A stretch of DNA of 49,623 bases from Bacteroidales bacterium (GTDB lineage: Bacteria; Bacteroidota; Bacteroidia; Bacteroidales; GCA-2748055): positions 1-49,623 of the forward strand of contig JAIPBT010000031.1 of NCBI GenBank assembly GCA_021738565.1, in the 5' to 3' direction. The position numbers and the translations under genes were made by a program. Numbering within the stretch: the first letter of the stretch is position 1; each line of letters opens with the position of its first letter. The notes under the pieces are model-generated. The model did no database searches. It was not told where the DNA came from and saw only the letters and a list, made by a program, of their open reading frames with translations. This document shows positions 1 through 49,623 of the stretch, one piece after another.

Positions 1-236
1 TGTACCGCCTCCGCCGGAGGCACTCCGCGGTTTATATATTACGTAAAGAGTATCCCCATTTTTTTTGGATTTATCATTTGCTGATGTATTGAACTGACCA
101 CCCAGCCCAGGATTCAGTGAAATCAAAGGAGAATTTTGGGGTATGTCCAATTTCACAGGAAGCCATTGCACAGCTGATAAGTCTAATACTATAGCATCAG
201 GAATCGAACTTCAAATGGCTAAATAAATTGCATGAT
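1..236. other. Short flank with GC-rich hairpin, no firm gene
   Basis: This flank lies downstream of the minus-strand sulfatase. Positions 7-21 form a GC-rich inverted repeat (GCCTCC, 3-nt loop, GGAGGC) inside a wider ACCGC/GCGGT context. On the minus strand a frame stays open from about 210 to the window edge, but it has no convincing start and no family I recognise. It could be chance or the edge of a decayed gene. Confidence 0.3.
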
Positions 237-2000
237 CTATTTTTTTTCAACTTCAACCCAGAAAGGGAAATACCTGGTATGGCCAACTCTATAGAAAGGA
301 AGAAATTTCGTTTCAAGGTCATCGAAAATGATACTTTTCATTTCAATTAGATCGGTTTGTTTTTCGTTTCTTACCAGGTTAAAAACAGGAGATGTCTCCA
401 ATAACATGGAACCACCCGGGGGAACCGGCTCTATAAATTTGAACCTGAGATTGTAAGTGCCTTTCATAATTTTAACATTCCAATATCCAAAAATATGTTC
501 CTGTGACCAGATCCCGAATTCACCGGAAGCATCATTTCGATTAAGGTAAACAGGGTTTTCATATTGAGAACCTATCACAATGGGAGGCTGATGGATCATG
601 TGTTCCTCATGTATGAGTTCTTCCAGTGTTTGATCCAACTCATCTTTAAGCGTTTTTGCCATGGCCTCTTCATCTGAGATGATATTCTCATATTCTCCCC
701 GTCCTTTCAGATCATATAATTCAAAATCCTCTATTCCTGAATTGAAATCTGTATTTCCTATAAGCTTAATATTGTTTCTCAACAATGCGACGTTCTTGTA
801 TTTCTCAGGGTATTTTCTTGACCAGTAAAAGAAAAGCGATCTGTCTTCCAGGTTATTTTCGTTGTTCTCAATTGCGGGAACAAGACTTTTGCCGTCGATG
901 ATCCTGTCTCCCGGTACATTTGCATGGCAAAGCTCTGCAAGTGTGGGTAATACATCAATATGGGCCGCAGCAATATCAATGTCCTGGTTTCCTTTGAATT
1001 TACCGGGGTAGGAGATAAAAAAAGGAACGTGAATACCACCTTCATAAACGCTTCCTTTCAATCCCCTGAACCCTCCTACATATCGCCTCTGCTGAGGTCC
1101 GTTGTCGGTAAGGAATATCACTATGGTATTCTCAACAAGATCCAATTTCTCCAGTGATCCGAATAATTTTCCCAGGTTATCGTCTATGTTGGATACCATG
1201 GCATATACCTTCCTGGCATCTTCTTTGTCTTTTTCATTCATTTCCGGCAGCTGATTGTCACCGAATCCTGCTGAAGGGTCAATGTCCTTGTATATATCAT
1301 AGTATTCACCGGGTGCCTGAAGTGGCGTGTGTGGAGCGTTGTATGACAGATAGCAGAAAAATGGTTGGTCATTATTTTCTTGTATGAATTTTATTGCTTC
1401 CTCAGTAAATATATCAGAACAATATCCTTTGTATTTTTCCTTTTTTCCGTTGTGCCACAATACCGGATTGAAATAACTGCTGTCATAATGAAAATATGTT
1501 GTAAAATCTCCAACCTGGCCCATACCTCCGGAAAGGTGATTTACCGATTCATCAAATCCCTGATCAATTGACCTGGAAGGGTAACTGTCGCCGAGGTGCC
1601 ATTTCCCGAAAACCCCGGTATTATACCCCGCATTTTTGAGCATTTCCGCAATTGTAATTTCGTCAGCTGCCATTATCGCACCTCCGTTATAGGTATCCCT
1701 TACACCCGTTCTGAGTGAGTATCTGCCTGTCATAAGGCTCGACCTGGTGGGGGCACAGACAGGTGATACATAAAAGTTCAGGAACCTCGTGCTTTTTTCT
1801 GCAAAATCATCGAGAACCGGTGTGTGTATGTGCGGATTGCCATGGTAGCCGAGATCCCCATACCCCTGATCATCAGTCATAATAAGTATCACATTGGGTC
1901 GTTCATGATTTTCCCCATTGCAACCAGTAAAAAAGAGGATAGATAAAAGGGTAATGATCATCAGCATACCTGGATTTTTCGTAAGGAATGAAATTTTCAT
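237..2000 (-). CDS. Lipoprotein sulfatase (formylglycine-dependent)
   Basis: This is a 587-residue type I sulfatase that hydrolyses sulfate esters, probably on a sulfated glycan. A hydrophobic leader ends in a lipobox-like FTGC (Cys27), so it is predicted to be an envelope lipoprotein. The metal-binding TDDQGYGD block is at about 42-49. The maturation motif CAPTR (Cys82), followed by LMTGR, is the cysteine type that must be converted to formylglycine. GKWHLGD follows further on. The last ~100 residues form an extra beta-rich tail beyond the usual sulfatase fold. It lies 44 bp downstream of the desulfurase-SelD gene and may be the last gene of that operon. Substrate position cannot be read from the sequence. 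No formylglycine-generating enzyme is present in the window. Confidence 0.93.
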   Translation of the reverse strand: MKISFLTKNPGMLMIITLLSILFFTGCNGENHERPNVILIMTDDQGYGDLGYHGNPHIHTPVLDDFAEKSTRFLNFYVSPVCAPTRSSLMTGRYSLRTGVRDTYNGGAIMAADEITIAEMLKNAGYNTGVFGKWHLGDSYPSRSIDQGFDESVNHLSGGMGQVGDFTTYFHYDSSYFNPVLWHNGKKEKYKGYCSDIFTEEAIKFIQENNDQPFFCYLSYNAPHTPLQAPGEYYDIYKDIDPSAGFGDNQLPEMNEKDKEDARKVYAMVSNIDDNLGKLFGSLEKLDLVENTIVIFLTDNGPQQRRYVGGFRGLKGSVYEGGIHVPFFISYPGKFKGNQDIDIAAAHIDVLPTLAELCHANVPGDRIIDGKSLVPAIENNENNLEDRSLFFYWSRKYPEKYKNVALLRNNIKLIGNTDFNSGIEDFELYDLKGRGEYENIISDEEAMAKTLKDELDQTLEELIHEEHMIHQPPIVIGSQYENPVYLNRNDASGEFGIWSQEHIFGYWNVKIMKGTYNLRFKFIEPVPPGGSMLLETSPVFNLVRNEKQTDLIEMKSIIFDDLETKFLPFYRVGHTRYFPFWVEVEKK

Positions 2001-2044
2001 GAGCTATAGTATTTTTATATATAATGATTTGTGAAATGTGAGCG

Positions 2045-4249
2045 TCAGCTGATGGTTATTTTTCCCGGCCCTTGTGCGGTAAAGGAACCGATAATACAGG
2101 CACCGGTAACTTCTTTGTCAATCATTTCCGAAATGCATGTTTCCGCTTCTTTTTCAGGAATTGAAATTAGTAGTCCCCCTGATGTCTGGGCATCACTCAT
2201 CATTAATTGCCGGGTACGGCTGTGGCTCCCAAAATCAACATGTTTCTTAACAAAATCAAGGTTTTTATAAGTTCCTCCGGGTATGACTCCTGCAGTTGCA
2301 AATGAGCTTACCTCCCTGATAAAGGGCAGCTTCTCAAATTGCAGTTCTGCATTGCATGACGAAGCACGACACATTTCCAGCAGATGTCCGAGCATCCCAA
2401 AACCAGTGATATCGGTACATGCATTGACCGTAAATTTACTCATAACAGCTGCAGCATCAGCATTAAGAGATGACATGAGTGCGATCACTTCCTGTTGCAG
2501 ATCCCCGGATACCATGCCCCTTTTTATAGCTGTACTTAATATGCCGGTTCCCAGCGGTTTGGTGAGTATAAGCATATCACCGGGTTTCGATCCGGAATTT
2601 CTTATCACTTTTTCCGGGTGGATAATACCGGTTACAACCATGCCGTATTTTGGTTCAGGATCCTCAATCGAGTGCCCGCCTATTATGGAAATGCCTGCCT
2701 CACCTGCTTTATCTGCCGCCCCTTTCAATATTTCCTGCAGCACTGTAATCGGGAGAGTATTTTCCGGGAATGCAACGATATTCATGGCAAACAGTGGCGT
2801 TGCCCCCATGGCATAAATATCGCTGAGCGCGTTTGCAGCTGCAATGGAACCAAAATCATACGGATCATCAACGATAGGAGTGAAAAAATCCAGGGATTGC
2901 ACTATGGCAGTTTCTTTATTTATTCTGTAAACCGCAGCATCATCTGATGTTTCAGTCCCCACGATTATTTTTTCATCCATCCTGAAAGGGATGGAAGAAA
3001 GGATTTTTTCCAGTTGATCAGGCTGAATTTTACATGCACAACCAAGTCCGTGTGTATATTGAGTCAACCTGAATTTACCTTGTTCTTTCTTTTGAATCTT
3101 TGATTTCCCTCCAGTTGCAGGCATAAGTGATCTTACTGTATTCGTAATCTCATTGGCGGCCAGTTTCATCTCTTCCAATGTGTTGTCTCTTCCTGTAGAT
3201 AACCTGATCGTTCCCATGGCAAATTCAATGGGTACTTTCATCGCACTAAGTACAGCAGAAACGTCTATGGTCTCGGAATGGCAGGCAGCTCCGGCCGATG
3301 CGGCAACATTGTCCAACCTTGCCACAAGCGTATTGGCTTCAATGTTTGGAAATGAAATACTCAGTGTGTTGGGAAGCCTTTTTTCAGGGTGCCCGTTCAG
3401 CCTTACATCCGGCAGCTCCCTTTTAATCAGACCGAACAGTTCGTCGCGCATTTTTGTATAGTGCTGCTGATATTTGTCAAGGTCCTTCAAGGCAATTTCA
3501 CAGGCTTTTCCAAGTCCTGCAATCTCGAGGACATTTTCTGTGCCTGCCCTGAGATTCTGCTCATGATCAGCGCCGTGAATCAGTTTCTCAAGTTCAATGC
3601 CGGATTTGATGTAAAGGGCTCCGATACCTTTGGGTGCATAAAGTTTATGTCCTGCAATGCTCAGCAGATCAACTCCCAATGATTCCACACGGGTTTCTAT
3701 TTTCCCGGCTGATTGCGCAGCATCCGTATGAAAAACAATCCGATGCTTCCTTGTGATCTCTGCAATTCGACTGATTGGTTGAATGGTCCCGACCTCATTG
3801 TTTGCATGCATTACTGTTACAAGGATCGTTTCAGGTCTGATTGCCCTTCGGATGTCATCAGGATCAACCATTCCATATTTATCCACACCGATATAGCTGA
3901 CTTCAAAGCCATTTTTTTCGAGGTATCTGCACACTTCAAAAACTGCGGGATGTTCAATTGTTGTGGTAATTATGTGATTGCCTTTATTTTTTCCGGCATA
4001 TGCTGCACCTTTGATGGCATAATTATTTGATTCAGTTCCGCCGCTGGTGAATATTATTTCTGAGGAGTCACAGCCGATGAGTTCGGCTACCTGGCCACGG
4101 GCTTTTTCAACTGCCAGCTTTGTTGTTACTCCGTATGCATGTGTGCTGGAAGGATTGCCGAAGTATTCATCCAGAAACGGACGCATGACTTCTGCAACTT
4201 CGGGAGCAATTGGTGTTGTTGCATTGTGGTCAAGGTATATGGGGGACAT
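2045..4249 (-). CDS. selD: Cysteine desulfurase-selenide water dikinase fusion (NifS-SelD)
   Basis: This is a 734-residue two-domain protein. Residues 1 to ~380 are a NifS/IscS-like PLP-dependent cysteine desulfurase, with LDHNATTP at the N-terminus, the PLP lysine in SIAGHKLY (Lys202) and the catalytic cysteine in SAGAACHS (Cys323). After a short charged linker, residues ~393-734 are selenophosphate synthetase; HGLGCACK carries the catalytic Cys404 and Lys407, matching Cys17 and Lys20 of the E. coli enzyme. The active residue is Cys, not selenocysteine. The desulfurase half may mobilise selenium directly for the SelD half. I chose the ATG at 4249; an upstream TTG at 4276 would overlap uxuA. 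The gene follows uxuA by 10 bp, so they are probably co-transcribed. No SelA, SelB or other selenium-using gene is in the window. Confidence 0.93.
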   Translation of the reverse strand: MSPIYLDHNATTPIAPEVAEVMRPFLDEYFGNPSSTHAYGVTTKLAVEKARGQVAELIGCDSSEIIFTSGGTESNNYAIKGAAYAGKNKGNHIITTTIEHPAVFEVCRYLEKNGFEVSYIGVDKYGMVDPDDIRRAIRPETILVTVMHANNEVGTIQPISRIAEITRKHRIVFHTDAAQSAGKIETRVESLGVDLLSIAGHKLYAPKGIGALYIKSGIELEKLIHGADHEQNLRAGTENVLEIAGLGKACEIALKDLDKYQQHYTKMRDELFGLIKRELPDVRLNGHPEKRLPNTLSISFPNIEANTLVARLDNVAASAGAACHSETIDVSAVLSAMKVPIEFAMGTIRLSTGRDNTLEEMKLAANEITNTVRSLMPATGGKSKIQKKEQGKFRLTQYTHGLGCACKIQPDQLEKILSSIPFRMDEKIIVGTETSDDAAVYRINKETAIVQSLDFFTPIVDDPYDFGSIAAANALSDIYAMGATPLFAMNIVAFPENTLPITVLQEILKGAADKAGEAGISIIGGHSIEDPEPKYGMVVTGIIHPEKVIRNSGSKPGDMLILTKPLGTGILSTAIKRGMVSGDLQQEVIALMSSLNADAAAVMSKFTVNACTDITGFGMLGHLLEMCRASSCNAELQFEKLPFIREVSSFATAGVIPGGTYKNLDFVKKHVDFGSHSRTRQLMMSDAQTSGGLLISIPEKEAETCISEMIDKEVTGACIIGSFTAQGPGKITIS

Positions 4250-4259
4250 ATGTTTTGTA

Positions 4260-5423
4260 TTATAAGGTATGTTCAAATGCCTTTATTAAACCGCGCAGTT
4301 CGGCCAGTGCTTTTAACCTGCCTATTGCAGGATAGCCCGGGTAGGTCTGTTGCTCAAAGTCCTTCATTACAGACTGTCCGTGATCAGGTCTGAACGGGAT
4401 TGGGCAGTCAAATCCCCTGTTTTTTTGCTCAATAACCAGGAGTTTTACAATCGCAGTCATATCCAGGGAGCCTTCAAAAATTTTCGACTCATAAAAGCTG
4501 CCATCCGGTTCTTTCTTTACATTGCGGAGGTGTACGAATGATATTCTTCCGGAAAAATTTTCGAGCATCTTTAATACATTATTACTTTTATTTGCACCGA
4601 ATGTTCCTGTGCAAAAGCACAATGCATTTGAATCACTGTTAAATGCTCCCGTGATGTACTCCAGGTCCTCCCGGGTTGATACAATTCGCGGCAGTCCGAA
4701 AATAGAGAAGGGCGGGTCGTCTGCATGGATTGAAAGTATAATGTTAAGTTTTTTTGCTACCGGAAGAACCTTTTCCATAAACCAGGAAAAATTTCTGCGC
4801 AGTCCTTCCTTCCCGAGCCTGTGGTATATCTCCAGTTTTTTCCTGAACTCCTCCAGGGGAATATCATCAACAGTTCCGGGAAGTCCCATTAAAATGATCT
4901 TGATTAACCTCTTCCTGGAAATACGATCAAGTTCAGCATTTCTTTTTTCAGCTTCTTTAACGGTATCCGGGTCATAATCTTTTTCCGCATCTTTTCTTTT
5001 CAGTATAAAGATGTCGAAGCATGCAATGTCAACAGCATCATAGCGGATTGTCTTTGCACCGTCCGGTTCGTAAAAATCAAGATCTGTCCTGGTCCAGTCT
5101 GTGAGGGCCATAAAATTATAGACCACATGATTGACACCTTCATCTGAGAGGTTTTCGAGAGATCGGATATAATTCCGGATATACATGTCCCTGTCTGAAT
5201 TTCCTGTCTTGATGGACTTATGCACTGGCAGACTTTCAACCACATCCCAGTCATAATCATACTTTGACAGCAATTCGATTCTTTTTCTGATTTCGCTGCG
5301 CGTCCACACATTTCCATTTGGAACATGGTGGAGTGACGTTACAATTCCTTCAACTCCGGCTTGCCTGATATCTTTAAGTGTTACCGGATCTCCGGGTCCG
5401 AACCATCTCCAGGTCTGTTTCAT
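4260..5423 (-). CDS. uxuA: Mannonate dehydratase UxuA
   Basis: This 387-residue protein matches the full length of UxuA. It begins with the characteristic MKQTWRWFGPGDPV, followed by GVEGIVTSLHHVP. UxuA dehydrates D-mannonate to 2-keto-3-deoxy-D-gluconate in cytoplasmic hexuronate catabolism. The metal-binding region with LSIHADDPP and the C-terminal FRPDHGQ are both present. It starts 2 bp after the SDR gene stops, so the two are almost certainly one operon, with the SDR supplying mannonate from fructuronate. Other pathway genes (uxaC, kdgK, kdgA) are not in the window. Confidence 0.96.
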   Translation of the reverse strand: MKQTWRWFGPGDPVTLKDIRQAGVEGIVTSLHHVPNGNVWTRSEIRKRIELLSKYDYDWDVVESLPVHKSIKTGNSDRDMYIRNYIRSLENLSDEGVNHVVYNFMALTDWTRTDLDFYEPDGAKTIRYDAVDIACFDIFILKRKDAEKDYDPDTVKEAEKRNAELDRISRKRLIKIILMGLPGTVDDIPLEEFRKKLEIYHRLGKEGLRRNFSWFMEKVLPVAKKLNIILSIHADDPPFSIFGLPRIVSTREDLEYITGAFNSDSNALCFCTGTFGANKSNNVLKMLENFSGRISFVHLRNVKKEPDGSFYESKIFEGSLDMTAIVKLLVIEQKNRGFDCPIPFRPDHGQSVMKDFEQQTYPGYPAIGRLKALAELRGLIKAFEHTL

Positions 5424-5425
5424 TT

Positions 5426-6244
5426 CTATACTCCGCTGAATTTACTGAATCCTCCGTCTACCGGCACAATTGCTCCTGTGACAAATCTTGATTCGTCGCT
5501 GCACAGCCATACAAGCGTACTGATAAGTTCTTCCGGTTTGCCAAGTCTTCCTGCCGGGGTGTGCTCAATTATTTTTTCCGCCCTGTTGGTCAACGAACCG
5601 TCCTCATTTGTAAGGATTTTCTGATTCTGCTTTGATATGAAGAAGCCGGGTGCGATTGCATTGATCCTTATCCTGTCTCCCGTGTGTGCGCCCAGTTCCA
5701 TCGACATCCATTTGGTAAAGCTTTCTATTGCAGATTTTGCCAGTGAATACCCCATAACTCGTGATACCGACCTTTCCGCTGCCATTGAAGATATATTTAT
5801 GATAGAGCCATTGCCTTCCCTGATCATAAGCGGGCCGAAAATAAGTGTGGGATAGACAGAACCTAGAAGGTTCAGGTCGATGGTCTTACGTATGTTTTTA
5901 AGCTGAATATCAAATATAGTTTGGCCCGGTTGCTGTATTGCTTCATGGATGTGTCCCCCAGCAGCATTTACAAGTATATCAATCTTTCCGTGTTTTGTAC
6001 GTATGGATTCCCGGATTTCAACAAGCCTTTCTTCATCGAGCACATCGGCCTGGAATCCCTCTATAGGAAATCCTTTTTCTGAAAATTCCTTTACAGTTGC
6101 ATCAATTTTTTCCGGGGTTCTTCCAATTATGATTACATGGGCTCCATGCACAAGCAGTCCCATTGACATTGATTTGCCAAGCACTCCGGCACCTCCGGTA
6201 ATCACTGCAATTTTACCTGACAGATCAAAATGGTTGTTTTTCAT
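5426..6244 (-). CDS. SDR-family oxidoreductase, probable D-mannonate oxidoreductase
   Basis: This is a 272-residue short-chain dehydrogenase. The Rossmann motif TGGAGVLG is at 16-23, NAAGG is near 93-97, and the catalytic set is Ser152/153, Tyr166 and Lys170 (YSLAK). The C-terminal GAIVPVDGGFSKFSG is typical of the family. Its position 2 bp upstream of uxuA makes fructuronate reduction to mannonate the most likely job, replacing the unrelated UxuB. A KduD-like role on keto-deoxy sugars cannot be excluded. Upstream, a dispersed repeat (6261-6325) ends 16 nt before the start codon and may be part of the leader. Confidence 0.88.
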   Translation of the reverse strand: MKNNHFDLSGKIAVITGGAGVLGKSMSMGLLVHGAHVIIIGRTPEKIDATVKEFSEKGFPIEGFQADVLDEERLVEIRESIRTKHGKIDILVNAAGGHIHEAIQQPGQTIFDIQLKNIRKTIDLNLLGSVYPTLIFGPLMIREGNGSIINISSMAAERSVSRVMGYSLAKSAIESFTKWMSMELGAHTGDRIRINAIAPGFFISKQNQKILTNEDGSLTNRAEKIIEHTPAGRLGKPEELISTLVWLCSDESRFVTGAIVPVDGGFSKFSGV

Positions 6245-6548
6245 TTGTTAAGGGCCTTTCTATTTAGTGTCAGAAGGAAAACTCATATTATTTAGCTGTG
6301 CTTGATAAGAAAACGTCAAGAGCAAGGCCTGCGATGACTGAAAAACAGGAGTTTACTGATCGTAAATGACTGTTTTGAAGTCGAGCATAACGCAGCTATT
6401 GGCGTTTTCTTGCAAGCACTAATTAATCGTACATTATATAAACGTGGTTAACATCATGATTGTTTGTTTACCATGTGGGTCTGATTCCAGGGGCATATGG
6501 GAACCTTCTTTGCATGTACTTTTCAAGCTCACCCTCCGGCTGAGTTAT
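6245..6548. other. Intergenic region with inverted and dispersed repeats
   Basis: There is no convincing gene in this ~300 bp gap between typA and the SDR gene. It holds the 65-bp repeat copy at 6261-6325. It also holds an inverted repeat pairing 6298-6315 (GTGCTTGATAAGAAAACG) with the GCGTTTTCTTGCAAGCAC segment near 6400-6420. The remainder up to the typA stop shows nothing recognisable. Confidence 0.6.
6261..6325 (-). repeat. Dispersed 65-bp repeat, copy A (leader-like position)
   Basis: Read on the minus strand, this segment aligns to 11566-11630 on the plus strand with about 57 of 65 positions identical (hand alignment, no gaps). It contains two versions of a GTTTTCTT...CACTAAATA-type block. 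It ends 16 nt before the SDR start codon, in the same orientation, as expected for a transcribed leader or a mobile palindromic element. Confidence 0.6.
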
Positions 6549-8351
6549 CTATCCGATATTTTTATTCCTTTTCCGGTCATGTTCTTTTAGTAAGATCTTT
6601 CTCATCCGGATATGTGCAGGAGTTACCTCAACATATTCATCTACACCAATATATTCCATGGCTTCTTCCAGTGAGAATTTTATCGCTGGCGCGATCGAAG
6701 TTTTTTCATCGGAGCCTGAAGCCCGCATATTGGTCAGCTTCTTTGTTTTTGTGACATTCACAACGAGATCGTCTTGTCTTGTATTTTCCCCTATTACCTG
6801 TCCTTCATAGATCTCTGCATTCGGTTCAATAAAGAAACTTCCCCTGTCCTGGAGTTTGTCAATTGAATATGCGATGGCTGTTCCGGTTTCCATCGCGATG
6901 AGCGCTCCATTCCTCTTCGAGGATAATTCACCTTTCCATGGTTCATAATCTTTAAAGCGATGAGATATCACAGCTTCTCCTTCAGTGGCAGTAAGAATAG
7001 GATTTGACAACCCTATCAATCCGCGTGCGGTTATTTTGAATTCAAGGTTTACCCTGTTGTCTTTTTTCTCAATATTGATGATGTCACCTTTTCTTTTGGT
7101 AACAATCTCAATTACCTTTCCTGAAAATTCTTCAGCAACATTCACAAACATCAGCTCCACGGGTTCGTGTTTGAAACCATTGATCTCCTTGATTACTACC
7201 TTGGGTTGACCGAGCTGCATTTCGTAACCTTCACGGCGCATTGTTTCCACCAGTACCGAAAGATGCAGGATGCCCCTGCCATACACTATGAAACTATCAG
7301 GCGAGGAAGTTTCCTCTACTTTCAGGGCCAGGTTCTTTTCTGTTTCCCTGAAAAGTCTTTCCCTTAGATAATTGGAAGTAACGTACTTTCCGTCTTTTCC
7401 AAAGAATGGTGAATTATTTATCGTGAAGAGCATGCTCATGGTCGGCTCATCTACTTCAATGGATGTGAGTGGTTCAGGATTTTCAGAATCAGCAACAGTA
7501 TCTCCGATATCAAAATTCTCAAGGCCGACGATCGCTACAATCTCCCCGGACCTGATTTCCTGTTTTGTTTTCTCCTTTCCCAGTCCTTCAAATGTAAACA
7601 GTTCTTTTATCTGTGACTTGTGTTTTTCACCATTGCGCTGGATTACCAAGACATTGTCGCCCATTTTTATGCTTCCCCTGTGTATTTTCCCCACTGCTAT
7701 ACGTCCTGTGAAAGAAGAATAATCCAGCGAAGTAATTCTCATCTGAAGAGTTCCCGGATTTTCTATTGCAGGCGGAATGTGCTCCAGGATGGTATCCAGC
7801 AAATATGTAAAATCTCCCGTGGGGGATTCCCAGTCAGCTCCCATCCATCCCTGTTTTGAAGATCCGTAAACAACAGGATAGTCTAATTGGTCTTCGCTTG
7901 CTTCCAATGAGAACATAAGCTCAAATACGAGCTCATTGGCGTCCTCAGGATTGCAATTTGGTTTGTCCACTTTGTTGATCACCACAATGACTTTGAGTCC
8001 AAGCTGCAGTGCTTTCTGAAGTACGAACCTTGTCTGTGGCATTGGGCCTTCGAATGCATCAACCAGCAGAAGAACGCCATCTGCCATGTTTAGCACGCGT
8101 TCCACTTCACCACCAAAATCTGAATGACCCGGTGTGTCGATGATATTTATTTTTGTGTCCCTGTACTTTACTGAAACATTTTTGGAAAGAATGGTAATTC
8201 CTTTCTCCCTTTCAAGGTCATTTGAGTCGAGAATCAGATTCTGAACATCCTGGTTCGCCCTGAATAAATTGGATTGGTGTAAAATCCTGTCTACCATTGT
8301 TGTTTTTCCATGGTCAACATGAGCGATGATCGCTATATTTCTTATTTCCAT
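6549..8351 (-). CDS. typA: Translational GTPase TypA/BipA
   Basis: This 600-residue ribosome-associated GTPase is full length. The N-terminus has the P-loop [12 protein letters not shown], switch [14 protein letters not shown] and the guanine-specificity motif NKVD. EF-G-like domains II, III and V follow, then the BipA C-terminal domain with RGLIGL and the late EYVEVTP. The family acts in ribosome assembly and stress or low-temperature growth. It is a single-copy housekeeping gene, apparently transcribed alone from a promoter just upstream. Confidence 0.97.
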
Positions 8352-8375
8352 TTAGGCTTGTTACAATTGAGGCTG

Positions 8376-8383
8376 CAAAGGTA
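8376..8383 (-). promoter_or_regulatory. Bacteroidota -7 box for typA
   Basis: On the minus strand the sequence is TACCTTTG, matching the Bacteroidota -7 consensus TAnnTTTG, 24 nt upstream of the typA start codon. No clear -33 TTTG was found at the expected spacing. Confidence 0.5.
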
Positions 8384-8417
8384 GTTAAAAAAATGGCCTT
8401 TGGCTCATGGCTATAAT

Positions 8418-9356
8418 TCAATCGCAGAAGCTATAGGTCTGGGGAAGGTCACATTTTTCTCCGTTCTTAAACACGCGGTGAATATTGAAGGATTCACCCT
8501 TGAGAGTTCTATTTATAAATTGGAGCACAGTGAAGGTCTCCTCACCGTAAAAAGGGGTGCCAGCGTGTTTGTGACCATCTCCGCAGTAACTCATAAGCTG
8601 GGAATTCCCGTTTAAAGCGGTAATTTTTTCGTGAATTGCGAGGCTTCCAAAAAACATCATATACCCGGATGCAGTCGGATCACAATAATGGTGAGGAGCC
8701 ATGTGATAGGGTACCAGAGGATCACAGGTTCCATGATAGCATAAAGTGGGCATTACTGTGCTTTTATTGATCATATTCAGGTCAAGTATGGCCCCCGCTC
8801 CCGAAATTACGCCCGCATATCTGAAAGTTCCGGATAATGTGTCAGGGAAAAAATTAGCAGCCGATGTATCCCAATAGGCTGCTTGTAAAACAGCTTCGGC
8901 TCCTGCACTGGAACCAGCAAGAAAGATCCTGTTTGTATCAATATTAAAGGAATCATAATGACTTATAAACCATTGTGTTGCAATTCTTGACTGGTATGCT
9001 GCCAATTGAATGGCTTTTATTTTTTCAGATTGCATTCCTTCACAGCTGAAGTTCTTTCCTTTCATATAAAGTGTATAAGTAATTGATGCGGCACTGACGC
9101 CACTATCGGAAAGTATTTGGCAGAAAGGATGTCCATGACTTCTCTCACCATTAGAAAATCCACCACCATGCACAAAAATCACCAGGGGTGATCTTACTGC
9201 GGAATCACCGGGTCGAAAAAAGTCAAGTTCCAAGGAAGCAGAGTCATTTTTCAGGTAGGTTACTGTGCTGAAGTCGAATTCAGTTTCCTGTGCATCGACT
9301 TTTATGATAGGGATTATTAATAGAATGCTGATTATATAACAAATAAGACTTTTCAT
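8418..9356 (-). CDS. Exported alpha/beta-hydrolase, carboxylesterase-like
   Basis: This 312-residue protein has an N-terminal signal peptide ending near VDA (residues 1-22). The oxyanion motif HGGGF is at 63-67 and the nucleophile motif GSSAG puts Ser150 as the catalytic serine. A late GDGHKHAG likely carries the catalytic His. This layout fits the BD-FAE/acetyl-esterase branch of the alpha/beta-hydrolase superfamily, whose members often remove acyl decorations from glycans in the periplasm. The C-terminal ~30 residues, with two Cys, are an extra tail. It appears to be a single transcription unit; substrate unknown. Confidence 0.82.
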   Translation of the reverse strand: MKSLICYIISILLIIPIIKVDAQETEFDFSTVTYLKNDSASLELDFFRPGDSAVRSPLVIFVHGGGFSNGERSHGHPFCQILSDSGVSAASITYTLYMKGKNFSCEGMQSEKIKAIQLAAYQSRIATQWFISHYDSFNIDTNRIFLAGSSAGAEAVLQAAYWDTSAANFFPDTLSGTFRYAGVISGAGAILDLNMINKSTVMPTLCYHGTCDPLVPYHMAPHHYCDPTASGYMMFFGSLAIHEKITALNGNSQLMSYCGDGHKHAGTPFYGEETFTVLQFINRTLKGESFNIHRVFKNGEKCDLPQTYSFCD

Positions 9357-9457
9357 GGAGAGAACATTGATTTACTTACATTAATAATAAAAAGCTGTAA
9401 AGCTAGAAAATAATGAGAAAAATTTATGATACATTAAGAATTTTTGAAATTGCCGGG

Positions 9458-9607
9458 CTATTCTTTAAGTATATATTTTCCCCTGATCAGGTTAAATGAA
9501 TCATTTTCTTTTCTGCCGCAGAAGATCATTGTAAAGTATAATCCATCACCGCTTGACCATTTATTGGAAAAATTCCAAAAAAAAGTATTGAGAGGGATAT
9601 TATTCAT
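9458..9607 (-). pseudogene. C-terminal remnant of a decayed exported protein
   Basis: The frame encodes about 49 residues including NKWSSGDGLYFTMIFCGR and NDSFNLIRGKYIL. This looks like the last beta-strands of exported beta-propeller or glycosidase-like proteins, which typically end with a KWS.DG..F...F.G...NDSFN pattern. Nothing resembling the rest of such a protein lies upstream; the frame runs straight into the 3' end of the neighbouring gene in a different phase. I infer a truncated remnant rather than a live small gene. Confidence 0.4.
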
Positions 9608-9641
9608 GGAAATATATCGGTTCAAACCATCAATGTACTTT

Positions 9642-11492
9642 TTAGTTTGTTGTGAAAACCTTAAATGAATGAGGTGGTATTTCAACAGTTATTTTCAGTT
9701 GTTCCGGTCTGGATATTTGTCCTCTTTGTTTCAGTTCAGGGATAATTTCGGTTTTTACCTTGTTTCCATCCGGGCGTTCAATGACAGATTTACCAGGCGA
9801 TTTAATATGTACAGTGATCTGTACTGGATGATCGTTGAATGATTCCACAACAAAAGTATTGTTGTCATATACAAACAGGGCCACCCTGGAAGGACCTGAA
9901 ATATCTATATCAAGTGGGGCACAGATCAATGCTCTGAATTGATCCAGCACATCATTTGGAAGGTTATACAGATCGGCAAAATTTTCAGGTATGGTCATAA
10001 CATAGAGCGTACCGTTGGAAATCCTGGCCATGTGAAGCAATGGCCATCCTAACCCATTGTCCATACCTGATATTATTTCCCATGAATCATTTGTAAAATA
10101 TTGTAGTTGAGGAATCAATACAGGTTCTTCAAGATCGGTTATCTTGCCGTAAAGCTTGGTGGCTGTTATCAGCGATTTCCTGCCCGTATTGCTAATTTTA
10201 ACAAGTTTTTCCAGTCCATGATCCTGGATCTCAGTCAATAACCCGGATGTTATCACAACATCTTTACCTTCAGTTAATTGTCGGGTTATCTTTTCAATAA
10301 TGTTTTCATCATGCTTTGACTGTTCTGTAAGGATAATAAGGTCTTCTTCATAAGGAAATTCAGGAACAATATCGATAGGAATACCTATCATTCCGAAATA
10401 ATTTTGTAAAAAGTCTTCACCATCAGAATGGTAAGGTTTGTAACTTTTAATACCAATCGGGTTGCCAAGGAATCCTGCAACTTCATCTATGATCTTTAAG
10501 GAATGTGAAGCGGCTTTCGCCATGCCATGATGTTCATTCAAGGGCAAAAAATCCTTGTAGCTGTAGCTTGTTGAAATGTGATTCCATGCTGGAATATATT
10601 CTTTTCTTAGAGGATAAAGCATTTGCCTGTAATCAAATAATGTCATTTCGGGGGCTTTTGCAAAAATTGTCAGCCACAACTGCTCTGCATAGCGATCGAA
10701 ATACTTCATTCCTCCAGTATCTACCCATCCTCCACCGTTACCACCCGGTTTAATATTATGAAAGTACCTGAATATCAGGTAGCCCAGATAAGGCTGGAGG
10801 TGTTGGTTGCTCATAACAGCATCCCTTGTTTCAGTACCGGTATAGAGTCCGTCAAACAGGGTGGGCTGCGTTTCAAGATTGAACCCAAGTTCATGGAAAT
10901 GATCATACCAGTTAGGATATTTAATGATTACGTTTACATTTGGATTAATTTTTCTTGCTGGTTCCAGTATTAATTCATTTGTTGCTTTTGTCATCAGATC
11001 CAGCCTGTACTCGCTCCAATTCTGATTCCCTTTTGCCGCCATACATTTATCACATTTGCAGCTGGTGAAAAAGAAGTCATCCAGGATCACTTCGTTAAAA
11101 TTTCTTGCAGTGTATTCCATTATCTCCCTGACTTTTTCACGGTGTTCCTTCCTTGAATAGCAGAAAGTTTCAAACCGGTTTCTTTCATTTATTGTATAGG
11201 TTATACCACCCGCAACTTCAAGCCCTTTTGAGAGAAAGAATTCTTTGGCTTTTGTAAGCGTTTTCTGATCAACGATCAATAGATCCCGGTGGGTTTCCAG
11301 GTAGATCTTATCAATATCCAGCTGGGATGAGATTACTTTCCAGGTTGAATCGAGCCAATGCTGATCCTGCATTTTTTGTACTTCATAGGCACGGGTATAT
11401 ACAGAAACTTTAAAATGATCATAATTGCCCTGTCCGAAAAGACTGGTATTTTGTAGAATAACAAACAAGAATGGAATCCATTTTATTTTCAT
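9642..11492 (-). CDS. Exported protein with glycosidase-like TIM-barrel
   Basis: This 616-residue protein has a signal peptide ending near SLFGQG (about residue 22). The first ~350 residues have the order of a glycosidase barrel: YLETHRD, then VILDDFFF where acidic residues could be catalytic, then a cysteine cluster CKCDKC, then INPNVNVIIKYPNWYD. A second region around 360-500 looks like a glutamine-amidotransferase-like or flavodoxin-like domain of the kind found after GH42-type barrels. It ends in a beta-sandwich finishing EIPPHSFKVF. I cannot assign a GH family with confidence. It stands alone, with no operon partner. Confidence 0.6.
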   Translation of the reverse strand: MKIKWIPFLFVILQNTSLFGQGNYDHFKVSVYTRAYEVQKMQDQHWLDSTWKVISSQLDIDKIYLETHRDLLIVDQKTLTKAKEFFLSKGLEVAGGITYTINERNRFETFCYSRKEHREKVREIMEYTARNFNEVILDDFFFTSCKCDKCMAAKGNQNWSEYRLDLMTKATNELILEPARKINPNVNVIIKYPNWYDHFHELGFNLETQPTLFDGLYTGTETRDAVMSNQHLQPYLGYLIFRYFHNIKPGGNGGGWVDTGGMKYFDRYAEQLWLTIFAKAPEMTLFDYRQMLYPLRKEYIPAWNHISTSYSYKDFLPLNEHHGMAKAASHSLKIIDEVAGFLGNPIGIKSYKPYHSDGEDFLQNYFGMIGIPIDIVPEFPYEEDLIILTEQSKHDENIIEKITRQLTEGKDVVITSGLLTEIQDHGLEKLVKISNTGRKSLITATKLYGKITDLEEPVLIPQLQYFTNDSWEIISGMDNGLGWPLLHMARISNGTLYVMTIPENFADLYNLPNDVLDQFRALICAPLDIDISGPSRVALFVYDNNTFVVESFNDHPVQITVHIKSPGKSVIERPDGNKVKTEIIPELKQRGQISRPEQLKITVEIPPHSFKVFTTN

Positions 11493-11560
11493 AGCCAGAA
11501 GAATTTATTGTTTTAAGAATATTCAAGATACAATAATACTTTCTATTTTAATACTTGGAT

Positions 11561-11568
11561 TATCTTTG
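11561..11568 (+). promoter_or_regulatory. Putative -7 box reading into repeat copy B
   Basis: TATCTTTG on the plus strand matches TAnnTTTG. Transcription would begin just inside the 65-bp repeat and run to the ATG at 11650, giving a leader of roughly 75 nt. No strong -33 element is visible. Confidence 0.35.
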
Positions 11569-11630
11569 CTCTTGAAGTTTTCTTATTAAGCACGGCTAAA
11601 AAGTATGAGTTTTCTTTCAGCCACTAAATA
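11566..11630 (+). repeat. Dispersed 65-bp repeat, copy B (leader-like position)
   Basis: This is the partner of the minus-strand copy at 6261-6325, with about 57/65 identity by hand. It ends 19 nt before the ATG of the small or broken ORF at 11650, in the same orientation. It contains GAAGTTTTCTTATTAAGCAC and, further on, GAGTTTTCTTTC followed by CACTAAATA. The inner part GGCT..AGCC can pair as a short hairpin. Confidence 0.6.
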
Positions 11631-11649
11631 GCATATAAGAGCTTTACTT

Positions 11650-11857
11650 ATGATAAAAAGAACAATCTTATTGAGCGGACTGATTCTGGCCTTGTTTACT
11701 GTAAAAAATTCTGCTGCCCGGCTTGTGGAATTAAGGGTAGTGGAAATTGCCATTCAGCATGAAAGCCGGCTCTACCTACAGGGTGGAAATTGATAAGAAA
11801 AATGGCTCTTTTGGGATACCTTCAATTCATATACAGTTTATGATTGGTAAAAAGTAA
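11650..11857 (+). pseudogene. Decayed outer-membrane barrel gene
   Basis: The frame from 11650 encodes a good signal peptide (MIKRTILLSGLILALFTV) but stops at 11793 after 47 codons. A second frame, preceded by two stops, encodes WKLPFSMKAGSTYRVEI and then an ending IHIQFMIGKK with a stop at 11857, which looks like the last strand of an outer-membrane barrel. An internal deletion plus a frameshift in a barrel gene explains both ends. Alternatively the 47-residue frame is a live small secreted peptide. Confidence 0.5.
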
Positions 11858-12004
11858 AACAGGTTTGAGTTATTAAGTATTTGTTAAAGAAATGTTTGCA
11901 AATAAAAAAATATATATTTATATAAGGAGATAAATATATATATTCAGCAAGTACATCAACAGAAAGCAATACATAACAATTGCGTTTTCCAAAGTTAAAA
12001 AATG

Positions 12005-12039
12005 AAAAAAGCTGTCTCATTCAAAATGCGACAGCTTTT
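12005..12039 (-). terminator. Rho-independent terminator after the giant-protein operon
   Basis: On the minus strand AAAAGCTGTC pairs with GACAGCTTTT across a 13-nt loop and is followed directly by a run of Ts (12005-12010 on the plus strand read AAAAAA). It lies 24 bp past the stop of the small lipoprotein gene. The plus-strand side also has a short T run, so weak bidirectional function is possible. Confidence 0.8.
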
Positions 12040-12063
12040 AACAATGGTTAAAACGTAGATCAA

Positions 12064-12483
12064 CTATTTCTCCAGTATGTAAGTAAAGGCTGTGGTTCCC
12101 AGGAGGTCACTTGTAACGGTTCTCCTGATCCCCATTTTATCAATCAGAAGATACAGCACTTCAAAAACAACTGGTTCTGCACCTTCCCCCAGATCAGGTG
12201 TAAGTGTGAGCGTTGTACCTGCATCGTCAATATCCCAGGTACCGGTTAATCCGATTCCATCATGATTTACAAAAATAACAGTCTGGTTCTGTTCAAGATC
12301 AAGAACAAAATCACTGCTGAATGTATTCACGACCTGGTTATTAACAAACAGATCCGAGAGGTACCATTCACCCATTGCCATAACGTTCATGGTGGGATCG
12401 GAGGGTTCATTGCAGCCGCTAACCAGAGTGACTGCAACGAACATCATTGCAAAAAGTTTCTTAGATATACTTTTCATAATCAT
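12064..12483 (-). CDS. Small lipocalin-like lipoprotein
   Basis: This 139-residue protein has a signal peptide ending in the lipobox VSGC (around Cys24). The mature part begins with a GEWYLSDLFVNNQ segment followed by alternating beta strands (TVIFVNHDGIGLTGTWDIDD..TLTLTPD), the layout of Bacteroidota lipocalin-like lipoproteins. It starts 11 bp after the giant T9SS protein stops and is followed by a terminator, so it is the last gene of that transcript. Its role is unknown; it could anchor or chaperone the giant protein at the outer membrane. A second ATG two codons in is an equally possible start. Confidence 0.7.
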   Translation of the reverse strand: MIMKSISKKLFAMMFVAVTLVSGCNEPSDPTMNVMAMGEWYLSDLFVNNQVVNTFSSDFVLDLEQNQTVIFVNHDGIGLTGTWDIDDAGTTLTLTPDLGEGAEPVVFEVLYLLIDKMGIRRTVTSDLLGTTAFTYILEK

Positions 12484-12494
12484 CTTATTTTCAG

Positions 12495-15400
12495 TTATTT
12501 TTTAACTATATTCTTGACCAGGGTCTGGCCATCATCAGTAATGAAATTGATGAAATAGATTCCTTCTTCGAATTGTTCCATATCCATCGTAATATTCAAT
12601 AGCTGACTCTGTTTACTGATTTTCCTGTTCAGAATGGTCTGACCCGCAATGTTGGTTATTTCAACCGTAATATCCCCGATATAGTTGTTGGTGATATCTA
12701 TCTGAACCATGTTCCTGGTCGGATTCGGATATATGTTCACATTGTCACCTGATAACTCATCGCTTAATCCGGTGAGGTTTTTAACATCAACTGTACTTGT
12801 TGCTGTAAGAATACAGTCGAAGCTGAAAACAATCGTTACTGAATATTCAGCACCGTCATAGATCTCAAGCATACCGGATGTGCCTCTTTCCCCCATGATC
12901 GGTTCATCGTTCCTGTACCATTGGTAACTCTGTGCACCTGGTGTTGCGATCAACTGATTTCCTACAACCACGATCTCAGCAATGTTGACGTCTACGATTA
13001 CGGTCTGGGCAAGCATTACTTCATTTCCGGTTATATTCTGATCATATACCCAGACACCTATCTCGGTCATTTCAGTCAGGACATCTGTTTCGAGCAAGAT
13101 GAAATCAGAGAGATCATCAACAGTCCGAATAACAGGATCACCAAGCAGTGCCCCGGTACTCATATCTACCAACTGATAGGTGAGCAGCCTGTTGTAGTCA
13201 ATATTAGACACCCTTATCTCTACCGTGCTGGCACCACAGAGTAATGTTTCCATTGTCTGTACTGATGATGTTCTCATTGGCAGCGGTATGTCGTCTACAT
13301 CAACAGAAACCGGATCAGAGGTCAGAATGCAGTTGAAACTGAACTCGACATCAACCGTGTACTCCGCATCGTCAAACACTTCGAGTGTAGGTGTTGCTCC
13401 CCTGTTTCCGGGTATTGCCACTCCATTCCTGTACCACTGGTATGACAGGGCACCTGCATTGGTTGTGAGTACATTGTCATTCACGAATACATCGGCAGAA
13501 AGTACATTAACTACAACTGTTCCACCCAACATTGTCTCACATCCGTTTATGTTCTGATCATAAACCATGACACCGAACTCTGTCATTTCATATATGGTGT
13601 CAGATTCAAGGGTCACACTTGTATTTGTTTCTGATACTTTAACAGTTTCAGGTTCTCCTACCAACTCTCCTGTTTCCATATCAACCAGCTGGTAGACAAG
13701 CAATCTGTCGTAGTAATAATTACCCACTACTATCTGAGCCTTATCCGGTCCGCATAGTGAACTGTTCAATGCATATAAACTGCTGTAGCTGTCAGGTAAA
13801 GGAATTACAGTTATCTGAATCCCATTTGAAGCAGCACTCTGGCAGCCAAACTCATCCACGACAGCAACTGTGTAGTTACCGCTAATATCAGGAGTTATGG
13901 AATTATCATCTATCACACTGCTTTCTGTAATGGAGGCTCCATTCACACTCCACACGTAACCGGCGAATCCTGAAGGTGCACTTAATTCAGCACTGCCTTC
14001 ACCTGAGCAGAAGGTATCATCACCGGTAATGGTAATGGATGGTCTGTCAGGATTACCAAGGATAGTTACTTGCTCGGTAGTGTATGAGCAATTGCTGCCA
14101 TACATTATCTTGGCATGGTATACCCCTGGTTCATCTGTTGTATAATTGGTATTGGTACCCACTTCATAACCATCCCTGTACCAGGTTACGCTTTCAGTAT
14201 CCACACCTGCATCGTCATTTTGTCCGACTGAAAGTATCACTCCTTCACAATAATTATCGGATCCTGCCAATTCATAGTATGAACCGTTATAAACAAGTGT
14301 ATGGTGTTGCGGCAGGATCTTAACCTTCAGTGTATTTGAACTTGCAGAAATTGAACATGTACCATCCTCGTCGTTTATTGCCAGTATGGTGAAACTGGTA
14401 TTCTTCTCTATCTTATTCGTGTTGAATGTTACAGAATAAGCAGATCCTGAGAAGGGATCTCCGAATGGTAATCCCGTATCGTCATCAACTAGATAGTAGG
14501 TTACCCCTTCCTGGATGTTATTCACTGTAACCTGTGCTATGCTGTCACCACTATTGCAAAGGAGCAACTCAGTACTGTTGAACCATACCGTGTTGAATTC
14601 GAATACATCCACGTAGACAGGATCAGAGTAGACACTGAAACAATTATCCTCAAATGGAACATCAGAAACCTCAACCCGGTATGTACCGTCTGCTGAAACG
14701 ACTATCGATTGTGTATTCTGAGCATTAGATGAATCAAAGTTGTTCGTCCACCTGTAATAGTTGTATCCTGCAGGTGCTGTAAGTGTCACTGTTTCACCTT
14801 CACAAAGTTCTGTTTCACCATCAACTGTGATTACAGGCTGAACCGGTTTTTCATTTACGGTGACGGTAACTGTATCAGACAAATAAGCTCCGCAAGTACC
14901 ATCATTGAACAATGCAAAATAATCTCCGGTAGTACTATAGGTGCTCAATGTTGTTGCAGACCCCAGCGGCTTTGTCATATCATCCCGGTACCAGCTTGCG
15001 CCGGACGAGATGAATGTTCCGTCTTTCCAGTATCCCATGGTAAGTTCCAGTTCTGTGAATCCATCACAAATGGTGAATGTCTGCCCGGAAGTCATCGGCT
15101 TCCATACGCCGGTATTGTTCAAGTCGTAATGGAGGCTAAACAATGGTCTTACATCAAACTCAGCCTGCATATCCGGTATCACCTGGCTGCATACCACGTC
15201 TCCGGCCTCATTCTGCGAAGTAACCACAACTTCAACATGCAGTTCCTGTGTGATTGTTCCGATTGAAATCTCAAGTGTTGAAGTTAAAGGATCATAAAAC
15301 GGATAAGTATCCGGATCCATCAGGTTATCATCCTCTGTGTCCACAATGACTGCGCTGCCGATCAGATCTCCGGACCTGAAATTACGCAGCTGGTAACTGA

Positions 15401-18400
15401 AATTCTCTACAACATTACCAATGACTACCACGCGGTTCTGACTTTCACATGAAACATGAGAAGTATGTGATGCAGACTGCGCGTATACAGTTGTATTTTC
15501 AGGAATTTCTGAAATAACCTCAAAGCCGGCATCATTGTAGTCTCCCGTAACGGTATATTCATAATCTTCAACTGTTTCATCGCTTGCATCAAGCCTGATC
15601 TTGATTCCGGAGCCTGTGAAGAGATCATCCAGTTGTGCCAGGCTGAAGGACAGTATACCTGTTCCACTGGTAATTCCTTCAATGGTAAGTTCAATGCCGC
15701 CAACAGTTGGAGTTCCCTGGTTGGATTCAAGTGTCATAACAGTTTCTGAACCGAATGCACCCCTGATCAGGTAAGTGAATTCAACCATATCCTGGTTACA
15801 GTAGGTAAGTTTATCGGTTGAAACGATGTCAATCCTCTGCCTTGCAATATTTATATCAGTTCCTCTTGTTGCCATTGGTGCAGCTGTGTAGTCTGCTGCA
15901 ACATAGGCAAGACTGATGTTCTGCAGGCTGAATGCATATTTGAATTCTTCGATTTTCCAGCGCAGATGTGTCGTTTCCGACTGAGCACCTGCAGGAATAT
16001 CTACTTCTTCAGAGAACCAGGTACCAAGATCTTCTTCAACAATCCTTGCATCCGGGTAGCTCGTGATCTCCTGGAAAGTTGCTCCATTATCAATAGAATA
16101 TTCCAGTTTCAGCTTTTGAAGATCAGTCATTTCAAGTTCATTGGCCATAAGATCAAACTTGACTGACTGAATATTGGTAAGATCCAAAGCAACTGTTGTC
16201 AATGTGACCTTGTCACCTTCGTTTCCTGTAAGTTCATGGGGATCTCCTGTATATTCCTCAAGGAATTCAGCATTCTCATCGAGCAGGATATCAGCCATGC
16301 CCTCGATCATTTCTCCAACGGTTCCCATCGATGCGCCAATGGATGCCTTTATCTCGAAGCCTATATTTCCTGCGACAAATGGAGGAACCACAATATCGGT
16401 GAAATCTACGGATCCCTGGTTTGCTGCCAGGAGCCAATCATCTTCATTCTGATCGGTTATGATCAGGTTGTAGTACCAGTCGGGATTTATCGCAGCGACA
16501 TCGTTCTCCACTTCTGCCGTGAAGGATGTCGTGTCACCTGCATACAACACTTCATCCTGTAATGCACTTGTTATCAGCAATGGATTAAATACCTTCAGAG
16601 TACCGATTTGGCCGAGAGTGCCATCCACATACGGAGGACTAAAGTCATCTGTGTCTGCATATGCGAATTCATTGTAAACAATGCTTGCAATTACCGGGTA
16701 GTCGTCCCTGTGCATCTCTGCGGGGAGGGTTACTTCCCAGATACTGTCTTCACCGGTTACCTTGGTTGCATTCAGCATATAAATGCTGTCCTCTTCGGGA
16801 TAGTTTACAATGTAGAATTCAAATTCAGTTGCAGTAGGATAAGTTACACCAAGTGGTTCGCCATCAGCATCCAGTCCTATATCCCAGGTAAACCTGAAAG
16901 TTGAATTGTTATACAGAGCGGGTTCGAAGCCATCGGCATCTTTTTCAACCTCCCACTCATAGGTATCAATTTCAGGCTGGTTCAGTACCATTTCCTGCTT
17001 ATTGTTCTCTTCAAGGTATGTAAGAACATTGCTTCCTGCGACTACCTCAATATTGTTTAAAGCCCATACATCCGCGTTGTCTCCCCGGTTCAATTCCTGC
17101 ATGAATTTGAACTGCGCAGAGGACGTAAGGTATTCTGAAGGAATATCAAGACTCATTGCGATCCATCCTGCAGTGGTTGCAGGCAAATATCCAAAGTCTC
17201 CGAACTCTGAAACAGTGGTATCCACCATAAGCGTATCGAAATCAACTCCGTCCGTGGTTACCAATACAACAGGCATTGTACTTTGATTTTCCAGTATACC
17301 ATCTGCCATATAATTGAATTCAAGTGAGGCTGACGACAGCGCTGAAAGGTCAGAGGTATCGCTCAATGCATACCTGTCACCATCCACATCAAACTGTAGG
17401 TCCGTGTTGTCATCACCTGATGTTTCGATGAATTCAACATCAGTCGAAGTTCCGAATTCCACAGCAGTTCCCTGGTATGCATAGATGCTGAACCTGAACT
17501 GATTGAAATCAGCATCCTTCTCAATGTAAGGAGGCATTTTGACAGTGAGGCTACCTTCTGCCGAGCTAACCTCATCAAGAACGGTTCGCTCCAGGAAGCT
17601 GTCTTCTGCATCGTACTGTTCAATTGCTGCGACAAATTCTTTGTCTGATGGCCATGGACCAAACAGCTCATATGTGACGGTAACTTCTTCTTCAATATCG
17701 AATTCAGGTACGGGGTTATTATCCGGATCATCATTCGGCAGGCTGTCCGTCACGATCTTGGTAACATCCTCTTCTGTGAGGTTGACAACCATGATCTGTT
17801 TCACACCTGTCGGATCAAAGTCGAGTGCCGGTTCAACATGGTCATATTCATCTCCTTCCTGGAGAATTTCACCAACGTAGGCCCTGACACTAACATTGTA
17901 AATGCCTGTTTCTATGAAATCGGGCAATACAACTGAAAGAATGCTGTCATTGGTAAGCGAGCCTATTATATAGTTCTCTTCTGTATCAGGATCTTCAACA
18001 TCCATTGTGAACTCGAACATTGTGCCTTCCTCCCAGACATTGTCTGTATCTGAGCTGTCAATCACGGTCCACTTAAAGTCTGTATTTTCACCCACATTGG
18101 CAGGGGGTTCAAGTCCGTCAACCTCTCCATTTCCAATATTGAATTCATAATTTGCAAAATCGGGAGGATAAATTGAAGGTACTTCTGACAGTGTTATCAA
18201 TATTTTATTATTGGTAACATCTTCCACAAGGTTACTTTGACCTGATACAAACTGTACATTGCTTAACGACCATGTTCCTGCCGGGTGATCCTGTATCCAG
18301 CGGAAGTAGACATTTGAAGCATCGTCAAGCCATGCCTGGGTAATGTCAAGTTCATATTCCCCGGTTTCGAAGAGCCATTCGAGGTTTGTGAATGTATCTC

Positions 18401-21400
18401 CTGCATCGGTGCTGACCTGCAGGCGTGGAATTGTCTGTGCGGTTGCAGGACTGATGGTCACATCTTCAGAATAATTATAAACAAGTTTGTGACTGTTGCT
18501 GGTAATACCCGTTCCCACATGTGCAGCGAGACTCCTGGTAACAGCATATCGTTTTGTATATACTCCATCAGTTTCCTGCTCGCCATTGAAGGTAAGCGAC
18601 TCAACATCAGCTCCGTTGTTAACAGAGAGGAAAGCATCTGTTGTTGCCAGGTCAGCTTCTACGATACTTTCAATCAACAGTTCTTCGGTTCCGGTTAAAG
18701 CATGGTATGCATAAACCTTCACATAGATATTTTCATTCAGATCGAAGCCTGCAGCTTTGAGTGTTGTAGTGTCAGGAATCGTTACTGTATCTGTGACAGC
18801 TTCAGCATAGGCTTGGTTTCCAAGGTTGTAATAAACCATCTCTAGATCTGTATCTACACCTTCAAGTACAACTTCCAGCCTGACATCGGCATCAAAAGGA
18901 CCGAAGGCTTCATATTTAACCTCCATGTCACCTCCGAAATAGAATGTCGCATCTTCAGGATCATCATTCAGGGCTGTGTTGCTTTGAAGTACAACTTCAA
19001 GGTGTTCACCGGTTGTTTCATTAACGATCAATGTGCCTGTTTCGACTGTTTGTGCATCATTCAATACAAGGTCTTCAGCATCGGGATCAACCCATCCCGG
19101 GAATCCATGAACCTTGTCTTCCTGGTCATAGATCCAGGCCCTGACGTTGATATCGTATGTACCTGTTGGAATGTCGACAGTATCCGACATGAACACCGTG
19201 AAGGTATCCAGGGCGGCTACGGTTGTGAAAGTGTAGTCGTATTCCTGGTTCTCTTCATCCAGAAGGACCAGTGAAAATTCAAATTCTGTTGTATCGGGCC
19301 ATAAGATGGCTCCTGCATTCTCCACGGCAGTTGTATCAATTTCCCCGGACTCATCGTAAAACTGTTGTTTTACCGTCCAGCCGAAGGTAAAGTTCTCGCC
19401 GACATTGATCACCGGAGTGAACAGCGTGGTATCAATGGTTCCGTCTATAAGTTTCCAGTCATATGCATCCAGGTTGTCGTAAATTGCCAGCGGATCATCC
19501 ACCGGGGCAACCAGATCCATGCTGTAGGAAACCGGGTAGTAGTCTATTTCGAAATCTATAAGGTTGGATTCTCCTGACAGGATCTTGACATCTGAAACAT
19601 TCCACCATCCGCTCTCGGTCACTTCCTGTATCCACCTGAAATGTGTGGCAGATGCCAGGTGTTCTGATGGAATGGATATTTCATACAATTGATCAGTAGC
19701 GTTTTCCGGCATCCGGTTCGTGTAAATGGATCCCGGAATATCCAGTGTAGTGAAAGTTTTACCCGCATCTGATGAAACCTGGAACTGGGGAAGTGTCTGC
19801 TGATTCACGAAAGGAATACTGGCAGAATAGACGAAACTTACAGTAACAGGTTCGGGTGTGTCTGTAAAGTTAATTGCCTTGCTTGTTGCAAACCTGTCGC
19901 CTTCCATGTTAAACTGGCTATTGTCGAAGTCGTATCCAACAATTTCTATGAAATCATCTTCTGAATCAAATACATCTTCCATAGTTTGGATAAGAAGATC
20001 GTTATAGGTTGCCTTGGAAAATACCCTGGCCCTGACAATGAACTGGGTGTACTCAGGATCGCCGGTATCTGTGATGAAACCGAGGTCGATCAAATCCTGC
20101 TCTGAGGGAAACTGTATGCCAAGGGTCACATCACCCAGCTGATCACTTTCTGACAGAACATGGTAAAGATCTCCCTGCTCCAGGGTAATGGCTGTCCATG
20201 CCATTTCTGAAGCATCTATGCCAAATGTGCTGTAATGGATATTGATCTCCTCTCCGAACTCATATTCAACATCAAGTTCAGCCAGTGTAACTGAAGGATA
20301 GATCAGATTTATACTTGTACTTACCGCTGCTTTCTGAACGGTATCCGGCTCAATGATCCTCAGGCCCGAAACCTCCAGGTCGCTGCTCCCAATGTCAGGA
20401 TAGTAAACACCAATGTATAATTCATCGGGAAAATCGAGCATATCCTCCACAGAAATAAAATCATTGATGTCTGTATAATTTGTAATGTACCCATCGGTAC
20501 CTGAAGTTACTGTTATGGTGCCATTTTCAAGTTGTGTCCAGTTGCTGACTCCATCCCAGTATACCAGTTTTGCTTCTCCATCTTCACTTCCATCCTGGTA
20601 AATGTTGAAAGCAAGTTTTGCACCGGGAGTAAGATCATTTCCTGTTAGACCACTTGCCCAGTAATAAACTGCATCCAAAACCGGAGTTTGGGGAGCTCCC
20701 CTGTTGATGAATTCATCCCTGTAATTGAACAGGTCCTCACTGAACGGGTAATTCTCTATCAGTATGCGGATGCTAACACTTGCCCCATAATCATAGGCGG
20801 GTAGTGTTCCGCTGACCGTTCCACCCTGGTTGTCATTGATTGTTGTGGTAATTTCCTGAATTCCAAAGGTTTCCCAGACGTTGTTTGCCACATCAGTTTG
20901 CACCTGCAAAAGCACCGATGCATCCATCCCGGTCCTGATGTATCCATCCAATTCAAATGTAACCTGGAGGTCATCATCGGGGATGCTGTAAAGAGTTCCG
21001 GCATCCTCATAATCGTATGAGACATCTGTTATTGATAATGAGAGTGGCTGAATGGTAAATCCGGCGGATTGCTCGTATGACCAGTTCTTGGCCTCTGATC
21101 TCAATGTAAGTGTCTTGTACCCGTTATCCAGTGGAACAGTTACACTGAAGTTAGCGAGTGAGGTAAGTGTATCGAGCCAATTGTTTCCGTAATAGACTTC
21201 ATATGTGGTATAATCAGGGAACTCGCCTGTTTTATTTGTGACACTGAAATCTACTGTCTCTCCAGGATAAACCGGATCCATATCAGGATCGGTCAGGGAT
21301 ATTGTATAGGATGGCTGACCAATATAAAGGTTGTAATCAAGGCTTTCAGCTTCAATGTTACCGCCGATTGCAGGAATGTTCAGAATAAAATCCTGTAATT

Positions 21401-23042
21401 TCCAGGTATATATATCAGCGCCATTGGTAGTGCTTTTTTGCCTTACCCTGAACTGGGTTGTAGTTGAGGTGATGCCGGCAAGATCGGTTTCATCAAGCAC
21501 GATGGTTTCACCTGCCTGTCCGACTCCCCCGGGTCCGCCAAGTTCAATATCTGTGCCGAGCTGTACCCAGTTGGATCCATCCTTTGAATATTCCACAACG
21601 ATCTCATTCCCGTCAGGCGGTATGGCATCCGAGATCCTGCTTAATGTAAACTGGAGAGAAGCACCTTCCGTCCCTGCAATTTCCATGGGGGGTGTTTTGA
21701 CATATCTGGTTCCTGCCTCATCAAAGCTGATGGTTCCTGCGGGGTCCTCGGTTCCTCCGGAGATATCTAATTCCGCATCCGTATAGTCATAGGTTACCAG
21801 GTTGCGGTTAGAGATACCCCCTGATCCGTAATCCACTGTTGCTCCGTCAACTACAAGCACGCTTACTGTGGCATTGTTGTTGTTGAAGAACTGCGGGATA
21901 TTTACAGGAAGAATAAAATCAAGCTCAATCTCTTCATTTGCCGGGTCCTCCTGTTTTGCTGTGTAGTCAATAAGCTCCCCGTCAAATTCAATAAAATATT
22001 CATAATCGGTCAGAGTAATGTTTGAAGTATTTGCAACGATGGTTACTTCTTCCCCGCCGAGAGCGGGATTCAAATTGTCTATCAAAATCCCATTGGCATC
22101 GACTATTTCCGTGAGGGTTATTGATGGAACAGGTGGTGGAGGCTCATCTATTACGTTATAAGTCCCTACAAGTGCAGAGTATACTTCAGACATCGGTGTT
22201 CCTTTAAAAAGGAAAATAAAATCTGCGTAGAAGTCCTGGTCATTTGGACCCAGTTCAGCGCTGTTCTCCTGGCGAACGCGAAATTGAGTAGTTGATGCGA
22301 GTGAAGCCGTCGGCAATGTAAACTGGTGGTCGTAATCGAATCCGATTGGTCCGAAAAATTCATTGTCGGTATTCTGGTCCTCAAGAATTGACCAGCTGTT
22401 TCCTCCATCCGTAGAGTATTCAACAAAGACTCCATGATCCGAGTCAACATTGGCATTCCAGTAAAAGTCTATTTCAAGGATGACATCCCCCTCAATTTCA
22501 CCATTTAGGTTGAAGGGATCTGTGATCATGTACCTGTTGCCTGATTCGTTGAAATAACCAAGGTAAGGAGCGCTGTAACTACCCCCCATGTATTCCTGGA
22601 TGGTATCTTCTGTGAACTGGTAGGAATAATCGAACCGGCCGTCCCACTGACCAACGTAAAGGTCCCAGGTACCTGTTTCTCCGATGAGTCCGGCAAAATT
22701 CCGGGCATTATCGGTCCATCCCGTTGAAGGGTAGCTGGTTGTTTGTAAAACCCGCTCTTCGGTCAGGCTTCCTGAACCTGCTCCCTGTGTAGTATAGTAG
22801 AAATAGAAGTTGTCACCCTGGGTAAAACCGGTGACATTGATAATCCTCGCCTTCAACTGGTTTGTACTGTCGATGTAATCCTGGTTGGGATCTGAAGTAT
22901 ATAGATCGCCAACATTGTATGCTTCCACATCGAAAGTCTGTGCATAGGCATCAGGATTGAAGAAAAACAGCGATGCCATCATCAGTAAAGACAATATTCC
23001 AATACCAATGATGTTTGACGGTTTTTTGTATAATTTTTTCAT
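12495..23042 (-). CDS. Giant T9SS-secreted modular surface protein (3515 aa)
   Basis: A signal peptide (cleavage after about residue 34, PDAYA) and a C-terminal type A sorting domain (last ~80 residues, with NIYPNPTRN and a final ..TLVKNIVKK) mark it for type IX secretion to the cell surface. Between them I see six beta-sandwich modules with a shared pattern, V.YS.DGG..W..L, then an F/LR..Q line and a W.L.N/D.. line. They centre near residues 210, 490, 1090, 1545, 1930 and 2315, resembling Reelin-type repeats. Ig/PKD-like spacers lie between them. The last third has Ig-like units with CEGE..TL.AP and YQWYRNG patterns, including a 172-residue tandem duplication. No catalytic motif is evident. 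An adhesin or gliding/matrix role is inference. It is acidic and codon use looks like its neighbours. Confidence 0.9.
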   Translation of the reverse strand: MKKLYKKPSNIIGIGILSLLMMASLFFFNPDAYAQTFDVEAYNVGDLYTSDPNQDYIDSTNQLKARIINVTGFTQGDNFYFYYTTQGAGSGSLTEERVLQTTSYPSTGWTDNARNFAGLIGETGTWDLYVGQWDGRFDYSYQFTEDTIQEYMGGSYSAPYLGYFNESGNRYMITDPFNLNGEIEGDVILEIDFYWNANVDSDHGVFVEYSTDGGNSWSILEDQNTDNEFFGPIGFDYDHQFTLPTASLASTTQFRVRQENSAELGPNDQDFYADFIFLFKGTPMSEVYSALVGTYNVIDEPPPPVPSITLTEIVDANGILIDNLNPALGGEEVTIVANTSNITLTDYEYFIEFDGELIDYTAKQEDPANEEIELDFILPVNIPQFFNNNNATVSVLVVDGATVDYGSGGISNRNLVTYDYTDAELDISGGTEDPAGTISFDEAGTRYVKTPPMEIAGTEGASLQFTLSRISDAIPPDGNEIVVEYSKDGSNWVQLGTDIELGGPGGVGQAGETIVLDETDLAGITSTTTQFRVRQKSTTNGADIYTWKLQDFILNIPAIGGNIEAESLDYNLYIGQPSYTISLTDPDMDPVYPGETVDFSVTNKTGEFPDYTTYEVYYGNNWLDTLTSLANFSVTVPLDNGYKTLTLRSEAKNWSYEQSAGFTIQPLSLSITDVSYDYEDAGTLYSIPDDDLQVTFELDGYIRTGMDASVLLQVQTDVANNVWETFGIQEITTTINDNQGGTVSGTLPAYDYGASVSIRILIENYPFSEDLFNYRDEFINRGAPQTPVLDAVYYWASGLTGNDLTPGAKLAFNIYQDGSEDGEAKLVYWDGVSNWTQLENGTITVTSGTDGYITNYTDINDFISVEDMLDFPDELYIGVYYPDIGSSDLEVSGLRIIEPDTVQKAAVSTSINLIYPSVTLAELDVEYEFGEEINIHYSTFGIDASEMAWTAITLEQGDLYHVLSESDQLGDVTLGIQFPSEQDLIDLGFITDTGDPEYTQFIVRARVFSKATYNDLLIQTMEDVFDSEDDFIEIVGYDFDNSQFNMEGDRFATSKAINFTDTPEPVTVSFVYSASIPFVNQQTLPQFQVSSDAGKTFTTLDIPGSIYTNRMPENATDQLYEISIPSEHLASATHFRWIQEVTESGWWNVSDVKILSGESNLIDFEIDYYPVSYSMDLVAPVDDPLAIYDNLDAYDWKLIDGTIDTTLFTPVINVGENFTFGWTVKQQFYDESGEIDTTAVENAGAILWPDTTEFEFSLVLLDEENQEYDYTFTTVAALDTFTVFMSDTVDIPTGTYDINVRAWIYDQEDKVHGFPGWVDPDAEDLVLNDAQTVETGTLIVNETTGEHLEVVLQSNTALNDDPEDATFYFGGDMEVKYEAFGPFDADVRLEVVLEGVDTDLEMVYYNLGNQAYAEAVTDTVTIPDTTTLKAAGFDLNENIYVKVYAYHALTGTEELLIESIVEADLATTDAFLSVNNGADVESLTFNGEQETDGVYTKRYAVTRSLAAHVGTGITSNSHKLVYNYSEDVTISPATAQTIPRLQVSTDAGDTFTNLEWLFETGEYELDITQAWLDDASNVYFRWIQDHPAGTWSLSNVQFVSGQSNLVEDVTNNKILITLSEVPSIYPPDFANYEFNIGNGEVDGLEPPANVGENTDFKWTVIDSSDTDNVWEEGTMFEFTMDVEDPDTEENYIIGSLTNDSILSVVLPDFIETGIYNVSVRAYVGEILQEGDEYDHVEPALDFDPTGVKQIMVVNLTEEDVTKIVTDSLPNDDPDNNPVPEFDIEEEVTVTYELFGPWPSDKEFVAAIEQYDAEDSFLERTVLDEVSSAEGSLTVKMPPYIEKDADFNQFRFSIYAYQGTAVEFGTSTDVEFIETSGDDNTDLQFDVDGDRYALSDTSDLSALSSASLEFNYMADGILENQSTMPVVLVTTDGVDFDTLMVDTTVSEFGDFGYLPATTAGWIAMSLDIPSEYLTSSAQFKFMQELNRGDNADVWALNNIEVVAGSNVLTYLEENNKQEMVLNQPEIDTYEWEVEKDADGFEPALYNNSTFRFTWDIGLDADGEPLGVTYPTATEFEFYIVNYPEEDSIYMLNATKVTGEDSIWEVTLPAEMHRDDYPVIASIVYNEFAYADTDDFSPPYVDGTLGQIGTLKVFNPLLITSALQDEVLYAGDTTSFTAEVENDVAAINPDWYYNLIITDQNEDDWLLAANQGSVDFTDIVVPPFVAGNIGFEIKASIGASMGTVGEMIEGMADILLDENAEFLEEYTGDPHELTGNEGDKVTLTTVALDLTNIQSVKFDLMANELEMTDLQKLKLEYSIDNGATFQEITSYPDARIVEEDLGTWFSEEVDIPAGAQSETTHLRWKIEEFKYAFSLQNISLAYVAADYTAAPMATRGTDINIARQRIDIVSTDKLTYCNQDMVEFTYLIRGAFGSETVMTLESNQGTPTVGGIELTIEGITSGTGILSFSLAQLDDLFTGSGIKIRLDASDETVEDYEYTVTGDYNDAGFEVISEIPENTTVYAQSASHTSHVSCESQNRVVVIGNVVENFSYQLRNFRSGDLIGSAVIVDTEDDNLMDPDTYPFYDPLTSTLEISIGTITQELHVEVVVTSQNEAGDVVCSQVIPDMQAEFDVRPLFSLHYDLNNTGVWKPMTSGQTFTICDGFTELELTMGYWKDGTFISSGASWYRDDMTKPLGSATTLSTYSTTGDYFALFNDGTCGAYLSDTVTVTVNEKPVQPVITVDGETELCEGETVTLTAPAGYNYYRWTNNFDSSNAQNTQSIVVSADGTYRVEVSDVPFEDNCFSVYSDPVYVDVFEFNTVWFNSTELLLCNSGDSIAQVTVNNIQEGVTYYLVDDDTGLPFGDPFSGSAYSVTFNTNKIEKNTSFTILAINDEDGTCSISASSNTLKVKILPQHHTLVYNGSYYELAGSDNYCEGVILSVGQNDDAGVDTESVTWYRDGYEVGTNTNYTTDEPGVYHAKIMYGSNCSYTTEQVTILGNPDRPSITITGDDTFCSGEGSAELSAPSGFAGYVWSVNGASITESSVIDDNSITPDISGNYTVAVVDEFGCQSAASNGIQITVIPLPDSYSSLYALNSSLCGPDKAQIVVGNYYYDRLLVYQLVDMETGELVGEPETVKVSETNTSVTLESDTIYEMTEFGVMVYDQNINGCETMLGGTVVVNVLSADVFVNDNVLTTNAGALSYQWYRNGVAIPGNRGATPTLEVFDDAEYTVDVEFSFNCILTSDPVSVDVDDIPLPMRTSSVQTMETLLCGASTVEIRVSNIDYNRLLTYQLVDMSTGALLGDPVIRTVDDLSDFILLETDVLTEMTEIGVWVYDQNITGNEVMLAQTVIVDVNIAEIVVVGNQLIATPGAQSYQWYRNDEPIMGERGTSGMLEIYDGAEYSVTIVFSFDCILTATSTVDVKNLTGLSDELSGDNVNIYPNPTRNMVQIDITNNYIGDITVEITNIAGQTILNRKISKQSQLLNITMDMEQFEEGIYFINFITDDGQTLVKNIVKK
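12795..13826 (-). repeat. 516-bp tandem duplication inside the giant gene
   Basis: Two consecutive copies with a period of 516 bp (172 codons) encode YQLVDM.TG.L.G.P, EMTE.GV.VYDQNI, SYQWYRN and SF.CILT in the same order. The matching positions 12808 and 13324 fix the period. Unit boundaries given are approximate. Confidence 0.75.
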
Positions 23043-23190
23043 ATCTGGTTGTTTATTATTTCTTCATTACAAAGCAGAACCAACTTTTTGAGGGCTGTCC
23101 AGTATTCCTGGTAAAAGAAATACAGCATTGTGGTTCATAAATTTGATGTTTTGATGTTGTTATTGGGGAAAATCATGAATTAAAATATCA

Positions 23191-23808
23191 TTAGAAATTA
23201 AATCCCAGTTTGATTGTATTGTTCAGATTGGTTTTGGCATGAAAGTCGGTTGTCCCTTCAATGATGGTCTGGCCCGCCATGATCACATCCTTGTAATTGA
23301 TAAGGTAGACATCAAGTCCGACCTCAAAACCCACAAAGAACTTTTGTCCCCAGTAGTAATCAATTCCCGCGACCAGAGCACCACCGTAACCCATAAATGC
23401 CTGGTTGAGTCCGTTTGCACTGGTTGCATTTGCAATACCTATCTCTGTGGTTGAATTTTTGTTGGCAGACTGGTTCATGAAGATGCCCTCAATGCCTGCA
23501 TAGGGAGAGCTTTTACCGGAACTGGTATGAAATTCGATACCGGGGCGGACATCAAAGAAGCCAACGTGCTCTATGGTATAGGGATCAGTTTGCGTGTTGG
23601 AAAATGATGCTTTTCCGCCAATCCGGATGCCCATTGGTCCGGCAAGGAATTTTGCCCGCATGTAACCGGGGCTCAGAAATGTGGAGCCAAATGGATTTGC
23701 AGTGTATTCAACTGTAAACCCACTTCCTCCCGCGAGCCCCTGGGCTGATAGGTCGGTACTTGTCAAAGCAAGAGCAATGCAAGCAAAAAGTGCAACTGTT
23801 CTTCTCAT
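23191..23808 (-). CDS. Small outer-membrane beta-barrel protein
   Basis: This 205-residue protein has a signal peptide (ending near DLSAQG, about residue 23). The remainder is built of alternating strands rich in Gly and aromatics (FTVEYTANPFGS, PGYMRAKFLAGPMGIRIGGKASF) and ends NLNNTIKLGFNF, with the terminal Phe expected for a barrel inserted by BAM. It lies 148 bp upstream of the giant protein gene on the same strand and may be co-transcribed. It is much shorter than the PorP/SprF barrels that often accompany giant T9SS proteins, so I do not call it that. Confidence 0.72.
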   Translation of the reverse strand: MRRTVALFACIALALTSTDLSAQGLAGGSGFTVEYTANPFGSTFLSPGYMRAKFLAGPMGIRIGGKASFSNTQTDPYTIEHVGFFDVRPGIEFHTSSGKSSPYAGIEGIFMNQSANKNSTTEIGIANATSANGLNQAFMGYGGALVAGIDYYWGQKFFVGFEVGLDVYLINYKDVIMAGQTIIEGTTDFHAKTNLNNTIKLGFNF

Positions 23809-24055
23809 AAAAGTTGTTATTTAGGTTTTTTTTATTTAAAGTATTAACTCATGAAAGCAATATACATTTGCTGCATACAAAGTTGATCAGATTTTCATGG
23901 AAAATTAAATGTACAAAAAAATGCGAGGCATATTTGTAAAAAAAACATGTTTTTAGTCAGACTATAACTGTTATTGTATGAATATCTTTTTTTCTTTTGT
24001 GAATAGATGTTTTTTGTTCATGAACTTCATTTTTTCGGAGAGTGATGCGTTTTAT

Positions 24056-24988
24056 TCAGGCCGGCTTATAAAATATCCCTCTTTCCTGTCGTACAGCTAT
24101 TATTTTCTTCTCAGATTCTAGTACATCAAGGTACTTATTGATCTCACTGATGTGAAGTCCAAGGATCTCCTTCAGGTCATCAAGCGTGCAGGGTCTCCTG
24201 GCGATGGTCTCAAGTATTGCTGTTGCGGCATCATCCCTGTATGACTTTACCTCTTTTCTGATTTCAGTGGAGGCTATTATTTCAACGTTCTTATTGCCCA
24301 ATAATTTTTTAATCCTGGAAAGTTCGAAAGTGTCAGCAGGTACAAGATTTTCAACAGTGCCCGGTCTGTCAAGGGTGTTTAGTTGAATGGAGTCCGGACC
24401 GATTCTCTCTATATGCCTTTTCAGTTTCGCGAGTTCATCATCGCTGTTGTTAATGCCTGGCAGGATAAAAACCTCGAGCCATATTTTTCCCTGATATGCT
24501 TGCCGGAATTGGACAAGACCTTCTACATATTGTTTGATATTCAGTGTTTTTTCAGGTCTGTTGATCAAATCAAAGACTTTCTGGGTGGCTGCATCGAGTG
24601 AAGGAAGCACAATGTCAGCATTAAGAAGTTCCTCCCGCACTGTTTTATCGGTTAACGTGGTTCCGTTTGTCAATACTGCAACCGGGATATCAGGCCTGAT
24701 CTCTTTAATGAAGAGGATGATATCTCCCAGTCTTGAATTCAGTGTTGGCTCTCCGGAACCAGAAAAGGTGATATAGTCAGGATCAGGGCTGTTTTTAAAA
24801 TAATGAAGCAATTCTTTCTTGATCTTACCATACGGGATGTATTCCCTTCTTTCGGTGGTAAGTTTCGTTGTCTTTCCCACTTCGCAATAGATACAGTCCA
24901 GGGAGCAGACCTTCCTGGGTACAAGGTCAACACCGAGGGATATCCCCAGCCTTCTTGAGGGTACAGGTCCGAAAAGATATTTGTACAT
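24056..24988 (-). CDS. Orphan radical SAM protein with C-terminal winged helix
   Basis: This 310-residue protein begins YLFGPVPSRRLGISLGVD and has the radical SAM cluster motif CSLDCIYC (Cys28, Cys32, Cys35), a SAM-binding SGSGEPTLN block and a further INLPGIN-like segment at mid length. Residues ~240-310 resemble a DNA-binding-type winged helix. It belongs to the COG0731-like group of radical SAM proteins, widely conserved but of unknown substrate. It lacks the extra cysteine clusters of an anaerobic sulfatase-maturating enzyme, so it is unlikely to mature the sulfatases here. It is a single gene with a nearby -7 box. Confidence 0.82.
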   Translation of the reverse strand: MYKYLFGPVPSRRLGISLGVDLVPRKVCSLDCIYCEVGKTTKLTTERREYIPYGKIKKELLHYFKNSPDPDYITFSGSGEPTLNSRLGDIILFIKEIRPDIPVAVLTNGTTLTDKTVREELLNADIVLPSLDAATQKVFDLINRPEKTLNIKQYVEGLVQFRQAYQGKIWLEVFILPGINNSDDELAKLKRHIERIGPDSIQLNTLDRPGTVENLVPADTFELSRIKKLLGNKNVEIIASTEIRKEVKSYRDDAATAILETIARRPCTLDDLKEILGLHISEINKYLDVLESEKKIIAVRQERGIFYKPA

Positions 24989-25024
24989 TATATAAAAATG
25001 TGGTTCCTTACTTCATTGATAGTG

Positions 25025-25032
25025 CAAAGGTA
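25025..25032 (-). promoter_or_regulatory. Putative -7 box for the radical SAM gene
   Basis: The minus strand reads TACCTTTG, matching TAnnTTTG, 36 nt upstream of the start codon at 24988. A -33 element at normal spacing is not evident. Confidence 0.45.
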
Positions 25033-25124
25033 ATATATCAAATAATACGCCTGTCCTTTACATCCCAGGCTAAAATCAGAAATCTCACAAGCCGGCGGAC
25101 AGTCTTCCTCAAATGCCGGGATCA

Positions 25125-26693
25125 TCACTCCCTGGTTTCAAAAACCCTGTCATAAGCTTTTGTCATACGTCTTATTCTCCATGATAAGAACCTGTTCAGG
25201 TTTTTCCTTTTTAATTTCCACAACCAATTACCGCGGCTTGTGGATGGAGTGTTCATTCTGCTGTATTCATCCAGTTCCAGCCAGTCTTGCATGGGTATGA
25301 TAACCAAGGAGGAAACTGATAAATAAGCCAGTCGGATCATCTCTTTGCAAACATTTTTTCCGGTAATTTTTTTGCCTGCGGTGACCGATATCCGTTCAAT
25401 GGTTTCACCATCTGTTTCCTTCTTAAACCAGCCCATAAGGGTATTGTTGTCATGTGTACCTGTATAAGCGACCGAATTCGGGATGAAATTTGAGGGATGA
25501 TGATCATTGTCAGGATCATCCCCGCTGAATCCAAATTGCAGCACACGCATACCGGGCAGGTTGAATTTTTCCCTCAGATCATGAACGGGTCTGTCGATCA
25601 TTCCGAGATCTTCAGCAACAAATGGCAGATCCGGGAATCTTTTATAAATTGCATCGAAGAGGGATTTCCCGGGGCCTTTCTTCCATTGGCCCTCCTTTGC
25701 AGTCTCAGATCCTTCCGGGATTTCCCAGTAGGATGCAAATCCCCTGAAATGATCAAGCCTCAGGATGTCAAACCATTCCATATTCCTTTCGAGCCTTTCC
25801 AGCCACCATTCGTAGCCAATTGATTTCAAATATTTCCAATTGAAAAGGGGCATGCCCCATTGCTGACCATTTTCATTAAAATAGTCGGGAGGTACACCGG
25901 CCTGGGATTTCATCGACCGGTCTGCATTCAGGAGGAAGAGTTCCGGATGTGCCCAGACGTCAGCGCTGTCGTGGTTCACATAAATGGGAATATCTCCAAA
26001 TATCTTAATTCCCATTTGGTTTGCATACTGTTTCAGCTTGTTCCACTGTATGCTGAAAATAAACTGAACATACTTTACAAATTCAATTTCATTTTTATAT
26101 TTCAAGGCAAGTTCATTCAGGGCTTTAACATCTCTGTCCCTGTATTTTTCAGGCCATTCAGTCCATACTTTTTGATCAAAGCTGTCTTTCAGAACAGAAA
26201 AATTGGCGAATTCCTGAAGCCATTTGCCTTGATTGTCAATAAAATCAAGGTAAGCCTTATAAATCCGGTCTTGTTTACTTTTTATGAATTTCCCGTATGA
26301 AGCCCGGAGAAAGGATTCCCTGATCAGTTCAGCACGGTGGTAATTTACCTGATTTCCGGATCTGAAACGGTGATTTTTCACCATAGATCTTTTCAGTAAG
26401 CCCATCGTCACGAGTTGATCGGGATCAATGAGAAGCGGATTACCGGCAAATGCTGAAAAGGAACTGTAGGGGGAATACCCGGTTATGCCATTTGTAATAT
26501 TGAGCGGCAGGACCTGCCAGTAGCTTTGTCCGGATCGCTTTAAAAATTGAACGAAAGAACAGGCCCCCTCACCAACATCTCCAATCCCGTATTTGCCCGG
26601 AAGTGATGTAATATGAAGCAGGATACCAGCTCCATTCACTTTTACTGATCTGTTTTCAACAGGATTATATGTCCCGGTATTGTTTTGATCCAT
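25125..26693 (-). CDS. malQ: 4-alpha-glucanotransferase (amylomaltase, GH77)
   Basis: This is a 522-residue GH77 enzyme of normal single-domain length. The N-terminal GILLHITSLPGKYGIGD is diagnostic. GYSPYSSFSAFAGNPLLID, the nucleophile region ILRLDHFRG, the acid/base region PFVAEDLG and the third acid in YTGTHDNNT are all present. It disproportionates maltodextrins in the cytoplasm. It is divergently arranged with glgX across a 94-bp gap, a sensible pairing for maltodextrin and glycogen turnover. Confidence 0.96.
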   Translation of the reverse strand: MDQNNTGTYNPVENRSVKVNGAGILLHITSLPGKYGIGDVGEGACSFVQFLKRSGQSYWQVLPLNITNGITGYSPYSSFSAFAGNPLLIDPDQLVTMGLLKRSMVKNHRFRSGNQVNYHRAELIRESFLRASYGKFIKSKQDRIYKAYLDFIDNQGKWLQEFANFSVLKDSFDQKVWTEWPEKYRDRDVKALNELALKYKNEIEFVKYVQFIFSIQWNKLKQYANQMGIKIFGDIPIYVNHDSADVWAHPELFLLNADRSMKSQAGVPPDYFNENGQQWGMPLFNWKYLKSIGYEWWLERLERNMEWFDILRLDHFRGFASYWEIPEGSETAKEGQWKKGPGKSLFDAIYKRFPDLPFVAEDLGMIDRPVHDLREKFNLPGMRVLQFGFSGDDPDNDHHPSNFIPNSVAYTGTHDNNTLMGWFKKETDGETIERISVTAGKKITGKNVCKEMIRLAYLSVSSLVIIPMQDWLELDEYSRMNTPSTSRGNWLWKLKRKNLNRFLSWRIRRMTKAYDRVFETRE

Positions 26694-26730
26694 CCAATTC
26701 GGTTAAAATTTCAGATACGTTGCAAAGTTG

Positions 26731-26738
26731 CAAATATA
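26731..26738 (-). promoter_or_regulatory. Putative -7 box for malQ in the divergent gap
   Basis: The minus strand reads TATATTTG, matching TAnnTTTG, 37 nt upstream of the malQ start. The same 94-bp gap must also carry the glgX promoter; a weaker CATTTTTG on the plus strand at 26744-26751 is the best candidate. Confidence 0.4.
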
Positions 26739-26787
26739 TTTTCCATTTTTGTATCCATTGGATTCCAGTAAAAAGAAATTTATAACC

Positions 26788-28929
26788 ATGCCAGGTTATC
26801 CAGACAGGATTTTGCAGGGAACGCCATTCCCTCGGGGCGCAACCTATGATGGAGAGGGAGTGAATTTCTCGCTGTTCAGTGCAAATGCACGGGCAGTTAA
26901 GCTATGTCTGTACAGCGACCATATCAACGACCCGGATGAGTATGTTGTAGATGTTTTGAGTGTTACAGATCATTACTGGCACGTATATATTCCGGGAATA
27001 AAGCCCGGACAGCGCTACGGATACCGTGTTGATGGTCCGTATGATCCGAAAAACGGGGACAGGTTCAATGTGAATAAATTGCTTATTGATCCCTATGCAA
27101 AAGCGATTGAAGGGAGGATAGATTTCAAGGATCACATGTTCGATTATGAGCGTGCATTGCTCAATGAGAAGGATAAATTCGTCAAGAGTGGTCATGACAA
27201 TTCAGTGGAGATGAACAAGTGCATTGTCATTGATCCTGCATATGACTGGGCAGGGGATCGGCCCCCGCGGATCCCGATGAAGGATACCGTTATTTATGAA
27301 ATGCATACCAGGGGATTTACAAAGCTCTTATCTGATCTGCCCGTGGAAGAAAGGGGTACGTACAGGGGATTGGCCAGTGAGCGTGTCATCAGCTATCTGA
27401 AAGATCTGGGGGTTACAACCATAGAACTATTGCCGGTGCAACACTTCGTTCACAATAAATTTTTATTAGACAGGGGGCTGTCCAACTATTGGGGTTACAA
27501 CACCATCGGGTATTTTGCACCACATGCGGAATACTGTTCGTCAGGCAGCAGGGGAGAGCAGGTTCAGGAATTCAAGGAGATGGTAAAAACCTATCATGAA
27601 AATGGAATGGAGGTCATTCTTGACGTTGTTTACAACCATACCGGGGAGGGGAATAAATTTGGACCGGCCATGATGTTTCGGGGTATTGATAACAGGTATT
27701 ATTACCGGCTCAACCAGGAGGACCCATCCTGGTATGAGGATGTGACAGGAACGGGAAATACACTTGATATATCACGTTCACAGGTATTGGGGCTTGTAAT
27801 GGACAGCCTGCGTTACTGGGCAGAGGAAATGCATGTAGATGGTTTCAGGTTCGATTTGGCAACCACCCTTACGAGAGGAAGGGATGGCGTGGTAATGCGA
27901 TCTGGGTTTACACGGGCCATTCAGGAGGATCCCGTACTTTCTGAATTAAAACTCATTGCAGAACCATGGGACCTTGGCACAAAGGGGTATCAGATGGGAA
28001 ATTTTCCTGAGCCCTTTGCAGAATGGAACGACAAATACAGGGATGCTGTGCGCAGGTATTGGAGGGGAGATGAGAGCCAGACAGAGCAATTGGCCCATCG
28101 TTTTTCAGGGAGTTATGACCTTTTTGGTTCAAAGGATAAGGGTGCATTTAGAGGCATCAATTTTGTAACTGCCCATGATGGATTTACACTTCATGACCTG
28201 GTTAGCTATAACCGGAAATACAATGAAAGCAATTTGGAGGGAAACAATGATGGTGAGGATCACAATTTCAGCTGGAACAGCGGTGATGAGGGACCCACCA
28301 ATGCACGTGAGGTCAACCGGCTGAGAGAAGCAAGAAAGAGAAGTTTGATTGCAACATTGCTTCTGAGCAATGGGGTGCCTATGCTCTGTCATGGAGATGA
28401 ATATGGCCGGACCCAGGAAGGTAACAACAATGCGTACTGTCAGGACAATGAGATTACATGGATGAACTGGGAATGGACTGCCAGTCAAAAAAAATTGCAT
28501 GAATTTACGCGATTCATGATTGGATTAAGAAAGCGAATTGGTTTGTGGGATCAGATGCTTCCTTTCGGCAGCGATCCGGTAAAAAGGTCAGATATCGCAG
28601 GATTGCAATGGTTAAATCCGGATGGAGATATAATGTCAGGGCAGGACTGGAAAACTGGTTATGTCCGATGCATCGGAATGTATATTACCGGTTTACCTGA
28701 CAATGTTGAAATCTCAGCAGCAAATGATTCTTCAGTACATTCTTTTCTGGTAATCTTTAACAGTTACTGGGAATCAATAACCTTCAATCTTCCCGGCAGC
28801 GATAAGAAATTCATCTGGGAATTGGTCGTTGATACCCGGTTTGATGAGCATCCGGATAAACTGGTAATCGATGGCGGCCAATATGATGTTCAGCCTCGTT
28901 CACTGGTACTTTTAAGACATCCTGTATGA
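26788..28929 (+). CDS. glgX: Glycogen debranching enzyme GlgX (isoamylase-type GH13)
   Basis: This 713-residue protein has an N-terminal CBM48-like sandwich (GYPDRILQGTPFPRGATYDG and following) and a GH13 barrel: VVYNHTGEG, DGFRFDLATTL (nucleophile Asp), LIAEPWDLG (acid/base Glu) and VTAHDGFTLHDL. It hydrolyses alpha-1,6 branches of glycogen or limit dextrins. I chose the ATG at 26788 because homologues begin near PGYPDRI; the frame extends back to a TTG that adds only a basic, unlikely tail. Its last 40 bp overlap, tail to tail, the end of the ABC transporter gene on the other strand. Confidence 0.95.
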   Translation: MPGYPDRILQGTPFPRGATYDGEGVNFSLFSANARAVKLCLYSDHINDPDEYVVDVLSVTDHYWHVYIPGIKPGQRYGYRVDGPYDPKNGDRFNVNKLLIDPYAKAIEGRIDFKDHMFDYERALLNEKDKFVKSGHDNSVEMNKCIVIDPAYDWAGDRPPRIPMKDTVIYEMHTRGFTKLLSDLPVEERGTYRGLASERVISYLKDLGVTTIELLPVQHFVHNKFLLDRGLSNYWGYNTIGYFAPHAEYCSSGSRGEQVQEFKEMVKTYHENGMEVILDVVYNHTGEGNKFGPAMMFRGIDNRYYYRLNQEDPSWYEDVTGTGNTLDISRSQVLGLVMDSLRYWAEEMHVDGFRFDLATTLTRGRDGVVMRSGFTRAIQEDPVLSELKLIAEPWDLGTKGYQMGNFPEPFAEWNDKYRDAVRRYWRGDESQTEQLAHRFSGSYDLFGSKDKGAFRGINFVTAHDGFTLHDLVSYNRKYNESNLEGNNDGEDHNFSWNSGDEGPTNAREVNRLREARKRSLIATLLLSNGVPMLCHGDEYGRTQEGNNNAYCQDNEITWMNWEWTASQKKLHEFTRFMIGLRKRIGLWDQMLPFGSDPVKRSDIAGLQWLNPDGDIMSGQDWKTGYVRCIGMYITGLPDNVEISAANDSSVHSFLVIFNSYWESITFNLPGSDKKFIWELVVDTRFDEHPDKLVIDGGQYDVQPRSLVLLRHPV

Positions 28930-31019
28930 TCCGCTAATTCTTCAACTTTCCCTTTATTAATTGTAATGATCATATCGGCTTCCTCAAGGAACGTATTTTT
29001 ATGCGAAATGATCAATACTGTTTTTCCCCTCTTTTTCTCTTCCTTCATGATTTTCATTACCCTTGATTCAGACTCTGCATCCAGTGAGGAGGTTGCTTCA
29101 TCAAGGATAATGATGGAAGGATCCCTGTAAAGCGCCCTGGCAATGGATATTCTTTGGCGCTCTCCACCAGACAATGTGAAGCCTCTTTCACCGATCAAAG
29201 TATGCAACCCAAATGGCAAGGAATCAATCAGGTCATGCATGCCCAGTCGTTGGCATAATTCCATGGCCTTGTTGTAGTCTGGGTTGCCAGCACCAGCGGC
29301 AATATTGCTTACTAAGCTGCCTGAAAAAATATCCGTATGCTGGGGTACAACGGCGATGGATCTGAACAAGGAAGCGCTTTGAATATCCCTCACAGGGATG
29401 TTTCCTATGGTCAGAGAACCACTGTCAATCCTGTAAAGACCGGTGATCAGGTGGGCAATGGTTGATTTTCCGGATCCTGATTCGCCCCTGATCACTGTGC
29501 AGTTGCCTTCTTTGATCAGCAGGTTCAGGTTTTTGAACAGTGCCCCCCTGGTTCCATATGCAAAATCCACCTCTCTGAATTGTATGTCACAAGCATTTAG
29601 GTCATTGACCTCCATGGTGCCATTTGAATTCTTATCATTGAGTTCCATAATCTCAAATAGCCGGTCAGCCGCGATATTGGCATTCTGATAGATTCTGTTC
29701 ACCCCGATTAGCCTGGATGCAGGACCTGACATGTATCCCAGGATGGTATAAAATGATATCAATTGACCCAGGGTGAGTTCATCACGTAATATTAACAGAG
29801 CGCCGGACCACAAGAGCAACAGCGTAAATGATTTGTTAATGAATTCAGATCCCGATGATGAGAAAATTGCATTCATGCCGGATCTGTAACCTGCATTCAG
29901 CAAGTCGATAAATCGCCACTCGGTTTTATCGGCCATTTCATTCTCCAGGTTCAGCTGTTTAACTGTCCTGATATTCTGAAGGGATTCAACCAACTGGCTC
30001 TCAAGGAGTGCGCTTCTTTCCATTATCTTTCTTTCCTGTTTTTTATTCAGCCGGTTGGTTATGTAATATATGGAGGCATAGGCCGGAATGATAAAAACAA
30101 CGATAAGGGCAAGTTCCCGGTGCATCACGAACAATATTATCACCGAGAACAGGATGATCATTGCGTTGAGGATGATATTAATGAAGGAGTCACTGAGGAA
30201 TTGCCGTATTTTCCCTGCATCATTGATCCTTGAGATGATCTCACCTACGCGCATGGAGTCAAAGAACCGTTGGGGAAGCTTCAGAAGATGCCGGTAATAC
30301 CCGATAATCAGCCTTGCATCAATAAGTTGGCCTGTCTTTAGGATCATGGCATTTTTGATCACTGAAAGGACAATCTGGAAGAGTATGATAAAGATCATAA
30401 TGATGCCGGCAACATGCAGCGCCTGCTTCAGCTTGAATACGACCATGTAATCGGTTAGTTTCTGAATGTAGACAGATGTTGAGAACCCAAGCAACGTATA
30501 CAGCAATGCACCGAATATGGCCTGGATGATTATTTTCTTATGGGGTTTTAAAAGGTACCAGAATCTTTTTTCATTGGATATTTTTTGTCCATGAGGTTGA
30601 TAATCTTTTCCGGGAGCTGTTATTATGAGGACACCCGACCAGGTGGAAAGGAATTCTTCCCGGGATAAATACCTGTAGCTGCCAGATGCAGGGTCCATTA
30701 TTTTTACCCTGTTTTTTGACACATTATAGACCACAACATAATGCTGTACATTGTTTTTAAGCACAAAATGGGCAACGGTAGGGACCGGTATGTGATCAAG
30801 GTAACTTTCTTTGCACCGGAACCCCCTTGCCATCATCCCAATTGATTCAAATGCTTTGATAAGTCCAAGGGCACTGGTGCCTTTTTTGTCTGTACCGGCA
30901 ATATCCCTGATCTTAGCAACCGGCACATATGTATTATAATGTGCAGCGATGGATGCTATGCATGCGGGACCGCAATCTTTCAGATCCCGCTGTTTGACCT
31001 TCAGGTTGTTTGATCTCAT
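28890..31019 (-). CDS. C39-peptidase ABC transporter for double-glycine peptides
   Basis: This 709-residue protein is a full peptidase-containing ABC transporter (PCAT, bacteriocin/ComA-type). The N-terminal C39 domain has QRDLKDCGPAC with the catalytic Cys16 and a later His in VAHFVLKN..QHYVVV. A six-helix membrane domain occupies about 150-440. The nucleotide-binding domain has GESGSGKST, signature LSGGERQR and Walker B IIILDEATSSLD. It would cleave after the GG of the leader peptides encoded upstream and export the cores. The ATG at 31019 is preferred; an earlier in-frame start at 31061 would overlap the HlyD gene and adds a Cys-rich stretch. It starts 7 bp after the HlyD gene stops. Confidence 0.95.
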   Translation of the reverse strand: MRSNNLKVKQRDLKDCGPACIASIAAHYNTYVPVAKIRDIAGTDKKGTSALGLIKAFESIGMMARGFRCKESYLDHIPVPTVAHFVLKNNVQHYVVVYNVSKNRVKIMDPASGSYRYLSREEFLSTWSGVLIITAPGKDYQPHGQKISNEKRFWYLLKPHKKIIIQAIFGALLYTLLGFSTSVYIQKLTDYMVVFKLKQALHVAGIIMIFIILFQIVLSVIKNAMILKTGQLIDARLIIGYYRHLLKLPQRFFDSMRVGEIISRINDAGKIRQFLSDSFINIILNAMIILFSVIILFVMHRELALIVVFIIPAYASIYYITNRLNKKQERKIMERSALLESQLVESLQNIRTVKQLNLENEMADKTEWRFIDLLNAGYRSGMNAIFSSSGSEFINKSFTLLLLWSGALLILRDELTLGQLISFYTILGYMSGPASRLIGVNRIYQNANIAADRLFEIMELNDKNSNGTMEVNDLNACDIQFREVDFAYGTRGALFKNLNLLIKEGNCTVIRGESGSGKSTIAHLITGLYRIDSGSLTIGNIPVRDIQSASLFRSIAVVPQHTDIFSGSLVSNIAAGAGNPDYNKAMELCQRLGMHDLIDSLPFGLHTLIGERGFTLSGGERQRISIARALYRDPSIIILDEATSSLDAESESRVMKIMKEEKKRGKTVLIISHKNTFLEEADMIITINKGKVEELADHTGCLKSTSERG

Positions 31020-31026
31020 GGTTCGG

Positions 31027-32163
31027 TTAATTCCGGGAGTCAGGCAGCAGCAGCTCTTCACCCTTTTCCAGCAATACCTGCAGTATTGTTTTTCTTGACA
31101 GAATAAACAAGGCAGTAAAAGTCATACCGCTTTTTAAATGTGCATCAACAACATCGCTTTGCCTGAATGTCTGCTCAATGTCACATAGAACAGGGTAGCC
31201 AGTTGTATTGGAGAAAGTTGAAACATCATCAGGGATCAATGTTACCTTCCCATGAATGCGCCCAAAGTCATGGCCTGGAAAAGCATCTATCCTGAGTCTG
31301 ACCTGCTGTCCGGAGTAAATTCTCGATATTTTGTCAGGTGGTATTATGCAGGAAGCAATAAGTTTGGTATCGGGCACGATCCTTGCAATGATTTCCTGTG
31401 CAGGGATGTACGATCCGTTCCTGATCTCTTTATAATCAGTGATTGTTCCGCTCACCGGTGCTTTTACGATGTGCATATCAATCAGTTTTTTTAACTGGAC
31501 GCTGCGTGATCTCAATTTGAGGTATTCCATTTTGTAATTTGACAATTCCGCCTGCCACTGATTAAAGTATTGATTTTGTCTTGACTTCTTTTTAGATTCA
31601 TTGACATTGTATTTTCTTTTTATTGATTCAAATTCCATCCTTGCAATAAATCCCTGTTCAAACAGGCCCTTTGCGGTCAAGAATTCATCTTTCAGGTAGA
31701 TGCATTCACTATTAAGGCCATTCAGCTCATTTTCATATTCCAGTTTCATTTTACAGTATCGCTCACTGAGGGGTGCACCCTTGCCGGAGAGAATGATCTC
31801 CAGGTCATGTATGTATCCCGAGATCATATCCATAGAAGTTTGGTTATCAGTGTATTCCTTTAAGAGCGAGGAATGATCTACAACAATTAGCGTGTCTCCA
31901 TTTTCAACATATCTGTTTTTATGCAATGCGTTGAAAATTATGATTCCTTCCCTGGGGACAACAACATTTCCCGGCTCCTCAACAGTCCTCAGCATGCCCC
32001 TGGAGGAAAATGTAATGTCAACTTTTAAAAATGGAACTGCAATGACAATGGAGAGTATTAGTAACAAGACAACATTGTACAGAGGTGTACCCTTTACCCG
32101 GTTCTTATGGTAATGATTTTCGGACGTATAGTTAATGATCTCTTCCGGAAATATATTGTCCAT
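31027..32163 (-). CDS. HlyD-family membrane fusion protein
   Basis: This is a 378-residue adaptor. A single N-terminal membrane segment (about 28-49, NVVLLLILSIVIAVPFL) is followed by a lipoyl/biotinyl-like half-motif (VVVPREGIIIF), a coiled-coil hairpin (about 110-220) and the matching VKAPVSGTITDYKEIRNG, then a beta-barrel domain. It would link the inner-membrane PCAT to an outer-membrane channel, which is not in the window (usually a TolC-type protein). The operon order is peptides, hairpin, HlyD, PCAT. Confidence 0.9.
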   Translation of the reverse strand: MDNIFPEEIINYTSENHYHKNRVKGTPLYNVVLLLILSIVIAVPFLKVDITFSSRGMLRTVEEPGNVVVPREGIIIFNALHKNRYVENGDTLIVVDHSSLLKEYTDNQTSMDMISGYIHDLEIILSGKGAPLSERYCKMKLEYENELNGLNSECIYLKDEFLTAKGLFEQGFIARMEFESIKRKYNVNESKKKSRQNQYFNQWQAELSNYKMEYLKLRSRSVQLKKLIDMHIVKAPVSGTITDYKEIRNGSYIPAQEIIARIVPDTKLIASCIIPPDKISRIYSGQQVRLRIDAFPGHDFGRIHGKVTLIPDDVSTFSNTTGYPVLCDIEQTFRQSDVVDAHLKSGMTFTALFILSRKTILQVLLEKGEELLLPDSRN

Positions 32164-32183
32164 TCAAATACAATTTTTTTAAA

Positions 32184-32234
32184 GGCTGTATTCAGTGCTT
32201 GATATGAAGTTTTCTTGCAAGCACTAAATACAGC
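32184..32234 (-). promoter_or_regulatory. Long hairpin between peptide genes and transporter genes
   Basis: GGCTGTATTCAGTGCTTG (32184-32201) pairs with CAAGCACTAAATACAGC (32218-32234) with one mismatch, leaving a 16-nt loop. It sits between the stop of the 43-residue peptide (32246) and the HlyD start (32163). There is no T run on the minus-strand side, so it is not a standard terminator. It may instead set expression of transporter versus peptides (processing or attenuation), or protect the peptide mRNA. Part of it belongs to the dispersed repeat family of this window. Confidence 0.6.
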
Positions 32235-32245
32235 TTCTGGAAAAT

Positions 32246-32377
32246 CTACCTACAGGCATTGATTGCATCCATCATTCCCTCTGCAAAATGAGTCCTGTGT
32301 ATAAACAGGTATATCATTATGGCAGCTATCAATATTGCGGGCAGTACAATGCGTGCAACATAATTTCTCCTCTTCAT
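32246..32377 (-). CDS. 43-residue membrane peptide coupled to a peptide gene
   Basis: This small gene starts with ATG overlapping the TGA of the upstream peptide gene (ATGA), which suggests translational coupling. It encodes a basic N-terminus (MKRRNYVAR), one hydrophobic segment (IVLPAILIAAIMIYLFI) and a short polar tail ending DAINACR. It has no double-glycine leader. By position it could be an immunity or accessory protein for the exported peptides, or a third exported product. I recognise no family. The coupling and the clean membrane segment argue it is real. Confidence 0.6.
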   Translation of the reverse strand: MKRRNYVARIVLPAILIAAIMIYLFIHRTHFAEGMMDAINACR

Positions 32378-32571
32378 GATGCTGCCTTTTTTAGCAGATA
32401 TGCATAGGTTGAAAGCCCGAATGTAAAAATATGGGCAACGGTGAAGATATAAGAGTATCCGGCAGCATAGGCGATATCGCCGTCATCTCCGCCGTTAATG
32501 TTTGCAAGTTCGCTGCTGGGGATCTCATTTAAGGATCCGTGCTGGTTTTTTAATAATTCTTCATTTTTCAT
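32374..32571 (-). CDS. Double-glycine leader peptide (bacteriocin-like), no. 2
   Basis: This is a 65-residue precursor. The leader ends ELANINGG, the canonical Gly-Gly cleavage site for C39 peptidases; the predicted core is 37 residues, beginning DDGDIAYAAGYS, with a hydrophobic central stretch (YIFTVAHIFTFGLS) and a basic end (LLKKAAS). It resembles class II bacteriocin-type or signalling peptides. It lies 10 bp downstream of the first peptide gene and overlaps the next small gene. Antimicrobial, signalling or other function cannot be decided from sequence. Confidence 0.85.
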   Translation of the reverse strand: MKNEELLKNQHGSLNEIPSSELANINGGDDGDIAYAAGYSYIFTVAHIFTFGLSTYAYLLKKAAS

Positions 32572-32581
32572 GGTTCTAATG

Positions 32582-32779
32582 TTAATTGGTTAATGTACTA
32601 CTGAATTCATTCCATCCGTCGGCCAATCCGTCGAAGAATTGTTCTTCGTGTTCAAGAAGATAATTGATCCAAAGTTCAATACCGAGCAGTCCGAGGGGAC
32701 CAATTCCTCCATTTGTCTGCATCAATTCCTCATTGTTAAGGGGAGTTAATGTTCCCGGTCCAATCGCGTTGTGTATCAT
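32582..32779 (-). CDS. Double-glycine leader peptide (bacteriocin-like), no. 1
   Basis: This is a 65-residue precursor with leader LNNEELMQTNGG and a predicted 40-residue acidic core beginning IGPLGLLGIELW and rich in Glu/Asp/aromatics. The core is quite different in charge from peptide 2, as expected if the two act as a pair. I chose the ATG at 32779; an upstream TTG at 32815 lengthens the leader beyond the normal size. It is the first gene of the peptide-export operon. No convincing -7 box was found upstream. Confidence 0.82.
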   Translation of the reverse strand: MIHNAIGPGTLTPLNNEELMQTNGGIGPLGLLGIELWINYLLEHEEQFFDGLADGWNEFSSTLTN

Positions 32780-32986
32780 GATTGTATAAATTTGATTTTT
32801 TCCTACTCTTTTCAAGGCTTTTCGGATTCTGCCTACTGATCAGTTTTTCTGGTTCGCGCATTCACAAACGTTTTGTCTTTCTTCTGTCAGGTTAATGTGT
32901 CGGGGAATTGATTTATCGATGCAGTGGAAGCATTTTTTTTTGATTTGACCATCCGGAATACTCAAAAGCACTTCATTTTATTTTGC

Positions 32987-33016
32987 TTGCAGTTTTATGA
33001 AAACAATTTATCTTTG
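32987..33016 (+). promoter_or_regulatory. Bacteroidota promoter for the GH88 gene
   Basis: TTG at 32987-32989, a 19-nt spacer and TATCTTTG at 33009-33016 fit the Bacteroidota consensus (TTTG, 19-21 nt, TAnnTTTG). The ATG at 33044 follows 28 nt later, supporting that start over an upstream GTG at 32924, which would precede the promoter. Confidence 0.65.
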
Positions 33017-33043
33017 GTATTTCTAACCAAAGAGCCTGCAAAA

Positions 33044-34228
33044 ATGATCAGCAAATACCTTTACTATTTCATCGCAACATTGGTGTTAACAGCATCCTGT
33101 AATAATATTCAACAGCCTCTTCCGGAGCTTATAGACGAACAGTTGACAATGGCATCAGAGCAGTACAAGGAAATGCATGCTGCAGTGCCTGCTGACCTTA
33201 TGCCGAGAAGCACTGATCCGGAAACAGGAGAACTTATCACGTCCGGAACAGGATGGTGGTGCAGTGGTTTTTTCCCGGGCAGCTTATGGTACCTTTATGA
33301 ATATACAGGGGATGATGAACTTAAGCAGATGGCCATGGAGCGTACGGCACTTATCGAAAAGGAGCAGTACAACACAGGTACCCATGACCTTGGTTTTATG
33401 ATCAATGATTCTTACGGACAGGGCCTGCGCATTGCTGGCATACAGTCTTATCGGCCTGTACTGGTCAATGGCGCCTACAGCCTTCTGACCAGGTTCAATG
33501 AAGTTGTCGGGTGCATCCGTTCATGGGATCATGGCGACTGGGAATTTCCTGTAATTGTGGACAACATGATGAACCTCGAATACCTTATGTGGGCTTTTCG
33601 TGAAACCGGGGACTCCTCGTTTTATGATGTATCTGTTTCTCACACCGAAAAGACCATGGAAAACCATTACAGGGACGATTTCAGTTCCTATCACCTGGTG
33701 GATTATGATACGATTTCAGGAGAGGTAATAACAAGGCAGACGGTGCAGGGTTTTGCAGATGAATCAGCATGGGCCCGCGGACAATCATGGGGATTCTATG
33801 GATTTGTAACCATGTACAGGGATACAAAAGATGAAAGGTACCTCGAACAGGCCGTGAATATTGCAGATTTTCTGCTTTCACATCCCAATATGCCCGATGA
33901 TGGAGTGCCTTACTGGGATTTCAATGCTCCCGATATTCCTGATGCCAGGCGAGATGCTTCTGCCGGGGCCATCCTGGCCAGTGGTTTGATTGAGCTGAGC
34001 CGTTATGTTGATGCCGCTGACTCTGAAAAATACCTTGCATTCGCAGAAAAGATCATCCGGACCCTTTCTTCTGAAAAATACCGGGCACAGCCGGGGGAAA
34101 ACGGTAATTTTCTTCTGAAACATTCGGTTGGGCATCTTCCGAATAATTCTGAGGTGGATGTTCCCCTGACCTATGCCGATTACTTTTTCATTGAATCATT
34201 GATGCGGCTGATCAAACTTAACAGTTAG
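33044..34228 (+). CDS. GH88 unsaturated glucuronyl hydrolase lipoprotein
   Basis: This 394-residue protein has a lipobox LTASC (Cys19). The alpha/alpha-barrel signature residues are visible: Asp115 in THDLGF and Asp173 in VDNMMNLEYL, the pair used by UGL enzymes, then WARGQSWGFYGF and the late TYADYFFIESLMRL. It hydrolyses 4,5-unsaturated uronic acid from the non-reducing end of oligosaccharides produced by polysaccharide lyases, here probably in the periplasm. It is transcribed alone, opposite to the neighbouring glycan operon that contains a heparinase-like lyase and a sulfatase. Confidence 0.93.
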   Translation: MISKYLYYFIATLVLTASCNNIQQPLPELIDEQLTMASEQYKEMHAAVPADLMPRSTDPETGELITSGTGWWCSGFFPGSLWYLYEYTGDDELKQMAMERTALIEKEQYNTGTHDLGFMINDSYGQGLRIAGIQSYRPVLVNGAYSLLTRFNEVVGCIRSWDHGDWEFPVIVDNMMNLEYLMWAFRETGDSSFYDVSVSHTEKTMENHYRDDFSSYHLVDYDTISGEVITRQTVQGFADESAWARGQSWGFYGFVTMYRDTKDERYLEQAVNIADFLLSHPNMPDDGVPYWDFNAPDIPDARRDASAGAILASGLIELSRYVDAADSEKYLAFAEKIIRTLSSEKYRAQPGENGNFLLKHSVGHLPNNSEVDVPLTYADYFFIESLMRLIKLNS

Positions 34229-34447
34229 AAGATACAAAAACCAAGTGTCTCGCAGACCAGGCAAACCTGGATGCAGTTATTTTTGTATGGCTTCGCGGAT
34301 TTACAGTCCCTCGACTTCGCTCGGGAACCGGGGGAATTTAGGATTATTGTTGTTGCCTCGACTCCGCCCGGGCAACCCTGCTCCCAGTCACCTGGCCTTT
34401 GGCTTCTGGCCTTTGGCCCCAGTCACCTGGCTTTTGGCATATATATT
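34229..34447. repeat. Convergent gap with GC-rich low-complexity repeats
   Basis: This gap lies between the GH88 gene and the FAD-oxidoreductase gene, which end facing each other. At 34392-34438 it carries a CTGGCCTTTGGCTTCTGGCC-type repeat whose reverse complement is at 48587-48619. A CTTCGCTCGGGAACCGG stretch (34313-34330) also resembles the right-end repeats. No gene is visible. Confidence 0.6.
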
Positions 34448-36235
34448 TCAAACACCATCCTGCATCAGTCTTTTCAGTTCATCAAGATAATCTTCATATA
34501 CATCGCGCGGGATACATTTGTTTTCAGTGCAAATTGATGCTGCCATACCAACCACTTCGCCCATGACTCCTCCGGTGCGCATTACACGGGGTGATCCCAG
34601 GCCAATGTGCGTCACACTGATGTTCCTGCCTGCCATGAACAGGTTCTCAATGTTTCTTGAATAGAGGCACCGGTAGGGCATATGGTAAGGATCGTGCTTC
34701 GGGTGTGTATACCAGCTGATAAATTCCTTGCCCGGAAAATACCTGCTGTTGAGGGTATCCGCAAAATGAACATCTATTCCCCAGGTAAGTGTCACTGCTG
34801 CATCTTCATATTGTACATCGTTGATAATATCCAGTTCGCTCAGGATAACATCCCCGAGAAGCCTTCTGGATTCCCTCTTCCCCGATACGTGGGCAACCCA
34901 ATCCAGGCTGTAACGGTCGTATTTTCCCCGGAGGTTGTTCTTGAGATACGACCAGTTGCCGAATACGGCCCTCAGGTTGTGATCCCTTATATATTCTGCC
35001 TCTTCTATGATATCCCTGTCGAATCCGCTTTCCCAGCGCCAGGTACCGCTGGTTGCATCAATGAAATACTTGTCGGTAAAATGCAGCGCCCAGGGCACTT
35101 CGGGGAATCCTGATGCAGTGTCCTTAAGCGTTGATCTCCACAGGTTGGAAGAGCCCATGGTCATGCTGTCTGCTTCAATGGGGGCGCTTGGTTCACCGGT
35201 TGTTTCCCTGCTTTCCCTTCCATACCTGTAATCTGCTCCTGCCAGGGCGCCCACGTTGCCGTCGCCAGTGCAATCTGCAAAATATTTTGCATGGAAAACA
35301 TGTTGTTGCCCTGTTATTGTATTGATCGCGTATACACTTTCTATCCTGCTTTCAAATATTTCGAGCCAGTTCACATGGGTATTCAGGAACAGATCCAGGT
35401 TCGTTTGATTTTTTACCAGTTGAAGTTTCAGATCGTCATTATATTTTTCAGCCTCTGCAGCATTTGGAGGATGGTGGTCGTTGAGGGCCCTTACGATGTT
35501 ACCCAGGGCCGGGTAGAGGTTGTGATCAACGCTGCCCACAAGGTGGACCCTGACTTCCGAGCTGTTGTTCCCGCCCAGTATTGGCCTGTTCTGTATCAAT
35601 GCTGTTTTAAGACCCAGTCGGGCAGCAGTAACCGCGGCACTTATTCCGGCAATCCCGCCTCCAACAACCACCAGGTCATAGTTGCCTTCATCAGATATTT
35701 CTTTTGGAATGGCGCCGGTCCTTGTTCTCAGTCTGAAGAGCTGGTATGGAGATTCAGGCAGGTATTCGTATTCTTTTTTTGAGAGGAACACAGCATCAAT
35801 TCTTCCATTGAATCCGGTCCGGTCATGCAGCCTGATGGTATGCTTACCGTTTTCAAGCTGTAAGGAGCCACCTTCAACCCATCCCCAATGATCCGGCTCT
35901 TTTCCAAATTCCTTATCCACCATCATCCCGTCAATACTGATGGTGAATAGTCCAGGTGCAGGTTCTCCACCGTGTGGGGCGACCCAGTTGAAGGTCCTGA
36001 CATACAGGTGGTAACTGCCCGGTTCTTTAATTTCAAAGACGGTTGAAGCATCCTCCACGGGTACGCCCAGTCCATGGGCCATCAGATAGGGAGATCCCAT
36101 CTGATCAATGAATTGGGCATCGTTCACCCATCCGCCGTAGTTCCTGAAAGACTCTGCCTCTATAAATACTTTGTCTTTTGTGTAATCGCATGCATTCAAT
36201 AGAAGAAGCATGCATATCAGTGCCGGCAACCTCAT
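34448..36235 (-). CDS. FAD-dependent oxidoreductase lipoprotein with CBM-like N-terminus
   Basis: This 595-residue protein has a lipobox LLNAC (Cys16). Residues ~20-155 form a beta-sandwich resembling carbohydrate-binding modules (FIEAESFRNYGGWV, LYVRTFNW). Residues ~185-595 are an FAD_oxidored-type domain: VVVGGGIAGISAA (Gly192-Gly197), GGNNSSEVRVH, a GDGNVGALAGADY block and a C-terminal NLFMAGRNISVTHIGLGSPRVM. It probably oxidises a sugar or an oligosaccharide; family members are often mislabelled xanthan lyase. It lies 4 bp after the lyase gene stops, so the two work together. Presence outside the cytoplasm would need FAD loading before or after export. Confidence 0.85.
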   Translation of the reverse strand: MRLPALICMLLLLNACDYTKDKVFIEAESFRNYGGWVNDAQFIDQMGSPYLMAHGLGVPVEDASTVFEIKEPGSYHLYVRTFNWVAPHGGEPAPGLFTISIDGMMVDKEFGKEPDHWGWVEGGSLQLENGKHTIRLHDRTGFNGRIDAVFLSKKEYEYLPESPYQLFRLRTRTGAIPKEISDEGNYDLVVVGGGIAGISAAVTAARLGLKTALIQNRPILGGNNSSEVRVHLVGSVDHNLYPALGNIVRALNDHHPPNAAEAEKYNDDLKLQLVKNQTNLDLFLNTHVNWLEIFESRIESVYAINTITGQQHVFHAKYFADCTGDGNVGALAGADYRYGRESRETTGEPSAPIEADSMTMGSSNLWRSTLKDTASGFPEVPWALHFTDKYFIDATSGTWRWESGFDRDIIEEAEYIRDHNLRAVFGNWSYLKNNLRGKYDRYSLDWVAHVSGKRESRRLLGDVILSELDIINDVQYEDAAVTLTWGIDVHFADTLNSRYFPGKEFISWYTHPKHDPYHMPYRCLYSRNIENLFMAGRNISVTHIGLGSPRVMRTGGVMGEVVGMAASICTENKCIPRDVYEDYLDELKRLMQDGV

Positions 36236-36239
36236 ATTT

Positions 36240-38162
36240 TTATTTTTTTATGATGAATGTTTCCTTTCCCTGCAATCCTTTTTGTTCGCTGGTAAGTGTA
36301 AGCCGCCAGAGAGATTTTCCCCAGATACGTTGAAGCCTGTTGTCATCAATGTTGATCTTTTCGATCTGAACGTACAATTCTTCATCGTGCATGAATTTCA
36401 GTTGGGTTTTCCCATTGGTAACCATAATTTCACCTTCTTCCAGGATCACAGGTTCAGTTGCAAGGATAAAGTGCCATTGGTTCCTGCCGGTTTGCCCGGA
36501 TTGTTTCCACGCATCGGTAAGCGTTATCATTTCATCCGGGCGGTCAAGGGTCATGTTCCTGTTCCACGACAGGGTGTGGGCATTTTCAGGATAAGCTCCT
36601 GCAATATCCATATTTACAGTTGTCCTGTCGCCCCTGATCTTTGTATTGAACCCACGTGCCCTGAATTCATGGCCATCCTTTTGCATGACTCCGTTGGGTG
36701 AGGGCAGGTTGTGGTAAGCAGACTGCATGGTCCATATTGTATATCGCTCATTGCTGAAGGTCTTACGCGTGTAAGTTCCTACACCGACGTCAATAAAAAG
36801 AGGCATTCCGTCATAAAAAATGACGAAGCTGCCGACATCATTGTGGTTGTGGCTTTCATCGTTAAATCCACCCTTGATTGTCAAAAAGAATCCTTTTTCG
36901 CCTTCCCTTGCAACAGCAACTTCTAGATCGGGAAATATATAATTCAATTCGGGTTCAAAAGGTTGCTCAAAATCAGCCAGTTCATCCATGATCATGAGAT
37001 CGGGAATTGTCCTTTGTCCGAATGGAGAGCGTCCTGACAGGATCCTGTGTGCTTCCGGGTTTTTCCTGAACTGTTGTGCAGCCAGTGCCATCATGTTGGC
37101 ATCGTCGATTGATTTGCCGATCCTGTACATTGTGCCGGGTTCGTGGATGACCCTTGCGCTGCCATCAGCAAAGTTTACATACCAGGAATCGCTGATGTGG
37201 ATCTTATAGATGTATGTTCCCATGTTACGGATCAGGGAGTTGTTGTAGACATTGAAATTACCACCGGTTGCCTTGTCAAGTAAAAAGAGACAGTCGAACA
37301 GCGATGCCCCTGCGCGTCCCCAGTAACCCGGACCTTCGTCACACCCGCCGTCAGCCGGATGCGGGTTCAAATAATTATCAAGCACATCCAGGGCTTTCCA
37401 TACAGACTCGGTTCGTGTTTCCGGATCCTTCTCCAGCAGAAGTACGGCAGTAAGCCAGTTAGATACGATCCACGGATTCCAGTTGTTTGGTATCCTGTCC
37501 GTGTACCCCATGTACCAGAAATCGTTGTGTTCGAGCATGCTTACAATGACCCTTCGGTTCACCTCTTCGTAAATTCTCTTGCGGAGGAGCGGTGTTACAT
37601 TGTCAAATTCTTCACCCAGGTAATAATCAACCCATCCCAGCAGGGCTGCTGTTTCAGCACTGAAAAGATCTACAAACACATCGTTAATGTCATGTAGTTT
37701 GTTTCCTTCAGAATGTGCCGGTACCACCCATGTGGTTTCTTCCAGGATCAGCCAGATGCCGTTGATGATATCATCAAGGAACCTGCCTTTGTTCTCAGCG
37801 ATCTCCGCCATGCACAGATCAGAAACCGCGTTCCTCCGTCCATAATACCTTTGGGAATACCTGGTCCGGTTACCGTCTATATCGAAGTCCATATATCGCC
37901 GCGCAAGCAGGGAAGGCCAGTCGTAGTCAAGGTATTTTTCACCTTCGGCAATGATTATGTCTACAGTATTTTCATCCAGCGTTTCCCAGAACATATCATT
38001 CTTCAGGGGCAACGGTTGAAATGCATCATGGTCCAGTATCATTTCTGACAGGGCCTGTTTTGAAATGGCGCCGGTCATAATGTTCCTTTCACTTTCCTGT
38101 CCTGAAAGCGAAAGACTGAACAGGGCCATAATGATTGCTACAAGGGTAGATCGGTAAAACAT
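36240..38162 (-). CDS. Heparinase II/III-like polysaccharide lyase
   Basis: This 640-residue protein has a signal peptide (about 1-20, SLSLSG). An alpha/alpha-toroid (about 60-370) carries NNWNPWIVSNWL and DGGCDEGPGYWGRAG, then the beta-sandwich heparinase II/III domain carries SHNHNDVGSF (437-446) and RYTIWTMQSAYHNLP. These are the classic lyase motifs (Tyr and His catalysis). It would cleave uronic-acid polysaccharides by beta-elimination, giving the unsaturated ends that GH88 removes. The exact PL family (21, 15, 17 or other) cannot be told by eye. The downstream FAD oxidoreductase starts 4 bp later. Confidence 0.87.
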   Translation of the reverse strand: MFYRSTLVAIIMALFSLSLSGQESERNIMTGAISKQALSEMILDHDAFQPLPLKNDMFWETLDENTVDIIIAEGEKYLDYDWPSLLARRYMDFDIDGNRTRYSQRYYGRRNAVSDLCMAEIAENKGRFLDDIINGIWLILEETTWVVPAHSEGNKLHDINDVFVDLFSAETAALLGWVDYYLGEEFDNVTPLLRKRIYEEVNRRVIVSMLEHNDFWYMGYTDRIPNNWNPWIVSNWLTAVLLLEKDPETRTESVWKALDVLDNYLNPHPADGGCDEGPGYWGRAGASLFDCLFLLDKATGGNFNVYNNSLIRNMGTYIYKIHISDSWYVNFADGSARVIHEPGTMYRIGKSIDDANMMALAAQQFRKNPEAHRILSGRSPFGQRTIPDLMIMDELADFEQPFEPELNYIFPDLEVAVAREGEKGFFLTIKGGFNDESHNHNDVGSFVIFYDGMPLFIDVGVGTYTRKTFSNERYTIWTMQSAYHNLPSPNGVMQKDGHEFRARGFNTKIRGDRTTVNMDIAGAYPENAHTLSWNRNMTLDRPDEMITLTDAWKQSGQTGRNQWHFILATEPVILEEGEIMVTNGKTQLKFMHDEELYVQIEKINIDDNRLQRIWGKSLWRLTLTSEQKGLQGKETFIIKK

Positions 38163-38206
38163 GATGTTACGTATTTAAAAAAATAAATATACTTCATTAG
38201 ATTCGA

Positions 38207-39187
38207 TCATCCGAATATGCCTGCAAATAATTTATCCATCATCGAAAGTCCCCAGTATACCAGGGGTATTGTAAAAATGCTGAATACAGTTGACATGAAA
38301 ACGTTTTCCGTGGCGAGTTTGTCATCCGATCCGAATTTATGAGCCATCACTACAATGGTTGCCATGCATGGCATCGCAGCTTCCAGAAGAACAACCTTTT
38401 TGGCAATGTCTCCAAATTCAGGAAAGAACAGGTATGTCGAGAGGTTGATGACCATACTCAATACAAAAGGAACGAGCAGCAGTTTATTGAAGGAAAGCAC
38501 AAAAACGTGCGGTTTTTTTAAGATGCCCCTTACATGTGTCTGCACAAGCATTGCACCTATGTAGAGCATTGACAGGTATATGGTGGCCCGACCCAGCCCG
38601 TGCAAAGGCTCAAACAGGAGGTCCGGTAATTTTAGATTGAAGAACATGATGATCAGCCCGAGGAAAAAGGCTATCGTGTTCGGGTTCAGCATGTTCTTCC
38701 AGACCTCATTTCTTTTACCTCCTTTTCCTTTAAGAAACACCCACACCCCGAAAGTCCACATAACCGAATTGGAAGCAAGATGAAATACAGCCGCGTAGAG
38801 CAGTCCTTCTCCTCCCGGGAACAATGAATCCATGAGTGGAAAGCCAAGGAATACGATGTTCCCGAACATGTGATGATTGATCATAACAGCCCGTTGGTTT
38901 CCTTTAAGACCCATGATAAGGGAAGAAAGATCCCCAGCCAGGTACATGATGGCCAATGCGACATAAGCGAAAAGGAAAACCAGTCCACTGTTGCGCAGAA
39001 TATCGGGGTTCATATCGATCTTTGCAAAAGTGGTTATGATCAGAAGGGGCAGGGTAATGTCAAATACAATGTCGGCAATTCCTTTCTTTGTACCCTCGGT
39101 AATTACCTTGAGTTTTGTTGCGAGAATGCCTATTGCAACGAGTATTGCCAGGATGATGATCTGGTTGATGATGATGGCATTATTCAT
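38207..39187 (-). CDS. AEC-family (auxin efflux carrier) transporter
   Basis: This 326-residue integral membrane protein has about ten hydrophobic segments in two halves. The first half includes IADIVFDITLPLLIITTFAKID and MINHHMFGNIVFLGFPL. The second half includes MLYIGAMLVQ and AAMPCMATIVVMAHKF, both typical of AEC permeases. These carriers move small organic acids such as malate or malonate. In this cluster, import or efflux of a sugar acid or fermentation product is likely. I prefer the ATG at 39187 to the GTG at 39193. There is a 104-bp gap to the gene above. Confidence 0.86.
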   Translation of the reverse strand: MNNAIIINQIIILAILVAIGILATKLKVITEGTKKGIADIVFDITLPLLIITTFAKIDMNPDILRNSGLVFLFAYVALAIMYLAGDLSSLIMGLKGNQRAVMINHHMFGNIVFLGFPLMDSLFPGGEGLLYAAVFHLASNSVMWTFGVWVFLKGKGGKRNEVWKNMLNPNTIAFFLGLIIMFFNLKLPDLLFEPLHGLGRATIYLSMLYIGAMLVQTHVRGILKKPHVFVLSFNKLLLVPFVLSMVINLSTYLFFPEFGDIAKKVVLLEAAMPCMATIVVMAHKFGSDDKLATENVFMSTVFSIFTIPLVYWGLSMMDKLFAGIFG

Positions 39188-39291
39188 GTACACATATTTG
39201 ATTCATAGACTATTAACGAATCAATTATGAAAAATGTTTTTTCCTTTTTTAATATTTCAGACAGTATTCAGCCAGGTCTGGTTTGGACATT

Positions 39292-40278
39292 TTACTCAAT
39301 ATCTGACGAAACATCACCGAGATCCTTTCTCACCAGTTTTCTGAATTCCCGCTTCATCTTTTCCGTATTGATCCATGTATATACCGATATCCTTCTCCTT
39401 GTATTTTCCGGAGGCGTCCATACATCTTTTTGAGTGGTCATGTCCGGATTCATGATCGCGTGAATGATCGCAATGTCCCACATGGTCCATGTACGGTGTT
39501 CAGGATACAGGTCCCTCCATCTTTGGACGAGGTAGTTCCATTTTGTTCCCCTGTTCCTAAGAAGGTCGAAGGTTTCCGTCTGATCGAACTTGTAATTTTT
39601 ACTTGTAGTTGCAGTCATGATATGTGTTTCAAGTTCCGCCAGGTTGAGCAGGTAATCCATTGCATCCAGGTCATTCCTCGTATTGAATTCATTTTTATCC
39701 CATATCCTGTCTCTCGCATTGTATTTCAATCCCATGCCATACCACCGGATCTTTGATGTAATTGTTGAGTCTGCAAGAAGTGCAGAGGCCAGGTTGGTAA
39801 CTGCTCCGAGAGTAACGACATTCAGTTTTTCACCATAGCCCAGGTCGTGCACTTTTTCAATAATAAATGCAGCAGCCGGAGAAGGGACTGTTTTTCCCGG
39901 GTTCCATTGGTTCAGGGGCTGCGTTGATCCAACCGGATGAGGAATATGAAACATATCGTTTAACTTCAACAGGTCCTCATTAATGCGCTGGCTCTCAAAT
40001 ACGGTGCTGTCACCGCCTCTCTCAGGGTGAAAATTGTACTGGGCTGAAGTTAGCCCTATTACGGTGATCTTTGGGTCGATCAAGGCCAGTGTAATTGCGT
40101 AGAGGTCATCTATCTCATTACCGGAATCGCTGTCGATCACCATTGATACTGAATCCGGGCGTTTGATCCTTTTGCCGTATGTAACTGCAGTGACGACGAT
40201 TGATGCGATGATTCCGAGGATCAGGATAGCCCGTAATACTTTCCAGACCTCTTTTTTCAATCTGCTGAAGAATCCCAT
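39292..40278 (-). CDS. Nucleoside hydrolase-like protein with N-terminal anchor
   Basis: This 328-residue protein has a membrane segment near residues 16-34, then an IUNH-type domain beginning MVIDSDSGNEIDDLYAI (metal-binding Asp49, Asp51, Asp57, Asp58). Later the Asp in TMWDIAIIHAI matches the fourth metal ligand. The family hydrolyses N-glycosidic bonds of nucleosides, but members in glycan clusters are uncharacterised and could cleave other glycosyl linkages. Predicted location is the periplasmic face of the inner membrane. It starts 4 bp after the sulfatase gene stops. Confidence 0.8.
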   Translation of the reverse strand: MGFFSRLKKEVWKVLRAILILGIIASIVVTAVTYGKRIKRPDSVSMVIDSDSGNEIDDLYAITLALIDPKITVIGLTSAQYNFHPERGGDSTVFESQRINEDLLKLNDMFHIPHPVGSTQPLNQWNPGKTVPSPAAAFIIEKVHDLGYGEKLNVVTLGAVTNLASALLADSTITSKIRWYGMGLKYNARDRIWDKNEFNTRNDLDAMDYLLNLAELETHIMTATTSKNYKFDQTETFDLLRNRGTKWNYLVQRWRDLYPEHRTWTMWDIAIIHAIMNPDMTTQKDVWTPPENTRRRISVYTWINTEKMKREFRKLVRKDLGDVSSDIE

Positions 40279-40282
40279 ATAG

Positions 40283-42022
40283 TTATTCTTTTTTCAGTAT
40301 GATTATTTCTTTTAGTTCAAGGTCAGCAAGGCCATCACCTGTACAGGAAATTATAAAATTATCAATGCCCTGTGTCAGTGAAACGTTGCCTAATTTCACT
40401 ACCGGCCAGTTTCTTTCATATACTTCATTTCTCTGAACCCTGTCGGGGGTAAATACCCGTGGAGCAGAAAATGTTTTATCGAGAGCAAATGTATGCTGCC
40501 TGCTGCTTGTCTGCCAGATGAGTTTATCACCGGCAGACGGATTGTTGCAGGCAAGTTTTGCATATACTTCGTATTCCCCGGTTTCTATCACTTCGATTGG
40601 CCAGGTTGCTTTATTGTTTCCTTCTTTAAATCCGATCAGCCAGTCATTTGCCCAGCCCATTTCTCCCTTAAAACTTATGGACCCTTCCAGACTGGCTTCG
40701 GGTGCGGGCAAAGTTACCCTGGGAGATTCATTGTATCCGACAGGTACAGGAGGTACGCCTGTTCCTTCCATTGTCACATCACTGAACCATTGATCAATCT
40801 TCATGGTCAATGATGAGGCAATCCCAGGGAAATCCCTTTTAATATCCTGTTCCTGTCCCGGGTCTGCGATCATATCATAGAGGAGCGTGTCTCCGTATTT
40901 GATTGCAAGCCGGTAGCGGGGTGTTCTTACCGATACCGGGGTTGGTTTCACTACGCTGTTCACCTGGTGTGAGAAGATCATCCTGTCTTCAATGTCGCGG
41001 TTTTCGATCAATTCCCTTGAAAGGTCTATTCCATCCAGGGGGTAAGGGGTATTCAGATCCAGTTCTGTCAGGCCATGCAGGGTAGGCAGGAGGTCAATGT
41101 GCGAAGCCAGGCCAAATATGGTATCTCCGGCAGGCAATTTGCCAGGGTACCTGATCAGAAGAGGAGTTCGGACCCCACCTTCATCTACATGGGCCTTTAT
41201 TCCTTTCATACCGGCATTGTAGCGGTGGCCGTTGGGACCGTTGTCTGTAAGGTACAATATAATGGTATTATCATCAATGTTAAGTTGCTTCAACTTATCG
41301 AGAACCCTTCCCACATTATCATCGATGTTTTCACACATACCATATACTGCAGCGTTCTTATCGTCCAGTCCCATGCCCTTGTATTTGTCAAAATACCGAT
41401 CCGGTACCTGGAAAGGTCCGTGCGGGGCATTGTAGGGGATATAGCAAAAGAACGGCCCGTTCCGGTGTCTTTCAATAAAATTCAATGCTGAATCAGTCAG
41501 CACATCCGTAATATATCCTGTTGTTTTTACCTCTTTCCCGTTGTATTCAAGGTGGGTATCAAAATAATTGTTCCAGTGTCCGGCACAGAATCCGAAAAAT
41601 GTATCAAATCCCTGTCCAATAGGATTATGCGGGTAGTGTTCACCGTTGTGCCATTTGCCGAAACAGCCGGTTACATAACCATGCTCGCCAAGTGATTCGG
41701 CGATGGTCTTCTCTTCCGAACGCATGATTTCTTTCCCGTGCGTTACCCAGGTTGTTCCTGTCCTTAAGTGATAGCGGCCCGTGAGCAGGCTGGCTCGTGT
41801 GGGTGCGCAAACCGGACTTACATAGAACCTGTCGAAATAGACTGATTCTTTCTTCAGTTGATCAAGATTCGGAGTAGAAACATATGGATTTTTTGTAAAC
41901 CCAAAATCCCCGTACCCCTGGTCATCGGACATGATCAGTACGATATTCGGAGGATTCTTATTGCATGAAGCAAGAAACAGGAGTAAGACTATTGATACGA
42001 TAAAACTGATCCTGACGGTCAT
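40283..42022 (-). CDS. Lipoprotein sulfatase 2 (formylglycine-dependent)
   Basis: This is a 579-residue sulfatase. Lipobox FLASC (Cys20), metal site SDDQGYGDF (32-40), maturation motif CAPTR (Cys72) followed by SLLTGR, and GKWHNGEH are all present. The last ~130 residues form a CBM-like beta-sandwich (residues GEYEVYAKLACN, then NFIISCTGDGLADLELKEI). It is a paralogue of the sulfatase at 237-2000, with the same lipid anchor, the same cysteine-type motif and a similar C-terminal extension. The locus of lyase, GH88 and sulfatase points to a sulfated uronic-acid polysaccharide. Confidence 0.93.
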   Translation of the reverse strand: MTVRISFIVSIVLLLFLASCNKNPPNIVLIMSDDQGYGDFGFTKNPYVSTPNLDQLKKESVYFDRFYVSPVCAPTRASLLTGRYHLRTGTTWVTHGKEIMRSEEKTIAESLGEHGYVTGCFGKWHNGEHYPHNPIGQGFDTFFGFCAGHWNNYFDTHLEYNGKEVKTTGYITDVLTDSALNFIERHRNGPFFCYIPYNAPHGPFQVPDRYFDKYKGMGLDDKNAAVYGMCENIDDNVGRVLDKLKQLNIDDNTIILYLTDNGPNGHRYNAGMKGIKAHVDEGGVRTPLLIRYPGKLPAGDTIFGLASHIDLLPTLHGLTELDLNTPYPLDGIDLSRELIENRDIEDRMIFSHQVNSVVKPTPVSVRTPRYRLAIKYGDTLLYDMIADPGQEQDIKRDFPGIASSLTMKIDQWFSDVTMEGTGVPPVPVGYNESPRVTLPAPEASLEGSISFKGEMGWANDWLIGFKEGNNKATWPIEVIETGEYEVYAKLACNNPSAGDKLIWQTSSRQHTFALDKTFSAPRVFTPDRVQRNEVYERNWPVVKLGNVSLTQGIDNFIISCTGDGLADLELKEIIILKKE

Positions 42023-42036
42023 GGTTGTATGCTGGT

Positions 42037-43215
42037 TTATTTTCCTTTCAGGTTCCTTTTAATAAGTTCTGTCCTTTGCTTTACACTCAGGTGGCTGTGG
42101 TTGAGGTCTTCCGGCGTATTTAGGCAATAATCAACCAGCTGATCGATGGTTGAGGTTGCAACATGCATTCTGGTATCTGATGATGCGTAGTAGATAAAAA
42201 CCCTTCCATCTTCAGTTGCTATCCATCCGTTTACGAAGAGAACATTGGATACATCCCCAACGCGTTCTTTGCCGGTGGGTCCCATGAACAGTCCGCCGGG
42301 TCTCGCGATGACCTTTGCCGGGTCCTCCAGGCTGGTCATGAACATATAAAGTGTATAACGCAGTCCTGCCGCACATCCCCTCACACCATGAGCAAGGTGA
42401 AGCCATCCTTTTTCGGTTTTTATTGGTGCGGCGCCCTGTCCGTTCTTTGATTCTTTGATGGTATGGTATACACGTTCATCAATAATGATCTCATCGCCGA
42501 TCTCTGCTTTTTCCATGTTATCGCAAAGCGCCCAGCCAATCCCGCCTCCGGTTCCGGCTTCGATAAAGCTGTCCTGCGGCCTGGTGTACAGTGCATATTT
42601 GCCATCCACGAATTCCGGGTGCAGGACCACATTTCGCTGTTGTTCTCCCCTGTGTTTAAGATCGGGAAGGCGTTCCCATTTTTTAAGGTCTTTTGTGCGA
42701 ACAATCCCGGCTTGAGCGTTTGCTGCTGAAGTGTCTCCGGGAGGAGCATTCTTATCTTTTCTTTCAACACAGAATATTCCATAAATCCATCCATCCTCGT
42801 GGTGCGTAAGTCTCATGTCGTATACATTAACATCCGGTTCATCCGTCTGGGGCATATCGATGGGGAAATCCCAAAATTTCCATCGGTCTGTTCCATTCTT
42901 ACTTTCAGCTATTGCAAAGAATGATTTTCTGTCGTTACCCTCAACCCTGACAACCAGGTAAAATTTGCCATTCAGCATAATTGCCCCTGAATTCATTGTT
43001 GCGTTAACTCCAATGCGCTCCATCAGGCAGGGATTTGTCTTGTAATTCAGATCATATCGCCAGAATAGCGGGGTATGATCAGCGGTCAGGATCGGCCTTT
43101 TGTACCTGTGAAAAATTCCGTTTCCCGGAACTACTTTCTTGTTCCTCTTATTGATCAGCTTATCATGTTTTTTTTGCAACTCTTTGAGCCTTTTTTGAAA
43201 TTCCTTTTTCTTCAT
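42037..43215 (-). CDS. 4-O-beta-D-mannosyl-D-glucose phosphorylase (GH130)
   Basis: This 392-residue protein closely follows the GH130_1 mannosylglucose phosphorylases of Bacteroides: FWRYDLN, NPCLMERIGVNAT, YDMRLTHHEDGWIYGIFCVER, RNVVLHPEFVDGKYALYTRP, IKTEKGWLHLAHGVR and a late IYYASSDTRMHVATST. It cleaves Man-beta-1,4-Glc with phosphate to mannose-1-phosphate and glucose in the cytoplasm. The ATG at 43215 is preferred; an earlier start would overlap the activase gene. Substrate in other species arises from epimerised mannobiose. No epimerase or mannanase is here. Confidence 0.92.
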   Translation of the reverse strand: MKKKEFQKRLKELQKKHDKLINKRNKKVVPGNGIFHRYKRPILTADHTPLFWRYDLNYKTNPCLMERIGVNATMNSGAIMLNGKFYLVVRVEGNDRKSFFAIAESKNGTDRWKFWDFPIDMPQTDEPDVNVYDMRLTHHEDGWIYGIFCVERKDKNAPPGDTSAANAQAGIVRTKDLKKWERLPDLKHRGEQQRNVVLHPEFVDGKYALYTRPQDSFIEAGTGGGIGWALCDNMEKAEIGDEIIIDERVYHTIKESKNGQGAAPIKTEKGWLHLAHGVRGCAAGLRYTLYMFMTSLEDPAKVIARPGGLFMGPTGKERVGDVSNVLFVNGWIATEDGRVFIYYASSDTRMHVATSTIDQLVDYCLNTPEDLNHSHLSVKQRTELIKRNLKGK

Positions 43216-43264
43216 TATTTTATCAGTTGGTTGGTTGGTTTTTTGGATCAATATCGCAAGATAA

Positions 43265-44167
43265 TCAGAAAATAGTAAAATTAAGTACACCTGATGAGAC
43301 CATGATTTCTTCCCATTGCAGTTTTTCCCCGGCGGTCGGTTCCCTGTATTTCATTTTTTTTGAAACGATCCCGTGCTGTTCCGCTTTTCCTGAGCCCATG
43401 CTGTGGTAGGGAAGTATATGTATTTCCTTTACCGAATGGTATTGTTTTGCAATAGAAGCTATACTTTCAAAGTGATCCGGCCGGTCGTTCAGGTCCGGAA
43501 CAAGGGGGCACCTCAATATGACATTACACCCTTCTTTCTCAAAATGCTTAAGGTTCTTCATGATCATTTCGTTGGTTTGCCCTGTAAACTGCCTGTGCAG
43601 CTCCGGATCAGATTCCTTGTAATCGAGCAGAATGAGATCGGTGAAGGGAATGACTTCGAGAAAATGACTTGGTTCGGCATAGCCACTCGTATCCAGGCAG
43701 GTGTGTATGAACTCTGCCTTTGCAGACTCCAGTATCGACCTTGTAAAGCGGTACTGTACCATGGGTTCACCTCCTGATATGGTTACCCCGCCTCCGGAAC
43801 CTTTATAATATTCACGGTCTTTCCTGATGATATCGACAACCTGTTTCGTATTCATCTTCTCACCGGTTCTCTCCAGTGCTCCGTGCGGACAAACTCCGAT
43901 GCAGTCCCAGGTCCGGATGCATTTTGTGAAATCCACAGCATGGATACCTTCATTGTTTTGATGGGCATGAACCGGGCAAACATCCACACAATTCATACAG
44001 TGGGTGCATTTTTCCGCGTAAAACCTTAACTGGGGAGAGGTCGAAATGGACTCTTCATTATGACACCAATGGCAATTCAGCGAACAGCCTTTCAGGAAAA
44101 TGGTTGTACGTATTCCGGGACCATCATTCAGACTTCCTCTTTGTATGTCAAATACGATGCCTTCCAT
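43265..44167 (-). CDS. Glycyl radical enzyme activating protein
   Basis: This is a 300-residue radical SAM activase (PflA-like). The SAM-cluster motif is CSLNCHWC (Cys28, Cys32, Cys35). A ferredoxin-like insertion follows: one complete cluster set (Cys54, Cys57, Cys60, Cys64) and a second set Cys83, Cys89, Cys93 in which the expected second cysteine is Thr86. GGGVTISGGEPM is present. It abstracts a hydrogen from the glycine of the partner enzyme, in the cytoplasm, under anoxia. It starts 3 bp after the glycyl radical enzyme gene stops. Confidence 0.93.
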   Translation of the reverse strand: MEGIVFDIQRGSLNDGPGIRTTIFLKGCSLNCHWCHNEESISTSPQLRFYAEKCTHCMNCVDVCPVHAHQNNEGIHAVDFTKCIRTWDCIGVCPHGALERTGEKMNTKQVVDIIRKDREYYKGSGGGVTISGGEPMVQYRFTRSILESAKAEFIHTCLDTSGYAEPSHFLEVIPFTDLILLDYKESDPELHRQFTGQTNEMIMKNLKHFEKEGCNVILRCPLVPDLNDRPDHFESIASIAKQYHSVKEIHILPYHSMGSGKAEQHGIVSKKMKYREPTAGEKLQWEEIMVSSGVLNFTIF

Positions 44168-44170
44168 TAA

Positions 44171-46420
44171 TTAATATAGCGTTCTGTTCAATATTTCAAC
44201 CTGGATGTCCTTTTCCAGTTCCACGAACCTTGCACTGAACCCCCCGACCCTTACAAGCAGGTTGGGGTATTCTTCAGGGTGGATCATGGCCCTTTCAAGA
44301 TCCCCTTTGTTCACAGCAGTGATCATTAACTGTGCCCCGCCTTTTTTAAAATAGGTTGTTATGAGCACTTCTGTTTGTTCACGGAATTTGGTAAGCATCT
44401 CTCTTGATATCTTAAAATTTTGCGATGCGCCTGCATGAATGTCTGTCCTTGGTTTGGCAATGGAATTCAGCAATGCAGTGGCACCATTCTTATCCATGCC
44501 CATGTGCGGTGTATTACCGTTTGCAAGCGATGTATAAGCGAGCCTGCCGTCGGCAGATGCTGCCGTGTACCTTCCAAAGATCGTGTTGGCTGAATTGTTG
44601 ATATTTACTACCAGGTAACTGTCAAGTCCAACTTTTGTTGCTTCTTTCATGGTTGCAAAGCAGACATGATCGTGGACCCTCTTCAGCATTTCATCCGCTT
44701 CATCATTGTCATTTCCGTATTTTGGCTGTTCCAGGAGCCTTTTTCGCAGCAGTCCATATCCTTCGAAATTTGCATCCAGGGCATTTACGATCTCATCCAG
44801 GGTGTATTCGTTTTTTTCGTAGACCAGTTTTTTGATGGCGAGAAGGGCATCAGCAGTGTTTGTATTTCCATATGTTTCCAGGGTTCCCCCGAGATGTCTA
44901 ATACCTCCCGCGAAAACAGCTTTACCGCGGGAAATGCAATCATCGAAAAGTATGCTGAAAAAGAGAAACGGTGCGGCTTTTCCCGCAACTTCGTATTCGA
45001 TCTTTTCCTGGACGGCAAGAGCGTGGATGTAGTCCTCCAGGTTGACCCGGTATGCTTTCCATAAATCCCCGAATGAATTGATCTTCATATGGTTTGCCTC
45101 CGGCACGCCCATGGCTCGCGGACCCACGGGGTCTTTGCCCTTGTGAAGGGTTATCTCCAGCGCTTTTGCAAGGTTGATCAATCCGCTTGGTGTGCCGAAG
45201 CTTTTTCCGTAAATCACATATTCACCACACCCGAACGGAATACAGTCCAGGGCCATTTTTTCATCTATGCCAAAAGCAGATGTTGCAGCGGGTATATTTA
45301 CCTCATCGTTATAGAGCATTGGATAGGGATTTCCTGATGCGAACATATCAAATGCCCTGTTCATTAATCTATGGTCGAGTTCCCTGTACCATCTGAGGGT
45401 CAGCTGAGGGAGCACATCTGCATGCTTTTCTACGGAATCCATTATAACAAGGGCCATTTCATTGGCAGTAGCCGGATCCTTTCTGCCCTTCCCCCCGATG
45501 ATCACCCTTCCGTCATATATGATCTTCCTGTAGTTTGCCAGTTTCCAGAGGTGTATGAGGTATTCCGTTGCCTGCTTCCTGGTCAGTTCACCACTGGCCA
45601 GGTCGTTCGCATACAATGGACCGAGGTAGTCATCCATTCGTCCGAAGTTATTTGATCCCGAACATAGACAATACAGGTAAAACAATTGTATACCTTCAAG
45701 CAGGGAGGCCGGGGGTCTTTCCCGGATATTTACAAGTGCCCCTGTGAGTTTTTTGAAATGCAGGGATTCTTTGTTGGTTCTCGCCCTGTTCATGTGGTCC
45801 CTGGCCTGCTGCTCGTAGAAGATGATCACCTTTTTGAGCAGGCCGAGCGCCCCAAGCATACCGTTGTAAAGGTCGGCTGCGCCTGCATTTGAATTGCGGT
45901 GCTGCGTTATCTCCTTTTCCAGTCCGGGGATCCCCTTTTCCATCAGCTTGTGATAATTGAGCTGGGATCCTGACATGCGCAGCAGGGGAAACCCGATTCC
46001 CGGTTCACCCGTCCAGTTATCACTCGGCAATAACTCGGCAATATCCCCGGGATAGGCTTTCCTTGTCTGCTGACCTGTATCATGGTTCTGCCAGTATTTT
46101 TCTGTTTCCGTTAACAGCCCGGATAGAACAGGGTCCTTTATTTGTATTTGAAGATCATTGAATTTGGCAGGATCAAATACATAAGCAAATCCACCCCTGT
46201 CTCCTGCCGGTTGTGGAGTAAATGCAAGCGGGGGATAGTTAAACCTTCCAGCAAAAAGATCATCTTTTTCAAGGGGAAGGAACATAGATGGAAACTGGTG
46301 TTCCAGTATGGCCATTTCCCTTGCAATGATCCTTTCATCATCGAACGACCGGTATATCCGGGTAAACTCAATGTTCCATTCTGCCTGTTCTGCAGGTGTC
46401 AGCGTCCAGTAGCTTTGCAT
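44171..46420 (-). CDS. Glycyl radical enzyme, eliminase-type (GCGE motif)
   Basis: This is a 749-residue PFL-like glycyl radical enzyme. The radical loop RVGGFSARF puts Gly727 as the radical site. The active-site loop IPFGCGEYV gives Cys398 with Glu400 two residues on, the Cys-x-Glu arrangement known from dehydratases and C-S/C-N lyases (usually GCVEP) rather than the double Cys of PFL. GRMDDYLGPLY and a long LDxNFEGYG-like region are also present. I infer elimination from a diol-, sugar- or sulfonate-like substrate, but no known subclass fits. The ATG at 46420 is chosen because a -7 box lies just upstream; a TTG at 46453 would overlap it. It forms an operon with its activase. Confidence 0.9.
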   Translation of the reverse strand: MQSYWTLTPAEQAEWNIEFTRIYRSFDDERIIAREMAILEHQFPSMFLPLEKDDLFAGRFNYPPLAFTPQPAGDRGGFAYVFDPAKFNDLQIQIKDPVLSGLLTETEKYWQNHDTGQQTRKAYPGDIAELLPSDNWTGEPGIGFPLLRMSGSQLNYHKLMEKGIPGLEKEITQHRNSNAGAADLYNGMLGALGLLKKVIIFYEQQARDHMNRARTNKESLHFKKLTGALVNIRERPPASLLEGIQLFYLYCLCSGSNNFGRMDDYLGPLYANDLASGELTRKQATEYLIHLWKLANYRKIIYDGRVIIGGKGRKDPATANEMALVIMDSVEKHADVLPQLTLRWYRELDHRLMNRAFDMFASGNPYPMLYNDEVNIPAATSAFGIDEKMALDCIPFGCGEYVIYGKSFGTPSGLINLAKALEITLHKGKDPVGPRAMGVPEANHMKINSFGDLWKAYRVNLEDYIHALAVQEKIEYEVAGKAAPFLFFSILFDDCISRGKAVFAGGIRHLGGTLETYGNTNTADALLAIKKLVYEKNEYTLDEIVNALDANFEGYGLLRKRLLEQPKYGNDNDEADEMLKRVHDHVCFATMKEATKVGLDSYLVVNINNSANTIFGRYTAASADGRLAYTSLANGNTPHMGMDKNGATALLNSIAKPRTDIHAGASQNFKISREMLTKFREQTEVLITTYFKKGGAQLMITAVNKGDLERAMIHPEEYPNLLVRVGGFSARFVELEKDIQVEILNRTLY

Positions 46421-46450
46421 TGTAATGAGATCTGGCTTTAAGGTCCTTGA

Positions 46451-46458
46451 CAAATATA
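46451..46458 (-). promoter_or_regulatory. Putative -7 box for the glycyl radical enzyme operon
   Basis: The minus strand reads TATATTTG, matching TAnnTTTG, 30 nt upstream of the ATG at 46420. This suggests the enzyme, activase and downstream genes can be transcribed apart from the symporter gene. Confidence 0.5.
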
Positions 46459-46590
46459 GTTAAAGCTGTATTTATTTTTTCCAGATCCGTGATTCAAAAC
46501 AATTTCTAAACATAAATATGTATGGCATTTGCCTCAGGAGCAAGCACAGGGAAAAATGGTGAAAACCAGGTTAACTTTTTAAGAAAAGAA

Positions 46591-48462
46591 CTAGTTTTCC
46601 AGCTTGTCCCACCATGTTCTCTTCATGATCAGGAATACTATTGCAGTAATTGCAATTGTGATCAGCAATGGTACTTTCAGTTTAATGACAAGGAAAATTG
46701 GAAGTGCCACCAGGGCAGTCTGACCAATGGTTCCTATTGCGATGTTAAACATGTCGATCCCAAAGTTTTTGTTTGGTTTAAACGAGGGATCCTGTGCCAT
46801 TACCTGCTCCCTGATGGGTTTCCAGAATCCCCAGGGCCTTACATTCTTGTAAAAATTCATCAGTACTTCGTTCTCTGTAGGTTTGAACATGTAAGTACCT
46901 ATGAAACAGCCAATAGCCGAAAGAATCAGAATCACGGGAAAGAAATAAAGGATCCTGATATCGGGTGCATGTCCGGGGAACAGCGCTTCGAGCATATCAA
47001 AGCCCAAAGCAGTGCTGATGTATGGAGCAAGCCCCACGAGTATTCCGATCAGCATCCCCCAGAAGTAACCGAATGCATTGAACCTCCACCAGTACCATTT
47101 GAGTATATTGGATGCCATGTAGGATCCCCACAGGGCGGAGACAAGGATCTGGAGTACCTGGTTTACATTCTTTGCGAAAAAACCGAGGATGATGCTGACA
47201 ACTACCGTAATTATGCCCGCGGAATAATTGGTTAGTTTGATCTGTTTGTTGGAAGCATCCGGTTTGATATACTTGAGATAGAGGTCATTGGTGATATAAG
47301 CCTGCGCAGCGTTCAGTGTCCCTGCAAAGGTTGACATAAATGCTGCCAGCAGACCTGCCAGGAGCAGTCCGAGCAGCCCCACGGGCACAAATTCCGCGAT
47401 GGCAGACGGCAGGATCTGTTCAAAGTCAATTCTTTCACCCACCATCAGGTTCAGTTTGTCGTAGAAAAGTATGCCCAACAGTGCAAAACCTGCTATCATA
47501 AGGTACCTGGAAGGCATAAGAACCACGGAAACAAAACCACTCATTTTTGCAGCATCTTTCGGGGATTTTGTAGCCAGGATCTTCTGCATGTCATAGTTGG
47601 GTGCCGGGCCAGCTGCTGACACGAGAATCCCTTTCATGACCATCATCCAGAAGAAAAGACTGAACAGTTGGTATCCGTCCTCTGCAATTTTCCGGTTTAC
47701 TTCCGGGATGATGCCGGACCAGTCAAGATCAAGTCTGTTACCGAACCAGGGGCTGGTCCATCCTTCAGGTACGATTGTCCGGATATCCACATTTCCCAGT
47801 TTTATCATTGCAATTGCCGCGATCACTATGGCCGAGATGGTCATGATAGAATACTGGACCACATCTGCCCAGACAATACTGTTCATTCCGCCGAGTATGG
47901 CGTAGAGCACGGCAAATAAAGTAAATACAACACCATAGAAATGGGGCACGTAGGCAGCACCTAAAGCAGCTTCAAGTGCTGAGTTCCAGTTCTCGGGCAT
48001 AAATATCATAATGAATTTCCCGAGTCCTATAAAGCCATAGGCAAGGAATCCCAGGCAGCCGAGGAGCGCAAAAATTACTACGATGTTGTGTGAAAGTTTT
48101 GCACCAGCTCCGAAACCGAAGCGTGTCCCGATCCATTCTGCACCCGTGGTGACGTTGGATCTCCTTAGCCAGATGGACAGGTAGACCATTAAGAAAATCT
48201 GGTTAAATACAGGCCACAGCCATGGCAGCCATATGCTTTTAAGTCCGTAAACAAAACCAATGGTTACAAGCCACATGGTTCCGCTGATATCGAACATCCC
48301 GGAGGCATTTGACAATCCGAGGAAATACCAGGGAAGTTTGTTTCCGCCGAGCAGGTAGGCGGATTTGTCCTTTTCGGCCCTTTTCTTCATAAAGAAGCCG
48401 ATAAATACGGTAAAACTGAGGTAGAGACCGATCAGTATGAGATCAATTACTTGTAGTTTCAT
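46591..48462 (-). CDS. Sodium:solute symporter (SSS family)
   Basis: This 623-residue integral membrane protein has about 13-14 hydrophobic segments. SSS hallmarks are KDKSAYLLGGNKLPWYFLGLS near the N-terminus and AAFMSTFAGTLNAAQAYITNDLY in the middle (the conserved sodium-binding helix 8 region), with ANILKWYWWRFNAFGYF further on. It is SGLT/SglT-like and probably imports a sugar, a uronate-containing oligomer or a related metabolite released by the glycan enzymes downstream. It is the first gene of the series but lies 170 bp before the glycyl radical enzyme gene. Confidence 0.92.
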   Translation of the reverse strand: MKLQVIDLILIGLYLSFTVFIGFFMKKRAEKDKSAYLLGGNKLPWYFLGLSNASGMFDISGTMWLVTIGFVYGLKSIWLPWLWPVFNQIFLMVYLSIWLRRSNVTTGAEWIGTRFGFGAGAKLSHNIVVIFALLGCLGFLAYGFIGLGKFIMIFMPENWNSALEAALGAAYVPHFYGVVFTLFAVLYAILGGMNSIVWADVVQYSIMTISAIVIAAIAMIKLGNVDIRTIVPEGWTSPWFGNRLDLDWSGIIPEVNRKIAEDGYQLFSLFFWMMVMKGILVSAAGPAPNYDMQKILATKSPKDAAKMSGFVSVVLMPSRYLMIAGFALLGILFYDKLNLMVGERIDFEQILPSAIAEFVPVGLLGLLLAGLLAAFMSTFAGTLNAAQAYITNDLYLKYIKPDASNKQIKLTNYSAGIITVVVSIILGFFAKNVNQVLQILVSALWGSYMASNILKWYWWRFNAFGYFWGMLIGILVGLAPYISTALGFDMLEALFPGHAPDIRILYFFPVILILSAIGCFIGTYMFKPTENEVLMNFYKNVRPWGFWKPIREQVMAQDPSFKPNKNFGIDMFNIAIGTIGQTALVALPIFLVIKLKVPLLITIAITAIVFLIMKRTWWDKLEN

Positions 48463-48586
48463 GTGAGGCAGGGTTTGTTTGAAGATGTAAAAAAAATAAA
48501 ATATTGGGAAAATCCGATCATCTTCTCAATTTAAATTTTCTGCATTTGCGTTTTGGACGCTATTTTGATCAATACAGCGTTCAAAA

Positions 48587-48619
48587 GCCAAAAGCCAGGG
48601 GCCAGAAGCCAAAGGCCAG
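48587..48619 (-). repeat. GCCAAAAGCC/GGCCTTTGGC repeat, second copy
   Basis: On the minus strand this reads CTGGCCTTTGGCTTCTGGCC and so on, matching 34392-34438 on the plus strand. Such intergenic stretches recur in Bacteroidota genomes. Confidence 0.6.
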
Positions 48620-48683
48620 TATGAATTACGAATCCTTATAACTCTCACCGCAACGGATGCTTTAGCTAACCGGCGGAGGTGCC

Positions 48684-48851
48684 AGCGAAAGCGCTCAGGA
48701 ACCGGTCTTAATGAAATCAGCTGTCCTTCCTCGAGGTTCGGCACGCTCACCTCTTCGATGTCTCACCACCGTAGTTAAGCGAAGGCGTTCAGGGACCGGT
48801 CTTAATGAAATTAGCTGTCCTTCCTCGAGGCTCGGCAGGCTCACCTCTTCG
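48684..48851. repeat. Two 74-bp direct repeats with 94-bp period
   Basis: Copies at 48684-48757 and 48778-48851 share AGCGAA.GCG.TCAGG, ACCGGTCTTAATGAAAT, AGCTGTCCTTCCTCGAGG and CTCACCTCTTCG with few differences. A partial third unit follows (GCTCAGGAACCGG, 48851-48863). Confidence 0.75.
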
Positions 48852-49564
48852 CTCAGGAACCGGCTATAAATTAGTTAGGGTAGGGATCTCGGCATAGCTC
48901 GATCCGGGTGTGTTAAGAGGAATTTGAAAGTGTAGACCCCGAAGGGATCCCAGGCGATAACCCGGCGGTCGCAGACCCCGGGATCCAGAGCCACCCTGAC
49001 GATCCAAAGAGATCCCGGAGGGATCCCAGACGATAACCCCGGATGCAATCCGGGGATGATATGCGCCCCACACACACCCGACCCCTGCCATTACGAAGCA
49101 GTTACCCTAACGTCCGCCGCCGAACCCCTAACGGTCACGAAGTGAACCCCTGTAAAACCAATCCCTACCCCCTCTAATTTTCAGCGCATCACGGCAAAAT
49201 ATTTTCTCTTTTCCCTGACAATTGCCTCAAAATTGCCGTGATTTTGATTGGCTGTGTGGAAGAATGGAATCACCTGGAATCCTGAGGCATCATGAGACTA
49301 AGTGTGCTGGTTCATAACAGGCACAAGGCGATTACGATAATCATGGCAAGAAATCGCCCGCGAGCGCATGGGGATAGAAGCACAATGCTGCAAAAAATGC
49401 GGACACTTTATGCAGGTTGTCAGAACCATTCCTGATCGTTTTCACCGGCCCATACGAGCACCATCTTACTCAGCTTTATAAGGGCGAGGGATGATGGGAT
49501 AACGGAAGAAAAACAGGTTGGAGATTGGCACGGTGACGCTTGAGGAGGTTTCGTATTGGGTAAG

Positions 49565-49592
49565 GTAAAGACGCAAAATATTGCGTCTTTAC
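49565..49592. repeat. 28-bp palindrome, possibly part of a MITE-like element
   Basis: GTAAAGACGCAA and TTGCGTCTTTAC are perfect inverted arms around AATA. An imperfect extension (GGGTAAG / TTATCCC) gives arms of about 20 bp. Palindromes of this GACGCAA...TTGCGTC type are scattered in several bacterial genomes. Confidence 0.65.
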
Positions 49593-49623
49593 TTTATCCC
49601 TCCTTTCTGCCTCTCAGAGAGGT

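Follow-up and report, generated by a model that had tools for sequence, protein, structure and literature searches.

The window analysed here is the whole 49,623-nucleotide stretch of contig JAIPBT010000031.1 from a Bacteroidales bacterium (assembly GCA_021738565.1), which is an entire contig (C49) of a 3.98-Mb draft genome. A glycyl radical enzyme (GRE) of 749 aa, a type of enzyme sensitive to oxygen, is encoded on the reverse strand at 44171..46420, as identified by Pfam, equivalog profiles, PDB comparison, a tree and an AlphaFold model. The full ORF (44171–46453) encodes 760 aa and opens at a TTG (46453). The ATG at 46420 is preferred as the probable start, because the closest relative (locus L026, 71% identity) carries the same internal Met-Gln-Ser-Tyr-Trp. 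The protein contains both GRE domains: PFL-like scores 332.5 bits against a cutoff of 24.3, and Gly_radical scores 76.3 bits against 22.2. Numbered from the 46420 start, the Cys-x-Glu motif Cys398-Gly399-Glu400, with the predicted thiyl and base, lies at 45221..45229 (reverse strand); the predicted glycyl radical site Gly727, aligned to HypD Gly765, lies in the loop RVGGFSARF at 44240..44242 (reverse strand). The Cys and Glu of the motif are invariant in a 110-row alignment. With both domains, the Gly loop, the catalytic Cys and a radical SAM activase, the gene is confirmed as an intact GRE of the PFL-like superfamily, and the catalytic residues named in the original prediction are borne out in the 749-aa numbering.

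The genes around the GRE gene are encoded on the same strand. The radical SAM activating enzyme, which has a ferredoxin-like cluster domain, is located 3 bp downstream of the GRE gene at 43265..44167 (TIGR02494, 315.4 bits, cutoff 174.35). It is followed by a GH130-like protein at 42037..43215 (PF04041, 70.7 bits, cutoff 26), whose ORF opens at 43290 and whose start at 43215 was picked by comparison with L026. Further along the same strand run are a sulfatase at 40283..42022 (PF00884, 200.7 bits), a nucleoside-hydrolase-like protein at 39292..40278 (PF01156, 64.5 bits), an auxin-efflux-type carrier at 38207..39193 (PF03547, 106.7 bits), a heparinase II/III-like protein at 36240..38162 (PF07940, Hepar_II_III_C; 35.0 bits, cutoff 24) and an FAD-dependent oxidoreductase at 34448..36235 (PF12831, FAD_oxidored; 236.6 bits). 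A sodium:solute symporter (SSF) precedes the GRE gene at 46591..48462 (PF00474, 97.1 bits) and possibly imports the sugar of the pathway. The symporter, GH130, sulfatase, lyase and FAD oxidoreductase had been listed in the original prediction and are recognised by Pfam; the activase, the nucleoside-hydrolase-like gene and the carrier had been omitted. This genome has just one other PF02901 match, a HypD encoded on contig C19 that scores 1172.4 bits against a cutoff of 1100.

Few of these neighbours recur at the loci of related GREs. The GH130 cluster was found in four of 83 loci (the window, L026, L052 and L068), the symporter cluster recurs in L026 and L068, and another IUNH cluster was seen in 3/83 loci. 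SSF and GH130 are large families, which counts against the weight of these partners. A sulfated-glycan operon had been proposed as the setting of the GRE, and this setting was considered as a theme of the whole clade. It was ruled out: by BLAST clustering, which may miss some sulfatases, a sulfatase cluster lies within six genes of the GRE in just 5/83 loci, the window included. The sulfatase is not a conserved partner of the GRE, and we saw nothing at these loci pointing to the sulfonated substrate that had also been suggested.

Placement and distribution of the clade

None of the NCBIfam equivalog profiles compared was reached by the window GRE. The best is HypD, with 246.7 bits against a cutoff of 1100, followed by CutC choline TMA-lyase (225.3 bits, cutoff 1050), the sulfopropanediol dehydratases HpsG and HpfG (225.0 and 201.7 bits, cutoff 1000 each) and PflD (PRK09983; 187.8 bits, cutoff 1109). 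Pyruvate formate-lyase (TIGR01255) gives 78.2 bits against a cutoff of 994.2, and the window protein has a single Cys in GCGEY; the indoleacetate and hydroxyphenylacetate decarboxylase equivalogs are also far from their cutoffs. Solved GREs share about 20–26% identity with the window GRE, with the highest sequence score, 208.2 bits, obtained for CutC. IslA (7kq3) gives 163.1 bits, and the aromatic-lid segment is shortened in the clade, IslA itself being absent from the alignment.

In the tree, the window GRE and 104 other rows form one clade (stem 0.78, support 100) that is separate from YbiW, PflD, HypD, HpfG and propanediol-dehydratase-like GREs. The tree was built with FastTree from 127 rows with SH-like support and no bootstrap, rows shorter than 600 aa being omitted; the 105 clade rows include one exact duplicate and several near-duplicates. 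YbiW, for which no NCBIfam equivalog was seen, was compared by tree placement, and its rows branch separately. For CutC, IslA and glycerol dehydratase, which stand outside the tree, the comparison was restricted to profile, sequence or structure. Four odd long-branch GREs from Eisenbergiella join on the clade's side of the root. The clade is further set apart by 14 residues of its own and by deletions present in 105/105 rows. Based on these comparisons, the window GRE appears to belong to a deep clade with no characterised member among those compared, and the expectation that it would fall outside the characterised subfamilies held for equivalog profiles, PDB sequences and the tree alike. No description of this GCGE clade was found in open-licence PubMed Central papers.

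The clade is sporadic across about 14 phylum-level names, as judged from 80 of 172 relatives from a contig scan. These 80 come from Bacteroidota, Ignavibacteria, Kryptoniota, Calditrichaeota, Cloacimonadota, KSB1, Neomarinimicrobiota, Bacillota, Spirochaetes, Planctomycetota, Verrucomicrobia, Victivallales, Chloroflexi and Pseudomonadota. Going by record titles, members occur in Eisenbergiella, [Clostridium] asparagiforme, a Parabacteroides distasonis record, Citrobacter, Vibrio and many uncultured bacteria. Since the spread is so sporadic, it suggests that the clade GRE has been spread by horizontal transfer. The motif of the 80 loci is partly selected, because one search pattern contained GCGEY, and for one locus (L072) no GRE ORF was obtained. 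Motif-free sampling retrieved relatives at E <1e-200 from 8/395 genomes of the window's phylum. At E ≤1e-100, with the centre genome counted, motif-free searches retrieved them from 2/295 genomes in the order of V. maerlii, 17/295 in the order of Eisenbergiella porci and 8/247 in the class of an Erysipelotrichaceae genome, and a Parabacteroides query gave 2/295 in the order of a Prolixibacteraceae genome. The members from motif-free searches that were placed in the tree fall into the same clade, weaker matches such as G941, G1483 and G1406 being outside the tree.

Active site and structure model

Structures of GRE eliminases have the Cys-x-Glu motif in common (PMC8473560; PMC7077986), as the original prediction had assumed, and the window protein carries CGE on its Cys loop. 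Among the 105 clade rows, the loop reads GCGEY in 79, GCGEF in 15, GCTEF in nine and GCGEM and GCGEI in one each. GC[G/T]E is therefore present in 105/105 rows, and no PFL-type Cys-Cys occurs in the clade. The GCGE motif had been regarded as an oddity of the window protein; it is instead the norm of its clade (96/105). GCVEP, which had been called usual in eliminases, does occur in other GREs compared, as do GCVET, GCIET, GCVEL, GCVEA and GCIEV. The window GRE and its relatives are thus best described as probable GRE eliminases of a separate clade, an assignment better supported than any reading of the substrate.

Known eliminases bear substrate contacts on their barrel strands and usually have an aromatic side chain packed against the substrate (PMC8473560; PMC7077986). 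We compared the clade at these positions with 18 other GREs (nine HypD-like, three YbiW-type, three PflD-type, two propanediol-dehydratase-like and one HpfG), pocket residues being assigned from alignment and strand position only. The segment of HypD Asp278 has 18 residues in 105/105 clade rows vs 24–25 in the comparison GREs, and the segment of Ser334, Asp339 and Phe340 has 16–20 residues in 105/105 rows vs 30–31. These two deletions, of 6–7 and about 13 residues, fall where known eliminases have substrate contacts. The Asp278 column holds Gly in the window protein and Asp in 15 of 75 GCGEY-type rows, so the β2 gap placement may shift slightly there. The column of HypD His160 is empty in all clade rows and holds His in 18/18 comparison GREs, a result that depends on the alignment because the β1 stretch differs in length (21–25 vs 17–19 residues); some His is found within residues 140–156 in 12/105 clade rows.

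At 14 positions, the clade has a residue that is at least 97% conserved and that none of the 18 comparison GREs shares; ten of these residues are polar or charged (E35, R305, Q339, Y476, E515, Y517, N608, N609, N636 and H662). Arg148, aligned to HypD Arg156, and Asn609 are both invariant (105/105). Asn609 is aligned to HypD Thr645, which is a substrate ligand (PMC7077986). The shortened segments and the lack of His at the His160 column point to a roomier pocket, and together these features suggest that the pocket of the clade is larger and more polar. Its lining is predicted to include Arg148, Arg305, Gln339, Glu400, Glu/Ser475, Glu515, Asn608 and Asn609.

The modelling proposed in the original prediction gave an AlphaFold model (110 rows) with a pLDDT of 95.8 and a pTM of 0.94, and its fold is that of a GRE; an earlier 8-row model was poor (pLDDT 59.7) and was not used. 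The best structural match is glycerol dehydratase 1r8w (VIA-align Z 40.4, rmsd 2.7 over 709 residues). One might therefore read the GRE as an ordinary small-polyol dehydratase, acting on glycerol or propanediol and found in glycan loci incidentally, as glycerol and propanediol dehydratases lead the fold matches and glycerol dehydratase leads VIA-align too. However, the model resembles eliminases generally (Z 30–40), and CutC, HypD and propanediol dehydratase tie with glycerol dehydratase (Z 39.5–40.1), the top four being within one Z. In addition, the β1 His and the substrate-contact segments are missing in 105/105 rows, and none of the 25 commonest Pfam families listed for each batch of neighbours is a microcompartment family. 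We consider a small-polyol dehydratase decidedly improbable.

Gene neighbourhoods across loci

An activase lies within six genes of the GRE in 66/83 loci. In a few of the other 17 (L045, L082), the contig ends at the GRE; flanking DNA is available in most, where the activase may be encoded elsewhere or may have escaped the ORF script. This simple script took the longest ORFs, and some of the neighbours it called may be wrong. Neighbour counts were based on 98 loci, after removal of seven that were near-duplicates or very short. The two closest other genes on either flank gave 336 proteins, of which 318 were searched against Pfam and 18 (activase-like, short or doubtful ORFs) were omitted by hand; the control consisted of 112 of 125 proteins drawn from 280 encoded farther away at the same loci.

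In the 318 near proteins (up to 98 loci), the families found in listings of 25 families per batch were AraC (37), Gfo/Idh (11), NanE (11), PhyH (9), ROK (at least 9), GntR (at least 7), AKR (at least 6), fructose-type PTS (at least 5), GH38 (at least 5) and GH92 (at least 4). The 112 farther proteins contained AraC (2), Gfo/Idh (2), PhyH (2) and AKR (3), and ROK, NanE, GntR, fructose-type PTS, GH38 and GH92 were not among the 25 families listed for them; families missing from that list were taken as 0 or 1 in the enrichment tests. AraC is enriched near the GRE (37/318 vs 2/112, p 0.0009), as is the NanE family by BLAST (11/336 vs 0/280, p 0.0013). PhyH, Gfo/Idh, AKR, ROK, GH38 and GH92 show no clear enrichment over the farther genes of the same loci. 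As only AraC and NanE stand out, an AraC regulator and a NanE-like enzyme are solid partners and the others are suggestive. Loci with an AraC cluster number 34/83, and in most of these the regulator gene runs on the opposite strand; YijO orthology was considered for these regulators and rejected, with ≤38% identity mostly over 60–130 residues and nothing specific. Other neighbours were read from sequence as UPF0309, NagA, GldA, DUF4867, HtpG, Adk and corrinoid proteins, which we take them to be.

Nine of the 12 NanE genes listed lie within 66 bp of the GRE gene or overlap it. Such proximity, together with the missing barrel His, would agree with a non-eliminating radical reaction on a sugar (epimerisation or isomerisation), with the GRE and the NanE-like protein catalysing consecutive steps. 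However, the eliminase Glu never varies, the NanE neighbour is absent in most of the clade, and to our knowledge no GRE epimerase has been described; this reading seems very improbable indeed.

Several other neighbours are of mannose type. ManA-type isomerases, GH38, GH92 and GH130 are among the clade neighbours, and D-lyxose/mannose-isomerase-like genes occur in 4/83 loci (the one scanned scores 278.6 bits, under the cutoff of 350). The mannose link is uneven among loci, which counts against a mannose-type substrate, and in the Flavobacteriaceae relatives L027 and L032 the GRE and activase have no recognisable sugar genes beside them. The substrates first suggested had been drawn from one locus, whereas the relatives shift the emphasis towards mannose, ManNAc-6-P-type, PTS and kinase genes. 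An anhydro-sugar or other sugar derivative may still be the substrate.

Proposed substrate and comparison with known systems

Two subclades have gene units that could link the GRE to sugar phosphorylation. In one, fructose-type PTS, GRE and activase genes occur together in Citrobacter, Pluralibacter, Vibrio, Clostridium and Erysipelotrichaceae loci. For example, the Citrobacter module comprises four genes, encoding a GntR regulator, the PTS, the GRE and the activase, and its flanking genes are presumably htpG- and adk-like. The other subclade has units of ROK kinase, NanE-like, GRE and activase genes, some with a ManA-like gene (Lachnospirales, Parabacteroides), as well as units of Man-type PTS, NanE-like, GRE and activase genes. 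Position 475 is Ser in 22/22 PTS/NanE-linked rows, whereas the 83 others include 71 Glu and four Ser; the linked rows also have His for Tyr80 (22/22) and Phe for Tyr401 (20/22). Ser475 fits what would be expected if the substrate gains a phosphate. As the PTS/NanE-linked rows are essentially one clade, the change from Glu to Ser represents one or a few events that are not independent.

Three features speak for a hexose-sized derivative of manno configuration: the mannose-type partners, the polar residues that do not vary, and the deletions. We tentatively prefer, with slightly less than even confidence, to read the GRE as a radical C-O eliminase of a mannose-configured hexose derivative, either an anhydro-hexitol or a mannose conjugate, which would be free here and 6-phosphorylated in the PTS/ROK-linked subclade. 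GRE eliminases abstract a hydrogen with a thiyl radical, deprotonate the substrate with a Glu and expel a neighbouring leaving group. By family precedent, the neighbouring activase would place the radical on Gly727, from which it would be handed to Cys398. The Cys398 thiyl would abstract the hydrogen of a substrate carbinol carbon, the hydroxyl on that carbon would give up its proton to Glu400, and the adjacent C-O bond would break. The product radical would then regain hydrogen from Cys398 to give a ketone or aldehyde. In the window organism, the substrate may enter in free form, perhaps through the sodium symporter.

By analogy with YbiW and PflD, which act on 1,5-anhydroglucitol-6-P and 1,5-anhydromannitol-6-P (PMC12441222), an anhydro-hexitol would be the leading specific substrate candidate. 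As a special case of the preferred reading, the GRE would join YbiW and PflD as a third lyase of anhydro-hexitols and would open the ring of a 1,5- or other compound of this kind, 6-phosphorylated in the PTS clade. The plan of PTS, GRE and activase is that of E. coli pflD-frw, with the PTS 39–43% identical to FrwC in eight of ten cases, the remaining two sharing 36% and 27% with it. In a Vibrio-order genome (L128), the module directly adjoins genes for an FsaA homologue, 53% identical to the E. coli protein, and for a YbiW orthologue that shares 70.5% identity with its E. coli counterpart and is accompanied by its activase. In aerobes, 1,5-anhydromannitol is converted to mannose by C1 hydroxylation (PMC12441222), which would link the mannose genes, and perhaps the PhyH dioxygenases, to a substrate of this type; ten loci have PhyH genes, which fall into two diverged groups (20–31% identity between them). 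However, the aerobic hydroxylase described in PMC12441222 is P450-like, not PhyH, and PhyH as a conserved aerobic counterpart was ruled out by its lack of enrichment over farther genes (p 0.74). Gfo/Idh neighbours were also considered as anhydrofructose reductase and rejected, with 46.4 and 56.7 bits vs 219 and 154.4 for the best matches. The substrate cannot simply be the compounds of YbiW and PflD, because Citrobacter (G395) and Vibrio (G398) already hold both enzyme types. Moreover, the clade stands apart from both in the tree, the model matches them with Z of 36.7 and 37.7 vs 40.4 for the best match, and the NanE-like epimerase would have no role. A third anhydro-hexitol lyase is, so narrowed, rather unlikely.

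Alternatively, the GRE could cleave a mannosyl (or ManNAc) conjugate of a C3 acid, such as mannosylglycerate, abstracting hydrogen from the aglycone and expelling the sugar to give mannose(-6-P) and a three-carbon aldehyde acid. The best NCBIfam equivalog of the Citrobacter PTS is MngA, with 388.1 bits but a cutoff of 763, and its identity to MngA is about the same as to FruA and FrwC. The GntR regulators are MngR-like (27–31%), and in L161 a full-length MngB-like GH38 (28%, 900 columns) lies between the PTS and GRE genes. ManA and NanE would process Man-6-P or ManNAc-6-P, and Arg148 is found where IslA and HypD have an Arg near an anionic group (PMC8473560). A glycosidase such as MngB, however, manages the same cleavage without radicals, and we regard this reading as improbable.

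The eliminase of a mannose-configured hexose derivative is retained as the preferred reading. A broader and more doubtful proposal is that the clade represents widespread radical sugar lyases, whose site, having become wider as the lid segment and the barrel His were lost, would cleave hexose-sized or larger mannose or ManNAc derivatives that hydrolases cannot, with Glu475 changed to Ser where these are 6-phosphorylated. If true, this would be an anaerobic route for sugar derivatives without a description in open-licence PubMed Central papers. Several GRE subfamilies that have been solved revealed widely important anaerobic reactions of choline, hydroxyproline, isethionate and anhydroglucitol. 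With the minimal Citrobacter island, the question of the substrate can be put directly to a growth test.

Among known systems, the glycerol and 1,2-propanediol dehydratases (1r8w, 5i2a, 9rco) are alike in fold (VIA-align Z 38–40), Cys-x-Glu motif and Gly loop. They share 24–26% identity with the window GRE, and the clade differs in lacking the β1 His and in its two active-site deletions, the rows compared being the propanediol-dehydratase-like L169 and L170 rather than the PDB chains. CutC is the best single PDB sequence match of the window GRE and has a Z of 40.1, but its equivalog cutoff is not reached, and the neighbour families listed for the clade include no microcompartment family. HypD is a GRE eliminase, as the window GRE probably is, and has the β1 Arg in common with the window GRE, which lacks counterparts of His160, Ser334, Asp339 and Phe340 and has Gly at the Asp278 column. 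YbiW and PflD, at 28–29% identity, lie on a separate branch, have other active-site segments and co-occur with the clade GRE in Citrobacter and Vibrio genomes; they resemble it as GREs with a plausible hexose-derived substrate and, in the GCGEF subclade, in the plan of PTS, GRE and activase.

Other genes in the window

Two further genes lie on the minus strand of the window. The gene at 12495-23042 encodes a 3515-aa Reelin-subrepeat protein with a Por secretion tail, and that at 2045-4276, starting with TTG, encodes a fusion of class-V aminotransferase and AIR-synthase-type (SelD-like) domains.

Unusual GRE-like proteins in Eisenbergiella tayi

The Eisenbergiella tayi genome G400 has 10 PF02901 matches. 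Four of these, L189, L192, L193 and L194, are odd glycyl radical enzyme (GRE)-like proteins. Their Gly loop reads RVTGYSAFF or RVWGWSGYF; the Cys-loop motif is GCEEG in one and GCLEN in another, and no GCxE of any kind was found in two of the four. The NCBIfam search at 1e-120 returned no match for L189 and L194.

Gene neighborhoods of related GREs

At locus L132, a gene presumed from its sequence to resemble a corrinoid activation protein (12786-16243, minus strand) is on the strand converging on a NanE-GRE unit. At locus L128, in a genome of the Vibrio order, a GCGEF GRE with its activase, an FsaA homologue, and a second activase with a YbiW orthologue all adjoin (8922-17103). The FsaA homologue and the YbiW orthologue share 53% and 70.5% identity with E. 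coli FsaA and YbiW, respectively.
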